From: a virus
Strand: one strand, 5' to 3'
Virus record (IMG/VR): IMGVR_UViG_3300001242_000018
Coordinates: 1-64,000 of that record
DNA length: 64,000 nucleotides
Part shown: piece after piece, positions 1 to 64,000 of the stretch
Position numbering within the stretch: position 1 is the stretch's first letter
Layout of the letters: each line of letters begins with the position of its first letter
Position numbers and translations under genes: made by a program
Notes under the pieces: model-generated
The model's database searches: none
What the model was told of the DNA's origin: nothing
Seen by the model: only the letters and a program-made list of their open reading frames with translations

Positions 1-1
1 T

Positions 2-556
2 ACTATTCCGGTAGCTCAGGCTACGGCAGATGCGAAAGCAGAAGCCTCTCCAGCCGGTAATTCAGGTGGTGGTAAACCGGCAGCTACTACTAATAAAGTT
101 AAACCAACTAATAAAGCTAAGACAAAGACAAAAGCCGGTAGTGTACCTGACTTTTCCGAGTTTGCCGCTTTAAATATTAAATACGAGTTTAGCGGTCTTA
201 GGAAGGACGTAATGACTGTAGTCGGTCTTTATCACGCCGGAGAGACGAGCAATAAAGTCTCCATGGAACTGGCCGGTTGTCTAGCACAGACTAAGAAGAA
301 TTTCATGTATACTATAGAATCATATCTTGGCCCGGATATTAAATTCAAAGCTGAGAATTACTTTGATAATCTTCTTCATCGTCTAAATACAATGGTTATT
401 GAATCTCTAAGACAAATAGAATCTCCTATGAATTGCTTAAACACTATAGCAAGTTTCTTCGACCTTTATGATAGTTCTGATTGGGATGCTTTTGTAGCAT
501 GGTTAGTCGGAGATGACGATTTAGAATCAATTACTAAATCAAATGAAGAAGGGTAG
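2..556 (+). CDS. C-terminal part of an upstream virion protein (5' truncated)
   Basis: The reading frame is open from base 2 to a TAG at 556, so the gene begins before the window; the ATG at 212 is internal because the frame upstream has no stop. About 184 residues are visible. The first ~50 are a low-complexity Ala/Lys/Thr/Gly linker (AKTKTKAG-like), followed by a mostly helical domain with several conserved-looking aromatic and Leu positions and an acidic tail. It lies directly before the prohead protease, where portal or portal-associated genes usually sit in tailed phages, so the end of a portal or other head-vertex protein is possible. No motif proves this. The next gene starts 8 bases later, consistent with one operon. 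Confidence 0.6.
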   Translation, partial: TIPVAQATADAKAEASPAGNSGGGKPAATTNKVKPTNKAKTKTKAGSVPDFSEFAALNIKYEFSGLRKDVMTVVGLYHAGETSNKVSMELAGCLAQTKKNFMYTIESYLGPDIKFKAENYFDNLLHRLNTMVIESLRQIESPMNCLNTIASFFDLYDSSDWDAFVAWLVGDDDLESITKSNEEG

Positions 557-564
557 GTGAAAAG

Positions 565-1965
565 GTGGCATTACTTTCTGTTGTTGAAGCAACACATAAC
601 ATTACTACCAAGAATCTAAATACCTACCAAGCGGATTACTTTCCGACTTCCGTAAAGTCATGGAAAAAGCCATATAAGAAACCTGTATTACTTAATCACA
701 ACTCTTATAGTGGAACTCCTGTAGGTAGGATACAAAAGGCGGAGCATACCGATAGTGTTATTAAAAAGAATCTGCAAACGCAGCGACTTATCATTAAAAC
801 AACTGATGAACTAGTTGCTAGTAGAATTCTTGATAGTACCTATACAACCCTGTCTATTGGTGGTTCTGCTGATTCAGCCATCTGCTCAATTTGCGGAGCA
901 GATATATTAGATACCGGATGGTGTGGACATTTAAAGGGCAGGAAGTACGATGGTAAGGTTTGTACCTGGCTTATAGGAGTTATGGAGTATGAAGAAATAT
1001 CCTGGGTTAACGTTCCGGCAGATCCTTATGCTCAGGTAATTATACCCGACCTTGAAGCGGCAGCTAATGGTAATGATGAATCTGCCGCATTTGCAAGACA
1101 ACTACTAAAGGAATATCTCGAAGATGAGCCAGGAAGGAGGACTGAGTTCGTGAGTAAGACAGCAGCCGAATTAGCAAAGGAAATAAACGATCAGATTAAT
1201 AGTCTTAATACACCTCCAGCAGACACGGATAGCGGAAATGTAGGAGGTACAGAAGGCTCTTCTCAGCAAGAAAACTCCAATAATGAAAATCGCGTTCAGA
1301 ATATAGCAACCTTTACTACAACAGTCGAATCTTTAACTACTGAACTCGGTGGTATTAAAGGTGAAGTTACAGATGAAGTGATTTCTAAGGCTATTGGTGT
1401 AGTTGAACTTGTTGTTAAGGCAATTAGCGGTCAAATTAAACCAGAGGAGTTTATGGCAACCTTTACAGCTCCTGCAAATAAAGAATCTCTCGAGCAAGTA
1501 GAGCAAAGAGCCGTTACCGCCGAGACTGCTTTAATAGCTGCTGATGCTACTATCGTTGAATTAAAGGACAAGCTTAATAAGGCAGAGCAACAGACCGAGC
1601 CATTAAAGCACCAAGCTGAACAAAGTAATAAATTAGCTCAGCAAGTCGCGAAACTGGCTAGAATGGTAGCCATAGATCGTGTTGTAGATCTAACTATCGT
1701 TGTAGAAGGAAAGAGTCCTAACGATCGCAATACTATTGCGGAATCTCTTGCATCTAAACAGATTTCCGATCTCGTAGCCGATGGACAATCACTGGCTGAG
1801 AAATTACCAATCCCTCAAAGACAACAAGGGACTGCTCATAAAGATGGCGCTGGCGAAGAAGAAGAAATCGAAACACCAGGCGGTGGCAAGAATGAAGCTA
1901 TTTCAACTGAAGCTATCGCATCATCCATGGTAGCTATGTTTTCAGGTAAGAATTTAAAGAGTTAA
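565..1965 (+). CDS. Prohead maturation protease fused to scaffold
   Basis: Starts with GTG after AGGTGA and encodes 466 residues. The N-terminal ~165 residues look like a phage prohead serine protease: a His in the motif LLNHN (about residue 45) followed by PVGRI, then the strand-Ser motif TLSIGGS (about residues 95-101). This His/Ser layout is typical of the HK97-type herpesvirus-fold proteases. An insertion right after the Ser motif carries CSIC and then C, H and C residues (about 107-135), which looks like a small zinc knuckle. The rest is a linker, a long coiled coil (about 310-370) and an acidic, Gly-rich tail, as expected of a capsid scaffold. Its place just before the capsid genes fits a fused protease-scaffold that is degraded during head maturation. 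Catalytic residue assignment is by pattern only. Confidence 0.8.
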   Translation: MALLSVVEATHNITTKNLNTYQADYFPTSVKSWKKPYKKPVLLNHNSYSGTPVGRIQKAEHTDSVIKKNLQTQRLIIKTTDELVASRILDSTYTTLSIGGSADSAICSICGADILDTGWCGHLKGRKYDGKVCTWLIGVMEYEEISWVNVPADPYAQVIIPDLEAAANGNDESAAFARQLLKEYLEDEPGRRTEFVSKTAAELAKEINDQINSLNTPPADTDSGNVGGTEGSSQQENSNNENRVQNIATFTTTVESLTTELGGIKGEVTDEVISKAIGVVELVVKAISGQIKPEEFMATFTAPANKESLEQVEQRAVTAETALIAADATIVELKDKLNKAEQQTEPLKHQAEQSNKLAQQVAKLARMVAIDRVVDLTIVVEGKSPNDRNTIAESLASKQISDLVADGQSLAEKLPIPQRQQGTAHKDGAGEEEEIETPGGGKNEAISTEAIASSMVAMFSGKNLKS

Positions 1966-1992
1966 GTAATTAGTTATAAGGAGGAACTACGA

Positions 1993-3108
1993 ATGGCACT
2001 ATTTGATGGTATGAAAGCAAAAGCTAACTCTCGTACAGATATGCGCCGATTCTTCGTGTCCGAAGGTGTTTCACCTAGTGAAGAATGGCAGCTTGATCAG
2101 ACACTTCCTGTCTTATTTTCAAATCCCTTTGGTAAGCCTGGCCAAACCGAGGTTGTTATTGGTAAAGGTATGGCTTGTGCATTAAAACCAACTTTAGTCA
2201 AGTCTTTTAAGTATGGTACACATTTACCTGTAATGACCTTGGCTGACGGTGCTAATGCTTTTATCGGGGCCGCTCCGTATAATCTTTGCGTTGGGCGTTT
2301 AGATCGCTTTGAAGGTAACGATCCTAACATCTTACGTCGTCAGTATGTTGAGATCCCCTGGTTTCGTCGTAAAGAAGATGCGGCTCAGGTTAATTACGGT
2401 TGTTGCTGGGGCGATATTAAGCCTGGCGATATCTTAAAGGTTAGTAAAGATATACTCACTTTAAATGGCCGCAATATGCTGCTTGGTAAATATGACAAAT
2501 TCGATAAGACTGCAGACGATTACTGGCAAGTACTTGGCCAAATCATGGGCGTTGAAATGGATGTTGAACCATGGGGATGGTTCAAATGGGTCATGTGGGA
2601 TGAAGCAGCTAAGCGCCAAGATGATGTTTATGTCAACTATGGTGGTAAAGAACTTCAGCCCAATACCATACAAACTGTTAACGGTAGTGATTATGCATAT
2701 CCATTCGATCCTGAATACCGTGATGGTCGTTTCGATATCAATGGTTATATGAATCAGTATACAAGATTTCCAAATGGAATTCCTGGTCTAACTGATGGCG
2801 GTAATCGTGAAAACCAAAGTTATGACGGTATTATACCTGCCGGTACATTAACCGGTGCTCAAGTTATTTGGACGATGCCGTATAAAGCTATTATTCAAGA
2901 CAGTGTAAAGGTTACTGTTGGTAATAATGTAATGGATTTGTCAACATATACAGTCGATCATGATCTTGGTATTGTGACCTTTACTGCAGATAAAGACTAT
3001 GACGCTCTGACCTCTGTACTGGTTGAGTTTAAGAAGAAGTTCCCCGGTACTCCAACTAGTTGGGATACAGTGGGCTTTTCTGGTATGGTACGTCTATTAC
3101 TCCGATAA
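1993..3108 (+). CDS. Head-associated structural protein, possible decoration protein
   Basis: 371 residues with a strong SD (AAGGAGGAAC) ahead of the ATG. It lies between the scaffold/protease and the major capsid gene, with the same spacing and SD style as the capsid gene, which suggests high co-expression. The protein is rich in Trp, Tyr, Gly and Asp with no hydrophobic segments. Near the C-terminus (about residues 295-345) it has a beta-sandwich-like stretch of the form VKVTVGNN, YTVDHDLGIVTF, common in phage head fibres and tail adhesins. I do not recognise the family. Head decoration, minor capsid or capsid-fibre protein is inferred from position and beta-rich composition. Confidence 0.65.
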   Translation: MALFDGMKAKANSRTDMRRFFVSEGVSPSEEWQLDQTLPVLFSNPFGKPGQTEVVIGKGMACALKPTLVKSFKYGTHLPVMTLADGANAFIGAAPYNLCVGRLDRFEGNDPNILRRQYVEIPWFRRKEDAAQVNYGCCWGDIKPGDILKVSKDILTLNGRNMLLGKYDKFDKTADDYWQVLGQIMGVEMDVEPWGWFKWVMWDEAAKRQDDVYVNYGGKELQPNTIQTVNGSDYAYPFDPEYRDGRFDINGYMNQYTRFPNGIPGLTDGGNRENQSYDGIIPAGTLTGAQVIWTMPYKAIIQDSVKVTVGNNVMDLSTYTVDHDLGIVTFTADKDYDALTSVLVEFKKKFPGTPTSWDTVGFSGMVRLLLR

Positions 3109-3142
3109 TAATCGTTTAAATTGACACAAGGAGGAACTTCGA

Positions 3143-4285
3143 ATGGCACAAATCTTTACTGAAGCCGAACTTACAGAACTCAAGGGAAAGGTTACCGAGA
3201 AAGACCTTGAGTTAGCAAAGCAGTACGAAGCCTGGCAAAAGGGCGAGATTTCAAGTCCGCCTCATGTTAAAGAATATCTATCCAGTCCATCTGCTACAAT
3301 ATTAATTCCTAAGACTATTGTAATGGCAGCTCGTCTTGCAGGCGAACCTGTAGCCGTAGCTTCCCAGTTTATGAAAACCGTGAATATGCCAAACTCCGGC
3401 GCTCTGTATGTATTCCCTACATATGGCCCGATGAAAGCTAACGATATTGCAGAAGGTCAAGAATGGCCGACAGCCACCATTGATAGCGAACAATTCGAAG
3501 GAGTCGAAATCCGTATCGGTAAGTCTGGTATCAGGATTCAGTACACCGACGAAGTTGTAAAAGACTCTCAGTGGGAAGTTATTCAAATGATGATTGAGCA
3601 AGCCGGTCGCGCAATGACACGACATAAGGAGCAGAAATGTTTCCGTCAGTTTACATTGCACGGTCATACGGTATTTGATAACGATCCGGTTGTTAAAACG
3701 GTTACCGGTGGTTTATCTGCAACTTCCGGTCTTGATGTAGATGGTAACGTAAATGATACTTTCAGTGTAGAGGATTTCCTCGACCTGATTATCGCTGTTA
3801 TGTTAAATGAAATGGATCCAAATACCATCTTGATGCATCCATTAACCTGGATTACTTTTGCTAAGCAGGAGTTAATGAATCAGGTAATGGGCGGCATGAA
3901 TCTGTATCCGGCTACAGATCAACCCAGTGCCTTTAAACTTGGCCCTGGCAGCTTACAAGGACGTATTCCATTTGCCTTTGATTTAATGCTAAGTCCGTTT
4001 ATCCCTCTTGACTGGAATCGTAAACGGTACGATATGTACTGTATTGATAAGAACAATATCGGTATAATTCTCCAGAAAGAGGGCTTATCTACCGAGAAAT
4101 TTAACGATCCAACCAGGGATATTTACAATATCAAGTTGAAAGAGAAATACGGTATTGGTATCTTCCATCAAGGTCGTGGTATCGCGGTAGCCAGAAATAT
4201 CAAACTCGATGTTAGCTACCTGCAACCGAGACTTATTCGTGCTCGTATTGAAGGTCAACCTATTCAGACTGTACAAGCTCCCTAA
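3143..4285 (+). CDS. Major capsid protein, HK97 fold
   Basis: 380 residues, SD AAGGAGGAAC. The N-terminal helical arm (about 1-40, charged Glu/Lys) is followed by a region with E-loop-like content, then a helix-rich P-domain-like stretch with MTRHKEQKCF and the pattern LNEMDPNTILMHPLTW (about 225-240). That DPNTIxMHPxTW-type phrase is characteristic of phage HK97-fold capsid proteins (domain A, spine-helix region). The C-terminus is beta-rich (GIGIFHQGRGIAVARNI), another familiar capsid feature. Length, position after the protease/scaffold and strong SD all agree. A 9-bp inverted repeat lies in the first 75 bases of the coding region (3177-3213). This is the best-supported head gene here, but assignment is by motif and context, not alignment. 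Confidence 0.85.
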   Translation: MAQIFTEAELTELKGKVTEKDLELAKQYEAWQKGEISSPPHVKEYLSSPSATILIPKTIVMAARLAGEPVAVASQFMKTVNMPNSGALYVFPTYGPMKANDIAEGQEWPTATIDSEQFEGVEIRIGKSGIRIQYTDEVVKDSQWEVIQMMIEQAGRAMTRHKEQKCFRQFTLHGHTVFDNDPVVKTVTGGLSATSGLDVDGNVNDTFSVEDFLDLIIAVMLNEMDPNTILMHPLTWITFAKQELMNQVMGGMNLYPATDQPSAFKLGPGSLQGRIPFAFDLMLSPFIPLDWNRKRYDMYCIDKNNIGIILQKEGLSTEKFNDPTRDIYNIKLKEKYGIGIFHQGRGIAVARNIKLDVSYLQPRLIRARIEGQPIQTVQAP

Positions 4286-4304
4286 ATAAACGGAGGTATC
4301 AGAA

Positions 4305-4733
4305 ATGGAACATCGTTTAAGATTGAACGTAGCTAATGCTGACCAGTTCTGGTGCCCTATTAATAAGTTCGCCTTAGCACCTGGTTTTCGTCTAGAGGGT
4401 ACTCTCCCTCTAGACGCTAACTTAAAGTACATTCTTCGGGGTGTGAAATCAGGTAAACTTATTGATGTAAATGGTACCGTATTAGGTGGTGTTAAAAAAC
4501 AAGATGGCGAATTCATCGACAACGGAGAAAAAGAAGAAGACACAGAAAACTACAATTCAGAGGGGAGCTCAAACTCGGACAATCCCGACCCCGGTAATGA
4601 CGGTACTTCCGAAAGTAAACCCCCTGAACAGAGCGACAAACAAGAGGAAGTAAAACCTGTAGAGCCAGTGGTTAAATCCTCGACAAAAGCTTCGACAAAA
4701 CCCGCTGCTCAAGAAGATAAGAATAAGAAGTAA
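4305..4733 (+). CDS. Small head protein with disordered C-terminus
   Basis: 142 residues, SD CGGAGGTAT. The N-terminal ~65 residues form a compact beta-type domain; the remainder is low-complexity and charged (Glu/Asp/Ser/Asn then Lys/Pro/Thr), predicted disordered. Position directly after the major capsid gene fits a minor capsid, cementing or connector protein. The family is not recognised. The coding sequence contains a perfect 11-bp inverted repeat with a 6-nt loop at 4389-4416. Confidence 0.6.
   Translation: MEHRLRLNVANADQFWCPINKFALAPGFRLEGTLPLDANLKYILRGVKSGKLIDVNGTVLGGVKKQDGEFIDNGEKEEDTENYNSEGSSNSDNPDPGNDGTSESKPPEQSDKQEEVKPVEPVVKSSTKASTKPAAQEDKNKK
4389..4416 (+). repeat. Perfect 11-bp inverted repeat inside a head gene
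   Basis: CGTCTAGAGGG, a 6-nt loop (TACTCT), then CCCTCTAGACG. It sits about 85 bases after the start codon of the 142-residue head protein. It has no T-run, so it is not a classical terminator; RNA stability, attenuation or chance are all possible. Confidence 0.55.
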
Positions 4734-4745
4734 GAGGGAGATATC

Positions 4746-5711
4746 ATGGGTATTGCTATGTTGCCCTATGTAGTAAGTACAGATCCTCCCAACGGCGTAG
4801 CTGAAATCCCAACTAGTCAAGTTGTTAGAATTGTATTTAATACGGATATAGATATTAGTACACTTATTTCGATATTTGCTAACGAGCAAGCTACTGGAAA
4901 TCGGATACCTATAAATGTAGATTACAAAGATATGGTGGCTACAATTCGTCCTGAACCAATGTGGACTCCTAATACAGTTTACCGAATTACTATAGCAGGT
5001 GATGATGTATTAGACCCGGAAAAGAAGTTTACCGGTATTCAGTCTATCCTTGGATATCCTATGGCGGGAAGTTTTACAGTCACCTTTCGGACGGTATTTA
5101 ATCCGACGTTACTAGCTCCGGATATCAGTTTAGTTTCTCCTACCGATGAGAGTGTTGTTACCGGAGAGACTATAACCTTTACGTGGCCCGTAGTGGCAAA
5201 TGCGGAAAGATACGAATTCGAAATCTCTCAATTTAACAACCTAGATCCGTATACTTGGAGAGGTATTGTAACCAAACCAGAGGTTACGCCCGACATTGTA
5301 TTAGAAGATAAGACCTACTATTGGCGTGTTAGGGCTATAGATGCAGCTGGTAATACTGGAGATTGGTGTGGGATATGTACCTTTGGTGTAAAGAATACAC
5401 CAGACAATCCAGTAACACCAGAGGATCTGTATAATGATGAGGTCTTAGTATTACCTGAAGAGATTGTCACATTTCCAGATCCCGATTGGGTTAACGTAGC
5501 TCTAAACTTACGTACTATTACAGCAATTGTCCCGGCAGGCGTACTAGTAGATGAAGCATTACTTAGTAGTGCTATCAAGATTACTACACAAGATGCCTTT
5601 AATGAAATAGCCCCTGTTGAAGAAGTCGACCAGACTAAGTATAATGTGGCAACTCAAGCCATGAATGATGGTAGTACTATGATTATTATAACTTTGGGAG
5701 AGGTGATTTAA
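4746..5711 (+). CDS. Ig-like/FN3-like head accessory protein
   Basis: 321 residues. The N-terminal ~110 residues match the bacterial Ig-like (SbsA/Big_5 type) pattern: VVSTDPPNGVAEIPTSQVVRIVFNTDID then IRPEPMWTPNTVYRITIAGDDVLD and FTVTFRT. A second beta-sandwich follows (about 125-220) resembling fibronectin III or a related Ig-like domain, with ISLVSPTDESVVTGETITFTW, YEFEIS and YYWRVRAIDAAGNTGDW. The C-terminal ~90 residues are a separate beta-rich piece. Ig-like modules are common on phage capsid surfaces and bind carbohydrate or cell surfaces weakly. Position in the head cluster suggests a capsid decoration protein. The next gene begins at the base right after its TAA, implying translational coupling. 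Confidence 0.7.
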   Translation: MGIAMLPYVVSTDPPNGVAEIPTSQVVRIVFNTDIDISTLISIFANEQATGNRIPINVDYKDMVATIRPEPMWTPNTVYRITIAGDDVLDPEKKFTGIQSILGYPMAGSFTVTFRTVFNPTLLAPDISLVSPTDESVVTGETITFTWPVVANAERYEFEISQFNNLDPYTWRGIVTKPEVTPDIVLEDKTYYWRVRAIDAAGNTGDWCGICTFGVKNTPDNPVTPEDLYNDEVLVLPEEIVTFPDPDWVNVALNLRTITAIVPAGVLVDEALLSSAIKITTQDAFNEIAPVEEVDQTKYNVATQAMNDGSTMIIITLGEVI

Positions 5712-6131
5712 ATGGCTGGCGATTTTATGGTTGCATACGTGGTTGACGGTATGGTATCTATCAAAGACGCCGGCCAGCTCCGTCTTCCAGAACATATCTT
5801 TGGTACTAAGATTAAACGGTATACTAAAGGCTTTAGGCTCGAAGTACCAGCTCTTGAAGGTACTTATGAATTCTCTTACACACCGGAGATGGATGTAGAC
5901 TTGTTTCAAATTAATGTAGGCTGCTCCGGTTATTCGGATAGTGACTACTGGCAACTCTGGGTTGGTGATGAAACTATACCTACCTGTGAGACCATATATA
6001 CGAAAGAACTACACGAAGGAGTAAGTATAGCTGCAATTCCGGTAATAGCTGGTACGGTAATTAAGTTTGAATTCTTAAACAATTCTTGTACTAGTAAGAT
6101 CGTTTACGTAGACCTCGTTATGAGAAAGTAA
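5712..6131 (+). CDS. Small beta-rich structural protein
   Basis: 139 residues; the ATG follows immediately on the TAA of the Ig-like protein gene, and GGGAGAGGTGA upstream serves as SD, so the two are probably translationally coupled. The sequence is beta-rich (YEFSYTPEMDVDLFQINVGCSGYSDSDYWQLWVGDE) and resembles a small jelly-roll or carbohydrate-binding-like sandwich, with C-terminal VIKFEFLNN and IVYVDLVM strands. It may be a partner or tip of the preceding Ig-like head protein. No specific family is recognised. Confidence 0.6.
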   Translation: MAGDFMVAYVVDGMVSIKDAGQLRLPEHIFGTKIKRYTKGFRLEVPALEGTYEFSYTPEMDVDLFQINVGCSGYSDSDYWQLWVGDETIPTCETIYTKELHEGVSIAAIPVIAGTVIKFEFLNNSCTSKIVYVDLVMRK

Positions 6132-6145
6132 AGGAGGTAATGTAG

Positions 6146-9100
6146 TTGACATGGACTGAAGGGTTTAGCAACTCTAATTATATCCTTAAAGCTATTGGTA
6201 AGGCGATATGCAAACCAGTGGATGATAAGGGTATATTCCATGATGAAGATAAATGGGAGTTAGTTTATCCCGATCCTACTAAGTTCGCCAAAGTAACTGA
6301 TATTACTGAGGCTTTATTTTCAACAGATCAGATAAATTACAAAACTAGCAAACGCCCGATTAAAGAAGATACCACTCCTATCTTAAAGATAAATAACGTA
6401 GTTCCGGAAATCGGTACTTACATTATTGACTATATTAGCGGTATTGTCACATTTTATTCTAAGCATTCGCCAGGTGACGTAGTTATCATGACTTACGACT
6501 GGGATGATGACGGTGTAGAAGGGGCGTTAAATGCTATTGGTACCGGCATTGACCAGGATAATGAACGAGTGATCTTCAAAACAACAACCTATCCGGTAAT
6601 TATAACTCCGGAGGCGAAACTTCAAAATGATATAATCGATCCGTCTCTTAATACGGAAAAAATTACTATGTACGTTGAACTTTATAAACCAAAGTATCTT
6701 ATTAATCCTGAAACCGGTCTTGCTTCTTATAAAGATGAAAATGGTACTGTTATTTCTACCAGTCGTAATCAACATCATATAATGTGTCGCATTTTTGACA
6801 ATTATACCGATATTGTACACATATTGGGAGAAGTCGCTAAACCGCTTGATACACAGTATCAAGTTTATAGTCTATTTCATAATAACCTGATGCATACTAC
6901 AGAAAATTCGCCCGTAGTTAAATTAAACGGACAGTTACTGGGCGAAGGTGCTGGAGATATTATAATCGTTAATGGAGTAGAGTATAAGTCCGGGATAGAT
7001 TTCTTTACAGGTATTGATGCGGCAACGACTGTCACCGCCTTGGCACAGGCTATAGCAGCTGACGGATTATTTACTCAATCTGTAAGTGAAAATACTGTTA
7101 TACTTACTCAAGTAACGCCATCTACAGATATGCTCACGGTAACTCTAAGTGAGGGTTCGATTGGTGTTATATCTGCTGTTACAAATAATGTAGTTTACAA
7201 TGCAGGTCATCCGGTTATAAGTCCTATTAAGACTGCAATTAATACTCCTGGTCTTAACGTTAACTACGGTGTGACTTACAGTGGTCAGAACCTTACTCTG
7301 AATGAAAGATCTATACCTATGACTTCTACATTAACTCTGAATGGTTCAGTTACGGCTCTTACGATTACACAGATTAAAACTGCCTTACAAAATGATATTA
7401 ATGCTGTATATACAGGGGCCGATAGTGGTGAGACATTTGTTGTAGGAGATGATGGTACAAAACTGACAATCACTTCAGCTCGGGCTGGCGCTACTGCTAC
7501 TGTTAATCTTAACGGTTCGAGTCCTGGACTTTCTGGTGCTCTCGGATTTACAGATATAAGTCCCGTATACGGACAAGATGAGGTTTTGCCGACTCCGGCA
7601 GAATTTAGGTTTACTATAACAGAAAACTTAGCACCTGGCGATTATACGATAGGAGCAATGAATGGTACTATCACTTTTCCAAAAGTAAACCTTCCTACAG
7701 ATAAGGTTACCGTAGACTATGATTATATTCATAACGGCCCTGTACCCGATGTTATAGATAGTTACGGTAATGTTGTTACTCGGGGAGCTCATGTATCCGA
7801 CTGGGCTAAATTCTCATGGTTCCGCGACTGGGAAGAGATTAATATTGGACTGAAGAACTTTACCGGTGGTATAGCTAACTTAGCTGGCGGCTTGTTGCTT
7901 AATCAAATCCAGATACCAAACTTAATTGATGGTATCCCAATTCAATTCTGGTTATCTGTTAATAAGAATAGATTGGTATTGATACTTATGGGCGAACCGT
8001 CAATTGATACCGAAAATTATCTTTGCTCATTTGGATATTTCGGTAAACTCGAAGCTTTACCTAAGAGCGTTAATGATACTGCAGGTAACTTTGCCATGAG
8101 CGTAGGCTCTTCTACAATACCTGCTAAGCTTGGTACCATTCCTAAAGAGAAAGTCATTATTAATAGTATTACCGCAAGAATAGATGTTGGTGGTAATCAT
8201 GAAGGCGGGACGACCTACTCTTATATAGTTACATTCATGGATGATGGTGGAGAATCTCCTGCCTCAAGTCCGATGGCTATATATGCAGATGGAAGTCCGG
8301 CTACTGCTAATGTGTCTATATTTATAGAATTTAAGACACCTCTTTATTCAAAAGGTTGGCGTATTTATCGTTATAAAGTCGAAGGTGATAAAACTACAGA
8401 TCCAAGTATCAATGCTCTTGCTAATTACAAATTGGTGGGTAGGTCTACTGACATTGGTGGCATCGTCTCTTGGATTGATTCAGATGTGACAATATTACCT
8501 ACTGATAGTATTCCAAGCTATTATGGTACTCCAACTCCAGGTGTAGTAAGAGATCCATTATTCGGACTCGTTACGGATATTAAGTATCCAGATAAATGGG
8601 GTCTTGATACTGCTACCGGAGTAGGTGATGTTGCTATGTTTAAAACTCGCGGAGGAGCTTTCTTTCAGCGACATAGAATAGCCTTCACCACGCCGGAAGA
8701 ATTCATGAGTAAGAATGCTTTTAATCCGTCCCGTTGGACTGGTCATTTTCATCTATCATTAGTAAATGTTTTACATTTATTCGATGGTCATCGCGGAGCG
8801 CTAGATGGAGTATTAGCTGTGGATAGTATCTCTATCGCACCGCTTGACGAATTAACGGTAGATAAAGGTAAGGTAGAAGTAATTGAGAAAGTAATCAAAG
8901 GTGTATCTTTATCTACTGGCGTATCTGAAATGGTCTTTAATGATTTCTCTACAGAAGCTCAAACTATGAAGATTGTAGGTAAATTACCGGCAGCGACAGC
9001 GCAAGCTTCTAGCGAATCTGAACAAATAGGGACATTGATCGACCCTCCGTTTAATAAAGTCACCTTACGGACATCGGACGGTCAACCTGTAAAGGACGTT

Positions 9101-9355
9101 CAGACCAGAGAAATATACGGTAGGATGAGTTGGGATTCTAGTAACAACTGTTTTAGGATCGATCTTAAAACTATTGACCAGAGTTCGGCCGAGATCGATG
9201 GAGTTGTAGCTGTTGACATGGATGATGTGCAACTTACTTACAGCGCACGGGAAAGTGTTGAGAAATATTATAAATATTTCACTATTAATGCGCCGCACAG
9301 TATGTTAACTAACAGTCCAAATTCAATGTACGGTCTCGCTATTAAGAAAAGTTAA
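6146..9355 (+). CDS. Large beta-rich virion protein, head- or neck-associated
   Basis: 1069 residues starting at TTG after AAAGGAGGTAATG; no better in-frame start is close. It has a modular beta structure. An early strand motif (GTYIIDYISGIVTF) matches the C-terminal style of the 371-residue head protein. Around 255-330 and 395-475 are modules of the type VNGVEYKSGIDFFTGIDAAT, TALAQAIAADG, similar in pattern to the repeats in the 1003-residue fibre at 50563-53574. An Ig/FN3-like stretch lies at about 670-760 (TYSYIVTFMDDGGESPASS). A compact domain near 830-900 has GGAFFQRHRIAFTTPEEFM and WTGHFHLSLVNVLHLFDGHRG. No enzyme motif is seen. By position it could be a head fibre, a collar/whisker protein or a tail-fibre-like head appendage; exact role unknown. 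Confidence 0.6.
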   Translation: MTWTEGFSNSNYILKAIGKAICKPVDDKGIFHDEDKWELVYPDPTKFAKVTDITEALFSTDQINYKTSKRPIKEDTTPILKINNVVPEIGTYIIDYISGIVTFYSKHSPGDVVIMTYDWDDDGVEGALNAIGTGIDQDNERVIFKTTTYPVIITPEAKLQNDIIDPSLNTEKITMYVELYKPKYLINPETGLASYKDENGTVISTSRNQHHIMCRIFDNYTDIVHILGEVAKPLDTQYQVYSLFHNNLMHTTENSPVVKLNGQLLGEGAGDIIIVNGVEYKSGIDFFTGIDAATTVTALAQAIAADGLFTQSVSENTVILTQVTPSTDMLTVTLSEGSIGVISAVTNNVVYNAGHPVISPIKTAINTPGLNVNYGVTYSGQNLTLNERSIPMTSTLTLNGSVTALTITQIKTALQNDINAVYTGADSGETFVVGDDGTKLTITSARAGATATVNLNGSSPGLSGALGFTDISPVYGQDEVLPTPAEFRFTITENLAPGDYTIGAMNGTITFPKVNLPTDKVTVDYDYIHNGPVPDVIDSYGNVVTRGAHVSDWAKFSWFRDWEEINIGLKNFTGGIANLAGGLLLNQIQIPNLIDGIPIQFWLSVNKNRLVLILMGEPSIDTENYLCSFGYFGKLEALPKSVNDTAGNFAMSVGSSTIPAKLGTIPKEKVIINSITARIDVGGNHEGGTTYSYIVTFMDDGGESPASSPMAIYADGSPATANVSIFIEFKTPLYSKGWRIYRYKVEGDKTTDPSINALANYKLVGRSTDIGGIVSWIDSDVTILPTDSIPSYYGTPTPGVVRDPLFGLVTDIKYPDKWGLDTATGVGDVAMFKTRGGAFFQRHRIAFTTPEEFMSKNAFNPSRWTGHFHLSLVNVLHLFDGHRGALDGVLAVDSISIAPLDELTVDKGKVEVIEKVIKGVSLSTGVSEMVFNDFSTEAQTMKIVGKLPAATAQASSESEQIGTLIDPPFNKVTLRTSDGQPVKDVQTREIYGRMSWDSSNNCFRIDLKTIDQSSAEIDGVVAVDMDDVQLTYSARESVEKYYKYFTINAPHSMLTNSPNSMYGLAIKKS

Positions 9356-9377
9356 ATAACCTCCGGGGGTGTCTATA

Positions 9378-12300
9378 TTGTACTCATTAGCTTTCTACCC
9401 GGATTTAAAGATTGCTAATTGCATACTTACTTTCTCAGATAACCCAAGCACTACTTACATGGTGCTTGGGTATATTCCTATCTCTATATACGAAGCTATT
9501 ATAGATGAAGCTATCTGTGGAATTATTCCTACAAGTAATGGCATATCTGATAGTTTACCATTTGGTATAACCGATAGGGCGGGACTTACAATAAATCAAT
9601 CTAACCTAGGTGATAGTATTTATACATCTATGTTCGTTATAGACCGGCCATATACTGGTCATCTAGATAACGTTGGTGTAAATCTGAGTAATGATGTAGC
9701 CGCTGATAGAGAAAGTCAAGCTATAGCATTTCAGGATAAAATGTATGTAGGGATTGCTGAGAGATTTGGTCAATATATTAGTAAAGCCTTTAGTGGTATT
9801 AGAAGAATATCTCTTAAAGGTCTTACGACAAAAGGAACTATTGGAACGTTATCCTGGATAAATGGGATAATTATTAAAGAACCCAATAATCTCAAATCTC
9901 CTAAAATTGGTACTGATAATCTCGAAATATATGCTACACAATGTTTCAACAATGGCAATATAGACGATACGATATATTCAATTAGAATAAATATAAATAG
10001 TTCTGTTATTAAATCAATATCTTCTATCAAAATTATTAAGGAGTTTATATATAACAATCAGGATATTATACTTGAGAAATGGATGACATTTGGAGAACTG
10101 GTTTTAGAGAATAATGGCTTCATAAAACCCATGTCAGCATTCGAAATAAAACCAGATATCCAATTAAAGAATACGTCTAAGTTACTAGACGTAGCAAACG
10201 ATCTTGACAGTATTCGTAAAAACAGATCTGCTGCTTCGGATAAAGTAATTAAGATTATGTTTAGAAAAAGACTTAATGGAAATGTAGATTTGATGAGAAT
10301 CTTTGGCAATAAGAATATTACTAACATTCTTATTGCCAAAGAATTAATGTTAAGCAGGAAACACAAATATAGAATGACTTATACATATCCAGATATCCAG
10401 GGGAAAAGAGATATTTATGGAACTATTAATATTAAAAATGAGACTTGCGGAACTAGAAAACAATTTCATGAATCACATGTAGAAAAACGATTTGTACTCT
10501 GGAAAATAATTAATAAAATACAGCAGTTAAGCGATATTCATGGTTTTAGGATATCTAGAAAGATAAACCATCCTAATTCTACTATTAACGGGATACGAAC
10601 CGAGGAGAACGAATATAACGGACTTGTTGAGGTTGTAGATATCTTTTGTAAGAAAAATGACGGTCGTGTTATTAGTATGTCAGAGATAATATCCCATAAA
10701 GATAAAAGACTATTTAATAAACTTACTAATGCACAAGATGCAGTTAAATCAGATTTCATAACGTTTATTGGCAAAACACTTCTTTATTTATATAAGTTTG
10801 TAAGAAATCTTTCAGCTTCAGATGATATCAAGACAGCTTTAAAGTCTGACAATCCTATGGAGATAAACAAGGAACTATTGGTTAATACTGAAAATATTAA
10901 TGTTTTAATTGACGATGATAATGAAATATTAACCAAGGTTTCTGGGAATGTAGAATTAGATAAAATCGAGATTACTAATAAAAGTCCTGTTGAAGTTGTT
11001 ATTGGACAATTAATCGATACTGACAAGGTTGGTTACGATAGTTTAGAAGATAAAGTCAAAGTAGGTTTGCCAAAAACTAATGAAGGTGTCGTTATATCTA
11101 CTCCAGGTATTACAGTGAAACTCAATAAAATGGTTAAAGTATTCACTCAAGTTATTGGCAACTCGGTATCCGAAAGAGGTAATATCTTTAATGAATGGCC
11201 TCTGGGTGTATACAAGTCTATACCAATAACATTATCTAATATACTCCAGGGGGTCTACAAACTACTTGGATACATATTTGATAGTAAAGTTTTAAATATG
11301 CTTAAAATTCCCAATATTGGTCATAAACAGTATGATATTTCCGGAACGAAAAGTGAGGAAATCGGTATAACCAAACCGGAGACGGTTGCAAAGTCAATTC
11401 AATCTTCTTTAATTAAAGAAGATTTACCTCCCGTTGGAGATGTTAAGGTTAATCGTCTTGGTATTATAACAGAAGAATTACAGGGTCATTGGGATGATAC
11501 ATGGCTTGAAATATGGAAACTTCATGGTAAGGGACTTGATAAACTTCAAATTCCTGATAAAGATTATTACTATGCTAAAGATATTGCTGAAATCCTAAAT
11601 CACAATACAGGAGAAATATATCAGGCTTTATCACCTGTCAATACTCCAATGGTTAAAGTTGCTAAATGTATCGAGCATCCATTACCGGAATTTTCAGAAG
11701 TTGGTCGAGAAGATCATAATATGAAAAAGTTAGTTATCAAAGCTTCTGTATTAGTAGATATGATGCTCTTGATTAGACAATTAACTAGGGTTCATTGGCA
11801 GAAATATATGTTAATGACATCTCAAGCAACCTTAATGCATTTACTTGAGAATCTTTACGGTATAATCGAAGAAACTCTTTATGGTAGTAGAGAGTATAGG
11901 AAAGCATTCCAGATGGTTCGCTGGTATGCTGAAGCTATAGCTCTTTATGATTCTAATTTCTATATAAATAGACATTACGAACAATGGCTATCAAAAGAAT
12001 ATCATGGTTATATCGGAGAGCCTGGGGAAGTTGTAAACAACGGATGGAGTATTAACAGCAACTCGATTATATATACCAATCAAAGTGAATCGTCACTTAC
12101 ATTAAATCTAACAAACTGGGTAGATGGCTACCTAGCCTTTTCCACATATACAGATAATATCGAAGCTAAGATAGATCTCTATATTGATGATATCAAAGTA
12201 TTAACTACCGGTACCGTAAATCAAGTAAGACAATGGGTACTAATGGGTCAACATAATATAAAGTTTGTATTTAGTGGGCCGGTCAATACAACTGGTTACC

Positions 12301-12506
12301 TTTCCGGTATAAGCCTAGAGGGATGTAAATTCACCAATGCTGAGATGATAGTCAAGGCCAAAGATGATAAACCAAAAGGTAAGATAAGTTCCGACATCCT
12401 TTTAAGTAAGCTATTGAAGTATTATGCAGATCATCACTTCGATAAAACAAAAGGTACCAGAGAACAATGGATTGAAAGTATTACCCAGATTAAAATTGAC
12501 GATTAG
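9378..12506 (+). CDS. Large virion protein of unknown function
   Basis: I chose the TTG at 9378, with CGGGGGTG at 9364-9371 as SD; an in-frame GTG at 9369 overlaps that SD and is less likely. The protein has about 1042 residues and is unusually rich in Asn, Ile and Lys compared with its neighbours, visible as more AAT, ATA and AAA codons. The middle is a long mixed region without recognisable motifs; about 795-890 is helical (VHWQKYMLMTSQATLMHLLENLYG). The C-terminal ~150 residues include a beta-sandwich (SLTLNLTNWVDGYLAFSTYT, IDLYIDDIKVL, HNIKFVFSG) like a carbohydrate-binding module. It lies between head and neck genes, so a neck, collar or appendage protein is plausible. Function unknown. 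A 10-bp inverted repeat lies at 9442-9471. Confidence 0.55.
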   Translation: MYSLAFYPDLKIANCILTFSDNPSTTYMVLGYIPISIYEAIIDEAICGIIPTSNGISDSLPFGITDRAGLTINQSNLGDSIYTSMFVIDRPYTGHLDNVGVNLSNDVAADRESQAIAFQDKMYVGIAERFGQYISKAFSGIRRISLKGLTTKGTIGTLSWINGIIIKEPNNLKSPKIGTDNLEIYATQCFNNGNIDDTIYSIRININSSVIKSISSIKIIKEFIYNNQDIILEKWMTFGELVLENNGFIKPMSAFEIKPDIQLKNTSKLLDVANDLDSIRKNRSAASDKVIKIMFRKRLNGNVDLMRIFGNKNITNILIAKELMLSRKHKYRMTYTYPDIQGKRDIYGTINIKNETCGTRKQFHESHVEKRFVLWKIINKIQQLSDIHGFRISRKINHPNSTINGIRTEENEYNGLVEVVDIFCKKNDGRVISMSEIISHKDKRLFNKLTNAQDAVKSDFITFIGKTLLYLYKFVRNLSASDDIKTALKSDNPMEINKELLVNTENINVLIDDDNEILTKVSGNVELDKIEITNKSPVEVVIGQLIDTDKVGYDSLEDKVKVGLPKTNEGVVISTPGITVKLNKMVKVFTQVIGNSVSERGNIFNEWPLGVYKSIPITLSNILQGVYKLLGYIFDSKVLNMLKIPNIGHKQYDISGTKSEEIGITKPETVAKSIQSSLIKEDLPPVGDVKVNRLGIITEELQGHWDDTWLEIWKLHGKGLDKLQIPDKDYYYAKDIAEILNHNTGEIYQALSPVNTPMVKVAKCIEHPLPEFSEVGREDHNMKKLVIKASVLVDMMLLIRQLTRVHWQKYMLMTSQATLMHLLENLYGIIEETLYGSREYRKAFQMVRWYAEAIALYDSNFYINRHYEQWLSKEYHGYIGEPGEVVNNGWSINSNSIIYTNQSESSLTLNLTNWVDGYLAFSTYTDNIEAKIDLYIDDIKVLTTGTVNQVRQWVLMGQHNIKFVFSGPVNTTGYLSGISLEGCKFTNAEMIVKAKDDKPKGKISSDILLSKLLKYYADHHFDKTKGTREQWIESITQIKIDD

Positions 12507-12517
12507 GAGGGTAAGAT

Positions 12518-12961
12518 ATGAAGACGGTTAAGTATAGTGTTATGTATAGACCGCTCCATCCGGAAACAGGACAACCTTTGTTAAACACGGACGTAGTTCA
12601 ACCGATACTTGATAAGTATCTTGTTTACGATGCTAATACTTTAAAGGACTATAAAACGTTTCCCGATGCACAGAAAATGCCAGTTATCTTAGAACAAGTT
12701 CCTAACTGTATTTGTGCTATTAGCAGGCAAATTATGGAGACTAAATTTACTTATTCTCCTAGCTCAACTCCAGTTAATGTATTTGGATATGCGCTTAAGC
12801 CGCTCAAAGTAAACGTTCCGAATGTATGGGTAATTTACAATACGTTTAGCAGCATCGATGATTGTGTTAAAGCAGTCGAGAGCTTGGCAAAAGTATATGG
12901 TGTGGAGAATCTAAAGATTGTTAAAGAAATCGATCATAGATTAACATTTAGACTTGGATAA
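12518..12961 (+). CDS. Small neck-region protein, unknown
   Basis: 147 residues, SD TAGGAGGGTAAG. A compact alpha/beta protein with two Cys close together (NCICAIS, about 68-74) and alternating strands and helices at the C-terminus. No known motif. Position between a large virion protein and connector candidates, and its short spacing to both, suggest a neck or connector component. An inverted repeat (GATACTT-GAT-AAGTATC) lies at 12604-12620. Confidence 0.55.
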   Translation: MKTVKYSVMYRPLHPETGQPLLNTDVVQPILDKYLVYDANTLKDYKTFPDAQKMPVILEQVPNCICAISRQIMETKFTYSPSSTPVNVFGYALKPLKVNVPNVWVIYNTFSSIDDCVKAVESLAKVYGVENLKIVKEIDHRLTFRLG

Positions 12962-12985
12962 TAAGGTAAAAGGGGTTGCTGGGAA

Positions 12986-14086
12986 ATGTTATTGGAGCGT
13001 ACACAACTCGGCAAAATTATAACGTTATACTTTGACAAGACTATATTAGAATCCGCCTGGTACGTTTCCCCCAATCTACCAGAAAGACTGGATCTTATTT
13101 CTCGGCCAGGGTGGCTGCGTATTTTACCAGGAAATGTTGAAGTCTATATAATAAGAGATATCCCAGTTGTAGACTTCGTTTGTGAGTGTAAAATAGATTT
13201 TACACCTTCTGTAGAAGGTGATTGTGCTGGTATATGCTTCTTTAATAGCGAAGATGTAGTTATCAAACTCGTTAGTTATTACAATGAAATGGATACAGCT
13301 ATATATGATAAATTACGGTTCATTAAAAAAGGCGAATACATCGAATCCTGGGCGAGGAAAGATGACGGCAAGTGGCAGATCGTGGGAGGTACTAAATATA
13401 TAGATGGCGCTAAAATAGGTTTTTTTCTAGACAAAAGTAGTACTCGTCCGTTAGAGGTAAATCAATTTATCTTTACTAAATCTAATATTATTCAAATAGA
13501 TAACCTCCCCGAAGATTCTAGAGTGCTACTGGTTAAAGATGGAGCAGTTCTTTTTGATAGTGTCGAGACTAACTATCAAGTTCGGGTAAATCTCGATCCG
13601 TTTAAAGAACTTATTATAAAGGCTCAAATACTGGTATTAGATAAGGATGGTACGGCTATAGCTGATACAGGAATTATTGAGATAACCGGTGGCGATATAT
13701 TCTGGTATAGCTATATTAATCTTGATGTTTACTATAATGGAAAGTTACTCTCTACTAACGTAGATAATATGCTTGGCAATTTGTACAACGGGAAATTAGA
13801 AATACAGCTACTTGCTCATAACCCAGAAAAGTATATACCGCTTACTAGTGCTACTGTCGTTATCGAACCGGAACCCGGATATTACGGTTACGATTGGGTA
13901 CAGGTATCTCCAGATGTAAATGGAAATCCAGGAGTTTGGGGGAAGGAGGCGGTACTTGGTGCAATCGATGCCGACGGTTATGGTCTATTCTGGATCAGGG
14001 TAGTTAAACGTCCAACATTAATCTTAGCTCCAAATATGCATAAGTTTCGCATTAAGGTAATAGGGGGTGCTGGAGGTGTCAGTTAA
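12986..14086 (+). CDS. Beta-rich structural protein, LamG-like N-terminus possible
   Basis: 366 residues. The N-terminal ~165 residues resemble a concanavalin/LamG-type sandwich: PGWLRILPGNVEVY, FVCECKIDFTPSVEGDCAGICFFNSED, then DKLRFIKKGEYIESWARKDDGKWQIVGG; such proteins measure or bind surface glycans. The following ~120 residues are another beta module with LVKDGAVLFDS. The C-terminal part has YGYDWVQVSPDVNG and FWIRVVKRPTLILAPNMHKFRIKVIG. The gene ends inside the start of the next gene, so translation is likely coupled. Probably a neck or collar appendage. Confidence in the fold is moderate, in the role low. Confidence 0.55.
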   Translation: MLLERTQLGKIITLYFDKTILESAWYVSPNLPERLDLISRPGWLRILPGNVEVYIIRDIPVVDFVCECKIDFTPSVEGDCAGICFFNSEDVVIKLVSYYNEMDTAIYDKLRFIKKGEYIESWARKDDGKWQIVGGTKYIDGAKIGFFLDKSSTRPLEVNQFIFTKSNIIQIDNLPEDSRVLLVKDGAVLFDSVETNYQVRVNLDPFKELIIKAQILVLDKDGTAIADTGIIEITGGDIFWYSYINLDVYYNGKLLSTNVDNMLGNLYNGKLEIQLLAHNPEKYIPLTSATVVIEPEPGYYGYDWVQVSPDVNGNPGVWGKEAVLGAIDADGYGLFWIRVVKRPTLILAPNMHKFRIKVIGGAGGVS

Positions 14087-14330
14087 ACTTCTAATCCCCA
14101 TAATTAAAGAAAGTGATAAGATATCTACCAAGGTATATGAAAATATTTCAGCCGGTGTTAATAGATTTATCTGTGATACCTATGTGCCTGGTAGTAATCA
14201 AGTTGAAGTATACGTTAATGGACAGTATCAATACTTAGGTATCGATTTCATTGAAATATCAGGAAATGAAATACAACTCACAGAACCTTGTTCAGAGCAG
14301 GACGATGTCTTGATTAAAGTGAGGCGATAA
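14076..14330 (+). CDS. Small protein with phage beta module
   Basis: About 84 residues. An in-frame GTG at 14067 would also work; I prefer 14076 because the G-run at 14063-14067 then has normal SD spacing. It overlaps the end of the previous gene by 11 bases. The sequence ends with VEVYVNGQYQYLGIDFIEISGNEIQLTEP, a short beta module seen in many phage fibre and head appendage proteins. Likely an accessory part of the preceding protein. The next start is 2 bases after its TAA. Confidence 0.5.
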   Translation: MSVKLLIPIIKESDKISTKVYENISAGVNRFICDTYVPGSNQVEVYVNGQYQYLGIDFIEISGNEIQLTEPCSEQDDVLIKVRR

Positions 14331-14332
14331 GA

Positions 14333-14938
14333 ATGGCTATACAATATTATGGCAGTACTCACTTAAGTCCTAATATTAAGTATACAGTTACTATAGATCT
14401 GCCTGGTGTTTATAAAGAATGGTCATTCATATCGCAAGTTACTACAGACATTAACCAGCAACCGGTGTATTGCGGAATGAATGAAGTTCGTCAAGAACTT
14501 GGTACGTTTACTACAGCTTTCACGAACTGGGATATACTCTTTGCTATCAAAGATAGTAGTAACCGTCTTGAAGACTTTCTTCTTATTCAAGAGATTGATT
14601 ATTCAAGCCTGTACGATGCTGAATTAAGGGCAGTCAACCTTGCTATCAAGATGTATGTAAGATATAAGGCTAGTTTAGATTTAGCTAACCAAATATTCTA
14701 CGAGTTAGTAAATGCCGGAGGACGGGAATCTAAACGTTTAGGTAACTTGCAAATTGACAAACAAGGCCCATCATTACTTATCGATTTAGCTAAGGTTAGA
14801 CAACACTTAGCTGAACAATTTGCCTATTGGGAAGGTAGATTGATTTATGTTAACACAGGGGCTGTTAAACCAGTTCCGAAAGTCGTGGTACGTGGAAATA
14901 ACGTAAGTCCTTATTCGCTTGCAACTAGGACTTTTTAA
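14333..14938 (+). CDS. Neck/connector candidate
   Basis: 201 residues with a mostly beta N-terminal third and a helical middle (about 95-165: LRAVNLAIKMYVRYKASLDLANQIFYELVNA, then LAKVRQHLAEQFAYWEGRLIY). A helical core of this size just before the sheath genes is typical of head-tail adaptor or head-completion proteins, but I see no diagnostic motif. It is tightly packed between its neighbours (2 bases before, 9 after). Confidence 0.5.
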   Translation: MAIQYYGSTHLSPNIKYTVTIDLPGVYKEWSFISQVTTDINQQPVYCGMNEVRQELGTFTTAFTNWDILFAIKDSSNRLEDFLLIQEIDYSSLYDAELRAVNLAIKMYVRYKASLDLANQIFYELVNAGGRESKRLGNLQIDKQGPSLLIDLAKVRQHLAEQFAYWEGRLIYVNTGAVKPVPKVVVRGNNVSPYSLATRTF

Positions 14939-14947
14939 GGTGATGAT

Positions 14948-15466
14948 ATGATCGATTTACGGCAGGGGTTAAGCGAGATATTAAGAGATTATGGTCATCC
15001 TATTCTTTATCAAAGAAGTAATAGAAAGATACGATGTAAATGCTGGGATAATAGATGGAGAGAGGCAGATCCTCGTTGTCCAATATGTCTAGGGTCTGGA
15101 TGGCTTATCAGACTAGAAAGACATATAGTACGGGGTAATAATGCTATGCAAACAGTAACATATCCTAATCTTCATGAAGAATCTCCTATAGGTAACTCAT
15201 GGGTTCCCGCCGATGTGTTATATGTAAAATATAGTGTACATCCCCGAGTAGGAGATGTTGTTATTGAAGTAGGTTGGAAAGGGTTAAGACCTACCAACGT
15301 CCGTTATGTATACGAAGTGAATCACATACAGCCGAATCGAGGAGATAACGGAAGGATCGAGTTCTATGAAATGTATATAAAGTCGATACCTTTTGATAGC
15401 AGTAAATATAAGATAGCCCTTAAGAAATATGGCAGTGTAATAACTTACGAGATCCCGGGGAGTTGA
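14948..15466 (+). CDS. Zinc-ribbon neck/head-completion protein
   Basis: 172 residues. A four-Cys zinc-ribbon lies near residues 28-55: KIRCKCWDNRW, then ADPRCPICLGSGWLI. This CxC...CPxCxGxG layout is recurrent in neck or connector proteins of large phages of Gram-positive hosts, as far as I recall, so a structural zinc is expected. The rest is beta-rich. The gene ends in TGA followed directly by an in-frame TAA, a tandem stop. Confidence 0.6.
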   Translation: MIDLRQGLSEILRDYGHPILYQRSNRKIRCKCWDNRWREADPRCPICLGSGWLIRLERHIVRGNNAMQTVTYPNLHEESPIGNSWVPADVLYVKYSVHPRVGDVVIEVGWKGLRPTNVRYVYEVNHIQPNRGDNGRIEFYEMYIKSIPFDSSKYKIALKKYGSVITYEIPGS

Positions 15467-15470
15467 TAAT

Positions 15471-17117
15471 ATGTACGGATATCATCGGCCAGATGGTGTA
15501 GTCGAGAAGGAAATACCATACCTTAACAGCGTATTTCTTTTAGGAACAGGAAATGACGGGCCTGTTAATCAGCCAAAGCAGATAACTTCACCAGAACAAG
15601 CCGTGAATGTATTCGGAACTGAAGGAACTTTATATAAGGGATTTCTTCAGGGATATAGCAAGTACCCGGATCTTAATTATTTCCTAGTTAAAGTAAGTGG
15701 TAGCTACGCAAAACTTACTTATTACGCTTTAGACGAAGCTACTAGTCAGATGTGTAAATGTCTCATCTTAAGAAGCAAAGGCGCTGCTGTTAAATATAAC
15801 GAAATCAAGATTGTCATAGAAAATCTCTCTGATAATAAAGAAATTGTTAAATGGGCTTTAGTATTTTATCCACAGCAGCAAATAGGCGAACCTATAGCGT
15901 ATTATCTTGATATATTCCCAACTTTTATACAACTAGTTCAAGCTATCAACAGAGATACTGATGCTGGTAATAACTTTGTATATGCAAATACTCTTACGCC
16001 ATTTATGAATTCAATATCCATGGTTGGTATGAATTTACCCGAGCAATACCTATCCGGCGGAAATGATGGTACATCTTTAATTAAAGATGATTTGTATCTA
16101 GCTTTACACACTACCTATGAGATACTAGGAGGTAGAGGGATTAATCTAATTGTTCCACTAGGTGTTTATTTCGATGATGTATACGATCCGAGCTATTATG
16201 GCTCTGGAATATACGGAGAATCCGGATATACTTCTAATGATGATGTATTGATGCTATACGACACGGTTGAACAAAAGAGATGTAGCTTTCATGAGCAATT
16301 AATTGATTTCTGTAGGAATCAGGAAACATCGGGATTTGTAACTCATGGTGTTATTGGGCTTAGACCGTTTAAAGAAGAGTTATTAAACAGGATGCAGGAT
16401 CTTGGATACTTCTATACATCTCGACTTCTACAAGTAACTGCATTTAACGATAGATTAGGATTATCAGAAGTTAAAGGTTCTAGATTAAAAGATAAGGGTT
16501 GGTATATCTCTATATTTGCTGGTGACTTCTTATTTCAGGAGGGGTTTGAAAATGAGTATTGGGATAATGGAGCTGTTATATATGCAGGCATGTTAGCCAA
16601 GAGTAGTATGACGAACCACACAACTAATATGCCAGTACCATCTGATTTTGTATTAAATAGGGATGGTACTAAGAAAGTACCTAAATACCGGCCGGTATAT
16701 GAGACAGAAGAACTTAAGATCCTATCTACAATGGGTGTAGTTGCGTGTAGAGTGTCTCCTAAATACAATCTCGTTATACACAATGGAGTAACACCTTCGC
16801 TACCGAGTAGTGATATGCACGATGTAATAAATGTGAAGATGGTTCAATATACCTTATGGTTTCTAAACAACTTCTTTAAAAGATATAAGGGTCGTACTAT
16901 ACCAAGGGATTGGGCGGTACTTCACAAAGAGATTACAGAGGGTTCAACTAAAGTATTGGAAGAGTTAAAGAAAGCCAATGCAATATTAAACGGTTCCCTT
17001 TTGTTAGACAGAACAACCGCTACCTGGTGGAGAGCTTCGTTGAAGTTGGCAGGAAAGTATACTACACAAGATATTGAAGTTCCAATGGAGGTGAACCTGG
17101 CCAGTGGATCAACTTAA
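15471..17117 (+). CDS. Tail-sheath-like protein (first paralogue)
   Basis: 548 residues. The N-terminus has the sheath-type opening strand pattern (SVFLLGTGNDGPVNQPKQITSPEQAVNVFG, residues 21-50), where particle-type sheath proteins have GTxxxGP followed by a shared linker. The pattern YLSGGNDG (about 193-200) and a helix-rich C-terminal domain (MVQYTLWFLNNFFKRYKG, WRASLKLAGKYTTQDIEV) are also sheath-like. The larger protein at 17738-20323 has the same opening (GTSTDGPMYTP) and the same GG-N-G element, so the two are paralogues. It may be a second sheath component, a sheath cap or a collar-adjacent ring; its copy number cannot be read from sequence. Confidence 0.7.
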   Translation: MYGYHRPDGVVEKEIPYLNSVFLLGTGNDGPVNQPKQITSPEQAVNVFGTEGTLYKGFLQGYSKYPDLNYFLVKVSGSYAKLTYYALDEATSQMCKCLILRSKGAAVKYNEIKIVIENLSDNKEIVKWALVFYPQQQIGEPIAYYLDIFPTFIQLVQAINRDTDAGNNFVYANTLTPFMNSISMVGMNLPEQYLSGGNDGTSLIKDDLYLALHTTYEILGGRGINLIVPLGVYFDDVYDPSYYGSGIYGESGYTSNDDVLMLYDTVEQKRCSFHEQLIDFCRNQETSGFVTHGVIGLRPFKEELLNRMQDLGYFYTSRLLQVTAFNDRLGLSEVKGSRLKDKGWYISIFAGDFLFQEGFENEYWDNGAVIYAGMLAKSSMTNHTTNMPVPSDFVLNRDGTKKVPKYRPVYETEELKILSTMGVVACRVSPKYNLVIHNGVTPSLPSSDMHDVINVKMVQYTLWFLNNFFKRYKGRTIPRDWAVLHKEITEGSTKVLEELKKANAILNGSLLLDRTTATWWRASLKLAGKYTTQDIEVPMEVNLASGST

Positions 17118-17724
17118 AACCAAGGTTACCTTCGATCCCTTTACACTTGACGATTCCGGCAACGATTGTGCTACTCTTGATGGGTTTAGCAATGCTCTTC
17201 ATAAGATATTAAATGCAGCATGGGGTAATAACTGGGGTATTTATTCTGAAGAGGAGCCTACCGGTAACGATCCTGAAACTCAACCAGCTCCTCATATTAC
17301 ATTCGAGTTAAGAGAAAGAAAAAGGGCAGAACAATTCAAAAGCTTTAGAAGTCATGTTATGCATGTTATGGATGACCCGGATAATCCGGGATTTCACTTA
17401 ACTATAAAGCAAAGAATCTTCAAATGTAATGTTGCATGGAAATGTTATCACAAAACAAATCGTGCAAGTAGAGTCATGGCTGGTAAACTTGAATACTTTC
17501 TGGAGAATTATGTTGGGTACTTTAAAGAGCATGGTCTTCTTCAGTTAGAATTCGAAAAGGAAGAAAAACCTAAGATTGAAAAATCAAGTAGGCAGAAATT
17601 GTGCGAAACGACATTAATCTATAATGCCTATGTCGTTGAAACAATGGTAGAGCGCACACGAACTCTACACGAGCTACAAATACTAGCCGAAGTAATAAAT
17701 CCAACTAATATTATAGAATCCTAA
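17104..17724 (+). CDS. Tail terminator/completion candidate
   Basis: 206 residues, GTG start at 17104 with GGAGGTGA 8-9 bases upstream; it overlaps the end of the sheath-like gene by 14 bases. The protein is a compact alpha/beta domain (HITFELRERKRAEQFKSFRSHVMHV, then FKCNVAWKCYHKTNRASRVMAGKLEYFLENYVGYF). Small proteins of this size and layout between or beside sheath genes are usually tail terminators or sheath-terminator rings. Assignment is by position and size. Confidence 0.55.
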   Translation: MDQLKTKVTFDPFTLDDSGNDCATLDGFSNALHKILNAAWGNNWGIYSEEEPTGNDPETQPAPHITFELRERKRAEQFKSFRSHVMHVMDDPDNPGFHLTIKQRIFKCNVAWKCYHKTNRASRVMAGKLEYFLENYVGYFKEHGLLQLEFEKEEKPKIEKSSRQKLCETTLIYNAYVVETMVERTRTLHELQILAEVINPTNIIES

Positions 17725-17737
17725 AGGAGGAAGGCAC

Positions 17738-20323
17738 ATGGCGTTCAAAGATATGTATCCATATTTACCGGGCCATCTTGTAGAATTTAAAGATGGCGGT
17801 TTTGCGGCATTACAACCTGAGCAAAACCCTCCAAAGACTGAATCCGTATTAATTATGGGTACATCTACCGATGGGCCAATGTACACACCGGTAGCTGTAG
17901 ATCCGGCTACTGCCAGCATGTTCGGTAAAGTGGTTGATGATACTGGTATTCCTAATGGAGCGAGTTTGCTGCGAGGTTTTGAAGAAGTTTGGCAATCTGG
18001 TTGTCGAGATGTCCGTTTAATGCGAGTGTCCGGTCATGGCGCTTCATTAAAAATAGAAGCCAACCCTATTCTATACAAAGACCCAACTCCCTACGAGCAG
18101 GTCTTTACTACCAAGGGTAATAACGAAGTTACTTTCGTACTTGGACATGCACCTGTAGCTAAAATTGTTGAAGTTAAGGCCGATGCAGATGCTTTACTTG
18201 CTGCAGCTTATGAGTTGAACAAGGCTAGTACGGCCACCGTACAGCCCGATGTTCCGTTTGGCGGAGAAGATGATGGTATTGAATCTATAATCTACTCTAA
18301 CTTACTTGCAGCTCCTGTTGGCGCTAATCAAGAAGCAGACTTCAAAATTAATACTATTGCTAATGTAAATGCGGACGAAGATGTTAAAATTAGAATTACT
18401 CTTACAGATATTAGTAAGGCGGCTGATATAACTCTTAAATATCGTGATGATGCAGGCGTGTACCAACCAATGCCCTTTACCAACGGAGTCGCTATATATG
18501 GCGGTACTACTGGATTCGTTCTTGATGATGAATCCAAAGAGTTTAGTGCTAAATTCTCTAAAGGCGGACTATACGAATACAAGATTGCATTAATAAAAGT
18601 ATCTGATAGTAGCGTTTTAGCAGAGATAACAGAGTCGGTATTTGTAAACGCTACGGTTACAATTAAGGCCGATGTGTGTAAAGCTAACTCACTGATTACT
18701 GTTAAATACGCTGTTGATTTAGTTGGTGATGGAAACGAATCCGACATGGTTACCTATACCGAAAACTATACCTCTAAAGTGGACGGTACGGTTATCGACT
18801 GGATTGCTAAAGGTAGCGATACTGTATACGACCTGACTCACGTTCCTATGTTAGAAACAACTCGTTTGCTTGTTAAGGGAACGGCCATTGTTGCCAATCT
18901 GTTCTCTGTAGATCTTGAGACCAAGAAACTTACTGTTAAAGCAGAAGCTCGCTTAGAGCCCGGTATCGATCTCGTAACATTGTATACTTACGAACTAACC
19001 AGTACCGTAACTCCGGAGATAACTTTGGAAACCCCCTGGGGTGGTGATGTATATAATCAAACCTCAGCATGGGTTGAAAATGTATTAAATGTGGCTGGAC
19101 AAGTAGTAGGTAAGAAACTGATTATCCAAATGCCGGTAGCTAAGGTCGGCCCGAGTACCAAACCGTTAGAGTACAGTTCTTTAAAATACCCGACTTTTAA
19201 TAGCATGGTACAAGCTATTAATGTTGATTTAGATACCGGTAATGGTATCGTTAAAGCTCGTACTAAAACCCATTTCAATAACTTGCTAACCAAGACCATG
19301 GCAAGTATGGCTAAGAGTTATTTCGAGGGTGGGAATAGTGGTATAGACATTTCCAAGCAGGCACTATTCGAGGCTATGGGTGGTAAGAAAGATCCGGTTA
19401 CTGGTGAATACCTAACTCTTGGTGCATACCAGCTGTTAGAGAACTATAAGGTCGATATGATCGTTCCAATGGATGTTTTCACAGATGATGAGTTACCGAA
19501 TCCTGAGAATAACTTCGGTTACCAGCTTGGTATGGCCTGCGCCGTTATCTCTTTTAGAAGCCGGGTAGTTCATGGTATCATTGCCACTAACTCTCCCGAG
19601 GATACATCCTTACTGGATATCTACAATCATGCTAATCACTTAATAAATGATTGTCCGAATAACTACTTTATGAAGGATACTGCTGGTAATGTTATATATG
19701 ACGACGAGGGTCAACTTTTCGACCTTGGTAGGTATATGTCCGTACTTGCTGGCCCGGATGTAACATTTAAGCACCAAGTGCTCGGAAGGTACAATGTTAA
19801 CTCCGCCGCTATTTATGCAGGTATGATCTCTGCTACGCCTGTAAGTTCAAGTCCTCTTGGTAAGAAAGTTCCTGGTATTGTCGGATTACGTTATACTTAC
19901 GGTAATCAACAGTTGAATGCTTTAACTGCTGCTCGGTTTGTTACTTATGGAGTTGAAGATAATGGCCGTACCGTAACTGTAACTGACAGTATGACAGCTG
20001 CCCAACCAGGTAGTGATTATGCTAACTTAGTTAACTGGCGGTCTGTTAAGAAGTGCGTTGACGAACTTAGGGTAGCATGTCGTCCGTATATTGGTGAAGC
20101 TCCTTCTGTAACGAATCAAAATGCCATGGGTACCGCTATTGAAAAACGTTTTAGTGCTCTTAAACCGGTACCGGTTGGTGACGGCAGTGTTACAGATGTT
20201 AAGTTCGAGATTATTGCTAGTAATCTTGACAGGGTTCTTGGTAGATCTAAGGTTAAACTAACCGTAATTCCGCCTGGAACTTTAAAACAAATCACCACCA
20301 TTGTTAATGTACAACCATATTAA
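17738..20323 (+). CDS. Main tail sheath protein with large insertion
   Basis: 861 residues, SD AAAGGAGGAAGG. The N-terminal domain (SVLIMGTSTDGPMYTPVAVD) and C-terminal domain are classic contractile-sheath parts. The C-terminus has LVNWRSVKKCVDELRVACRPYIG, then FSALKPVPVGDGSVTDVKFEI and VKLTVIPPGTLKQITTIVNV, the strand-exchange end of the sheath. Between about residues 120 and 480 it has extra beta-sandwich-like material (FKINTIANVNADEDVKIRITLTD; ASVFVNATVTIKADVCKAN), so it is longer than the usual ~450-650. Insertions of this kind decorate the outside of the sheath. An 8-bp inverted repeat sits at 17772-17797. The gene is followed by a 15-bp hairpin and then the tube gene, the normal sheath-tube order. 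Confidence 0.85.
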   Translation: MAFKDMYPYLPGHLVEFKDGGFAALQPEQNPPKTESVLIMGTSTDGPMYTPVAVDPATASMFGKVVDDTGIPNGASLLRGFEEVWQSGCRDVRLMRVSGHGASLKIEANPILYKDPTPYEQVFTTKGNNEVTFVLGHAPVAKIVEVKADADALLAAAYELNKASTATVQPDVPFGGEDDGIESIIYSNLLAAPVGANQEADFKINTIANVNADEDVKIRITLTDISKAADITLKYRDDAGVYQPMPFTNGVAIYGGTTGFVLDDESKEFSAKFSKGGLYEYKIALIKVSDSSVLAEITESVFVNATVTIKADVCKANSLITVKYAVDLVGDGNESDMVTYTENYTSKVDGTVIDWIAKGSDTVYDLTHVPMLETTRLLVKGTAIVANLFSVDLETKKLTVKAEARLEPGIDLVTLYTYELTSTVTPEITLETPWGGDVYNQTSAWVENVLNVAGQVVGKKLIIQMPVAKVGPSTKPLEYSSLKYPTFNSMVQAINVDLDTGNGIVKARTKTHFNNLLTKTMASMAKSYFEGGNSGIDISKQALFEAMGGKKDPVTGEYLTLGAYQLLENYKVDMIVPMDVFTDDELPNPENNFGYQLGMACAVISFRSRVVHGIIATNSPEDTSLLDIYNHANHLINDCPNNYFMKDTAGNVIYDDEGQLFDLGRYMSVLAGPDVTFKHQVLGRYNVNSAAIYAGMISATPVSSSPLGKKVPGIVGLRYTYGNQQLNALTAARFVTYGVEDNGRTVTVTDSMTAAQPGSDYANLVNWRSVKKCVDELRVACRPYIGEAPSVTNQNAMGTAIEKRFSALKPVPVGDGSVTDVKFEIIASNLDRVLGRSKVKLTVIPPGTLKQITTIVNVQPY

Positions 20324-20329
20324 TTGATA

Positions 20330-20365
20330 TCACCAATACGAGTAAATAAGTACTCGTATTGGTGA
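20330..20365 (+). promoter_or_regulatory. 15-bp intergenic hairpin between sheath and tube genes
   Basis: TCACCAATACGAGTA, a 6-nt loop (AATAAG), then TACTCGTATTGGTGA: a perfect 15-bp stem 6 bases after the sheath stop codon and about 20 bases before the tube start. No T-run follows, so it is probably not a full terminator. A stable stem here could protect or trim the downstream tube transcript or act as a partial terminator. This is inference. Confidence 0.6.
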
Positions 20366-20386
20366 ACTATAAAGGAGGTAGACCTA

Positions 20387-21181
20387 ATGGCAGATCATGC
20401 TGGGTACGGTATATTAGCTGGCGGTTCAGTAGCTTCGCTAAGTGCCTTTAGCGGTGCTGATTTACAAGTTAGCTTTGGTAAACGTATTATTGGCGAACTG
20501 CAGCAAATATCCTGGGCTGTACAACGTGAAAAATCCCCTGTATTTACTCTTGGCAGTGCAGACGCCAGAGCTGTTTCTCGTAATAAACGTGGTATCGGTG
20601 GTTCGGTAGTTCTTGCCGTATTCGACCGTGACGCTCTTATGGAAGAGATTAAGATGCAGTGGAAGGATATTGCTCCTGAACGCATGTTTACAGCCGGTGG
20701 CAATATGCTCTATATCGAACCAAACGCAAATCAATGGGGAGATAATACCCCAACGGCTATGCGTGGTCGTAGTTTTGAAGATTATCTTGACATGGCTGGG
20801 TGGAATAATTCTGGCAATGCTCTTGCAAACGTAGAGGGAGCCGCTGGTGCAGATCAATGGTCTGATGGTAGTGCTGTTGCCTCTGGTAAAGAGCTATATT
20901 TACCACCAGGCTTTGAATTAATGCATATTGAAAACGTAGTTTACATCGATCAGTTACCACCGATTGATGTAACTCTTACTTTCGCCAATGAGTATGGTAA
21001 TGCAGCGTTCCAAAAGATATATGACATGGATTTCCTTAACGAAGGTTCTGGAGTTTCTGTTGATACTATAATCATGGAACGCAGGATCACCTGGCTTGCA
21101 AGAAAGCTTTCTCCGATTATGCAAGGCGTATTCCAGGGTGATGCTAAATACGGCAATAGGGATTACACCAAAACTGCATAA
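20387..21181 (+). CDS. Tail tube protein
   Basis: 264 residues, SD AAAGGAGGTAGAC. The opening FSGADLQVSFG and the closing region LPPIDVTLTFANEYGNAAFQKIYDMDFLNEG match a long-tail tube fold, and the size and position directly after the sheath agree. Two other proteins downstream share the opening motif (FSGTDM, FSGADL) and closing region, so this is one of three tube-like paralogues; this one lacks extra domains, so it is likely the main tube subunit. It is followed by a strong terminator, consistent with high expression. Confidence 0.8.
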   Translation: MADHAGYGILAGGSVASLSAFSGADLQVSFGKRIIGELQQISWAVQREKSPVFTLGSADARAVSRNKRGIGGSVVLAVFDRDALMEEIKMQWKDIAPERMFTAGGNMLYIEPNANQWGDNTPTAMRGRSFEDYLDMAGWNNSGNALANVEGAAGADQWSDGSAVASGKELYLPPGFELMHIENVVYIDQLPPIDVTLTFANEYGNAAFQKIYDMDFLNEGSGVSVDTIIMERRITWLARKLSPIMQGVFQGDAKYGNRDYTKTA

Positions 21182-21195
21182 AGTATAAATATACC

Positions 21196-21227
21196 TAACA
21201 AAGGGGCCTTTTACGGCCCCTTTGTTA
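21196..21227 (+). terminator. Intrinsic terminator after tube gene
   Basis: TAACAAAGGGGCC, a 6-nt loop (TTTTAC), then GGCCCCTTTGTTA: a perfect 13-bp stem with a GC-rich core, 15 bases after the tube stop codon. The T-run lies on the 3' arm, as expected of a bidirectional-looking intrinsic terminator. It ends the tube transcript at least in part; the next gene starts only about 17 bases later, so readthrough must occur or a promoter is hidden upstream. Confidence 0.75.
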
Positions 21228-21243
21228 TAAAGTGGGTGATCTA

Positions 21244-22635
21244 GTGGAATTAGAATCACTACCCGGCTATGGTACATTCTCAGGGACAGACATGGTTATA
21301 TCCATGGTATTTCCAGGTTGTAAGCCAATTACTCTTGGTCAAGCTACAACAGTTAGCTACTCCGTACTTCGCGATAAAAATGAAGTAAGAACCATAGGTC
21401 GAATTACTGCTAAAGGATTTACTAAAGGTGGGCGTAGAGTTGCCGGACAAATAATATTTACAGTATTCAATAGACATATTATTGAAGATATAAAAGAGCA
21501 GATTGATTATCTTAAAGATATTCCAAGAATACTTATGGACGAATTACCACCTTTCGATCTTATTATAACTTTGGCAAACGAATACGGGAGCTCGGCTTTT
21601 CTTGTTATCTATGGTATCACTACACTACATGAAGGTAAAGTATTCTCAGTTGAAGATATGATGACAGAGAATACATTTCAATATCTAGCTAGAGATATCA
21701 AACCATTAGGAGCTGGTTTTGGTGGTGTTAATTTCGTAGCTAGGACAGAATTCAGAGCAATGGATGAAATGCTGGCTAAGTTTAAAGTAGAAAATCTAGC
21801 TCCCGAGATTGCGGCTGCAGAATGGGAAAGGAAAGCGGCTGAGATGCAAGCAATCATTGATGCACAAATATCTCAGATTCCTCCTGCATCTAGTTCTACA
21901 ACAACAGTTTCGCCAGTACAATCACAGACTTCAGAGAGTTCTGGATATAAGATAGGTAGTGTAAAGCTTAAAGTGTTTGTTAGAGACGAAGATAGTCATC
22001 CTCTAAATCTAGCCAAAGTTCGGATATGGGTAGCGAAGAAAAACAGAGCTTTTCCTTCAGAACCTAATTTCTATACATGTGGTGATGATCATATGGTCGA
22101 ATTTGACCTCGAGGATATGCCTATATACGATACTCCTGGTGGGAATCATGCCGACGATCTAGTTAGGATTAGAGCAGTATGTGATGGATATTCTGATGAT
22201 GTTCAGACAATTTATCTTTCAGACGAATTAGAAAATGGCGTAGCTGATAAAACTATGGTTTTGAAGTATTCTACAGGTTCTTTTACAATGATCCGAATAC
22301 GGCCCGAACAAGCTGTAATCGAAGAAGATATGAATTACAGAGAGATCTTTGCTGCCAGGCTCTTTTCTAATGGATACAAATTAAGTGATGAGCCTGTTAC
22401 ATGGATGTGGTGGGTTGATTGTATTGAGAATACAATCAACCCAAATTCAATTAAAGAACTACATCAAAAAGGAGATACTACCGGTAGTGACGGAGTTACT
22501 ACATTCGATGCTATAAATGAGATTAAGAAACTATATCCTCAATTTGATCTTGTAAACGGAGTGCAAATAAGACTCTCGTGTGTAGCTAATCGTGGAGGAA
22601 CAATTCCTTGTGCATGGATAATTAAGAGTAGGTGA
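21244..22635 (+). CDS. Tube-like protein with C-terminal Ig-like domains
   Basis: Start GTG at 21244 chosen because GGGTGA lies just before it; a GTG at 21232 is an alternative. About 463 residues. The first ~160 repeat the tube pattern: FSGTDMVISMVFPG, TVSYSVLRDKNEVRTIG, then LPPFDLIITLANEYGSSAFLVIYG, with one His/Glu-rich segment. A helical linker (about 175-205) follows, then a Ser/Thr/Gln stretch and two Ig- or CBM-like beta domains (KLKVFVRDEDSHPLNLAKVRIWVAKK; YREIFAARLFSNGYKLSDEP). This is a tube paralogue with appendages, perhaps the tube-tip or baseplate-proximal ring. A 33-base perfect hairpin lies near its 3' end (22411-22443). It ends in TGA TGA; the next gene starts 4 bases later. 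Confidence 0.7.
   Translation: MELESLPGYGTFSGTDMVISMVFPGCKPITLGQATTVSYSVLRDKNEVRTIGRITAKGFTKGGRRVAGQIIFTVFNRHIIEDIKEQIDYLKDIPRILMDELPPFDLIITLANEYGSSAFLVIYGITTLHEGKVFSVEDMMTENTFQYLARDIKPLGAGFGGVNFVARTEFRAMDEMLAKFKVENLAPEIAAAEWERKAAEMQAIIDAQISQIPPASSSTTTVSPVQSQTSESSGYKIGSVKLKVFVRDEDSHPLNLAKVRIWVAKKNRAFPSEPNFYTCGDDHMVEFDLEDMPIYDTPGGNHADDLVRIRAVCDGYSDDVQTIYLSDELENGVADKTMVLKYSTGSFTMIRIRPEQAVIEEDMNYREIFAARLFSNGYKLSDEPVTWMWWVDCIENTINPNSIKELHQKGDTTGSDGVTTFDAINEIKKLYPQFDLVNGVQIRLSCVANRGGTIPCAWIIKSR
22411..22443 (+). repeat. Perfect 15-bp inverted repeat inside tube-like gene
   Basis: TGGGTTGATTGTATT, loop GAG, then AATACAATCAACCCA. It lies within codons for W-W-V-D-C-I-E-N-T-I-N-P and has no T-run. 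It is the longest perfect stem with a tiny loop seen inside a gene here. Confidence 0.6.
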
Positions 22636-22639
22636 TGAT

Positions 22640-24346
22640 ATGGCTGAAGATAAGGTGCCTATAAAGAGTAAATCTGAAATTATAGCTCCTCGTGGGGTAA
22701 CTTACATTGGAGATGAATCTTATGAATATCAATTGTTTCCGGAAGAATACTTCTCCGGTGCCGATCTATCTATCTACTTTGGAGATGTATGGATAGATGA
22801 ACTTATAAGTTTACAGTTTACGTTATTAGAACAGGTTCGTCCTGTTTATGGTTATGCTAGTCGTACGTGGGATTGGATAGCTAGAGGTAATCGTATAGTA
22901 GCAGGTCAGTTTAAGATTGCCTTTAAAGAGGCTGGATATCTTACTACCATATTAAGTCACCTAGGAATGCTTGAAGATGGCGATAACCCAATTGCCCCTA
23001 AACTTGCTTACTACATGCATGGCGATCAGGATGCTCCTCAGTGGTACGGTTCGTGTCAAGAACGTATTGAAGATCTACTTGATAGATATCATAACGGTGA
23101 TAATTCAAATACTTCTGACGAGACAGATCCTGCCATAGTTCCAGCAGGTATTAAGATTCTAAATACGGACAGACCTAGTACCAGTCTTAAATACGGAGAT
23201 ACAGATGGTACTACAGGAGGATGGGTAAGTAAAGCTCAAACGGCTATCAAAAATAGGTACACTTTTACTGCACTATCGGCAATGAGCGTTTCCGGGTGGC
23301 CTACTTTAAGGGTAGGGTCTACTGGGAATTATGTAAGACAATTGCAACAACGTCTAAAAGATTACTGGTGCGACCCGGGGATAATTGATGGCAATTTCGG
23401 TCAGAAGACAAGAGAGGCTGTAATTAGTTTTCAAACTAGGGCTAAATTATCACCTGATGGGATCGTAGGAGATAATACGAAGGATATATTATCAAGAGCT
23501 TTTACTATCGATGGCGATTTCGGCTCTGTTACAAGACTCGCTGTGTATATGATACAGGCTCAAGAAAAGATACAAATAGATGGAATTATAGGCCCCCAAA
23601 CTGCAGCTAAATTATGGCCAGGTGTTAGTGAATCACAGCCTGTTGGTAGCATTGCTATTTGTCCTCCGGAAATTCAGATTGAAAATGGTAAAGCTTATGC
23701 GGCTACAAGAACCCTTACTAATAAGATGGGTATTCCCGATTCTCAGATATCTTACGATTCGAGTACTCAGAATGTAACCATATCGGGGAAGGTATTTAAA
23801 GCATGGAAGATTATAAATGACCGTGCCTGGTTATGGACAAGGCAAGTTGGAGAAGCCTTTGGATGGACAGTATCTTTTAATAATGCCACTGGTTGTGTGG
23901 AGATGGCTAAAGGTACATCTGAGGAGGAAGGTACCGGTAGTGGAAGTGATTCTGGTAGTTCTGATGGTAATAGCGCTCTTGCATCCGAACCTAGAATGAC
24001 TCAATTTGAGCAGGAGATATGGGGTCGGAGATTTAGTCCAAATGCAGAGGAATATAACAAACGCGAATCGTATTTCTATAGAGGAAAGTATCCAAGTAAA
24101 TTGCGCCAGACCGGGTTTGACATATACAGTGTATATGGCCCGCTTGCTCAATATGCAATTAATAAGAAAGAGCAGTATACGGATAATAACGAATATGGAG
24201 ATTCTCAACTTGGATTTATGGCTAATTTTAATACTACTGTAAAGGCTGTTAGAAATATTCAGATTAAATCATGTGGTCAAGTATTAGATGCTAGTGGTAC
24301 TCCTATTGAAGAAGTGTATACTTTCATAGCACAAGATCTTGATTAA
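22640..24346 (+). CDS. Tube-like protein with inserted peptidoglycan-binding and copper-amine-oxidase-N-like domains
   Basis: 568 residues. The start (FSGADLSIYFG, about 38-48) and end (FNTTVKAVRNIQIKSCGQVLD) match the tube paralogues, so the tube domain seems split by inserted modules. About 222-286 is a peptidoglycan-binding type-1 domain (LRVGSTGNYVRQLQQRLKD, IIDGNFGQKTREAVISFQ, DGIVGDNTKDIL). A second, partial copy follows (DGDFGSVTRLAVYMIQAQ, DGIIGPQTAAKLWPG). About 346-432 resembles the N-terminal domain of copper amine oxidase-like wall proteins (GKAYAATRTLTNKMGIP, VTISGKVFKAWKIIND). Both modules bind cell wall, suggesting that tail-tube rings expose wall-anchoring surfaces. Domain calls are by pattern; their order is directly visible. 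Confidence 0.7.
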   Translation: MAEDKVPIKSKSEIIAPRGVTYIGDESYEYQLFPEEYFSGADLSIYFGDVWIDELISLQFTLLEQVRPVYGYASRTWDWIARGNRIVAGQFKIAFKEAGYLTTILSHLGMLEDGDNPIAPKLAYYMHGDQDAPQWYGSCQERIEDLLDRYHNGDNSNTSDETDPAIVPAGIKILNTDRPSTSLKYGDTDGTTGGWVSKAQTAIKNRYTFTALSAMSVSGWPTLRVGSTGNYVRQLQQRLKDYWCDPGIIDGNFGQKTREAVISFQTRAKLSPDGIVGDNTKDILSRAFTIDGDFGSVTRLAVYMIQAQEKIQIDGIIGPQTAAKLWPGVSESQPVGSIAICPPEIQIENGKAYAATRTLTNKMGIPDSQISYDSSTQNVTISGKVFKAWKIINDRAWLWTRQVGEAFGWTVSFNNATGCVEMAKGTSEEEGTGSGSDSGSSDGNSALASEPRMTQFEQEIWGRRFSPNAEEYNKRESYFYRGKYPSKLRQTGFDIYSVYGPLAQYAINKKEQYTDNNEYGDSQLGFMANFNTTVKAVRNIQIKSCGQVLDASGTPIEEVYTFIAQDLD

Positions 24347-24371
24347 CTAACTAGCATATAGGAGGGGTAAT

Positions 24372-24878
24372 ATGTTTTCTAACCAGGAGAATGTCGATAA
24401 GCTTAGTAATATCCTCAATAGATATCAAAGACAAGAGTCAGAACACGAGACTGGAGAAAATGTAGATACAAAGATATTACAGCCAAATGATAATTACGAA
24501 GAAGAGGGAAACTTCCCTAATGGCCTTCCCGATATTGACGATTATCATATCTGGCCAGAAGGCCCACTAAAATCTCAGATAGAAGCATGGATTAATATAT
24601 TTAAAACAGCCGGACTTGATGTTGGGTTATCTGAGTTTCCTAGTGGTGAAAGGTTTATCTGGCGAAGTATTAGTCGTACAGAGTACAAGGCCATCACGAG
24701 CGCACCGAATACTACAGGCTTAATTCGTGAAGAAATGATTACCGAATTATGTACCTTATGGCCAGAGGTGTACGATTACGAAGTACAGGCAAGTGCTAAA
24801 GGTGGTATACCAGGAGCCTTGGCTAAAACTATTATGCAATCCTCGGGTTTTGTAGAGCCGAAGACTACGCTCCTATAA
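24372..24878 (+). CDS. Tail assembly chaperone (first ORF)
   Basis: 168 residues, SD AGGAGGGG. An acidic, disordered N-terminal ~50 residues precedes a domain with FIWRSISRTEYKAITSAP, EEMITELCTLWPEVYDYEV and an Ala/Gly-rich end. The next gene has the same pattern, so the two are paralogous. Position between tube-like and tape-measure genes is where phages keep the frameshifted G/GT-type chaperone pair. A slippery heptamer GGGTTTT lies at 24845-24851 in the correct phase. Confidence 0.65.
   Translation: MFSNQENVDKLSNILNRYQRQESEHETGENVDTKILQPNDNYEEEGNFPNGLPDIDDYHIWPEGPLKSQIEAWINIFKTAGLDVGLSEFPSGERFIWRSISRTEYKAITSAPNTTGLIREEMITELCTLWPEVYDYEVQASAKGGIPGALAKTIMQSSGFVEPKTTLL
24845..24851 (+). promoter_or_regulatory. 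Putative -1 ribosomal frameshift site
   Basis: G GGT TTT (XXXYYYZ type) with the zero-frame codons GGT and TTT of the chaperone gene. The second chaperone gene is in the -1 frame, and the -1 frame from base 24851 is open through its ATG at 24890 with no stop. A slip would join the two proteins. The element is a candidate; stimulatory structure is not evident. Confidence 0.5.
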
Positions 24879-24889
24879 GGGGGCTTAAT

Positions 24890-25618
24890 ATGCAAAGGAT
24901 TATTGCGGAACTTAAGAAGATACACAACCCATTATTCTGTACGCAGATCGGTAATGAATATTACATCTGGAGACTTCTAACAAGAAAAGAAAATAAGTTT
25001 ATAGCTGGATTAGGGTTATCCGAAATGGATATGGAAGATGTAGTCTGTTCTACTTGCGTACTTTACCCGGTAGTAAATTGGAGTGTGTATAAAGCTGGTG
25101 TGGCTAAAGCACTCTTTCCTTTAATATACGATGAGTCTGGATATAGAGATCCTAATCAAAGTCGGTACCTTTATGAATTCTATCGACAAGAGATAGAAGA
25201 TAATAAAGTACATCAAGCCGAACTTATGATAAGTACAGCTTTCCCAGAGATTAGTATAGAAGAAATGAGCGACTGGGATGCCGCAAAGCTATGGAAAAAG
25301 GTAGCTGAAGCTGAGTATAAACTAAATCTTATCAATAAGGTATACTCTATACCCGGGTATAGTCTTAGCGTTACATTTAATGACGAAGAGAAATCATCTA
25401 AGAAAGAAATGACTGAGAAAATGAGAGCAGCGGGTATAGATCCGATGCTAACGATAGATAAATCACGTTGGGATAAGAACTATTTAAAATTCCCATTCAT
25501 TGTTGGTCAAAGGGATTTTATAAACGGTATAGAGTGGGAAAATCCTACGGAAAATGAGGAGTTATTCAATGCCGTCCAACGACAACTTTTGGAAAGAAAG
25601 TATAGACGGAAATCCTGA
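24890..25618 (+). CDS. Second tail assembly chaperone
   Basis: 242 residues, SD AAGGGGGCT. It shares a pattern with the preceding protein: YYIWRLLTRKENKFIAGLG aligns with FIWRSISRTEYKAITSA, and VVCSTCVLYPVVNWSVYKAGVAKALFPLI with its counterpart. The remaining ~120 residues are helical (RYLYEFYRQEIEDNKVHQAELMI). It is probably a long chaperone isoform domain, as in G/GT pairs, that loads the tape measure. It ends in TGA followed within three codons by an in-frame TAA. It overlaps the start of the giant gene by 50 bases, implying coupling. Confidence 0.6.
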   Translation: MQRIIAELKKIHNPLFCTQIGNEYYIWRLLTRKENKFIAGLGLSEMDMEDVVCSTCVLYPVVNWSVYKAGVAKALFPLIYDESGYRDPNQSRYLYEFYRQEIEDNKVHQAELMISTAFPEISIEEMSDWDAAKLWKKVAEAEYKLNLINKVYSIPGYSLSVTFNDEEKSSKKEMTEKMRAAGIDPMLTIDKSRWDKNYLKFPFIVGQRDFINGIEWENPTENEELFNAVQRQLLERKYRRKS

Positions 25619-28600
25619 ACATCATAAATACCTAAACCCAGATCATTACTACGAGAATAAAGGTTCGCCATTGCGAACCTTTTTGACTACTACGGGTATA
25701 GGTACTGCTTTATTCCTTGGAGGTAGACATGCTTTTAGAAGAGGTGCTTTTAACGATATCTCTAAAAGCTTTATTAAAGCTATGGGAAGGTTTAGGCCTA
25801 CCGAAGCTGATGCTATACTATCTTCTGTTAAAGAGTGGGCTAAAGGGCCATTACCATGGGATCAATATAGTACTCTTAAAGATAAACTCCTTGGTAGTCA
25901 CGGTATACTCGGGGCCGGCTGGGAAGAAAGTATGACAGAGTTATCCAATAAGATTGCTGCTAAAAGAGCTAATTTAATGCAAAGAGGCGTTACTGGTGGT
26001 AAGCTTATTACAGACGATCTTGATATAGAACGGCGGCTCAGAGAAACTGAACGAGTAATGGAGCATGCTCGCACGGTCGATACTAGAAGACAACGTATTG
26101 TTCAGGATAAAACTAAACAGTTTCTTTCTAGTTATAACGAGTACACACAAGAGATGCGTGAAACAGATCTTAGAAAGTACGGTATGCGTCGGGCTACCGT
26201 AGGCGATCTTTGGAATCACCAAAATAGTAAAGGTGCTTTATTCAATAGAAACCGATTAAATAGTCGTGACATAATCTCTAAGTACAGAGTAGAACTGGGT
26301 GAACAAAATCTATTTAATAAAATGGCAGACCCTTGGGTTTTTATCGACGAGGCAAGTAAATTACACGATTTGCGTTATTGGCCTAAGGTAGGAAAGTCGG
26401 TACTCAATTCTATGGAAACTGATTTCGGGTTACCGTTTGTAAACTTTAATCCGCTGGCAATGTTTCACGTTGGAGATATGTTAAATGTTAGAGATAGACC
26501 AATGATTCATCTTATGAGTCCGGATGAAATACAACCTGTATTATCCGGTAGAGAATCTACAAAGAAACTTTATCTAATGCTTGATGATATGCTTCATGAT
26601 GTAGAAGATGCAAGTAAAGCACCCATCAAAGGTTATTTAATAAATGCGAAGGTCGGCCCTGGGCGGACATTCTTACAAGGAATTAGCGGTGCCGGATTAC
26701 CAAAACCTGAAGATTACCAATATCCTACTAGTGGATGGCGTAAACATTGGGCCTGGTTCACTAGGAAACTTGATATAGGTCACCAGCAAAAAGATGATTA
26801 TAATCGAGAATTTGATATAACGAATGCTCTAACAGATATTATAGCAAAGCCAGCTGATATGTTTTGGAAGCACATGCTTCCGTACGAGAATCGTGGTCTT
26901 TTCTCCGGTAGACCTTTCGGTTCCACCTGGGGTAGAGCCGGACAAGAAGAAAGTGAAACAAACTGGCTTTTTATGCGTAGCATTCGCTATGAAAATCCTA
27001 TAGATATTACAAAGCAATTCTTCGCTCATAGAGATCGTCCAGAAGATACAACTACACTGTCAGTGCCGTTTTATTATTTCTTTTCTAGGTTAGATGCAGC
27101 CTTGGCTACATTTCGTTTAGGTTTATCTGCCGAGCATAGGAAAAGTGGGGCTGATATATTTCTTAACATGGTATTGCGTAGAGCTGTACCTGTATGGGCC
27201 GGACTTGAAGCTTGGGATTATATGAATTATGAAACTGAGAATCTTACAGGGATTCGCCCGGATGATATGATAGCTGAAGGTTATTCAGAGGTAAGTACGG
27301 GTATAGCCAAAGTTAAAGATGTACTTGGTATAACAGACATGGCTAAACAAGTTAAGAACCTTTTACCCGGTGGCGAGCAGATTGCAGAATTTCCATTGAT
27401 AGGTAGATTCTTCGATCTTGACGATACCGAGGAAGAAACCGAGGAGTTCTGGGAAAAAGGAGAAGTTCCGATAAGAAAAGGTCGTTGGTGGTTTATGGGA
27501 AATACGCCACTAACCGGCAGCCGGACGATGTATTACTCACCAAATTGGGTAAGACGTACTAAATCTCATTATGAATATACTGATACTCAGTACGGGAGTG
27601 AGGGTGAATACTTTGCTAACGCACCTTATCCTACTCCTCGATACCCATTAGCTCCTTTACGTCATTTCGTAACTGAACCATATCACTTTGAAGAAAAACA
27701 TTATAAAGATAGACCATACCTATTAACCGGTGGAACACCTGAACTTGAGGAGTTTCCATTGATAGGCCCACTACTTAATGCAACTATTGGCCAACTATTA
27801 AAACCACAAAGACCAATGCATCCCGAAGTATGGCGGAAGATAGAGGGCGAGGATGATACCACAGTAGCTACTGAGCCAAAGAGTTACGAAACCCCTAATG
27901 ATGAATATTACAACCAACAATGGGGCTATAAGAAAATCGGGGCCGGGCCTGCCATTGGTACTGTAATGAAAGATTCTCATAAAGAAAGTATTGTAGCTGT
28001 TATTGATAGTGGTGTGGATAAAGATCATCCAGATCTTAAGGGTAAGATACTACCTGGAAAAAGCTTTGCTAAGAGGTATAAAGACTTTCAACATACCGAG
28101 GTTAGTTACGCTCCGTGGGATGAAGATACGATCGGACATGGTACCCACGTTACAGGTACTATAGCGGCTATTGGCGATAATAAAGAGGGTGTGGCCGGTG
28201 TAGCTTGGCCCTCGGTTAAGATATTGCCTATTAAGGTATTTGATAGTGGAGGAGCTCCTACTGAAGATGTTGTTAAAGGAATTGATTATGCGATAAAGTG
28301 GAGAGGAGCTAATGGTCAGAAGGTAGATGTCATTAACATGAGCCTTGGTAGCCCTAACATTAACCCAGGTTATAGTGATGCAATTAAACGAGCGTACAAC
28401 TCTGGTATCGTAGTAGTTGCGGCCTCTGGTAATGAGTATCAGACCGAACATGTAGGAAGTCCTGCTATATATCCGGAAGCTATCGCGGTAGGCGCCGTTG
28501 GGCCTAATATGAAAAAAGCAGATTTCTCTAATAGCGGTGCAGGTCTTGATGTGGTGGCGCCCGGTGTCGATATTGCAAGTACGCTACCAGAAGATTCTCA

Positions 28601-31355
28601 AATGGGTAGTATGTACGGAGTGTCAAGTGGTACTTCAATGGCTACTCCTCATGTAGCTGCTACTGCGGCGCTTCTAAAAACACAACGTCCCGACCTTACC
28701 CCGGCGGAAATTAAGTTCCTAATTCAATCTACGGCTGTAGATTTAGAGGAAGATGGATGGGATAAAGAGACTGGTCACGGCCTTGTTAATGCTTATACGG
28801 CAACGTCTATCTTATCAGGAATGAGTGATGAAGAGCGGGAACTTATCCGTAAAGGTGGCTCACTTGAAAGTGAGCAGATTAATAAAGAACGTATTGCTCT
28901 TATTAATGCAATACGCGAAAGTGGTATAACTAAAGCCGCATTTGAAACAGTAGGTAAGTCTTTAGTTGATAAATATAATAGAGAAATTAAGAACCCTGTT
29001 GATACAGATATGGCTATACTCCAAACCTGGGAGAATGTTAAAGAGTTCGGTGGCTTTTATGGCTTTAGTACAGAACTTCTTTATGATACAGGTAAGGGTA
29101 TAGAACCTCAAATTGCCACAGCTCGTGCTATGAGTTCTTATAGAAGAGAATTCTGGGATACGGAACTCGGTGGCATTCCGGGCGATATTAACGAAATTGC
29201 CCGTCGCTTTATTGGACACCGTGAGAAATGGGAGAATCGATATAATCCTGTACCAAATACTATGCCGGATTGGCTGCCCGGTGAAGAATACTTCACGGAT
29301 TTTAAAACTGGCGACCCTTATGTAAAAATACGTCGTGGAGAAATGCGATTACCAGGAGAGGCGTACGAATCTCTCCATCCCGATACGGCAGCCGAGGTTG
29401 AAAAGGCTTTAGAAGATCCTGAAATAAGAAGGAAATTAGAAGCCGGAGAGATTCATAGAGGAGAGTTATACGGCCCTATATCAAGGTTTAGAATTTTGGC
29501 AGATGTGGCTCCTTGGTCTACACAGTATGACGAAGCCTCTAAGTTCGTTACAGAAATGAAGAAAACCAAAGAGCAAGAACAAGAGGTTAAAGAGATAAGA
29601 AAACAAGTAAAAGACCGTAACGATCCGATACGCCTATACCCGTATAGGTTTAAAGATAAAGAGACTAAGAGTGAGACTGTTACTGTAACCAAGGTACTTG
29701 ATGATTGGGAAGATAGTCATGATTACTTCTTCTATACCAAAGAGTATCCAGACAATCCTATCAAACTTGCCGGCCTACGTGTACCAATGAGTAAGGAGAA
29801 GGCGGGAGCTCGTCAATTCCTTAACAAGTATATCAAACCGGGTGAACAAGTGACTATCGAGTATACGGCAGACGATGTAACTAAAATCAACGATGACACA
29901 TATAAGACTATCTCAGCGGTAGTATATACGGGTAATGAGAATCTAAATAGGCAACTATTAGAGCAAGACTTAGCTAATGAAAAAGATAACGATTTTACTC
30001 CGGCTGGAATAGTTGCTAGGTTTACGCCGAGTGAGCGAGCAATGGGTCAAGCATGGGAGAAATTCGCTCACCTGGATACGCCATTTCATACAAAGCTTTT
30101 GCAGGTACGTTCTCCTATCGAAAGCTACAAACGTCGTGATTTGTACGGCAAAGACTGGCAGATGTGGCAAGATCCCTGGGAAGATTATGTTGTTCCGACT
30201 TATCAATCGATAATGTCTAAAGGGATGATAGTAGGAGGACTGTTTGGCGGATTTATGGGATACTTAGCCGGACGTAAACGGTTTGGTAAGATTATAGCTA
30301 CAGGTCTGGGTGCCGTACTGGGTGGTACTGGCGGTGCATATTTCACTGGACACGAATTCGTAACAGGTGAAACCTGGGTACCAGAACGTCGTAAGAAAGA
30401 ATGGGAAACCCATGAGTATTACGATATGTTAAAGTATTTGAAGAATGTCTCTCTTTATAATAAGTATGCTCAAGAAGCGCTTGATACAGAGAAGTTCGAT
30501 GTTAAGAAGTACCTTCAAGAGAAAGATGAGCAGAAGAAGATTGACAGTAAACGTACTAATGAATTAGAAAGTGCTAAACGTGATATTAAAGGTACTACTG
30601 ATAATGTTGACGTTAATGAATGGATTACCAAGCTAAATCTTACAGGTAACCCCAGGGATGAGCGCGAACTTATCAAACTGATTAACCAAGAATTAACCAA
30701 GTTAAAAGCTCCAAAGAAAGAAGAGAAACTAACACCACTGGCTCAAAAGGCTCTTGATTATTACAATGAAAGTAAAAGTACTATGTACGGTCATAAGCCA
30801 CAAGATCCTCTAAAGGATCTGTTACGAGCTATACCAAAGAAAGAGCGACAATACTTAGAAGGCTTTATTAATGCTACCCCGGATGAAAGAGAAGAGCTAC
30901 GTGATATAATGTCTCCATATATGAAACGTATTGTTCAGGAAGCCTGGGGAGAGAAAGCGTCTGAAAAGCAAAGTCTTCTTGAATACTTCAAAGCTCACTT
31001 CTTACCTGACCCGGAGTGGGGCGGCTGGCGAGAAGATGTAAATCTTAATAACGTAAAGGTTAAATATATTAAAGCTGAAAGTATGGATCCGTCTGAATTT
31101 GATATATGGCCAGATGATGAGATTGCTGCTAATGAACCAAATGTTCCGCCGGCGCCAAAGATTAATATACATGAGACGGCCAATACTATTAAGAGTAAAT
31201 TACAATCTATTCTAGGTGGCGCCGGAATAGATGCTGAAATACAGATAGAACCAAACGATACGGGACAATTATCAGTAGAGGTTGAGACACAAAGAGATAT
31301 TAGACAAGATATAGCCAATTGTATGAATAACTATAGTAGTTTGGTATTAGGTTAG
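25569..31355 (+). CDS. Tape-measure-like giant protein with embedded subtilisin protease and SNase-like fold
   Basis: I chose ATG 25569, preceded by GAGGAG; an ATG at 25554 is in frame but lacks spacing. About 1928 residues. Residues ~30-60 hold a hydrophobic segment. About 805-1075 is a complete peptidase S8 domain: Asp in VIDSG (813), His in GHGTHVTG (857), Asn in AASGN (955), Ser in GTSMATPH (1023); the triad is intact. About 1365-1475 resembles a staphylococcal-nuclease fold (VTVTKVLDD, IKLAGLRVP, NLNRQLLEQDLA), but the usual catalytic Arg/Asp/Glu residues do not line up, so it is likely inactive. About 1547-1595 is Gly-rich and hydrophobic (glycine zipper-like), suited to membrane insertion. 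Position after the chaperones and the size fit a tape-measure or a tape-measure-associated protein. A protease here could process virion proteins or act on the host envelope; both are inference. Confidence 0.75.
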   Translation: MPSNDNFWKESIDGNPEHHKYLNPDHYYENKGSPLRTFLTTTGIGTALFLGGRHAFRRGAFNDISKSFIKAMGRFRPTEADAILSSVKEWAKGPLPWDQYSTLKDKLLGSHGILGAGWEESMTELSNKIAAKRANLMQRGVTGGKLITDDLDIERRLRETERVMEHARTVDTRRQRIVQDKTKQFLSSYNEYTQEMRETDLRKYGMRRATVGDLWNHQNSKGALFNRNRLNSRDIISKYRVELGEQNLFNKMADPWVFIDEASKLHDLRYWPKVGKSVLNSMETDFGLPFVNFNPLAMFHVGDMLNVRDRPMIHLMSPDEIQPVLSGRESTKKLYLMLDDMLHDVEDASKAPIKGYLINAKVGPGRTFLQGISGAGLPKPEDYQYPTSGWRKHWAWFTRKLDIGHQQKDDYNREFDITNALTDIIAKPADMFWKHMLPYENRGLFSGRPFGSTWGRAGQEESETNWLFMRSIRYENPIDITKQFFAHRDRPEDTTTLSVPFYYFFSRLDAALATFRLGLSAEHRKSGADIFLNMVLRRAVPVWAGLEAWDYMNYETENLTGIRPDDMIAEGYSEVSTGIAKVKDVLGITDMAKQVKNLLPGGEQIAEFPLIGRFFDLDDTEEETEEFWEKGEVPIRKGRWWFMGNTPLTGSRTMYYSPNWVRRTKSHYEYTDTQYGSEGEYFANAPYPTPRYPLAPLRHFVTEPYHFEEKHYKDRPYLLTGGTPELEEFPLIGPLLNATIGQLLKPQRPMHPEVWRKIEGEDDTTVATEPKSYETPNDEYYNQQWGYKKIGAGPAIGTVMKDSHKESIVAVIDSGVDKDHPDLKGKILPGKSFAKRYKDFQHTEVSYAPWDEDTIGHGTHVTGTIAAIGDNKEGVAGVAWPSVKILPIKVFDSGGAPTEDVVKGIDYAIKWRGANGQKVDVINMSLGSPNINPGYSDAIKRAYNSGIVVVAASGNEYQTEHVGSPAIYPEAIAVGAVGPNMKKADFSNSGAGLDVVAPGVDIASTLPEDSQMGSMYGVSSGTSMATPHVAATAALLKTQRPDLTPAEIKFLIQSTAVDLEEDGWDKETGHGLVNAYTATSILSGMSDEERELIRKGGSLESEQINKERIALINAIRESGITKAAFETVGKSLVDKYNREIKNPVDTDMAILQTWENVKEFGGFYGFSTELLYDTGKGIEPQIATARAMSSYRREFWDTELGGIPGDINEIARRFIGHREKWENRYNPVPNTMPDWLPGEEYFTDFKTGDPYVKIRRGEMRLPGEAYESLHPDTAAEVEKALEDPEIRRKLEAGEIHRGELYGPISRFRILADVAPWSTQYDEASKFVTEMKKTKEQEQEVKEIRKQVKDRNDPIRLYPYRFKDKETKSETVTVTKVLDDWEDSHDYFFYTKEYPDNPIKLAGLRVPMSKEKAGARQFLNKYIKPGEQVTIEYTADDVTKINDDTYKTISAVVYTGNENLNRQLLEQDLANEKDNDFTPAGIVARFTPSERAMGQAWEKFAHLDTPFHTKLLQVRSPIESYKRRDLYGKDWQMWQDPWEDYVVPTYQSIMSKGMIVGGLFGGFMGYLAGRKRFGKIIATGLGAVLGGTGGAYFTGHEFVTGETWVPERRKKEWETHEYYDMLKYLKNVSLYNKYAQEALDTEKFDVKKYLQEKDEQKKIDSKRTNELESAKRDIKGTTDNVDVNEWITKLNLTGNPRDERELIKLINQELTKLKAPKKEEKLTPLAQKALDYYNESKSTMYGHKPQDPLKDLLRAIPKKERQYLEGFINATPDEREELRDIMSPYMKRIVQEAWGEKASEKQSLLEYFKAHFLPDPEWGGWREDVNLNNVKVKYIKAESMDPSEFDIWPDDEIAANEPNVPPAPKINIHETANTIKSKLQSILGGAGIDAEIQIEPNDTGQLSVEVETQRDIRQDIANCMNNYSSLVLG
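25659..25684 (+). terminator. Terminator-like hairpin early in giant gene
   Basis: AAAGGTTCGC, loop CATT, then GCGAACCTTT followed by TT. It lies about 90 bases into the coding sequence. The T-run is short and partly in the stem, so it is terminator-like rather than proven; it could attenuate transcription unless ribosomes follow closely. Confidence 0.5.
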
Positions 31356-31366
31356 GGGTGAATAAT

Positions 31367-34300
31367 ATGTCTGATATTAAGGGCAATTTTACTATAGAAA
31401 GTAGAAGACGCGACCTTCGTGATAAGCTTATCACGAAGGTAGGGGAAGGAAAGTACAAAGAGCGTACTATATATAATATTATAGCCGCAGCCGACTTTGA
31501 AGCTCTTGTTCCTATGACACTGGATAGACGTAATCGACCACTGCCTGTTCATTTCGATGAATCTGTATTTAAGGCTATGCATGAGCGACAAATTGATGGT
31601 GTACGGTTTTCTGACCTATGGGCGGCCGAGATGGAGCAATACCTTGGGGAAGATACGCAGCTATCAAAAGCTGTTCAGACGAATCTGAGACTGGCTAATA
31701 AGACCATTGGTATAGACATTCCTAAAACTAATGAGCAAGACTCTGTTAAAAGCACTATTCCTGTAAAGGAAATAAAGAGTAGTAAACCAGGAGTTACAAT
31801 GACAGAAGCGGTATCTGCTATTCTTAATATACCGGAACAGGATGCTAAAGAACTTCTTAAGAAAACTCCATGGCAAATTGAAGAGGCGTTAAGAGAAACT
31901 AGTATTGATAGCATTATAGAGACTCTAGATGAAGGCGAACCTACCCATGCAAAGGTTCGTGCTAATATTCTTGAGAATATGATAGAGACAGGACACGATA
32001 CTAACACTCTTGCAAATATGGTACATAAATACCAGAGTCTTAATCTATCTGAAGAACTACGAAAGAAGTGGTTATCAGGAATAGATTCTGTAGATTTTAC
32101 GAAGTTAGCCTCCGATACTCGTAAGATTGAGGGGGCTGGCAAGGAACTTTACGGCAATATTCGAACGGAGATTAATCAAATCAAGCATTACAAAACCAAG
32201 ATGAAAGACTTATATGTTAGGGCTAAAGATATCGGTACCCAGATTATCGAAGTACAAGCTCGGATAGATCTTTTACCTGAAGAGAAATCTGCCATGATTA
32301 TAGAATCGTATGCTGATAGCTTTGATAAAGTCGCTTTTGAAGTAGCTAATTTGCAGAAAGAGGCTGCTAGGACTATAAGACATATACCCGTAACTACAGA
32401 AAATGGTGAGATCTTACGTACACCTATCGGGCAGGCTGTCAATGCTTTCATTGAATCTAATAAAGATGTACTACCAAGTGATACAGTATCATTAATTAGA
32501 AAAGAATTAGACAATTACTATGGTGATGATAAGCTCATCTATAATGCTAGGAACGAGGTACCTGCCGGGATATATGATATTGAAAAGCCAGGGAGCTTAA
32601 CGGGTTTTGCTTGGGGAGAACACTCTATTGTCAAGGACGATCCTCGTCTTACACAGTTAGAAAGAATAGCTTTACAATTAGATACGATGGTTAATGGACA
32701 ACCTGTAGAACGTATCGAGTATGAAAATCAACCAGGAGTTAAAGAGACATCTGCTCGTCGATACGATGACTGGAGAGAAAAAGCCAATAGAGATATAGCT
32801 GAATATATCAGCGAGGATGCTAAGGCAACTCAAATGGGTACTAATGTTGGTCAGCGCACACAGAATGTAATAGCTCAACAACAGATAGAAGGTATTGCAA
32901 AAGAGCTTAATATAGAGGCACCAAAGATTCCAAAAACCTGGTGGACTTATACTGGAGATAAAGATAACTCCGTTTTAACACCGATTGAACTGGCAGAGAA
33001 TATGGAGTTTGAGGATAATCTAAAGATGCTTCTAGAAGCATCTAGAGAATCTGGTGATAAATTTGGACGGGAAGGTTCTCCTTTAGAGAATTTCCGTAGA
33101 GCTGTTACTGAGAATATCTTAGTCAAATCCGGAGTAGACCAATACGTTCCGGTAGAAGGTTTGACAGAAGATATTATCAACAAGAACCTTACCGATTGGA
33201 GTCGTTATGTCGGTAAGGATAAGTACCTATATAGGTTCGGTGGTGATAAACTTGCTTATAAACTAAAAGAGGTAAACGGAATTCGTGGTATCTTTGTATC
33301 AGAGGCTATAGATCCTTCTAAGACTAAAATAGAATTTGATATTGCAAACAATTTTGACATTAAAGGCTGGGTTGAAGAATTCAATGATAAGAACTTATCC
33401 AAAGCTGTAAGGGATAAGGATGCTTTTATCAGTAACTTGTTACAATCTAATTGGTCTTATATCGAAGATGGTAAGTATGCTGATAATCAAAATATCGTAA
33501 GCCAGGTATTAGCCCAGCATACTATAACAGAGGGCCCTCATGGTCAAGGTATATTAAAAGTTGTATCAGAAGTGGAAAAACTGCTACAAGGGCGCCTCGG
33601 CTATACTTACGATCGTAATCCCGAACTTTACCTGGATGCTACACAAGATCTTACTATAGCTGTTATGCAGGCTCAGGAAACTAGCAAGAGTGGTATCGCT
33701 TCTTCTGAAGAGATATTGAGGCACTATTATCAATTACAAGCAGACCCTAGCGCATACGCTATGGACACTTCCAGCTGGATAGAACCTGGTGATGAATTCT
33801 ATAGGAGTGAAAGAGTATGGCATACCGGGCGAATGGCTACTGTTGAGATAATTAAAGAGATGGAGAAGGCCGGTATCGATACTAGTAATCATCGAGATAT
33901 AGTATCACGTCTTGTTGGTGTGAGAGAATATATTACTAATAATGCCGGTAAAGAAGGCACAGTCCACTGGGGTAAGATGGGTTATCTTAACACAATTCGA
34001 GCTATATCTAAAAAGGAGCTTGAGCAAATCGCCAAAGATTATATTCATGGCGGTAAGATGGTTCAAGATAATGCAACTCGTAAAGAGTTTAGGGAACTTA
34101 GTTTCGAAAGTATTGTAGAATCTTATACAGACCAAGAGACTGGTCAAGTAATAGGTGGACGTACTTACGAAGAGGCATTACTTCAAAACATGGCGGAAGA
34201 TTATCAAGAAAAGACCGGACGAAAATGGAATAAGGTAAAACGTAAAGAAGATATTGAAAACATCTTTAAAGCTATTAGAGATGGTAAGGATGATTACGAT

Positions 34301-37300
34301 AAGGCTTATGATAGTTTAGCCCAGCGTATGGATTTAAGTAGTATGAATGCAGAAGAAGTAGATGCTCTTATTAGTAAAGAACGTAATGCTATTGTAGATA
34401 AAAGATTAAGGCAGGTAGTTATCTCTCGTCTAGATGGTAGAAAGGTAAGTAAGGAAGAGCTAACCACTCTTGTTGAGAAAGAGCGTAAAACTGATATTAA
34501 TAGACAGAATCGTATTCTTTCTTTAATGGATGTAAACGATAGCGGTTCAATTGGACGCACAGAACAAGAGATGCTTGCTACTGAATATACGGCTATTATA
34601 AAAAGTCAGAATCCTGAGATGGGATATCTTGATCTATTAGAGAAAACTGCTTCTGTTACAGGCACTCATAATATACAGGCAGCGTTTAACCCTACTGAGT
34701 TTATAGAATCTCTACTGGATGAAGAGGGACGAAATGCATTAAACCGCGAACATACCGGTAGCTATGTAGTTTTACAATCTATGGCTATGATGAATAAAGA
34801 AGACGGTTTTAATTTTACAGTTACGGATGAACATGGACGACAGTTCGTTCCCGTATTTGGTGAAGATGGAGATCTTCTAGCACAATATGACGATCATAGT
34901 AAACTTATTAGTCGCACCGGCAGAGGGGTTACAAGAGCTGAAGATTTAGGACATGTACGCCCGGTTGCATTCGTACGTTCTAATATAGAAGAGACCAGTT
35001 CTACAGTTATCGATAGTCAAGATAAGTACGTTAAATCTCTTGGTGCTCAATATGACGCTCTTGTTCGAATGAGAGATAACTCCTGGTTAAAACAAAATCC
35101 GGCAGATACGTTTATGAATTTAGAAGCCGTACTAGCCGGACATAAGGCAGTAGTTCTTGACTTTGAAACTACCGGTCTTTTAGACCATCCAGATTTGCAG
35201 ATTCTTGAGATCGCCACCATGGATATTGAAGCTCCCGATGGTAAACCAAAGTACGGGGAAGCTGAATCTATACTTATTAAGCCATTGCAAAAAACACTTG
35301 ATAGAATGAATAAGATTACGGATAGTATATACTTGCAGAAAGAGATTATGAACAACACGGCAAGAGTTCCGAAAGTTGGAGCTTATGAGCATATTGGTCA
35401 ATTTGCAACTAAGGCTAGAGAATTACAGGTTAAGATAGAGAATACTCCTCTTGATAGTGTAGAACGGGCTGAAAGTATCGATGCTTTAAAGAAACTTCAG
35501 AAAGTAGTTACCACCGATGATGTAATGTTTATGCGTAATATAGCAAAGTTTTCTGACCCGGAGTGGGCAAGAAAAGATGTGAAGAATCTTGATAAAACGT
35601 ACACAGTCGACAAGCTGTTTAATGATACTAAAAGAGCTATACAAAGATTAGATAGCGAAGGTGTCGATTTAGAAGAAGGTCTCTCTATACTTAAAGAGAG
35701 GTTAGATGATAAAGCTATAGTTGGGCATAACGTTGCCAGTTTTGATATACCAATGCTTACTAAAGCTATAGATGATTTACCACACGATATCATTAACCGG
35801 GAAATCGATAAAACTAAAAACCTGCTAGAGGATACTACCGATAAAGATGAGATCAAGCGTTATCAGAATCGTATTAAAGCGCTTGACGATCTTCTTACAA
35901 TTCAGGATGTAGGTGAAGTTAAGGCAAGAATCGATACTAATGCCGAGGTTGTTAAAAATGACGCTAGGTCATTTAACATAAGAGAAGGTAGTACTAGGTT
36001 TAACTTTACCAAACTAGCAGAACCTCAAATTAATCCATGGTATACCGAGGGTACTTTTAACCGGGTAGCTGGAGTGTTAGGTGTTACGGATATTCAGTTT
36101 AATAATTTATTAAACAGTGACAATGGTGTTGAAGAAATTAGAAATAGACTGAGTACAGTAGATTACGATTCACTTAAAACAGGATTGCAATCTACGATAG
36201 ATAGTCAGGATACAACATCATACGCTAAAGGAATAGCACGTCGCCGCCTTAAAATAGTAAATGGATTATCCGAGGCCGGAGTGGCCCCGACCGATATGGT
36301 AATTGACCGAGTCCCTTTACCGCCAGATGATATACCTGTAAGGACTAATGAATTTCAAAAGGCCTATAATAAATTACACAGCGTTAATTACCGGTTAACC
36401 GGTAGCTTAGGATCTGGTGATAGCACTATAATAGAAAGAGATAGAGTTAGCTTACGTAATAGCTTTAACGAGCTGATGCGAATTGCTACTCCGCCAGATA
36501 CATCTAGCAATAACCGGTGGGTAACTTCCGCATCCGGAATACCGAGTGAGTGGGATATTGTAGGCGAGAACGAAATCCTAGACAACTATTCTAAAACCCT
36601 AACCGGATTTGCAGATGAAGCTAACTATTGGGACGATCTTAAATCCAGGATGCAGAATGTTGATGATATTACAGAACACTCTAAAAACCTACCACTTATA
36701 GATACGCTACCGTTATTTAGATGGACAAAACCAGGCAGCGGTCATAGTATTGAAAAGGTACAAGAGCACTATGGAGCGGCTATGGAGAAGGAAGGATGGG
36801 TTCCAGGGACACATCACATTGGTAAAGAAGATGTGCAGACGGAAGGATACGGTCTTATCCAGATGATTAATGACTATAAAGGCTCCAAAGGACAAATAGA
36901 TAATTTCTTAGAACCTTGGCAACAAGGTGATATGTTTGCCGTTATAAGTCAAGAAGGAACTAACAATATCCCTATTGGTGAGTACGAGTTTGTGAAACAA
37001 GAGGGCCCAAAAGTCATAGCTAAAGAGTTAGATACGGGTAATGTCGTAAATATCGATTTCGATAATCAAGCCAAGGGGCAGAGATGGTTTACGCAGAATG
37101 TTAAAGAGATTAACACTCCCGGAGAGTTTAACGAGCAGCTACTTTTAGATGACGTAAACAGGGCCATTCAAAAGGGTCTTAATAAAGGTATCGCAGGTAT
37201 CGATTATTTAAAGTTCCAGTCAGGTGACGATAGTGTTGATAGCTGGAATAAAGCTTACAATAGGCTAAATCAAATCCAGGGCGAACTTGATACGGTTGAT

Positions 37301-39460
37301 CGATATGTACAAGAATCTATGACAGACGTATCTGGTGTGGAAAAAGATGAGTTACGTAGACAGGCTGGACAAATGAAACAAGAGTATATACAAAGCTTAT
37401 CTCCAGACGATCAAGCTCTCTTGTTAAATCGGCATAAGTTTAATGAGATTCAAAGTGATATTATTAACGACACAAAGCTGAGCCCTCGGCAGCTAAGAAA
37501 AGTCGAGAGTATAGCATCAATACTTGATAGCGATTTATTCCGTGATGTAATAACCCCTAAGATGCAAGAAATCGAGGATACTGTTGGTTCAGGTAAGATT
37601 ACCAGGAATGACGCAGAGGAAATGGTTAGAGATATAAACAATGCTATTAAAGAGAATGTTCCAAAGCGAAAAGTCGAACATCTAAGTAACCTTGGTAACA
37701 TCACCTACAAGGGTAAGAGAGTTGGACAAATGCACCTAGACCTGGCTAACGAAGCTACTATTATGCGAAGTCTTTATAGTTCGGCTGAAATAATCGGGGA
37801 AGAGCTTTTCCCAACACATGCCGAAAACGATGCAAAAGCTAAAGCTATAAACGAGGTATTACTACCATGGATGAAAAGAAATGGTTTTAGTAGCGCCGAA
37901 CGGCTTGAGGATGTAGCAAATTATATAATGCGTAATAAAGATAAGCTAAGTCTCTCGGCAGCCGAGATTACCGATTGGTCGATACCTGTAGGGAAAGGTA
38001 CTCAAGTATATGTCGATTCTGAAATAGCAATTAATAAAGCTTTCAATGAAAGACTTTCATCAATTCATAAGAGACAAATTGATCAAGGTATTGAATTGCA
38101 CGAAGGTCATGATTTAGCCGAGCGGGTCATTAGAAATACCAGAGAGATGACCCAAGCTGAGTACGGTGTTATACCTGGTATGAGATATAACATAGGTACC
38201 CGTGGTGAAGATGTGAATGTTGTTATGCAGAAGATTGGCCGGCCGTTAAACGGTGTCGATGGAATGTCCTTAGAAGAGATACATGAGAATTTCCTACGAC
38301 ATCAAGAGACCGTAGAAGGACTTACTGATGAGTTGCTTGAGACAACACGCGAAATGGATATCGCTAGACAAGAACGCATACCTCACTTTAATGTACGGCA
38401 GGCTGCTAAAAACCGGCGTGAGATCTTTAACAATCTTATAGAAGCTCAAAAGGAAAGAAATCCTTATCTAAATGCTCTATCGACCGTAGCAGACTTAGAC
38501 GCTGGCTTAGATAGTGTAAGCGATTTAACATTAAGAGCTAGAGAAATGTTAGGTCAGGTAAGAGTCGACCAGCCGACTGGGGAAGAGCGAATTACTAAAT
38601 GGGATTACAGCGCAGTACCGGAAGGTTCTAAAGCTTCTGTTAATTATACAGGTTTTAGACTTACAGATATACCGGATGAAGCGCTGACTGATTATATTAA
38701 GTATCAAAATATCGGTGGCCATGAGCGCGAACGAGGAATGGTAGGAAATTATCTACAGCAAAAAGGGTACAAAGCTTATGATGAAGCTGGTCAAGAAATG
38801 AGCAACTGGAATGACTGGCGCCGGCAGCCGCCTCCCGACGCCGGAGATTACACAATACAACGGCCAGAGCAATTAAGCGAGGGTGACGAACAAGTTCGTC
38901 AATTAAACGAAGAGGCTAAACAAGGTAAAGTGACTAGGGCCGATAGTCCTAAAGAACTTGTTGCGGCTATGAATGAAGAGAGTAAAAGAGCTGTACCAGA
39001 GAGCGTACCAACCGATGATAAAGGGTTCTTCAGAACATTATTCGACGAGGCTAAAACTAACGGTAGACTTAAATGGCTAATGGGTTTGGCGGGTGGACTT
39101 GCTGTAGCCGGTTTTAGTTTACGTCAGTTATCTAATCAAAGACCTTTTGAACCGGAAGAGGAAGGTAATACTGAAAGTCGAGATATGTCATCTAATACCG
39201 GCCCCATGATTGATAAGAATACTTATATGGAGCATCCGGATAATACCGGAGGAGCTCAAATTAAGATTAAAACAAAACCAGGCAACATACCGCACGATCA
39301 GATCGGTAATATTGTAAGTGAGACAATAAATAGCGAATTGCCAGGTGTTGATATCAATGTAAATCTAACTGATAATACTTCGAACATTAGTACCGAATAT
39401 GTAAGAAGTATCTTGAACCAATACGTCTCACATGGTTATGTTGTTAATCGAGGTGAATAA
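31367..39460 (+). CDS. 2697-residue virion protein with DnaQ-type exonuclease core and EF-hand loop
   Basis: Start ATG 31367 with AGGGGTGA; an in-frame GTG at 31358 overlaps that SD. Largely helical and charged. About residues 1055-1066 is an EF-hand/dockerin-type calcium loop (DVNDSGSIGRTE). About 1258-1470 is a DnaQ/RNase T-like exonuclease core: motif I is AVVLDFETTGL (Asp 1265, Glu 1267), and motif II GHNVASFD (His 1454, Asp 1460). The gap between them (about 190 residues) is longer than usual, and I cannot place motif III. A hydrophobic stretch lies near 2565-2590 (LMGLAGGLAVAGFSL). It lies between the protease-bearing giant gene and the hub gene, so it is probably a second tape-measure-like or tail-lumen protein ejected with the DNA. 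Exonuclease activity is not established. The 28-base palindrome near its start is listed separately. Confidence 0.65.
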   Translation: MSDIKGNFTIESRRRDLRDKLITKVGEGKYKERTIYNIIAAADFEALVPMTLDRRNRPLPVHFDESVFKAMHERQIDGVRFSDLWAAEMEQYLGEDTQLSKAVQTNLRLANKTIGIDIPKTNEQDSVKSTIPVKEIKSSKPGVTMTEAVSAILNIPEQDAKELLKKTPWQIEEALRETSIDSIIETLDEGEPTHAKVRANILENMIETGHDTNTLANMVHKYQSLNLSEELRKKWLSGIDSVDFTKLASDTRKIEGAGKELYGNIRTEINQIKHYKTKMKDLYVRAKDIGTQIIEVQARIDLLPEEKSAMIIESYADSFDKVAFEVANLQKEAARTIRHIPVTTENGEILRTPIGQAVNAFIESNKDVLPSDTVSLIRKELDNYYGDDKLIYNARNEVPAGIYDIEKPGSLTGFAWGEHSIVKDDPRLTQLERIALQLDTMVNGQPVERIEYENQPGVKETSARRYDDWREKANRDIAEYISEDAKATQMGTNVGQRTQNVIAQQQIEGIAKELNIEAPKIPKTWWTYTGDKDNSVLTPIELAENMEFEDNLKMLLEASRESGDKFGREGSPLENFRRAVTENILVKSGVDQYVPVEGLTEDIINKNLTDWSRYVGKDKYLYRFGGDKLAYKLKEVNGIRGIFVSEAIDPSKTKIEFDIANNFDIKGWVEEFNDKNLSKAVRDKDAFISNLLQSNWSYIEDGKYADNQNIVSQVLAQHTITEGPHGQGILKVVSEVEKLLQGRLGYTYDRNPELYLDATQDLTIAVMQAQETSKSGIASSEEILRHYYQLQADPSAYAMDTSSWIEPGDEFYRSERVWHTGRMATVEIIKEMEKAGIDTSNHRDIVSRLVGVREYITNNAGKEGTVHWGKMGYLNTIRAISKKELEQIAKDYIHGGKMVQDNATRKEFRELSFESIVESYTDQETGQVIGGRTYEEALLQNMAEDYQEKTGRKWNKVKRKEDIENIFKAIRDGKDDYDKAYDSLAQRMDLSSMNAEEVDALISKERNAIVDKRLRQVVISRLDGRKVSKEELTTLVEKERKTDINRQNRILSLMDVNDSGSIGRTEQEMLATEYTAIIKSQNPEMGYLDLLEKTASVTGTHNIQAAFNPTEFIESLLDEEGRNALNREHTGSYVVLQSMAMMNKEDGFNFTVTDEHGRQFVPVFGEDGDLLAQYDDHSKLISRTGRGVTRAEDLGHVRPVAFVRSNIEETSSTVIDSQDKYVKSLGAQYDALVRMRDNSWLKQNPADTFMNLEAVLAGHKAVVLDFETTGLLDHPDLQILEIATMDIEAPDGKPKYGEAESILIKPLQKTLDRMNKITDSIYLQKEIMNNTARVPKVGAYEHIGQFATKARELQVKIENTPLDSVERAESIDALKKLQKVVTTDDVMFMRNIAKFSDPEWARKDVKNLDKTYTVDKLFNDTKRAIQRLDSEGVDLEEGLSILKERLDDKAIVGHNVASFDIPMLTKAIDDLPHDIINREIDKTKNLLEDTTDKDEIKRYQNRIKALDDLLTIQDVGEVKARIDTNAEVVKNDARSFNIREGSTRFNFTKLAEPQINPWYTEGTFNRVAGVLGVTDIQFNNLLNSDNGVEEIRNRLSTVDYDSLKTGLQSTIDSQDTTSYAKGIARRRLKIVNGLSEAGVAPTDMVIDRVPLPPDDIPVRTNEFQKAYNKLHSVNYRLTGSLGSGDSTIIERDRVSLRNSFNELMRIATPPDTSSNNRWVTSASGIPSEWDIVGENEILDNYSKTLTGFADEANYWDDLKSRMQNVDDITEHSKNLPLIDTLPLFRWTKPGSGHSIEKVQEHYGAAMEKEGWVPGTHHIGKEDVQTEGYGLIQMINDYKGSKGQIDNFLEPWQQGDMFAVISQEGTNNIPIGEYEFVKQEGPKVIAKELDTGNVVNIDFDNQAKGQRWFTQNVKEINTPGEFNEQLLLDDVNRAIQKGLNKGIAGIDYLKFQSGDDSVDSWNKAYNRLNQIQGELDTVDRYVQESMTDVSGVEKDELRRQAGQMKQEYIQSLSPDDQALLLNRHKFNEIQSDIINDTKLSPRQLRKVESIASILDSDLFRDVITPKMQEIEDTVGSGKITRNDAEEMVRDINNAIKENVPKRKVEHLSNLGNITYKGKRVGQMHLDLANEATIMRSLYSSAEIIGEELFPTHAENDAKAKAINEVLLPWMKRNGFSSAERLEDVANYIMRNKDKLSLSAAEITDWSIPVGKGTQVYVDSEIAINKAFNERLSSIHKRQIDQGIELHEGHDLAERVIRNTREMTQAEYGVIPGMRYNIGTRGEDVNVVMQKIGRPLNGVDGMSLEEIHENFLRHQETVEGLTDELLETTREMDIARQERIPHFNVRQAAKNRREIFNNLIEAQKERNPYLNALSTVADLDAGLDSVSDLTLRAREMLGQVRVDQPTGEERITKWDYSAVPEGSKASVNYTGFRLTDIPDEALTDYIKYQNIGGHERERGMVGNYLQQKGYKAYDEAGQEMSNWNDWRRQPPPDAGDYTIQRPEQLSEGDEQVRQLNEEAKQGKVTRADSPKELVAAMNEESKRAVPESVPTDDKGFFRTLFDEAKTNGRLKWLMGLAGGLAVAGFSLRQLSNQRPFEPEEEGNTESRDMSSNTGPMIDKNTYMEHPDNTGGAQIKIKTKPGNIPHDQIGNIVSETINSELPGVDINVNLTDNTSNISTEYVRSILNQYVSHGYVVNRGE
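31413..31440 (+). repeat. 28-base perfect palindrome early in 2697-residue gene
   Basis: ACCTTCGTGATAAG followed directly by CTTATCACGAAGGT. As RNA it would fold into a stem of about 12 bp with a tetraloop, 46 bases after the start codon. As DNA it could also bind a dimeric protein. No T-run follows. Confidence 0.6.
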
Positions 39461-39463
39461 ATA

Positions 39464-42400
39464 ATGAGTGGCTATACTATTACTGAAGCATTTTTAAGTC
39501 CTTGTAGGAATAGACCTGGTGATAAAAGAACTCCTCAAGGGATCGTTATCCATAGGACGGGTGTGAATCAACCCGACCCTAATATTATACGAAGAAATAT
39601 GCAAAACGATAATCCTTATCCGGCTAGTTCTCATTACGTTATAGGTTCTAATCAAATACTTTATATTATCCCGGATGATGAGCGGGCTCATCATACCGTA
39701 GGTGGTAATAATTGTATTGGTATTGAAACTTGCGAACCTATTACAGCCGGCTCGTTAGCGAGATTGGTGTGGCTATGTGCTTACTTATGCGATAAATGGA
39801 GATTTCCTAAAACAGAGCAAAGTATTAAACCTCATAGCTACTACGATTCCAATACACGACCACACGATCCATTTAGCTGGAGTCTCTATAAGGCCGGTAA
39901 GGCAGATCCTAATGGAGTGATCGATCCTTTTGCTTTCTATAGAGCTATTAATCAATCTACTTCCGGTGGAGGTACTGCTGTAGTACCTCCACCATCATCG
40001 ACGCCCGTTGGTATATCGACGGATGCCGTTAGCGGTATACAACCATTCAATACGGATTTCATAAAATGGGATGCAATCGATCTATTCGGACTAGATACAG
40101 ATATCGTTCCCGGGTGGCGTAACAGAGCAACACCATTTCATTTGCGTATTGGTGATAGCGTATTCTTTGTTCCACCAACTTCTATTAAAGTTAAAACTGT
40201 TGGAAATGTGTCTACTATGAAATCCATGAGATCTAAAAGTAGTATTAAGACTAAGAGTGGATATACCCAAACAGAGATACGTTTAACTCTGTACTTTGGT
40301 GATATCGAGCAGATTAATGGATTCCCGGTAGCGGGGCCGGCCGGTGAGATTTACAGCATGGATGGATTAAGACCACTTCTGGCACAATTCATGAGAACGC
40401 CAATCATACCTGTAGTTAATGAACGACTTAATGACGTGTTTGGTATATATAATGTATGCCTATCGTCTATAACTGGATATACGGATAAGGACTTCCCCGA
40501 TACATTGTCTGTAGAACTTATTATGCATAAGACAACAGTAATGCCATATATCCAAAGGCATGATGCCGATCTTGACCGTATGATTTGTTATCCATTATTC
40601 CGTTGGTATTATCAGCAAGTACTTCAGCCTACAGCATTGGGACGGGTGAATCAATCATGGTTACAGCCGATTGTTAATTATATGAATGGCTCATTTAAGT
40701 TTTATATTATTGATAGTAGTTTTCTTGAAACTAACGATGTAGTCTCTATTGCGGCCGGCATTGCTATGGTAGAGGTAGATATACCAAATGATGAAGTAAT
40801 AATCAATTCCATGTCTTTAACTACTCATAATTTATTTAGTGCGGTACATTTACAAATGCATACCGATCCGTCTCACCAATACATGGGATCGTTAGATACT
40901 AATATCTTTATTCAGCTAGAGACAGAGAATAGAGATATTGTTAAACAATTTGTTGACTTGCAAAAACTTACAGAAGAATATGCTATCAACTATCGTGATA
41001 AATTAGTTTCAGGCTTTGTAAAGTTAGAGAATGAACTGGTTCAGTTATTCGGAGTAGAGTATGTAATGATTCATGCTATAGAAATTGATACCGTAGAAAA
41101 TGAGCCAGGCATGACACGAATTGCTATAGCTTGTGTCAGTTACGACCCGAGTCAGAAAGATAATGAAGCTGTTGACGGTTTCCTGCCGTTTCATGATAAA
41201 ACCAATCTAGTAGGTAATGTACAAAGCGTACTGTTAAATAGTATGGCAGATGCGCCTACCGAGTACTTACAGACTATGGTTGCTGAAGAGGTTGTAAATA
41301 ACTTAGACCTATACCCGGATCTCGAATTGCCATCGTATAATCAAGTGGCACAAGCTCTGCTCGATATAAACGCGCAGAGAAGGCAACGTAATTTAAAGGA
41401 TCTTGATTTTAATGTGTTTGTCTCTCCGGCATTAAGAGGTAAGAATTATTCAGGCTTTAGAGTCGATCCTGACTTTTATGTTAAATACGATTATTTACAT
41501 CTTGGCGGAATGGTTAATCCAGCTATAGTAAATGGAGGTACAATCAATAGTAGCTATCCTGCAGGTATTGGTATAGATCCTAACGCACCTACACCAGTCT
41601 CGACAACCACCGTTACGACTAATACTACAACTTCAGTTCCGGGAGAACAAAGGACATTCGAGATAACAGCGTATTGCGCTTGTCAAAAGTGTTGTGGCAA
41701 GTCTCCGGGGAGTCCTGGTTACGGTGTTACAGCAAGTGGAGTTATGGTTAAAGAGTGGCATACCATTGCTGTAGATAGGAATGTTATACCAATGGGTAGC
41801 TGGGTATATATTCCTTACTTTAAGAACAAACCTAATGGAGGCTGGTTTAAAGCCGAAGATACCGGCGGGGCCATTAAGGGTAATAGGATAGATGTTTATT
41901 ACAAGAGCCACCAGGAGGCATTAAACTTCGGAAGACAAAGATTGCCTGTCATAATAAGTAAAGAAAAGGGAGCGACTCCTCCCAGCGGAACTGCCGGAAC
42001 TACAATGTCTGTTAATCCTACAGCTAACTCTTCTAAAACAAAAACAGAGTTCATAGCACTGGTTAAGGCTCAAGTAGGTAAACCTTATGTTGTTACTACA
42101 GAGGGGCCTGATACTTTCGATTGCTCTGGTCTTGTACAATGGACATTCGCTCAGTTTGGAGTTAATATAACTCGCCTTACTTATACTCAATGGAAACAGT
42201 GTCAAGAAATAACCAAAGGTGATTTGACTGTAGGTGATTTGATTTATACAAGATGGGGAGATGGCCCAGATCCGGTCAATCCAGACCATGTTGGTATATA
42301 CTTAGGCGATAATACTATTGTTCATGCTAAGGGTAAAGCTTATGGAGTAGTTCAAATTAGTGGTAACAGTCTTGGTGCAGATTCTCGCTACTTTAGATAC

Positions 42401-45400
42401 TTACCGATGGCCGAGGTTTTACAGACAGGAGCAGTAAGTTCGTCCTCGGGTATATATAACTCAACAGATAGTACAGGCCTTAATTGGAAAGATGAAAAAC
42501 TTCCAGATTGGATTTATGCACAAACACCGCCGGTAATGACTAAACCTTACGGAGAGAGAGTTCAAGCTCCGGACATATCTAAGCCCGAAGGTATTGACGA
42601 GTTGGCTAGACAGATGTGCCATGATTGGCTTACTTATTCTTGGGATGGAAGATTCGTTAAAGCATTTCCAACCTTTGCTATGGTGATATTAGACGAAGGT
42701 ATGTGGATAAGTGGTAGAAGAACGTGGACAAACTTTTATACCTACCATTCTGTGTTGAATATAACTACTGTCAAAGATCGAGACAATCCTGTAGACCTTG
42801 CTATTATATCTCTTACGAATATCTATGGTAGCCTAAATGCCAAACTTAGATATAAAGCTAAGGGAGGAGATACCTGGGCTAATAATATCTTTCCTCGGAT
42901 AGATATGTCAATTCTAAAACAAAGAGCCGAAGTGCTAAAGAACATTAGTCTAAAGACCGGTGCTAGGGTGCATCTCAAAATGGGATATGGTTCTGTTGCA
43001 GAATGTTTACCTACAGCTTTTAATGGTGTGATAGCAGACATAGATTCCAGGGAGAATATGACTATTATATGTCAAGGTGATGGTATAGAGCTGGTCGATC
43101 CTATATTAGAGTGGGATGAGAATCAAAGAACCAGTATCTTTAATTTAACCAGTACCCCGTGGACAATGTTTTACATGATACTAGCCCACCGTGGACTCAT
43201 GTTTCACTGGGGTAATAGTATGGTCGTTCAGGAGTTTATTAAAGGATTGAAAAGTACTATCGATCTTGCAGAGACGTTTGCAGACTGGGTTAGTAGTATG
43301 ATAGAAAAAGGAAAACTGGAGAAAGCACCAGAGAAGCTATCAAATGCTATTAAAAGTGTAACAATGGTAAATCCCGCAGGAGAGACTGGAACAGATGAAG
43401 AGCATTTTGATATAGCATGTGTAAATGCCGGTATTTATGCAAGTTATATGACAGTCGATCAAGTCAAACCCGAACAATGGCAAAGGTGTATAGAAATATA
43501 CAAAGAAAGAACTGGTAAATCTATTACAGTCGAACAGGCTAAACAAATGTTCGTTGGTGGCCAGGAAAAGGTAGAAGCCGCTACAGGGGAAATGATGCCA
43601 GAATCCTTAGACGGTTATATCTTTGGAGATGCCAACCCTTATGGTATTGAACACTTCGGTTATGTATATAAGAAAGAAGATGACATATCCTGGGGTGGCG
43701 ACCCGGAAAGAAGTACCGATATAGACAGTGGTAAGAAGATAAGCGCCTATGATACTATGAAGAATATCTATGATAGGAACCCGGCTTTTCCTAACGACCC
43801 TGACCCGGGTGTTAACTGGCTATGTCAGTTATTAGGCTTTATCGGATACGATGAAGATGCCGGCAAGGGCGGTATTCAAATGTATATAGGTGGTAAGAGT
43901 CCCTGGGATATCTTTAGGACAATATCCTTTGCAGAACGGGATAAGATAGTAGCCATTCACCACTACCATTTTAGAAGTACCTTGTTTTACGGGATGCCAC
44001 ATTGGCCGGTAAAATATGCATTAAGACTTAAGAGCGGGGATGGTACCAAGAAGGAAGATTATGAAGAGCTATATAAACCGTTTAGTCAATTCTGGCTTTA
44101 TAATAGTTACTATCATATTATTGATAATGGTATCCGCGCTAGTAATACGGATTTAGTAACTAATTGTGCAGCTATCTATTCTATTGAAGGTAAACCAGTT
44201 ACCAGTAAAGTAGTAAAGGCTGATAAGTATATTAAAAGAGAGCTTCAAAAGACAGAGATCTTTGATAGTACTACTATACAAGATAGCTTTATCCCTAATG
44301 CCATTCCCGCTATGGAAACTATACTACCTTTCCTTGGTTTTGCTACGGGCGAAAGTCGGGCTGTAGAGATGTGCCGCAGCCATTTAAGAGAGAAATTTAG
44401 AGGTATGTATCAGGGAGAACTTTTAATATTAGGACAAGTACCTAAGCAACATGATCAGTTTTATCTCGACGATGCTTATACCAAGATGAATGGTATGGCC
44501 GATATAGGGCGAGTCGTTATTCATATGGGATTTGATACAGGATTTATTACCTCTATTAAACCGGATTTACAGGTAGCTATTGCTGGGAGTGAAAGAAATA
44601 AAGCCCTTTTGGGTATATCGAGACGGGCCTTACAATTTGCTAAATACTCTGCTAACGGATTCTTATTCCTGCTTGCTTCTGGAGCATTTGTAGTCGGCGT
44701 TAAGAATGCGAAGTTAGCCGGTACGGTATGGACTGCTGTCAGAAGTATAAAGAACATAAGGACAGCTATCTCAGGATTAGGAACCATAGCCGGAGGGTTG
44801 GCGTTAACTGCCGGAGCCACCGCAGCTGCTATAGGAAGTATGTTAGGTGGTCTTGTTGTTACCATCTTTGGAGTTTTAGTATTAAATGGTATGTGTGAAC
44901 TATATGATAAATACACTAATCGCTATCAGCAGGAGATTAAGATATACCCATTATGGTATAAAGGGATGCCATATACTGCTGGTATAGACGGTCACCAAAC
45001 GTTAATTCCGGGTTTAAAAGATCCGTTTTATTATCCAGACCCTATTATAAAATGGGAGAATACCGGTGACAATGGTGCCACTTCTAAAGATGGTTCTCAG
45101 CCCGGGACTGGGAACGACGATTTGACAGATATTCTACAAAGACTTGGTTTTGTCTATGACGAATTTACTCCGGCTACAACCGGTCAACTTTCAGTACCTG
45201 GTACTGGTACAAATAGCGAATATAAGCCAAACGATCTTATGGATATATCCAGGGCTCGTTACTTTAGATGGCCTACAATGAGCCGTAAGATTACCGAAAT
45301 TTCAATAGGACGGATGGATAACAACGGTAAAAATTCTCACGTAAAAGGTATCGATATCGCAGGTAATCAAGACGATCCTGTATTCGTTGCTTGCTCTGGT

Positions 45401-45685
45401 ATTGTTAATAAAATAGGTAACGATCCGAGCCCGGGTGGTCTCGGTCAGCATGTTATAGTCTCTCATCCCGGTGGAAGTCAAACAGTATACGGGAATCTTG
45501 GAGAAGTTAAAGTAAGCCATGGTGAAAAACTCGACTGTCGTACTCTTAATAATAGTATCTGTATAATCGGGACTATTGGTACCAGTGCGAAGAAAGCTGA
45601 CGGATGCGACCAGGAAGAGCCACATTTACATTTCGATATTCTTGGTATCCCGGCGGATAAGACAATATTTCATTATTTAGAGTAG
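39464..45685 (+). CDS. Giant baseplate-hub protein with four peptidoglycan-hydrolase domains
   Basis: 2073 residues. In order: an Amidase_2 N-acetylmuramoyl-L-alanine amidase (about 20-140; His 30 in GIVIHRTG, Glu 88 in IGIETCE, His 124 and the H-D pair at 134-135); a hub-like beta region (about 200-700); a 3D domain (about 730-830; ITAYCACQKCC, VDRNVIPMG, DTGGAIKGNRIDVY); an NlpC/P60 endopeptidase (about 860-985; Cys 887 in DCSG, His 942 in DHVGIYLG, His 954); a large hub region with a hydrophobic Ala/Gly-rich stretch near 1726-1815; and a C-terminal M23 metallopeptidase (His 1959, Asp 1964, HLH at 2054-2056). The M23 first motif has one extra residue between His and Gly. Position before the spike genes fits the gp27-like hub plus lysins. 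It would cut the wall during penetration. Confidence 0.85.
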   Translation: MSGYTITEAFLSPCRNRPGDKRTPQGIVIHRTGVNQPDPNIIRRNMQNDNPYPASSHYVIGSNQILYIIPDDERAHHTVGGNNCIGIETCEPITAGSLARLVWLCAYLCDKWRFPKTEQSIKPHSYYDSNTRPHDPFSWSLYKAGKADPNGVIDPFAFYRAINQSTSGGGTAVVPPPSSTPVGISTDAVSGIQPFNTDFIKWDAIDLFGLDTDIVPGWRNRATPFHLRIGDSVFFVPPTSIKVKTVGNVSTMKSMRSKSSIKTKSGYTQTEIRLTLYFGDIEQINGFPVAGPAGEIYSMDGLRPLLAQFMRTPIIPVVNERLNDVFGIYNVCLSSITGYTDKDFPDTLSVELIMHKTTVMPYIQRHDADLDRMICYPLFRWYYQQVLQPTALGRVNQSWLQPIVNYMNGSFKFYIIDSSFLETNDVVSIAAGIAMVEVDIPNDEVIINSMSLTTHNLFSAVHLQMHTDPSHQYMGSLDTNIFIQLETENRDIVKQFVDLQKLTEEYAINYRDKLVSGFVKLENELVQLFGVEYVMIHAIEIDTVENEPGMTRIAIACVSYDPSQKDNEAVDGFLPFHDKTNLVGNVQSVLLNSMADAPTEYLQTMVAEEVVNNLDLYPDLELPSYNQVAQALLDINAQRRQRNLKDLDFNVFVSPALRGKNYSGFRVDPDFYVKYDYLHLGGMVNPAIVNGGTINSSYPAGIGIDPNAPTPVSTTTVTTNTTTSVPGEQRTFEITAYCACQKCCGKSPGSPGYGVTASGVMVKEWHTIAVDRNVIPMGSWVYIPYFKNKPNGGWFKAEDTGGAIKGNRIDVYYKSHQEALNFGRQRLPVIISKEKGATPPSGTAGTTMSVNPTANSSKTKTEFIALVKAQVGKPYVVTTEGPDTFDCSGLVQWTFAQFGVNITRLTYTQWKQCQEITKGDLTVGDLIYTRWGDGPDPVNPDHVGIYLGDNTIVHAKGKAYGVVQISGNSLGADSRYFRYLPMAEVLQTGAVSSSSGIYNSTDSTGLNWKDEKLPDWIYAQTPPVMTKPYGERVQAPDISKPEGIDELARQMCHDWLTYSWDGRFVKAFPTFAMVILDEGMWISGRRTWTNFYTYHSVLNITTVKDRDNPVDLAIISLTNIYGSLNAKLRYKAKGGDTWANNIFPRIDMSILKQRAEVLKNISLKTGARVHLKMGYGSVAECLPTAFNGVIADIDSRENMTIICQGDGIELVDPILEWDENQRTSIFNLTSTPWTMFYMILAHRGLMFHWGNSMVVQEFIKGLKSTIDLAETFADWVSSMIEKGKLEKAPEKLSNAIKSVTMVNPAGETGTDEEHFDIACVNAGIYASYMTVDQVKPEQWQRCIEIYKERTGKSITVEQAKQMFVGGQEKVEAATGEMMPESLDGYIFGDANPYGIEHFGYVYKKEDDISWGGDPERSTDIDSGKKISAYDTMKNIYDRNPAFPNDPDPGVNWLCQLLGFIGYDEDAGKGGIQMYIGGKSPWDIFRTISFAERDKIVAIHHYHFRSTLFYGMPHWPVKYALRLKSGDGTKKEDYEELYKPFSQFWLYNSYYHIIDNGIRASNTDLVTNCAAIYSIEGKPVTSKVVKADKYIKRELQKTEIFDSTTIQDSFIPNAIPAMETILPFLGFATGESRAVEMCRSHLREKFRGMYQGELLILGQVPKQHDQFYLDDAYTKMNGMADIGRVVIHMGFDTGFITSIKPDLQVAIAGSERNKALLGISRRALQFAKYSANGFLFLLASGAFVVGVKNAKLAGTVWTAVRSIKNIRTAISGLGTIAGGLALTAGATAAAIGSMLGGLVVTIFGVLVLNGMCELYDKYTNRYQQEIKIYPLWYKGMPYTAGIDGHQTLIPGLKDPFYYPDPIIKWENTGDNGATSKDGSQPGTGNDDLTDILQRLGFVYDEFTPATTGQLSVPGTGTNSEYKPNDLMDISRARYFRWPTMSRKITEISIGRMDNNGKNSHVKGIDIAGNQDDPVFVACSGIVNKIGNDPSPGGLGQHVIVSHPGGSQTVYGNLGEVKVSHGEKLDCRTLNNSICIIGTIGTSAKKADGCDQEEPHLHFDILGIPADKTIFHYLE

Positions 45686-45693
45686 GTGAAATC

Positions 45694-46080
45694 ATGAATC
45701 TTAATAACGGTATCTTACAGACGATTTACAAAAAGGTAGTAGCGCCGGCTATAGCTAACGTTACTAAAGACGTTAGAGGGACTGTTACAGAATACTATCC
45801 AGAACAAAAGAGATGTAAGGTAAGATTTAGAGACCCTAATAGCCGTGGTATATGTGAATTGGTAGTACCTATACAAATCCAGGGTGGAATTAATCACCCT
45901 GGCCCATTTCCGGGAGAAGATGTACAAATCGTATTCCCGGGCGGTAATTATACCTTCGGTTATATAAGTGGGGTTCTAGATCTTAATTATAGCTCATCTA
46001 CAAGGGGTAGAAGACAAACCCATAGACGGAAGGGTTCTTTTATACCAGATATGATAGGTGAAAGGACTGGTGAGTTGTAA
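45694..46080 (+). CDS. OB-fold baseplate spike protein (gpV/gp5-like)
   Basis: 128 residues, SD GTAGGTGA. The core (VTKDVRGTVTEYYPEQKRCKVRF, ICELVVPIQIQGGINHPGPFPGEDVQIVFPGG, YTFGYISGVLD) is the OB-fold found at the base of contractile-tail spikes. The C-terminal ~35 residues are basic and likely connect to the next protein. It overlaps the next gene by one base (TAATG), so the OB-fold and the beta-helix seem to be split over two coupled genes instead of one. Confidence 0.75.
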   Translation: MNLNNGILQTIYKKVVAPAIANVTKDVRGTVTEYYPEQKRCKVRFRDPNSRGICELVVPIQIQGGINHPGPFPGEDVQIVFPGGNYTFGYISGVLDLNYSSSTRGRRQTHRRKGSFIPDMIGERTGEL

Positions 46081-46604
46081 TGGCGTACGGGGGTCAATCA
46101 TTACGTTTAAATGAATATGCGAATAAACCAACAGATAACCCGTTACTCGAACTAAAACAAAGTGCGGAAAATGTAAGGTTTCCATCCGGTTCCGAACCAG
46201 CTTTAACACATCCTTTTAATACAAGTATTGTTAAGATACGAGACAATGGTTGTATTGATATTTTCTGTGGTACTAATGTCGGTATTAGATTAGATCCTAA
46301 CCTAGCTAACATATCGCTAATTACCGATGGAGAACGTCATCACACCGGATATTTAAGAGAATGGATACAAAAGGATGTAGAAAGACATGTTGGCCGTAAC
46401 ATTTTAACCAAGATAGGTGGTAATATCTATTTAGAAGCGCAGGGAAATTGTACTGTTAATATTGGTGGCAATGCCGACCTTAACATCGGCGGGAATGCTG
46501 ACATAGAAATAGGCGGAAATGTAAAGATTGATAATGAAGGTACCGTAGAATGGATGTCTGGTGGGAATATGTATTTCGCGGCACCTAACTACTTCTTCTC
46601 ATAA
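46080..46604 (+). CDS. Spike beta-helix protein
   Basis: 174 residues starting in the TAATG overlap with the OB-fold gene. The C-terminal ~70 residues repeat strands of about 8 residues with Gly-Gly-Asn turns (GGNIYLEAQGNCTVNIGG, ADLNIGGNADIEIGGNVKID), which is the triple-stranded beta-helix pattern of a membrane-piercing spike trimer. The N-terminal ~100 residues form a separate beta domain (LTHPFNTSIVKIRDNGCIDIFCGTNVGI). Partner of the OB-fold protein and carrier of the PAAR tip gene that follows. Confidence 0.75.
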   Translation: MAYGGQSLRLNEYANKPTDNPLLELKQSAENVRFPSGSEPALTHPFNTSIVKIRDNGCIDIFCGTNVGIRLDPNLANISLITDGERHHTGYLREWIQKDVERHVGRNILTKIGGNIYLEAQGNCTVNIGGNADLNIGGNADIEIGGNVKIDNEGTVEWMSGGNMYFAAPNYFFS

Positions 46605-46635
46605 ATTAACTCAAGCTTTGTACAGAGGTGATAAA

Positions 46636-46977
46636 ATGCCAGCAGCTTGTAGAATAGGTGATAGAATGAATGGCAGCGTCGGACACCACAATGGTCATGG
46701 TTGTCCAGATAACTGATGTGGTGGCCACTCGGTTACGGGTGGCCAAGTGACCGGGAGTCACAATATGTTTATTAACGGTAAGTCCGCAGCAAGACTAAGC
46801 GATACAGGTTATACAACCTGCCCATGTTGTGGAGCAGGATATACGAATGTACAGGCTAGTACTAGTTTATTTGTAAACGGTCGGGGTATTGTAAGAGTTG
46901 GAGATGGAGTGAATATTCATCTCCAAGGGGCCGGAAATATGGTAAGCGGTTCTAATAACTTCTTTGTTGCGAGGTGA
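46636..46977 (+). CDS. PAAR-like spike tip with in-frame TGA (possible recoding)
   Basis: Start ATG 46636 after AGAGGTGATAAA; the frame continues to a TGA at 46975-46977, interrupted by one in-frame TGA at codon 27 (46714-46716). With the interruption read through it is 113 residues. Both halves belong to one small PAAR-type tip protein: GHHNGHGCPDN before the TGA, then CGGHSVTGGQVTGS, NMFINGKSAARLSDTG, a Cys-rich CPCCG, and SLFVNGRGIVRVGD. These repeats coordinate a metal ion at the spike apex. There is no further disruption in the frame, which argues against decay. A stem-loop sits 5 bases after the TGA (see separate entry). If the TGA were a true stop, only 26 residues would be made; a GTG at 46747 or ATG at 46765 could restart the rest but would lose the first metal-binding part. 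Confidence 0.65.
46714..46745 (+). promoter_or_regulatory. In-frame TGA with downstream stem-loop in PAAR gene (SECIS-like candidate)
   Basis: TGA at 46714-46716. Stem 5' arm TGGCCACTCG (46722-46731), loop GTTA (46732-46735), 3' arm CGGGTGGCCA (46736-46745): ten pairs including one G-U. The loop starts with G and begins 15 nt after the TGA. From what I recall of bacterial selenocysteine-insertion elements, the apical loop lies about 16-37 nt after the UGA and has a G among its first two bases; this is at the edge of that range. Other readings: stimulation of UGA readthrough, or coincidence. Confidence 0.45.
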
Positions 46978-46981
46978 GATG

Positions 46982-47389
46982 ATGCGAGTAGCTAAAGATA
47001 TTGCAATATCTCCGGACGGTGATTTTATCATTCGAGATCACGATCTGGCCGTAGCTAAAGAAGGGGAATTTCAGTTACAGTCTATTATTAATAGGATAAA
47101 AGCTGTAAGGATTAATTGGAGATTAGATCATATCGGGGCGGATATGGAAGATATCATAGGAATGCCTAATAGTCCCGATACGGCTCAGCTTACTATTGAT
47201 AAGATTACCTTTGCACTAACTGAAGACGATCTTATAGATAAGAAAGATATCTATATCAGACCAGTCCCTATATCGAAAACTACGATATTGTTCTTCTTAT
47301 TTGTTAACAGTCCTTATTTTGCACAACCTATTAGTTTAGAAATTGGTTTAGATCTTTCCTCCGGGGTTATCAAAGTAATGGAGGTTTAA
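46982..47389 (+). CDS. gp25-like baseplate wedge protein
   Basis: Adjacent in-frame ATGs at 46979 and 46982; the second is better spaced from GAGGTGAG (46971-46978). About 135 residues. The N-terminal strand-helix pattern (DIAISPDGDFIIRDHDLAVAK, QLQSIINRIKAVRINWRLDHIGADMEDIIG) and the C-terminal strands (DIYIRPVPISKTTILFFLFV) are those of the gp25/W family in the baseplate inner wedge. Position between the PAAR tip and the gpJ-like gene is the usual one. Confidence 0.75.
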   Translation: MRVAKDIAISPDGDFIIRDHDLAVAKEGEFQLQSIINRIKAVRINWRLDHIGADMEDIIGMPNSPDTAQLTIDKITFALTEDDLIDKKDIYIRPVPISKTTILFFLFVNSPYFAQPISLEIGLDLSSGVIKVMEV

Positions 47390-47391
47390 AT

Positions 47392-48240
47392 ATGCTCCTA
47401 AAGATCAACAAGGATTTTGAAACCATAATGACAAATGCTATGAATAGATTAGCAAATTCTGAGGAATTATCAGAGATTAGTCGTGGCGGAGTAACTAGAC
47501 TTCTACTGGCTATCTTTAACGAGGAATTTGCTAAGAGTTCAGAAAGTAATGTTGATGGTTTTTATGACACATTAAAGAAAGAACTGGTTCAAGCTTTCTT
47601 GTCTTATGCAGGAGAAGACGCACTTGATGCGATAGGATATATGATGTACTGTAAACGATACGTTGATGAAAAGGATGAACCGTATCGTTATCGAATTAGT
47701 CAACAACTGTTAAGTATGGCTACCTCTAATGAAACGGCCGTACGTCTTGCTTGTCTGTCGGTACCCGGAGTAGATGATGTTATTATGAAAGCGTATACTC
47801 ACGGCACCGGTTCCGGCTCTATATATGTTATTAATAAAGATCCGGCTGAGTTACCAAATCTTATTAAACAAGTAACCACTGCAGCTAGAATGGTCGGCGG
47901 TTGGGGAACTAGAATTGACGTATTTCAACCTCGGTTCCTTAATGTGGAGATTCGTATACGTATAATCTTTTACAAGGATGTATCAGAACTAGATCAGAAC
48001 CTTATTAGAGGTACCGCAAAGATTAGTACAGAAGATTACCTAGCGAGTCGTAATGCTGGGGAACCCTTGGATGTTAAATATATAGAAGAGATTGTATCTA
48101 AGATCAGTTTAGAAATCTCTGAAGTACAGATATATTACTTAACTGTAAATGAGGAAACGGTACTGTTGGTAAAGCAGCTTTGCGCCTGGAATGAGCGTTT
48201 TATCCCCACTCGTAAAGGAAATGCGGTAATTATTAGTTAG
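47392..48240 (+). CDS. Baseplate J/gp6-like wedge protein
   Basis: 282 residues; starts 2 bases after the previous gene. The N-terminal half is helical (GGVTRLLLAIFNEEFAKSSES, then FYDTLKKELVQAFLSYAGEDALDAIGYMMYCKRY). The middle has the gpJ-family pattern of RYRISQQLLSMATSNETAVRLACLSVPGVDDV followed by a strand, and a beta-rich end (VEIRIRIIFYKDVSELDQ). This is the gp6/BaseplateJ wedge arm. It is shorter than many family members; C-terminal arms may be missing or lie in a following gene. Confidence 0.75.
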   Translation: MLLKINKDFETIMTNAMNRLANSEELSEISRGGVTRLLLAIFNEEFAKSSESNVDGFYDTLKKELVQAFLSYAGEDALDAIGYMMYCKRYVDEKDEPYRYRISQQLLSMATSNETAVRLACLSVPGVDDVIMKAYTHGTGSGSIYVINKDPAELPNLIKQVTTAARMVGGWGTRIDVFQPRFLNVEIRIRIIFYKDVSELDQNLIRGTAKISTEDYLASRNAGEPLDVKYIEEIVSKISLEISEVQIYYLTVNEETVLLVKQLCAWNERFIPTRKGNAVIIS

Positions 48241-48250
48241 GGGAGAGGAT

Positions 48251-49492
48251 ATGAGAAAGCTAAAAGATCATCAGCTAAATAGTGGTAGAGTAACTGCCAT
48301 AGAAAATGAAATATCAGAGGCTCGAGGTTCTTACGATAGGCTTAAGAAATATATCGATACCAGAGGTTATACCGATTTTAGATTAAACGAAGCTGTTTGG
48401 ACTGGTAGTGCTATTTATGTCCCTATAAATCAAGGTACTGCATTTATCATGGGTTACGTTGTTCAGTATTCAGATATGATTAATATTTATATTCCAGGAG
48501 CTATGCCTGAAACTACTTATTATTTCTTTATTAATACAAATGGTACTATCATTTATAGGAATACTCCAGAGGAATTAGAGACCGACATGATTATCGGTTC
48601 GGTTTCTACAGGTACTCAAGTAGATCAACTAATAACTAAAGACTTGCGTCATATCTTAAGAAAAGATGGTATTTACGAAGAAGTAGTAAAAGCCCGAGGT
48701 TCTTATGATAATCTTAAAAACTATATTGACAGTAAGAAATATCTTGAGCTTACCCTTGGTAAACCCGAAGTAGATGGCGTGAATGTTAAAGTTCCTATTT
48801 ACGGTGGTCGTTCTTATATACTTGAACAGCTAATTGAAAAAGAAGATCAGGTATTTACATTATTAAACCCTAACTTAAATACTACATATTATTTCTTCTT
48901 AGACCAACATGGTACTATCGTTTATGATACGATATTATCAGAATCTCGCTCTAAAATGATACTTGGTACCCTTGTTATAGGTGAGACGCTAGATCAACTA
49001 ATAACTAAAGACTTGCGTCGTATCTTAGATAAGGATGGAGTTAAAGAAGAAGTAATCGAAGCTAGGGGAGAGTATCCAACTTTAAAGGAACGTTTAGATA
49101 CCGAATTTGATATAACTACAAATATCGGTAACAAACGATCTGCTATTATCTGCATTAAGGATATATTATTTCCACACACAATAGGCTTAATTCAGGTTAT
49201 TATTCCAGAACATTTTGTAATGTCTAAGGTTATGATACGTGCTAATAATGCACCCATTGGCTCTGATTTAGTACTAGATATTAATAAGAATGATATTAGT
49301 ATTTTTACAGATCAAAGTACAAGACCACGCATTTCCGATGGACAAAATAGCGTTGTGGTCGAATCTATTAACGTGGATTTCTACGAGGGAGATATATTCT
49401 CTATTGATATAGATGAAACGGGTTTGATTACTCCAGGTGGTAAAGATTTGATGATAACCGTTAAGTTCGATCAGACCGGCGATAGGGGTTAA
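48251..49492 (+). CDS. Tail-fibre protein with internal repeats
   Basis: 413 residues. A repeat unit appears two full times and a third time in part: EARGSYDRLKKYIDTRG, KARGSYDNLKNYIDSKK, EARGEYPTLKERLDTEF. Each first part leads to a beta domain (ETTYYFFINTNGTI / NTTYYFFLDQHGTI) ending in DQLITKDLR. Two of the copies share an exact 30-base DNA repeat, so duplication or gene conversion is recent or ongoing. The RGSY-DxLKxYID helix is typical of upper-fibre/baseplate-fibre linker proteins in Gram-positive phages. The C-terminal ~110 residues are a different beta domain. Confidence 0.65.
   Translation: MRKLKDHQLNSGRVTAIENEISEARGSYDRLKKYIDTRGYTDFRLNEAVWTGSAIYVPINQGTAFIMGYVVQYSDMINIYIPGAMPETTYYFFINTNGTIIYRNTPEELETDMIIGSVSTGTQVDQLITKDLRHILRKDGIYEEVVKARGSYDNLKNYIDSKKYLELTLGKPEVDGVNVKVPIYGGRSYILEQLIEKEDQVFTLLNPNLNTTYYFFLDQHGTIVYDTILSESRSKMILGTLVIGETLDQLITKDLRRILDKDGVKEEVIEARGEYPTLKERLDTEFDITTNIGNKRSAIICIKDILFPHTIGLIQVIIPEHFVMSKVMIRANNAPIGSDLVLDINKNDISIFTDQSTRPRISDGQNSVVVESINVDFYEGDIFSIDIDETGLITPGGKDLMITVKFDQTGDRG
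48621..48650 (+). repeat. 30-base direct repeat, copy 1
   Basis: The same 30 bases occur at 48990-49019, within the two repeated units of the tail-fibre gene; they encode DQLITKDLR. Identity at the DNA level, with divergence outside, indicates a recent duplication or gene conversion. Confidence 0.85.
48990..49019 (+). repeat. 30-base direct repeat, copy 2
   Basis: Identical to 48621-48650, 369 bases downstream, in the same reading phase of the tail-fibre gene. Confidence 0.85.
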
Positions 49493-49536
49493 TATAGTAT
49501 TGGTCAAGAATTACTTTAAAGTGGGAGGTTGGAGTT

Positions 49537-50544
49537 ATGTATTTTACTGGTACAAGTCTTTACCCAGATGGTTTACTAGCTGATATCGCTGCTGCTGTAG
49601 TTAGTATTCCACAAGGTAAAACAGATCCCTATTGGGATAATATTACGTCAGATTCGCCAGTTGCTACAAATCTCTATAAACAAGTATTTAAATCTAGGGC
49701 TAAGGTAAATAGTCCAGACAGTAGAAACCTTTTCTGTGTAATCGGAGCTCTTGCTACGACTAGTGCGTTTAATAGCACCGCTAGTATTAGTGGTTATGCT
49801 CAAAATACTATCAATTCTAATTCTGGTCTTACATTAGGCGGGGCTCAGAATTATGTACCAGGAACTACCGGAGTAGCTGGTACGTTCGAAAATTTGATTG
49901 AACAATCTCTATTCTTAAGAGCGGGTGTATTACCGACTAATTTTGGTATAGGTAATGTGAACTGGCACTTAATCGTAGAACCAACATCCATCGTATTGGC
50001 TATTGAAATTAACGGAGACTCTAATGCAAGAGCGGTTGGTTTCTTCGGAACTGTCGATCCTCTCGAAGACCATCCGGATGGCATGCCTATCATCTGTCAG
50101 AGTACTACGCAAAGTCCTACTTTTGATAGGGCTTTAACTGCCGTATCGGGCCCTTATAATTACGTCAATCAAGATTATTATTGGTGTCAAGGTTCTTACG
50201 ATCCATATATGGACATCGGATATACAAGAAAGTTATTCTTAAGATCTGTTCCCGCTTATTACCATGATGGTGTTAATACCATGAATACAGTACCGCTTGG
50301 TGTCTTAACAAATATCTATACTTCAAGATTCGATAGAAGTAATATCCGAATTCTTGGTACAACAGGTTTCGCTGCCACGGTAGATACGGGTGAGAATAAA
50401 TACCTTGTAGTATTTCCTTATCCAGTAGCCTCAATCTATACTCCACAGTCTGGCGTAGGTACCCCCTTAGACGGGTTTAGAGCTAGAAAAACTATTAATA
50501 TAACTGAGAAAGATTATGCTATTGTGATTAAATATACTCCTTAA
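49537..50544 (+). CDS. Fibre/adhesin-type structural protein
   Basis: 335 residues, SD GGGAGG. A beta-rich protein without clear catalytic motif. It has LGGAQNYVPGTTGVAGTFENLIEQSLFLRAG near 100-130 and HLIVEPTSIVLAIEINGDSNARAVGFFG after it. The following 1003-residue protein has the same LGxAxNYxPGTTGV and AGTF pieces split by a long repeat tract, so the two are paralogues, this being the compact form. Likely a receptor-binding or fibre tip protein. Confidence 0.6.
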   Translation: MYFTGTSLYPDGLLADIAAAVVSIPQGKTDPYWDNITSDSPVATNLYKQVFKSRAKVNSPDSRNLFCVIGALATTSAFNSTASISGYAQNTINSNSGLTLGGAQNYVPGTTGVAGTFENLIEQSLFLRAGVLPTNFGIGNVNWHLIVEPTSIVLAIEINGDSNARAVGFFGTVDPLEDHPDGMPIICQSTTQSPTFDRALTAVSGPYNYVNQDYYWCQGSYDPYMDIGYTRKLFLRSVPAYYHDGVNTMNTVPLGVLTNIYTSRFDRSNIRILGTTGFAATVDTGENKYLVVFPYPVASIYTPQSGVGTPLDGFRARKTINITEKDYAIVIKYTP

Positions 50545-50562
50545 GGAGGTTTCATTAAAAAA

Positions 50563-53500
50563 ATGACTATTTATGCAACAAGATGTCAAATTAAAGATTT
50601 AGCATCGAACGTATGGAAACAGCTTGAAGCCGAAGGCTGGGAGAGTGTAATGTCTCGTCCTGAAGACGGTGTTATGAAGAAGCAACTTCCCACCGGCCCT
50701 CTCTTTATACGTATAACTCCGGTCATTGCAAATAGCGACCGTTTTACATTAGGCCCTGCTGAAAACTATCAGCCTGGTACCACGGGCGTAGGATTATCTA
50801 TCGACAGAACTACACCAGGCTTAGATCCTAATATGGAATCCTTTGAGATTAGTGTAGCTGATTTACCCACCTATGATGGTAATACTACCTTAACCATAGG
50901 AACTACTCCTGTTATCATTCCGGTATATAGCGGTAGTGTTAGGGTGGTAGCTGAGAAAATTCGCGATACGTTACTGAGCGACTCGGCAATAGCTATGGCT
51001 TACGATGTAATTGTAGACGTTAATGGTAAAGTTATAATTACAGCCAAAGATTCAAGGGCTATTGACTTTAATATGAGTATAACTGATACCATTACCGGTG
51101 TTACCGCAAGTGATATAGAAACGATACCTGGTATTACACCGGTTAATGAAGAACGCACTATTATTGTAAATAGTGGTGCTACTGTTTCTGGTACGCTTAA
51201 TATTAACTTTGATGACGGTACTATTATTAAGCCCGGTATTAAGTTTCCAGTAGTCGGTAACGATACAGCTGCTCAAGTTGCTGGTAAAATTAAGACAGCT
51301 TTAACTAGCGATAACGATATTAATACAGCATATACAATAACTAATGTGATAGATACTAATATAATAACCATAGCTTCTAAAACTGGTGGCCCTAAAAGTA
51401 TTACTATTACCATTACCGAAGTTCCTAACGGAGTTGTCAAGACAATTGCAGAAACTCAAATAGGTGTTACATCTGTAGCTGAAGTATTTGACTTAACGGT
51501 AACAGGTTCTCCTATTACCAGTGGGAATGTTAGCTTAATCTTAAATAATACTCCGGTAAATGTAACTGTAAGTAATGGTGACAATACTACGGAAGAAGTC
51601 GCGGCCAAGATTAGAAATGTACTAGCCACTGACACGGATGTTTCCGTCTCGTATACAATTTCCGGCTCTGGTAATCAGGTTATTATTACTAAGAATGATG
51701 TAGGCGCTGTAGATTTAACCATAGCTGTTGCTGGAAATAATACCGGCATTGGTGCCACCTTCGTTGAAACAACTCCCGGGGATGTTTCAATACAAGAGGT
51801 TAATACAATTACTGTTAACTCCGCTTGTACTGCTAATGGTACGATAAATGTATTCTTTGGTGATGGTGTAATTAATAAGACTATTGACGTAAACGTAGTA
51901 ACAGCTGATAGTCTTCAAGAAGTGGCCTCAGCTATACAATTTGCAGTAGATGCTTTAGCAGATTATGTCGCTATCGTTAACGATAATGTCGTAACCATTG
52001 CCGCCGCTTCCGCAGAGAGTCAAGTAGATGCTACTTTTAACCCTAATGATACTGGCACTACAGTTACTATTAATATAACTCAACAGGGTATTACCGGCGT
52101 AAAAGAGATTAATACACTTACGATTACAAACGTATCTAATATCTCACAAACCGGTGTAATTAACTTTAATGATGGAATAATTAATAAGTCAGTTAACTTT
52201 GATATTCTATCTACAGATACGATAGATACCTTGGCTGTTAAGATTGCTATTTTGTTAGAAAACGATGGTCAAATTGGTTCTAGTTATACAATAACCAGTA
52301 CAAATAATAACGTAATAATCTCACGAGACGCTACCGGCGCTGTTGATACTGTTGTTACATTAGGTGTAGTAGCTATCGAAGTAAATTGTTCTATAACTCA
52401 GTCTGTAGTCGGTGTAACAGGCGTCGCTGAAGTAAATACACTAACAGTCTTAACAGGTGCGATAAACGATGGTACTATTAGTATTAATTTAAGTGATGGT
52501 ATCTTAAATAAAACCTTAATCGCGACTTTAAATGGAGCTGATAGTTTCACATCTATAGTTAATAGGATTCGTACCGTTGCCGATGCTTTAGATAATTGGA
52601 ATGCTACTGTAGTGGATAATGTCGTAACTATTTCATCTACACTAATGGTTGACAATCCAGATCCTACTTTCGACGCTAACGATACAGGTACCGTTTTGAC
52701 CATTAGTGTATTAGCTCAAGGAGGTAGTGGTTCTAAAGAAGAAAATACTATCAAAGTGCTTTCCAATTGTACGACAACCGGGCTATTACAAATCTTTGTT
52801 AGCAATGGCATTATTAATAAGGAGATTCAGGTGTCGGTTACGAGTGGACAAACTGTATCACAAGTAGCCACTGCTATAAAGAACAAACTTACAGCTGAAG
52901 CCGAGGTAACCAATACTTACGATGTAACTATAAATGTTAGTAATATCGATTCAATCTTAGTAACACGTAAGACAATTGGCCCATTTAATACCACAATTAA
53001 ACTCGGATATCTTACCGGATTGGCCGGTACTTTTACTAACGATCAAAGTAAATCTGTATTCTTTGCCTCGGCTGTAATCGTAAAGACTTCACCATTTAAC
53101 TATAAGCTCTATACATTCGATGATCATATTGTCTTATCTATAATAGCAGAAGTAGCTATAGCTGGTGCTGTCAATGCATTGCATTATGTAGGACGGCTTA
53201 AGCTATTTGGAGTTGAACCTAATAATACAGCTGTCGTATTAGCTTCGACAAATATTGAAGGAAATTCTAAAATCTATCCACTTAAAGATAAAGCTAATAC
53301 TGTTAATGGGCCTGCTTACGATTTCTATTCAGCTTTGCCGCCATCTAACCCTGGCGGCGGCGGGTTGTATTATATGGCTCCTATCGAGGTTGGTAGTATT
53401 AGTGATGGTATTCGTGGAGAGATTGATCATGTTTATGCGATTCCGTTGTCGGGTGTAATCCAGGATGATACCATTACCGTAGGTAGTCAGGTGTATGATA

Positions 53501-53574
53501 TTCATACAGCAGGTTCGATCGGATATAGTAGTTTAGCAGGAACTAGAGCAGTTGCTGTATATAATCGCGGATAA
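50563..53574 (+). CDS. Large fibre with seven tandem beta repeats
   Basis: 1003 residues, SD AAGGAGGT. The first ~75 residues and the last ~175 match the compact paralogue upstream (LGPAENYQPGTTGV; GLAGTFTNDQSKSVFFASA; HIVLSIIAEV, VGRLKLFG). Between them are seven repeats of about 100-115 residues, each with EVNTLTV, GTINxxFxDGxINK, a helix (VAxKIxxAL), YTI and an acidic turn. Copies 4 and 6 share FxxNDTGT, suggesting an alternating pair. Repeats lengthen the fibre between base and tip. The fold looks like a small alpha/beta-sandwich; identity unknown. Confidence 0.65.
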   Translation: MTIYATRCQIKDLASNVWKQLEAEGWESVMSRPEDGVMKKQLPTGPLFIRITPVIANSDRFTLGPAENYQPGTTGVGLSIDRTTPGLDPNMESFEISVADLPTYDGNTTLTIGTTPVIIPVYSGSVRVVAEKIRDTLLSDSAIAMAYDVIVDVNGKVIITAKDSRAIDFNMSITDTITGVTASDIETIPGITPVNEERTIIVNSGATVSGTLNINFDDGTIIKPGIKFPVVGNDTAAQVAGKIKTALTSDNDINTAYTITNVIDTNIITIASKTGGPKSITITITEVPNGVVKTIAETQIGVTSVAEVFDLTVTGSPITSGNVSLILNNTPVNVTVSNGDNTTEEVAAKIRNVLATDTDVSVSYTISGSGNQVIITKNDVGAVDLTIAVAGNNTGIGATFVETTPGDVSIQEVNTITVNSACTANGTINVFFGDGVINKTIDVNVVTADSLQEVASAIQFAVDALADYVAIVNDNVVTIAAASAESQVDATFNPNDTGTTVTINITQQGITGVKEINTLTITNVSNISQTGVINFNDGIINKSVNFDILSTDTIDTLAVKIAILLENDGQIGSSYTITSTNNNVIISRDATGAVDTVVTLGVVAIEVNCSITQSVVGVTGVAEVNTLTVLTGAINDGTISINLSDGILNKTLIATLNGADSFTSIVNRIRTVADALDNWNATVVDNVVTISSTLMVDNPDPTFDANDTGTVLTISVLAQGGSGSKEENTIKVLSNCTTTGLLQIFVSNGIINKEIQVSVTSGQTVSQVATAIKNKLTAEAEVTNTYDVTINVSNIDSILVTRKTIGPFNTTIKLGYLTGLAGTFTNDQSKSVFFASAVIVKTSPFNYKLYTFDDHIVLSIIAEVAIAGAVNALHYVGRLKLFGVEPNNTAVVLASTNIEGNSKIYPLKDKANTVNGPAYDFYSALPPSNPGGGGLYYMAPIEVGSISDGIRGEIDHVYAIPLSGVIQDDTITVGSQVYDIHTAGSIGYSSLAGTRAVAVYNRG
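50830..53020 (+). repeat. Seven diverged protein-level repeats
   Basis: Repeats begin near residues 90, 200, 305, 410, 515, 625 and 735 of the 1003-residue fibre. They diverge at DNA level but keep the phrase DGxINK and a helix of the form VAxxIxxxL. Boundaries are approximate. Confidence 0.65.
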
Positions 53575-53586
53575 GTTGGTGATCAC

Positions 53587-56500
53587 ATGGCAAAGGACTC
53601 TTTGCAATTTAATATCTATGATAAAGAGTCATTTGTCATCCCAAATATTGACGGCATCGATTTTCTAGTTGATGCCGTCACTTTACATAAAACAGTACAT
53701 GAGTATGTAAAGGACGGGCTATTAATCGATTTGATTGCTGCCCGAGCTACAGAGGATGACAAACATGGCTCTAATCCATTATCTACATGGATTAATCTCG
53801 CTGCAAGCGGAGATTGGAAGTTGACCGAGCTTTCTGACTTTAACTTTATTTCGGACGGCTGGATAGGGGATGGAACTAATGCAAATCCCTATGCTCTTTT
53901 ATTTAACGGTATAAATAGTAAATGCACTCTTAGCTATAATCCTGTTTATGATACCTTTACCCTGGAAGCGTGGGTTCAGACCGATCAATTACACCAGATT
54001 GATAATGAGATAAATACAGGTTCTTCTCCAGGATTAGATGGTCAAAAGTATTTGTTTTATCCTTCTAAATATATAGATACTAGAGTTGGTGCAGGGGTAT
54101 CTATAGGTTCTAACGGAGTTAGTGTTTACGAATACGGAGATGCTCATTTTCCCGCAGTGGCCGTTTATAGCGGTGAGGTTACGGGAATAACCCATGTCAT
54201 TGTAGAGTATATAGATAGGCAACCGTTTATTTATATTAATGGAGTATTGGTACGTATTGGACTTAAGTCTAATATGACACGAGTATGGTCACCAATTATT
54301 ATGGGCGCAGGCCCTTATGGAGCCTTTGATGGTTGTGTTATTATGGCCAGAATATATAATAGAGTACTTAGTCAAGAAGAGAAACAAATCAACTATCAGG
54401 CTGGATTTGTATTATTCTCTTATCCTATAATCCCTTATCACATTACTACCGGAGATAATCAGATAGATTGTAGCGAAGTTAAAAAGATCCTTAATATAAT
54501 GGCTGTACAAATAGAACCCGAGGGTACTTTGTTAAGATACTTGGTAAGCTTTGATAATAAAGGTAGCTGGCTAACTTATAATACCGTATGGCAAGAAGCG
54601 TCACTTGACGATATAGATAGAGTAGGTATGACAGCAGACGAACTAAATACTGTAGATTGGAACTATTTTCAACCGGGCGTACATGGAAATTTAAATATAG
54701 CAGTTGCTCTTGCTACCATAGATATAAGTATTACACCATCTGTAAGTAAACTTTTAATAGAATACGTCGGAAACTTACTAGGCGTAATTACTAGGACAAC
54801 TATAGCATGTTATATAAATAACGTATCAGAAGTTACCTTTACTCATCCTTCTGATGAAGTAGAGAATATACCAACAATAGTATCTAGCGGAGCTGCTATA
54901 GATACAATAGCTGGTACTATAAGCAATACCTGTAGAATTAATGGTATTAAAGAAAGAATGGATAATAGTATAAATATTCCTATCTTATCGCGAGCTGGAG
55001 CTTTAATTGCGAGTCATTTAGTAGGAGTTTATAAAAGTAGTCATAATAACGAGGAAGATAAGATAGACTTTTTAATTATTAATGATCTAATTAGTATCGA
55101 TCCCGTTATACCTAAACTTTCTGGTAATGTTTTAGAGTATTTAAAAGGTCTTCATATACCGTCTTACTACAGTACTAAACCTTTAGATTTGATATGTGAG
55201 ACTGTTGACATTGAAACATTAAAGTCGATTCAAATATTGGATAAAACACCTTCTATATTTACTTCTATATGTAGCGATCGACCGATTAATATAACCGTTA
55301 CTACAGATGATTATACAAGGATAGATACATCTAATATAGTAACAATTAAAGACATAAATAAGGACTATTACAGTAATGGAAATGAAAGATTCTTATTTAG
55401 CTTTGACAATAGAAATACTTGGTATTCTTATGATTATAGTACCAACCAATGGGTTATTGTAAGTTTAGATGATATTCAGGAGAAAGGAATGACATTTTGG
55501 CAAGTTAGTTCTATTCCTGAAGAAACTTGGAGTACAAAGTTGTCAGAATGGTTAGACATGGCTATTAGATTAATAGCCTATCCTAGCGATAGTAATGAAA
55601 CAATATACGATTTCACTTATACCGGCAATTACATAACATGGATAGCACCTTTTACAGGCGATTACCGATTAGAAGTATGGGGTGCTGAAGGTGGATTGCC
55701 GGGAGGAAGTTCAATAACCGGTGGTCTCGGAGGTTATACTAAAGGTACGATTACTTTAACCCAGGGTGATATTTTATACATCTGTATTGGTGGATATCCG
55801 GGTCGTGCTAAAGCAGGAGGTTGGAATGGTGGAGGTAATGGAGGTACCGATACCAGTAGTAGTGTTCGTTATGGTGGTGGCGGTGGTGGCGCTACTGATA
55901 TAAGAGTTGGCGATACTTCTCTTTCTAATAGAATTATTATTGCTGGCGGTGGCGGTGGCGGTGGCGAGTATGGAAATTCTCGTTACGGCGCTGGCGGCGA
56001 AATACAAGCACAATCGGGCGCTGGTCAATTAACTACCAATCCAGCACGAACGGGTGCTGGTTATCAATGGTCTTGGGGTGGTGGAGGAGGTTCTCAAACA
56101 CAAGGAGGTGTAGGAGCCGGAACGTATGTAAAAGGTGGGAATGGGACGCTATATCAAGGCGGCGCAGGAGATACTGGTTGTTGCTCTGGTTCAGGCGGTG
56201 GCGGTGGCGGTTATTATGGCGGCGCGGCCGGTGGTAACGATTCGCCACATGGTTCTGGATATTCAGCAAATGGCGGCGGTGGTTCTAGTTATACAGACGG
56301 AGTATCGGACGGTACTATGCAGATTGGAGTTCAAGCCGGGAATGGTAAGGCTAGAATAACCTTATTAAATACGACAATGTATACTGTTAATGGATTCACT
56401 TTCAGAACAATTGTTAATAAATTCGATGTCTACCAGATACCCATGTTAACGGGGTTTAAATTAGATATTCCTATTCACGAGGTTTTAGAAGAGAAAGATT

Positions 56501-57171
56501 CTCCTGTATTAATACCTTTTCGTACCTTAAAGAACTTTGATGGAAATGCTATAAGTATAATCACAGGACTTCTTACTAATAACTCAAGTCATTATATCAC
56601 AGGAATATTGGAATCTGGAGATTTAGATAAACTGTTCACTATTGATATTCCAAAGAGCTTTACAGGACTTAAATCGGAAATAGTCTGTAATTTCTTAATA
56701 AGTAAATCGAGTTATACCGAACCAGATGTTGATGATATCTTATATATACAAGATTTGCCTAAAGAACAGGTAAAGAGCGATACTATCTATTATGACAAAG
56801 AAGAACAGTTTGCAATGCTCAATATTATTGATAATCGTGAAGATACAGAATTTATAGTTATGACAAATGACTATAATAGAATTGACACAAGACAAGCCGT
56901 TGCTATTCAAGATATTGTGGCCGATTATCAAGAGATCGATGGTATACAAATTAGATTCTTATTAAGCTTTAATAATCGAGAAACCTGGTACATTTACGAC
57001 CACGATACTAGTTCTTGGATACAGAAGGGTATAGATAACATTCACAATACAGGAATGACATTCTGGCAACTTAAATCCATACCGCGAGATGCTTGGCATA
57101 AAGCTTTAACTAACTGGTTAAATGTTTGTGTAGGATTTAAAACCTTTAGTGACAACTGGATTTACGGATAG
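53587..57171 (+). CDS. Large adhesin: LamG-like, W-rich repeats and glycine-rich domain
   Basis: 1194 residues. After a ~70-residue head there is a LamG/concanavalin-like domain (about 90-270; LLFNGINSKCTLSYNPVYDTFTLEAWVQT, VYEYGDAHF, PFIYINGVLVRIG). A ~90-residue domain (SFDNxxTWxxY) occurs at about 291-385, 569-680 and 1094-1190. About 674-935 is a glycine-rich domain with strands (TYTGNYITWIAPFTGDYRLEVWGAEGG) and Gly-rich loops, like the glycine-rich domain of ALK-type and many phage fibres. The next gene reuses the same modules. Two hairpins sit in the first 100 bases. Likely a surface-binding side fibre. Confidence 0.65.
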   Translation: MAKDSLQFNIYDKESFVIPNIDGIDFLVDAVTLHKTVHEYVKDGLLIDLIAARATEDDKHGSNPLSTWINLAASGDWKLTELSDFNFISDGWIGDGTNANPYALLFNGINSKCTLSYNPVYDTFTLEAWVQTDQLHQIDNEINTGSSPGLDGQKYLFYPSKYIDTRVGAGVSIGSNGVSVYEYGDAHFPAVAVYSGEVTGITHVIVEYIDRQPFIYINGVLVRIGLKSNMTRVWSPIIMGAGPYGAFDGCVIMARIYNRVLSQEEKQINYQAGFVLFSYPIIPYHITTGDNQIDCSEVKKILNIMAVQIEPEGTLLRYLVSFDNKGSWLTYNTVWQEASLDDIDRVGMTADELNTVDWNYFQPGVHGNLNIAVALATIDISITPSVSKLLIEYVGNLLGVITRTTIACYINNVSEVTFTHPSDEVENIPTIVSSGAAIDTIAGTISNTCRINGIKERMDNSINIPILSRAGALIASHLVGVYKSSHNNEEDKIDFLIINDLISIDPVIPKLSGNVLEYLKGLHIPSYYSTKPLDLICETVDIETLKSIQILDKTPSIFTSICSDRPINITVTTDDYTRIDTSNIVTIKDINKDYYSNGNERFLFSFDNRNTWYSYDYSTNQWVIVSLDDIQEKGMTFWQVSSIPEETWSTKLSEWLDMAIRLIAYPSDSNETIYDFTYTGNYITWIAPFTGDYRLEVWGAEGGLPGGSSITGGLGGYTKGTITLTQGDILYICIGGYPGRAKAGGWNGGGNGGTDTSSSVRYGGGGGGATDIRVGDTSLSNRIIIAGGGGGGGEYGNSRYGAGGEIQAQSGAGQLTTNPARTGAGYQWSWGGGGGSQTQGGVGAGTYVKGGNGTLYQGGAGDTGCCSGSGGGGGGYYGGAAGGNDSPHGSGYSANGGGGSSYTDGVSDGTMQIGVQAGNGKARITLLNTTMYTVNGFTFRTIVNKFDVYQIPMLTGFKLDIPIHEVLEEKDSPVLIPFRTLKNFDGNAISIITGLLTNNSSHYITGILESGDLDKLFTIDIPKSFTGLKSEIVCNFLISKSSYTEPDVDDILYIQDLPKEQVKSDTIYYDKEEQFAMLNIIDNREDTEFIVMTNDYNRIDTRQAVAIQDIVADYQEIDGIQIRFLLSFNNRETWYIYDHDTSSWIQKGIDNIHNTGMTFWQLKSIPRDAWHKALTNWLNVCVGFKTFSDNWIYG
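53596..53680 (+). repeat. Two consecutive inverted repeats at start of adhesin gene
   Basis: First: GACTCTTT (53596-53603) with AAAGAGTC (53633-53640). Second: TGACGGCATC (53649-53658) with GATGCCGTCA (53671-53680). Both are within 100 bases of the start codon. They might control entry of ribosomes or mRNA stability; chance cannot be ruled out. Confidence 0.5.
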
Positions 57172-57179
57172 GAGGTAGT

Positions 57180-58925
57180 GTGGTGGATTTACAAGTATTT
57201 AATTTTAACTATACCGGTAGTCAACAAGAAGTAACACTACCTCCCGGTATATATAAGCTTGAAACATGGGGCGCTCAGGGTGGTAATAATGGAGCTCCCG
57301 GTGGTTACGCCTCTGGTATTTTAAACTTAGGGGATACTGAAACTCTTTATATATATATTGGAGGAATAGGAGCTCCTAATTCTACTGGTTGGAATGGAGG
57401 CGGTTTTGCTAGTCCTTATGGCGGCGGCGGTGGTGGTACCGATATACGAAGAGGAGGACAAACTCTTAATGACCGTATCCTGGTTGCTGGCGGCGGAGCT
57501 GGACACTCTCATACAGCTCAAGGTGGCGCTGGTGGTGGATTAATTGGTATTGGTGGAACTACTGGCAGTGGAGGTACACAAACACAAGGAGGTAGTTCAG
57601 GAGGAGTAAGTGGAACATATGGTAGCTTTGGTTACGGTAGTAATGGAATAAGTCATGGTTCTGGTGGCGGAGGTGGATGGTACGGTGGCGGAGGTGGATA
57701 TACTTGAGGTAGTTCCGGTGGAGGAGGTTCCTCCTATTATGGTGGAGTTCTAAACGGTATCACTACCCCTGGAATTCGTACTGGATATGGTAAGGTTGCT
57801 ATAACTTTACTTGCCTTACTGGGTATAGAAGAAGCTGTTGAAACTGCGGTATTTAATAGTTCTGGTAATTATCAGACCTTTATTGTACCAACTACAGGAA
57901 TTTATCAATTAGATCTTTTCGGTGCTGTAGGTGGTGCTTATTCTTACCCTGGTGGTTCTGGTAGTCATGTTCGTGGTCAAATGTTATTAGATTCCGGTCA
58001 AGAGTTATATATATTTGTCGGCGGGGATGGAACGGGCTTTATTGGCGAAGGTGGAGGATGGAATGGCGGTGGTAATGCCGGGCCGCTAGGGCCTGGTGCA
58101 GGTGGTGGCGGTGCTACCGATATTAGAAGAGGCGGTATAGAATTAGAAAATAGAATTATCGTTGCTGGTGGCGGTGGCGGCGGTGGGAATTTAAGCGCCG
58201 GTAGTTCCGGTGGAGAAACTTTGCATTTAACTACAATATTAGGCAATGGTCAAAACCATCCAGAGATTGGCGGTGGTGGCGGTGGTGGCTACTACGGTGG
58301 TATGGCCGGTGATATAAATAGGGGCGGATATGGCGGTTCTTCGTATGCTGGTAATTTACGTAACCCTATTATTAATACAAATATATGGTATAATGCAGGT
58401 TTGGTTATTATATCAAGATTGCCTACGTATACCTCGTTTATAAATTCATTAACGTTTAAGACTATCGTTAGTTCTTTCGAAATTATTAAGCTGACCTTCT
58501 TAATGGGCGATTTAAAATCTAGTAAGCCCGTCGATATAGAAATAGAAATACTATCATCCGATAGACAAGAGACTATACCTGAAGAGCAAATCGATACTGA
58601 AAAACTATATTGTATTGATAGTCAACAAATTACGATAACTGATGATAATAACCGAATTGATACAAGCGATACTATTACGATTGAAGATATAGAGATTGAC
58701 CCTAATCAGTTATACGATATTAAGATCTTATTAAGTTTTGACAATAGAAATACCTGGTTAGCTTATGATCATAATAGTCATACTTGGATAGAATATAATA
58801 CTAACGATGTTAGTATATATGGCATGGCCTTCTGGCAACTTAAATCTATACCAGAAGAAGTCTGGAGTGAGAAACTTTCTATCTGGTTAAATCTTTGTAT
58901 ATGGGTTCAGACAGGAGATGTATAG
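57180..58925 (+). CDS. Glycine-rich fibre with in-frame TGA (possible recoding)
   Basis: GTG at 57180 or 57183, SD AGGAGGT at 57170-57176. The reading frame runs to TAG at 58925 and is interrupted once by TGA at 57705-57707. Read through it is 581 residues: two glycine-rich domains (about 1-215 and 220-415) and one copy of the SFDNRNTW-type domain (about 488-581) shared with the preceding gene. The first domain is incomplete without the part after the TGA: its final strand (GYGKVAITLL) lies beyond it, just as the related domain of the preceding gene ends with GNGKARITLL. No other stop or frameshift is present. If the TGA stops translation, a 175-residue truncated form is made, so a two-isoform fibre is another possibility. 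Confidence 0.6.
57705..57734 (+). promoter_or_regulatory. In-frame TGA with downstream stem-loop in glycine-rich fibre (SECIS-like candidate)
   Basis: TGA at 57705-57707. Stem GGAGGA (57720-57725), loop GGT (57726-57728), TCCTCC (57729-57734): six perfect pairs. The loop starts with G and begins 18 nt after the TGA. The TCC TCC serine codons create the stem; equivalent serine pairs in the sister domains use TCT AGT and TCT TCG, which would not. Chance base pairing in Gly/Ser-coding DNA is the main alternative. Confidence 0.4.
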
Positions 58926-58927
58926 TA

Positions 58928-60781
58928 ATGATCGATATATACGTTAACTCCATAACCGGTAGCGATAGTAACGATGGTTCTATTGGACATCCTTATCTGA
59001 CAATAAACAAAGCATGGTCTATGGCAGATCCTATAGAAAGTACTATCCATCTTGCCATAGGAGTTTATACCCTTACTCAACTTGCCTATTCCGCCTATAA
59101 TATTACAATTGTAGGTGAAGGAATTAATACTATTCTAATCTTTGATCCAGGCTATAAACGCTGTACCGGCGGATGGGGTTACTTTGACTTTAACAGCAAT
59201 TGCAAATTTAGTAATCTTATATTCGAAACCAGAGGAACAGAATCCTATGCTAACTACTTCTATCTAGGTAATGATAGTAAGATAGAATTCGATTTTGTTG
59301 TCTTTAGAAACTTCTTCAATATTGTTTATTCCGATTTTATTATCATAAGCGGATGGTTACGATTTACTAACTGTTTATTCGACTTAATGGTAAATACAAT
59401 AGAATGTTTTAATCCGTACGATATTAATCGTATAGTTTTTAAGAATTGCTATGGTGATATTAAACTAGTAGCTCCTTCTAGTCCTTCGGTTTTTATGGAG
59501 AATACGGTAATTACTTCGACTCCTAAATTCGATGCTACGTATCACATACTTGAAACCGTTGACTATAAGATAGGGATATATTTTAATCAGAACTTTATCA
59601 TGAGTAAACTAGATTTATCTAATGGTAACGGAGGTCGTAGCGGGGAACGGACTTATATAGCACCAAATGGTGTTACGGTAAATAGTACAGCAAGAGTATG
59701 GATAAATAATGGTTTTTATTATATGGGGAATATGTTTAATGGCAGTATTCTTTCCTATAGTGATGGATATCATTACTGGCTTAGTGAAGGGGCCGCAACA
59801 TTAACTTTCGATTTCGGAGCAATAATAAACTGGTTAAGATATAACCCTATAAAAACTATTGTTATATATCCAAAGGCGAGAGACGAAGCTTCATCGAACT
59901 ATCAGATATCTGTTTCGGAAGACGGTATCAATTGGACTATTATTGTACCATGGGTCATATACAATAATCCTCCATACGGAATGGGATTCTCATACGAAAT
60001 TAATACGAGTAAACGTTATCTCAGAATTCAACTAAGCCAGAATGGTAACTGGGGATCTATTTTAGACGAGATAGAGTTTTATACAAAGCGCATATATCTA
60101 CAGATTACCTTTAAGAAACGTATTAAAACCTCCAAAGGATATCTTTCAGACATTCTTTGCGGGAATTTATCTAAAGTCGTCATGGATATTACATCTGTAG
60201 TAGAAAATCTTAACAATATTATACAGACAGGTGGTAACCTAGCTTTTGATGGTATGATAACTCCTGGCTTACTACTCGGAGATTGGCAACCTATCTGTAA
60301 AGTAATAACCCAGTTATTACTGGAAAGTGCCAGTATAATTGATTTACCGGTTAATGATATACTTTTACCAGGTCTTAAACTATCAGTATTAACTAGCGGT
60401 AAACTTCAATATATAGCTGGTATGTCGTGTGATGATTGGCTAGATGGTGATATACAGTTACCCAGTTTCGAGAAGTACGAGTATACAGGCCTTATCGAGA
60501 CAATAATCTTTGGAGATCTTAAACCTAATGATTATACCGATGATGTTATTGAGGAAGTACACGAGGAGATAATCATACCTTATAGTCATTACCTATCTGA
60601 AGGTACTATACTAGATCTAGTAATAGGTACTACCATAGAAGATCCATGTATAGGTATTGTTGAAGAGGATGTATATTCAGACAAGGTACCTAATTATAAA
60701 CGAGATATCTTTGGTAATGTACAGAGAATGCTTGCCGGTAGACGAGCGAGATACACTTCGTTAATAATAGCCTGGTTATAG
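58928..60781 (+). CDS. Beta-helix adhesin with discoidin-like domain
   Basis: Start ATG 58928, preceded by GGAGATG and 2 bases after the previous TAG; an in-frame ATG at 58895 lies inside the previous gene. About 617 residues. The start IYVNSITGSDSNDGSIGHPY then LTINKAW matches the entry of right-handed beta-helix (pectin-lyase-like) proteins, which continue with ~8-10 coils (SNLIFETRG, IEFDFVVFRN, LRFTNCLFD). About 255-380 is a discoidin/F5-8C-like beta-sandwich (TLTFDFGAIINWLRY, SVSEDGINWT, KRYLRIQLS). Such proteins bind or cut surface polysaccharide; no catalytic residues can be named. The last ~240 residues contain no recognised domain. Confidence 0.65.
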   Translation: MIDIYVNSITGSDSNDGSIGHPYLTINKAWSMADPIESTIHLAIGVYTLTQLAYSAYNITIVGEGINTILIFDPGYKRCTGGWGYFDFNSNCKFSNLIFETRGTESYANYFYLGNDSKIEFDFVVFRNFFNIVYSDFIIISGWLRFTNCLFDLMVNTIECFNPYDINRIVFKNCYGDIKLVAPSSPSVFMENTVITSTPKFDATYHILETVDYKIGIYFNQNFIMSKLDLSNGNGGRSGERTYIAPNGVTVNSTARVWINNGFYYMGNMFNGSILSYSDGYHYWLSEGAATLTFDFGAIINWLRYNPIKTIVIYPKARDEASSNYQISVSEDGINWTIIVPWVIYNNPPYGMGFSYEINTSKRYLRIQLSQNGNWGSILDEIEFYTKRIYLQITFKKRIKTSKGYLSDILCGNLSKVVMDITSVVENLNNIIQTGGNLAFDGMITPGLLLGDWQPICKVITQLLLESASIIDLPVNDILLPGLKLSVLTSGKLQYIAGMSCDDWLDGDIQLPSFEKYEYTGLIETIIFGDLKPNDYTDDVIEEVHEEIIIPYSHYLSEGTILDLVIGTTIEDPCIGIVEEDVYSDKVPNYKRDIFGNVQRMLAGRRARYTSLIIAWL

Positions 60782-60787
60782 TCAATT

Positions 60788-60807
60788 ACTACCCGATTAG
60801 TGGTAGT
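60788..60807 (+). repeat. Short inverted repeat after beta-helix gene
   Basis: ACTACC, an 8-nt loop, then GGTAGT, 6 bases after the stop codon. It is followed by ATCTTTATA, so it may be a weak terminator. The stem is short. Confidence 0.35.
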
Positions 60808-60847
60808 ATCTTTATAAATAGAGACAAAGCGAATATTACTATTTATT

Positions 60848-60869
60848 ACAGTCCATTATAATGGACTGT
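60848..60869 (+). repeat. 22-base perfect palindrome upstream of baseplate gene
   Basis: ACAGTCCATTA followed by TAATGGACTGT, 20 bases before the ATG at 60890. It includes a TATAAT (60857-60862). Only a poor -35 match (TATTAC) is at the right distance, so a promoter is uncertain. It could be a dimeric-protein site or a hairpin. Intergenic 60782-60889 holds this and the shorter repeat. Confidence 0.5.
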
Positions 60870-60889
60870 TTCTATATGGGGGTCTTTAT

Positions 60890-62017
60890 ATGGCAGAGAG
60901 ATTTGCTAAAGCTACTTCGAATATCGTGGGAAAACTTCCCTACTGGTGGAAGATTAAAAAGAAACCTCAAGAATCTATTGGCGCCTACTTCTTAAACATT
61001 GTAGGCATGGAAATCGACGAAGCTGAATACGTTTTAAATTACGCATTGAGGCAAATTCATGTCTTGACGGCAGATATAGGCCAGGCCGATATTTGTTACA
61101 GAACTACATTGCCGGCATCATTAAATAAAGATTTCTTGATCACAATAGCATCGGTAGATGCTATTCAACTCGAACCCGCTAAGACTTTAGATGAGTTCTT
61201 CTCAGGATTTAGTACAGAATCTACATTTACACCAGAGTTATTACTTCAGAATACCTATTACATCGATTGGGAAACTAAGATTATATACACCAGACATACT
61301 TACAATATAGATGATAACCATCCAGAAGGACAAGTACAGATTGCTATATACTCGCAAAACGGTGAAAGACTAGCTAATGAAAACCTAAAACTTTCTCTTC
61401 ATCACGTATGGAACTTCTTTGACGAATTTGGTTTACTCTTATCCTGTCCTCGTATTTACGGGGAAAGGAATGCCTCTTATAAAGAACGTATTCTAGATGT
61501 GATGAGGTTTCCTGGAAGTGCTAATAAATATGGAATGATTAACGGATTAGCCAGGGAATTACTTTTAAAGTATAAGGAAGTGTGGCATAATGGCGGCAAA
61601 GATTTAATACTCCGTCGCCCGTATTTAGCAGAGCATACTATAATGATTGACGACCGGTTAATAGAATCTTACGAATATGAAATAGATTCTGGAGGTCGAG
61701 TAATACTTCTTGGAGATCCATTATTTGAAGGATATAAAAGAGTAGTTACTTATGCAGCAGGTATAGACTTAAGGTTATTCTGGGATATGTCTGATAGAGA
61801 GTTTATGAATGAGCTATTCATACCAGATGGCGATGCTACTAAAAGACTTCGTTATTACGTGCAGCTTGTGAAAGATCGAGTTCCCATAGAATGGGGACAA
61901 TTCAGGTGGAACCAGGGAGTATGGGATTCTTTCGATCCGAGTAATTCTGGAACTGCCTGTATACCTAGCTTTTGTGATGGTTCTGTTAAGGGTTGGGAGA
62001 ATTACGGGGGTGAATAA
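60890..62017 (+). CDS. Baseplate/fibre-attachment protein candidate
   Basis: 375 residues, SD TGGGGG. An N-terminal region with helix and Trp-rich stretch (LPYWWKIKKKPQESIGAYFLNIVG) leads to alpha/beta domains, with the phrase ERILDVMRFPGSANKYGMINGLARELLL (about 201-228). Proteins of this style in other large Gram-positive phages sit between wedge and fibre genes and resemble tail protein I-type attachments; I recall the type but not a name. Followed directly by the next fibre gene. Confidence 0.5.
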   Translation: MAERFAKATSNIVGKLPYWWKIKKKPQESIGAYFLNIVGMEIDEAEYVLNYALRQIHVLTADIGQADICYRTTLPASLNKDFLITIASVDAIQLEPAKTLDEFFSGFSTESTFTPELLLQNTYYIDWETKIIYTRHTYNIDDNHPEGQVQIAIYSQNGERLANENLKLSLHHVWNFFDEFGLLLSCPRIYGERNASYKERILDVMRFPGSANKYGMINGLARELLLKYKEVWHNGGKDLILRRPYLAEHTIMIDDRLIESYEYEIDSGGRVILLGDPLFEGYKRVVTYAAGIDLRLFWDMSDREFMNELFIPDGDATKRLRYYVQLVKDRVPIEWGQFRWNQGVWDSFDPSNSGTACIPSFCDGSVKGWENYGGE

Positions 62018-62020
62018 TAA

Positions 62021-64000
62021 GTGAACTACTTCGTAGCTCATATATATGCCGAAATTACACCCGGGAGTATTTACATTACCGTAGAGCTACCTGCGCAGGT
62101 AGATAATACGGTAACAGAATTATCTAAGATTAAGCTTAGTAATTTAACCGTAGGTGAACTTTTAAAACCGGCTATAGATGAATTTGCCACTAAGCATAAA
62201 CTAAATGCTGAAAACATTAATGTTAATCAATATTACATCCATTTGACCGATAGTATGGTACCTGTCGCGGTCTGTTTTTCTGATGGACAAATAGCAACAG
62301 CTAAAAGTAACGAGTATATTTATGGATACTACACTCCTATTGTCGCACCGCCTCTCGCGCCGGCAAACTTTACCGGAGTGCTGCTACCGGATTATAGCGG
62401 TGTTAGGTGGACATGGTCTGATATATTAAACGAGCAAAAGTATTGTATCCTAGATGAGAATAATACGATATTAAAGGAACTTCCCAAGAATAGTAGCGAG
62501 TGGATAGAACCGGTGACTTGTAATGGACGGACGATTAAAAGAAAAGTTGCCGGGTATAATTCTGCCGGTATGGGAATTGCCAGTACTTTTGCTGATATAA
62601 CATTACCTTCTATATCAGATAGCTCTCCTTACGGTTTAAAGGGACGTTGTCTTAGTTTATCGGGTATTCTGTGGAGTTGGAATTACACGGGCCCTAAAGG
62701 TCACTACAACTTATATGATGGTATAACCGACGAATTGTTAAAATCATTTGATAGCGATAATTGTAGTTGTACAGAGATAGAACTCGTGCCAGGTATTTAT
62801 AGCAGAAGGTTAAGAGTGGTTACGGATGAGCAGACAAGTGAATTTACTAATGAGGCAGTCGTAGTTATTCCTGATACTGTACATGAATTAAAGCCAAGTA
62901 AGCCAAGTCTTAACGGGTCTGCATCCGGGCCTAACTCCATTGTTTATCAATGGATTGATAATGGTAATGTAGATGAATTTTATATTTGTGATGAAGATGG
63001 CACAATACTTCATAATATACCTGGCGGCGTTGGGTATTTCAGCGAAGAGAATCTTGATACCGATATTACTTATAGAAGACGTCTCCAGGCTTATAACGAG
63101 TTCGGAGTAAGTGAACTATCGGATATCGTATTTATCCAATTAGTATCTATGACATTTAAACCAATTGTTGAGTGTCCAATTGAACATAATGCTCACTATA
63201 TACCACAAGGACGTATTAAAGCTTTCAAAAGTGGTGTAGGTGATGGTCTTGATCTATTTGTAAAGGGAATTCTTACAAAGGCTAATAGTGCCCCTATTAT
63301 TGATACGATGGAGCAATATCTCTCTGACGAAGCTCAGTTACCTGTATCCGCTATGGCAAGTAGTACTGATTGGTATGTAACAGATTCGTGGGTTAAGCAA
63401 TATGTTGATAATCTTGGTCACAACTGTATCTCTAGTTATACAGCATTTGAAATTGTATTAGATGTAGAAAGAAAAGTATTAAAAGGGTTTAATTATTACC
63501 CTGTTAAAATACTACCTTATCAGTTTTACACACAAGGTAATTATTATAATTACGACCCCGGTCAGCTCAAACTAATACTAAAGGCAATACCGGAAGCACG
63601 AGCTGTCATAGATGTTTGTGGTCAAGTTACTGATAAAATATCTGCTAATATTAAAGTAACTTCCGACGTTTTCTATCAGAGTTGTGATTCAAGTGATATT
63701 GATTATACTGTCAATATTAACTTTGATAGTATAGGTGTCCAAAGAATTGTCGATGATGTATTAGCAAGTGGGATAAATTGGGAAATGATAGTAGATGATT
63801 TCGCTCTTGTCTCATATACCTTAAAGGTAGATACGGGTAATAAAAGTTACGAGATTACCGACAGAGAAGGGATTATGTATTTATGGCTGCCTACTATTAC
63901 AGGTACGCCACAAATAGCTCATGTTCAAATTGGTAATGACTTATATATTAATTTAACACTTGGTGAAATTCTGTCGCGTTATATCGATCATGGCGGTACC
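62021..64000 (+). CDS. Fibre protein with FN3-like domains (3' truncated)
   Basis: Starts with GTG at 62021 after ACGGGGGTGA and stays open for 660 codons to the end of the window. After ~115 residues it has at least two or three FN3/Ig-like sandwiches (PPLAPANFTGVLLPDYSGVRWTWSD; GLKGRCLSLSGILWSWNY; PSLNGSASGPNSIVYQWID), with Trp and Gly at the usual positions. The last ~280 residues are a new beta-rich region. A side fibre or adhesin is likely. No ATG-initiated long frame exists here, so an ATG-only search would miss it. Confidence 0.65.
   Translation, partial: MNYFVAHIYAEITPGSIYITVELPAQVDNTVTELSKIKLSNLTVGELLKPAIDEFATKHKLNAENINVNQYYIHLTDSMVPVAVCFSDGQIATAKSNEYIYGYYTPIVAPPLAPANFTGVLLPDYSGVRWTWSDILNEQKYCILDENNTILKELPKNSSEWIEPVTCNGRTIKRKVAGYNSAGMGIASTFADITLPSISDSSPYGLKGRCLSLSGILWSWNYTGPKGHYNLYDGITDELLKSFDSDNCSCTEIELVPGIYSRRLRVVTDEQTSEFTNEAVVVIPDTVHELKPSKPSLNGSASGPNSIVYQWIDNGNVDEFYICDEDGTILHNIPGGVGYFSEENLDTDITYRRRLQAYNEFGVSELSDIVFIQLVSMTFKPIVECPIEHNAHYIPQGRIKAFKSGVGDGLDLFVKGILTKANSAPIIDTMEQYLSDEAQLPVSAMASSTDWYVTDSWVKQYVDNLGHNCISSYTAFEIVLDVERKVLKGFNYYPVKILPYQFYTQGNYYNYDPGQLKLILKAIPEARAVIDVCGQVTDKISANIKVTSDVFYQSCDSSDIDYTVNINFDSIGVQRIVDDVLASGINWEMIVDDFALVSYTLKVDTGNKSYEITDREGIMYLWLPTITGTPQIAHVQIGNDLYINLTLGEILSRYIDHGGT

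Follow-up and report, generated by a model that had tools for sequence, protein, structure and literature searches.

The tail gene cluster of virus record IMGVR_UViG_3300001242_000018 encodes a giant protein that carries, in its middle, two motifs of a DnaQ-type exonuclease, and the question raised by this locus is whether the domain is complete and what such an enzyme would do in a phage tail. We analysed positions 1 to 64,000 of the record (a stretch of 64,000 nucleotides, here called the window). A previous description, made from the letters and their translations and here called the sequence-only reading, had noted well-formed motifs I and II in a virion protein of 2697 residues, a spacing between them that was wider than usual, and no motif III; it had left the choice between an exonuclease that enters the cell with the DNA and degrades host or competitor nucleic acid, and a dead scaffold. 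The features on which our analysis is based are listed in Table 1.

Table 1. Features of the giant tail gene and its neighbours (window coordinates)
Feature	Position	Strand	Residues	Remark
Upstream tail protein with inserted S8 subtilase	25554..31355	+		Peptidase_S8 E 6.5e-63
Giant tail protein gene	31367..39460	+		2697 aa from ATG 31367
Predicted DEDDh exonuclease, N-terminal half	35111..35764	+	1252-1469	Relative-only profile 42.2 bits; Pfam RNase_T 28.7 bits
Motif I, AVVLDFETTGL	35147..35179	+	Starts at 1264	D1268, E1270
Motif II, GHNVASFD	35723..35746	+	Starts at 1456	N1458, D1463
Insertion of about 309 residues between motif II and C-terminal half	35765..36691	+	1470-1778	From sequence
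Putative RNA polymerase beta' clamp-like stretch, inside the insertion	36038..36475	+	About 1561-1706	
Predicted exonuclease, C-terminal half	36692..36871	+	1779-1838	Conserved D1782
Motif III, HIGKED	36815..36832	+		H1820, D1825
Small beta domain after motif III (GD...GxYxV)	36914..37072	+		Strands pLDDT 76-83 in window model
Predicted membrane-spanning segment near C-terminus	39068..39121	+		By eye; same place in relatives
Conserved C-terminal tail domain, about 65 residues	39257..39457	+		Shared with 0305phi8-36, KLEB27-3, L007-L014
Downstream baseplate hub protein (amidase, 3D, NlpC/P60, M23)	39464..45685	+		

Position of the gene in the tail cluster

The open reading frame extends from 31358 to 39460 and has 2700 codons when counted from the GTG at 31358; counting from the ATG bears out the protein length given previously. 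The gene order, with a giant tail protein upstream and a gp27-type hub downstream, is that of a tape-measure gene and is the same as in the loci of 0305phi8-36 gp146, KLEB27-3 gp034 and MTATph1 CDS0027. Baseplate genes follow the hub and tail sheath genes precede the giant-protein region. The C-terminal regions gave a profile match (E 1.9e-12) and include a conserved tape-measure C-terminal segment. Since proteins in the same position are either annotated as structural (gp034 of Bacillus phage vB_BauM_KLEB27-3) or described as a tape measure (gp146 of 0305phi8-36, PMC2147016), the assignment as a virion protein of the tail is supported, and the window protein is very likely a component of its own virion. 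A role as a replicative proofreading subunit was weighed as well and not retained, given that the gene is located within the tail cluster.

It was also noticed that the subtilase domain of the upstream tail protein is complete and inserted at residues 810-1076, that residues 1419-1475 of the same protein gave a weak staphylococcal-nuclease match, and that the hub protein holds four peptidoglycan-cutting domains in a single polypeptide. Two tail sheath genes (15471-17117 and 17738-20323) are located in the same cluster, both with PHROG 16991. By eye, the upstream tail protein and the giant protein next to it end in similar sequences (31131-31355 and 39257-39457), perhaps a shared hub-docking end.

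A predicted split DEDDh exonuclease and its insertion

Motif I (DxE) and motif II (NxxxFD) were located where the sequence-only reading had placed them, and both are real beyond chance: Pfam RNase_T (Exonuclease, PF00929; cut-off 24 bits) scored 28.7 bits on the piece 35000-36001 and 21.5 bits on the whole protein, PHROG 192 ('DNA polymerase exonuclease subunit') matched with E 2e-7, and a profile built from 0305phi8-36, MTATph1, L072 and L089, with the window left out, matched residues 1252-1469 at 42 bits, as compared with at most 10.3 in 3000 block shuffles. The distance of about 190 residues between these motifs (192 from start to start) is indeed large relative to textbook DnaQ, whereas it is normal for the protein's own family, as the spacing ranges from 109 to 218 residues over the 30 DnaQ clusters described below. 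The interval 35120-35750, proposed as the exonuclease core, contains both motifs and covers only half the domain.

Motif III comes out in the wrong place when the giant proteins, or the split domain, are aligned globally with MAFFT, and half-domain profiles were preferred for this reason. A search for the matching His/Asp motif, which the previous description had proposed after failing to see one, revealed H1820xxxxD1825, preceded by the conserved D1782. The motif is situated 362 residues past motif II, outside the interval then considered, and was therefore missed. Residues 1779-1838 (PLIDTLPLFRW...THHIGKEDVQTEGYGLIQMI) contain D1782, H1820 and D1825; the stretch, also written PLIDTLPLFRW...HSIEKVQEHYG...GTHHIGKEDVQTEGYGLIQMI, holds the conserved Asp, His and Asp of DEDDh enzymes. 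BLASTP against the homologue of Moorella phage MTATph1 aligned motif III with a HEALTD motif (E 0.03), and a C-half profile from four relatives matched residues 1779-1877 with 10.2 bits for the best domain and 14.2 bits in total (3000 shuffles, at most 8.7). This was the better-trimmed profile; two other C-half profiles, the first one and a broad one, gave no significant match to motif III. Behind motif III, the small GD...GxYxV beta domain is found likewise in MTATph1, 0305phi8-36, L072 and L089, and gave weak SH3/Tudor-like Foldseek matches. An HxxxxD by itself is common; the profile score plus the colinearity lend moderate support to motif III. With it, all five catalytic residues (D1268, E1270, D1463, H1820, D1825) are present. 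Two other candidates in this region were rejected: NLLNSD (residues about 1583-1588) was dropped as motif III once MTATph1 had aligned elsewhere, and an SIS_2 Pfam match at 1793-1888, below cut-off and overlapping motif III, was taken as spurious. The structure model of the window protein (pLDDT 46, pTM 0.24) was too poor for an RNase H fold to be read from it, which counts against the explanation preferred here; the relatives matched RNase_H_2 and PolB exonuclease profiles.

Examination of the insertion suggested an RNA polymerase-related element. When residues 1215-1914 were compared with PDB sequences (phmmer), the best 28 matches were all RNA polymerase beta' subunits (E 0.012-0.35). A profile built from 30 beta' proteins of Bacillota scored 20 bits on the insertion, as compared with at most 6.8 for shuffles and 6.0 for 263 other open reading frames, and hhalign gave 82%. 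In the low-confidence model (pLDDT 46), residues about 1561-1650 superposed on the beta' clamp with Z 10.8 and rmsd 2.5 over 87 residues at 21% identity, and beta' chains made up almost all of the best 50 structural matches. These lines of evidence overlap to some extent, and the model may reproduce a family already known to AlphaFold. They are consistent but modest, and together they make it likely that the motif II-III insertion includes a beta'-clamp-like piece. Closer relatives of the insertion were searched for and none were found. Another beta'-like stretch, at 1024-1081, scored 3 bits when the whole protein was searched and 7.5 bits when taken as a separate piece, which was too weak to retain. 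The beta' clamp is the place where sigma region 2 binds. It was noticed that one of the proteins encoded by the same virus record contains sigma-70 region 2 (E 9.5e-11; L150 1665-2231, on the minus strand, or 123165-123731 of the record), and that a second open reading frame, at 97223-97996 of the record, weakly matches sigma region 4. Taken together, the clamp's affinity for sigma region 2 and the phage-encoded region 2 protein make a sigma-binding role worth testing, and no more than that.

Predicted exonuclease and RNA polymerase in related phages

A whole-protein search of viral contigs and annotated phages gave no match, and relatives were therefore reached via the neighbouring tail protein: with the upstream subtilase-bearing protein as bait, 109 syntenic loci were collected, whose giant proteins formed 75 clusters. 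A census by pattern wrongly took some other genes for DnaQ (LAVDIELLN...HIGGKDT), so that the final counts were made by profile. By this means the exonuclease was detected, in the gene at this position, in 30 of the 75 clusters. All 30 retained D, E, D, H and D by pattern, with motif II doubtful in L099 and two candidate motif III sites in L118.

The distance from motif II to motif III is mostly 58-110 residues in these clusters, and is 362 in the window, 244 in 0305phi8-36 and 182 in L072. It follows that the window has the largest spacing in the set, the ambiguous L118 aside, and one could argue from this, as well as from the modest best-domain score and the lack of significance with the broader C-half profile, that its motif III is a chance HxxxxD and that an incomplete, decayed exonuclease is followed by unrelated sequence. 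We consider this quite improbable, since D1782 before the motif and the GD...GxY domain after it are found in the same order in MTATph1, 0305phi8-36 (with Glu in place of the Asp), L072 and L089, and since long insertions at the same place are also present in 0305phi8-36 and L072.

A further possibility is that the domain is catalytically dead and acts as a structural or nucleic-acid-binding spacer of the tape measure. Two long insertions break it up; motif II has Ala in place of Phe in 0305phi8-36 (NVADAD) and L072 (NFAKAD); and L067, the closest relative by tail protein, has no detectable exonuclease. The latter indicates that the domain is accessory and dispensable in this gene, and it also weighs against our preferred explanation. 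Yet the catalytic residues are kept in all 30 clusters by pattern, and in an alignment of 6 proteins with 19-57% identity the five of them, together with the DxDxD of a polymerase (see below), are among the few invariant columns, a conservation that a mere spacer would not need. Because all five catalytic residues are kept in the window and in the other DnaQ clusters, the dead scaffold of the sequence-only reading is disfavoured; we regard it as improbable, and the predicted exonuclease as likely to be catalytically active.

In 24 clusters the giant protein has an RxP followed about 37 residues on by DxDxD, and 23 of these also have the exonuclease; the remaining clusters comprise 7 with DnaQ only, 1 with the polymerase motif only and 44 with neither (Fisher p 3.6e-12). 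The two lie on one polypeptide, the RxP...DxDxD being C-terminal to the exonuclease, as exemplified by 1) L007 14740-23634, 2) L014 13568-20347 and 3) KLEB27-3 gp034 (L002 11466-18770). Alignment of 16 proteins revealed 10 invariant columns, including K267, R736, P738, D774, D776 and D778, and when PDB sequences were searched blindly with a profile, all matches were RNA polymerase subunits (those of phiKZ and ASFV, matched at this site with a best E of 0.012). The AlphaFold model of the polymerase region of L014 (residues 1060-2010) had pLDDT 82 and pTM 0.78; its first half superposed on bacterial RpoB (Z 15.8, rmsd 4.8, 379 residues), and Foldseek ranked beta' chains first (E 7e-6). From this conservation and modelling we conclude that these relatives carry a predicted fused two-barrel RNA polymerase of the beta/beta' type. 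The DxDxD polymerase loop was also looked for in the window protein and is absent; a link to transcription would therefore be indirect in the window phage, and this, too, counts against the explanation that follows.

Possible role and comparison with known systems

We propose that the giant gene encodes a tape-measure-type protein which would occupy the lumen of the tail, its membrane segment and C-terminal tail domain lying close to the hub, and whose residues 1252-1840 would form one complete DEDDh (DnaQ-like) 3'-5' exonuclease, spread by two insertions. At infection the protein would be delivered into or through the envelope, a step we hold to be somewhat likely, and by analogy with the tape measure polymerase of P23-45 (PMC10770324) its entry into the cell is plausible. 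The exonuclease might then trim nucleic-acid 3' ends at the site of entry and thereby serve early gene expression. Most relatives have it fused in cis to a predicted two-barrel virion RNA polymerase, while in the window's branch the polymerase would have gone, the exonuclease been kept, and a beta'-clamp-like piece embedded in it. Taken as a whole, we give this explanation about an even chance; a function at early transcription or on the entering DNA in particular is possible, with the balance slightly against it. More tentatively, and with a lower probability, one may suppose that a large lineage of contractile-tailed phages packs an exonuclease-polymerase tail fusion, which would bring in both a virion RNA polymerase and a 3'-5' exonuclease that processes nascent RNA or the end of the entering DNA, and that in the window's branch, after loss of the polymerase, the beta'-clamp piece could bind sigma and redirect the host RNA polymerase.

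An active, delivered exonuclease could instead serve host takeover or counter-defence. It would then degrade nucleic acid of the host or of competitors, guide RNAs or signalling oligonucleotides, and would not be specially linked to transcription. DEDDh enzymes degrade many kinds of short nucleic acids, and the exonuclease persists in the 7 clusters without a polymerase motif. Injected multidomain effectors are, moreover, a known theme in phages (PMC5512222, PMC7824862). However, 23 of the 24 clusters with the polymerase have the exonuclease in the same polypeptide, which suggests a task in common, and partner domains of a toxin or defence type were not seen in these proteins, so that we rate this alternative as rather unlikely and retain a role in early gene expression as the preferred one.

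The exonuclease-polymerase fusion in many related phages suggests a tail-delivered machine for nucleic-acid processing, and the data suggest a second, widespread lineage with a tape-measure virion polymerase, here with an exonuclease attached whose catalytic residues are conserved. They permit a direct test of which enzymes are brought in by phage tails and of whether transcription of the entering genome needs processing of RNA or DNA ends, and they assign a testable enzymatic role to part of the long-known 'tape measure' protein of 0305phi8-36.

In 0305phi8-36, orf146 (gp146), the gene before the gp27-type hub, was identified as the tape measure from the way in which it relates to the length of the tail, and a distant relative could be aligned with no more than its last 60 residues (PMC2147016); this C-terminal segment is the part that is conserved here too. 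No mention of the exonuclease was found in that paper. Like the window protein, gp146 (in L011, which is taken to be this phage) has the same gene position, C-terminal membrane segment and tail domain, and DEDDh motifs I, II and III in mid-protein with an insertion between II and III; it differs in having NVADAD rather than NVASFD as motif II, a shorter II-III stretch and an insertion with no detectable similarity to the beta' clamp. Among the other syntenic proteins with complete DEDDh motifs, KLEB27-3 gp034 has, unlike the window protein, its exonuclease at the N-terminus plus a polymerase motif, and MTATph1 CDS0027 lacks the II-III insertion. The MTATph1 gene looks split by an insertion element, as its C-terminal tail domain is found beyond, in CDS0031; genes for an IS21-like transposase and its ATP-binding helper (L003 15738-17989) are situated directly 3' of this homologue.

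Relative to DnaQ/epsilon and other DEDDh enzymes (PF00929), the window protein shares the D, E, D, H, D motifs and has a significant match in the first half, but it differs in its two long insertions, its setting in a 2697-residue tail protein and the absence of a polymerase III context. The nearest precedent for an enzyme of this sort is gp96 of Thermus phage P23-45, a tape measure fused to a virion RNA polymerase whose structure and activity were shown; it was published in 2024 as a surprise, in one thermophilic phage, and neither exonuclease nor DnaQ is mentioned in that paper (PMC10770324). Both are giant tail-length proteins with a nucleic-acid enzyme, and the window's relatives also have a predicted two-barrel polymerase with DxDxD, whereas the window protein itself is without a polymerase and its relatives are contractile-tailed phages of the 0305phi8-36 type. 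No association of an exonuclease with a tape measure was evident from the paper titles listed in a limited literature search, a negative result that is not proof. Enzymes in tape measure proteins were already known, while the fusion of exonuclease, polymerase and tail protein appears to be new, as does the polymerase-less version of the window with its beta'-clamp-like insertion.

Follow-up and report, generated by a model that had tools for sequence, protein, structure and literature searches.

The window, which is the whole stretch of 64,000 nucleotides analysed here, covers the first 64 kb of a virus record of 137,036 bases (IMG/VR IMGVR_UViG_3300001242_000018; GC content 38.6%). It contains, on the plus strand, a PAAR spike-tip gene (46636-46977; 113 codons, ATG start, Pfam PF05488, PHROG 281) that adjoins spike and baseplate genes in the order OB-domain, gp5-like beta-helix, PAAR, gp25-like and J-like. 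The first of these encodes a spike OB-domain protein (45694-46080, assigned from a weak PF04717 match and from its position), and the second a gp5 C-terminal-like beta-helix spike protein (46080-46604; PF22178/PF06715, PHROG 430) that the PAAR protein would cap. Downstream are the genes for a gp25-like sheath initiator (46979-47389; weak PF10934, PHROG 25235), whose ribosome site falls within the 3′ end of the PAAR gene, and for a baseplate wedge J-like protein (47392-48240; PHROG 6; 32% with Moorella phage MTATph1). Farther upstream, a 2073-codon baseplate protein (39464-45685) apparently combines amidase-like, NlpC/P60-like and M23-like parts, as judged by eye.

The PAAR gene has a Shine-Dalgarno-like GAGGTG at 46625-46630 and contains a single in-frame TGA, which is codon 27 (46714-46716). 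The next codon is TGT (Cys), and the frame stays open up to the terminal TGA at 46975-46977. An earlier reading of this DNA, made from the letters alone, had described this TGA and a hairpin following it, and all of its coordinates and distances for the two proved correct. This sequence-only reading had also claimed PAAR patterns on both sides of the TGA. For the C-terminal part the claim is borne out by Pfam (44 bits against a cut-off of 27 for PF05488, covering residues 34-92 only); the N-terminal half is recognised through homologues only, among which the N-terminus of PAAR is kept. By Pfam, homologues, AlphaFold and Foldseek, the read-through product is a complete PAAR. Its AlphaFold model has a pLDDT of 90.6, with the UGA site in the loop of lowest confidence (residues 21-30, pLDDT 63), and the top Foldseek PDB matches of the model are the PAAR proteins 4jiw, 4jiv, 4ku0 and 6p1z and the P1 baseplate 9vyi. 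A bypass of the kind described for T4 gene 60 was considered and discarded, because the PAAR pattern resumes in the same frame immediately 3′ of the TGA.

The genetic code of the phage is standard: TGA closes other ORFs, Trp is encoded by TGG at all 587 of its codons, and the anticodon UCA is absent from the tRNAs. The true interruptions in the 137-kb record are the TGAs at 46714 and 57705 only; none is TAA or TAG. With just two in-frame TGAs, existing TGA stops and Trp always encoded by TGG, the decoding of UGA as Trp or Gly, offered earlier among the alternatives, is ruled out as a code-wide change. A lineage-wide recoding of UGA was rejected as well, since none of five other phage genomes scanned (related or PAAR-sharing) has a TGA interruption.

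The closest PAAR, L235, comes from a 142-kb IMG/VR phage (IMGVR_UViG_3300010283_000005) and is 42% identical. It reads HGNKCCPHNVTGPATEGS, and the window PAAR reads HGCPDN-UGA-CGGHSVTGGQVTGS. The nearest homologues thus place Cys-Cys opposite UGA-Cys, in a register that is ambiguous by one residue. When the His residues are aligned by eye for L235 and the CCPH family (viral and prophage PAARs), with one residue inserted ahead of His, the UGA stands opposite the first Cys. This first Cys is present in nearly all members of the CCPH family and is replaced by Asp (DCPH) in a few; another PAAR family reads HGCPACPH. In the MAFFT alignment the UGA falls in an insertion and Cys28 lies on the first Cys, a shift of one residue. 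The pairing of the UGA with the Cys column of the homologues is therefore likely, as far as the alignments go, and not secure. Other PAAR subfamilies have Asp or A/G/H/S at the column facing the UGA, so Cys is not strictly required there. The comparison of codon 27 with homologues, proposed in the sequence-only reading, thus yields Cys-Cys in the nearest PAARs, but with a shifting register and with subfamilies that lack Cys. A search of IMG/VR with the TGA-PAAR pattern gave 81 matches, none with the TGA in frame; likewise, no in-frame TGA was present in 43 IMG/VR relatives or in the other translated PAAR matches, and exact peptide patterns retrieved no close PAAR relatives from IMG/VR or from 85k genomes.

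Folding confirms the hairpin: a 10-bp stem (46722-46731/46736-46745, including one U-G pair) closes a GUUA loop (46732-46735), and 5 nt separate the TGA from the stem and 15 nt from the loop. Against shuffled sequences the hairpin has z = -3.4. Sites were compared by a bSECIS-type score, the energy of the best hairpin near the site with a G among the first two loop bases. The PAAR site scores -19.6 kcal/mol, a value equalled by 0 of 406 Cys codons and 0 of 3000 random phage codons. Among 4069 TGAs only two others match it, both next to a single other hairpin (22386/22389). That hairpin (22386-22440, -20.3) is as strong as the PAAR one and lies 3′ of out-of-frame TGAs at 22386 and 22389 within the ORF at 21232-22635. 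Synonymous recodings of the PAAR gene equalled -19.6 kcal/mol in 4 of 3000 cases, or in 0 of 4000 with a slightly different span for the score; the PAAR protein sequence therefore does not force the hairpin. At the matching Cys codon of 12 Cys-containing homologues, the score was 0 to -8 kcal/mol in 11 and -13 in one. GC3 is elevated only across the 15 codons after the PAAR TGA (9/15 against 31% genome-wide, p=0.019). The geometry of this hairpin is SECIS-like and statistically exceptional.

The published bSECIS model calls for a loop of 3-9 nt, a stem of 4-16 bp, an MFE of -7.5 or lower, a G as the first or second loop base and a distance of 16-37 nt from the UGA (PMC13188914). The main hairpin agrees with this model in everything but spacing, its 15 nt being 1 nt short. 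An alternative hairpin (46728-46755; 11 bp with an AA bulge, loop GUGG) overlaps the main one, is mutually exclusive with it and lies 22 nt from the UGA, within all four published constraints. It is weaker (-13.6, or -14.8 kcal/mol with flanks) and moderately unusual, being reached by 100 of 3000 synonymous recodings and by 16 of 4069 TGAs. As controls, 24 true sites with GrdA, GrdB or FdhA motifs were used. Their energies are mostly -5 to -14 and their GGU usually stands 18 nt after the UGA, so both versions of the PAAR hairpin deviate by 3-4 nt from the clostridial norm. The SECIS-like layout proposed from the letters is thus partly supported, by its geometry and statistical excess; the alternative hairpin agrees with the four rules and is weaker, the main hairpin misses the published spacing, and an Rfam search of the element gave no match. 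By eye, UCGGUUACGGGU of the PAAR element looks like the E. coli fdhF element, a likeness that is not a test.

The phage itself appears to bring no selenocysteine machinery: the sequence-only reading had proposed a check of phage and host for SelA, SelB and SelC, and in the phage record SelB has no match, and none of the eleven ARAGORN tRNAs reads UGA or is a tRNA-Sec. A match to RF01852 at 109396-109476 of the whole record, considered as a tRNA-Sec candidate, is a tRNA-Ser because its anticodon is UGA. The machinery would have to come from the host. The phage encodes the anaerobic ribonucleotide reductase NrdD, which implies an anaerobic host. Its nearest isolated relative, with 36 shared genes, is Moorella phage MTATph1, whose host is Moorella thermoacetica, for which 6 selenoproteins are listed (PMC1794560). 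The selenoproteins FdhA and GrdA, interrupted by a TGA in frame, are widespread among Clostridia-type genomes: when some 200 genomes from the Syntrophomonas phylum were searched, 63 had a GrdA match, almost always containing a single in-frame TGA, and many had FdhA with a TGA. A selenocysteine-decoding host is plausible. The NrdD gene (112420-115806 of the whole record, minus strand) carries an intein with a LAGLIDADG domain.

The sequence-only reading had overlooked the second in-frame TGA of the genome, at 57705-57707. It lies inside the first of two ALK/LTK glycine-rich (GRD) repeats of a virion-like protein gene (57180-58925, plus strand). The hairpin after it, GGAGG[AGGUU]CCUCC (about -10), agrees with the published model and has its GGU exactly at the canonical SECIS position. 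It is unremarkable, being equalled by 384 of 3000 recodings and at 69 of 552 codons of its own gene. The site is not a Cys site, as both the internal repeat and one relative lack Cys there; when 149 genomes and all phages were searched with the glycine-rich protein, there was no match, which is uninformative. An in-frame UGA in this phage thus need not mean selenocysteine. The second UGA may be a further selenocysteine site, yet its non-Cys position and ordinary hairpin favour general UGA leakiness or point mutations.

Our tentative preference is for a working PAAR spike-tip gene in which UGA27 is recoded, most likely to selenocysteine; this is the best single explanation because of the exceptional hairpin, the Cys-Cys homologues, the phage NrdD and the Moorella-infecting relative. 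The case for selenocysteine is carried by the hairpin, and the case against it by the second UGA and the spacing. It is somewhat unlikely that the TGAs are nonsense mutations at single bases or errors in the consensus (TGC or TGT to TGA in PAAR, and in the glycine-rich gene a change such as GGA to TGA), affecting dispensable proteins or leaving non-working variants. Such changes would account for a genome with two in-frame TGAs, of which at least one sits at a site without a Cys relative, and for the five related or PAAR-sharing genomes without such interruptions; TGA is one base away from Cys codons and from Gly codons, and PAAR may be dispensable, as none of the baseplate relatives examined has one. 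However, under mutation or error the hairpin behind the PAAR TGA would have to be a coincidence (its strength is reached by about 1 in 750 synonymous recodings), and the interruptions are TGA only, with the remainder of both ORFs intact.

Ordinary UGA readthrough or suppression, inserting Trp or another residue in a leaky-UGA host with possible stimulation by the hairpin, would explain both TGAs by a single mechanism: with a single tip on each virion, a few percent of full-length PAAR would be enough, and a minor extended form of the glycine-rich protein would arise. Across the whole record, a back-up stop within 7 codons follows 12 of 14 TGA-ended ORFs and 44 of 102 TAA/TAG-ended ones (p=0.0035), an excess that speaks for leakiness, but none of the five other phages shows a significant excess on its own. 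The second TGA, the back-up stops and the lack of TGA interruptions in the five other genomes are explained no less well by a leaky UGA or by mutation than by selenocysteine. The leaky base following UGA is C, whereas the two UGAs here are followed by U and G; moreover, the glycine-rich TGA is within a domain and not at a boundary, and the phage has no suppressor tRNA that we could find. In favour of readthrough, its level at TGA is about 6% in B. subtilis (PMC7918605). On balance we consider this explanation unlikely, although it and nonsense mutation are both serious rivals to selenocysteine. A restart of translation after a stop at UGA27 is very improbable. The first possible site, a GTG at 46747-46749, lies 10 codons 3′ of the TGA with a GGGTGG-like site, and the resulting 76-residue remnant has a Pfam score equal to that of the whole protein; it would, however, lose the N-terminal strand of the predicted fold and the tip loop, the N-terminus is retained by homologues, and the GTG sits in the base of the alternative hairpin.

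If UGA27 is read as selenocysteine, a host that decodes selenocysteine would do so with its SelB and tRNA-Sec, guided by the hairpin directly 3′, to which SelB would bind. A recoding efficiency of 30-40%, as measured in E. coli (PMC4513850), would be ample with one PAAR per virion. Residue 27 would then join the Cys/His loop holding a metal at the PAAR tip. Such a metal-ligand role is plausible since known PAAR tips bind zinc via Cys and His (PMC10715212). The product could accordingly be a phage virion selenoprotein, with host-supplied selenocysteine in a metal-binding loop at the spike tip and infectivity dependent on host selenium, a possibility that we put forward with some reserve.

The window gene resembles the PAAR tips c1882, VCA0105, T4 gp5.4 and phiKZ gp163.1 in fold, repeats, Cys/His-rich tip loop and the gene order spike - PAAR - gp25 - J. 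It differs from them in having a UGA inside the tip loop, a loop that exceeds the one in the closest homologue by three residues. With bacterial selenoproteins that have a bSECIS (E. coli FdhF; clostridial FdhA, GrdA and GrdB) it shares the in-frame UGA, the stem-loop at once after it, the G then G/U opening a small loop, and Cys in homologues, here at the UGA or one residue from it. In contrast to them, its main loop is 3-4 nt closer to the UGA than in the controls, it is a phage virion protein and not an oxidoreductase, and no relatives with the TGA were found. The coat of phage Q-beta offers another parallel, in which UGA readthrough gives a virion protein in small amounts. In Q-beta the shorter form is itself the major coat protein, whereas a PAAR ending at the UGA would be a peptide of 26 residues and of no use.

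A selenoprotein in a phage virion would be new. If true, it would be the first selenocysteine in a virus particle, at its metal-tipped point; it would make the phage dependent on the recoding machine and selenium supply of its host, and would add a structural, non-enzymatic use of selenocysteine. A 2026 review of the prokaryotic selenoproteome lists no selenoprotein from a virus or phage and contains no occurrence of phage, virus or PAAR (PMC13188914), and the only link between phages and selenocysteine found in the papers searched is the tRNA-Sec gene of Basilisk-like Bacillus phages (PMC6145125). Those phages have a tRNA-Sec without a selenoprotein, and the phage described here has a candidate selenoprotein without a tRNA-Sec. 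Its tRNA genes form a cluster at 107932-110948 of the whole record, which includes Leu(taa) twice and two Ser tRNAs, and a further tRNA-like match with the anticodon CAT lies at 8361-8415 of L011, a piece of the whole record. The phage with the closest PAAR (IMGVR_UViG_3300010283_000005) has a similar tRNA set and a predicted tmRNA (tag AKVVNFFGSRTAACAA).
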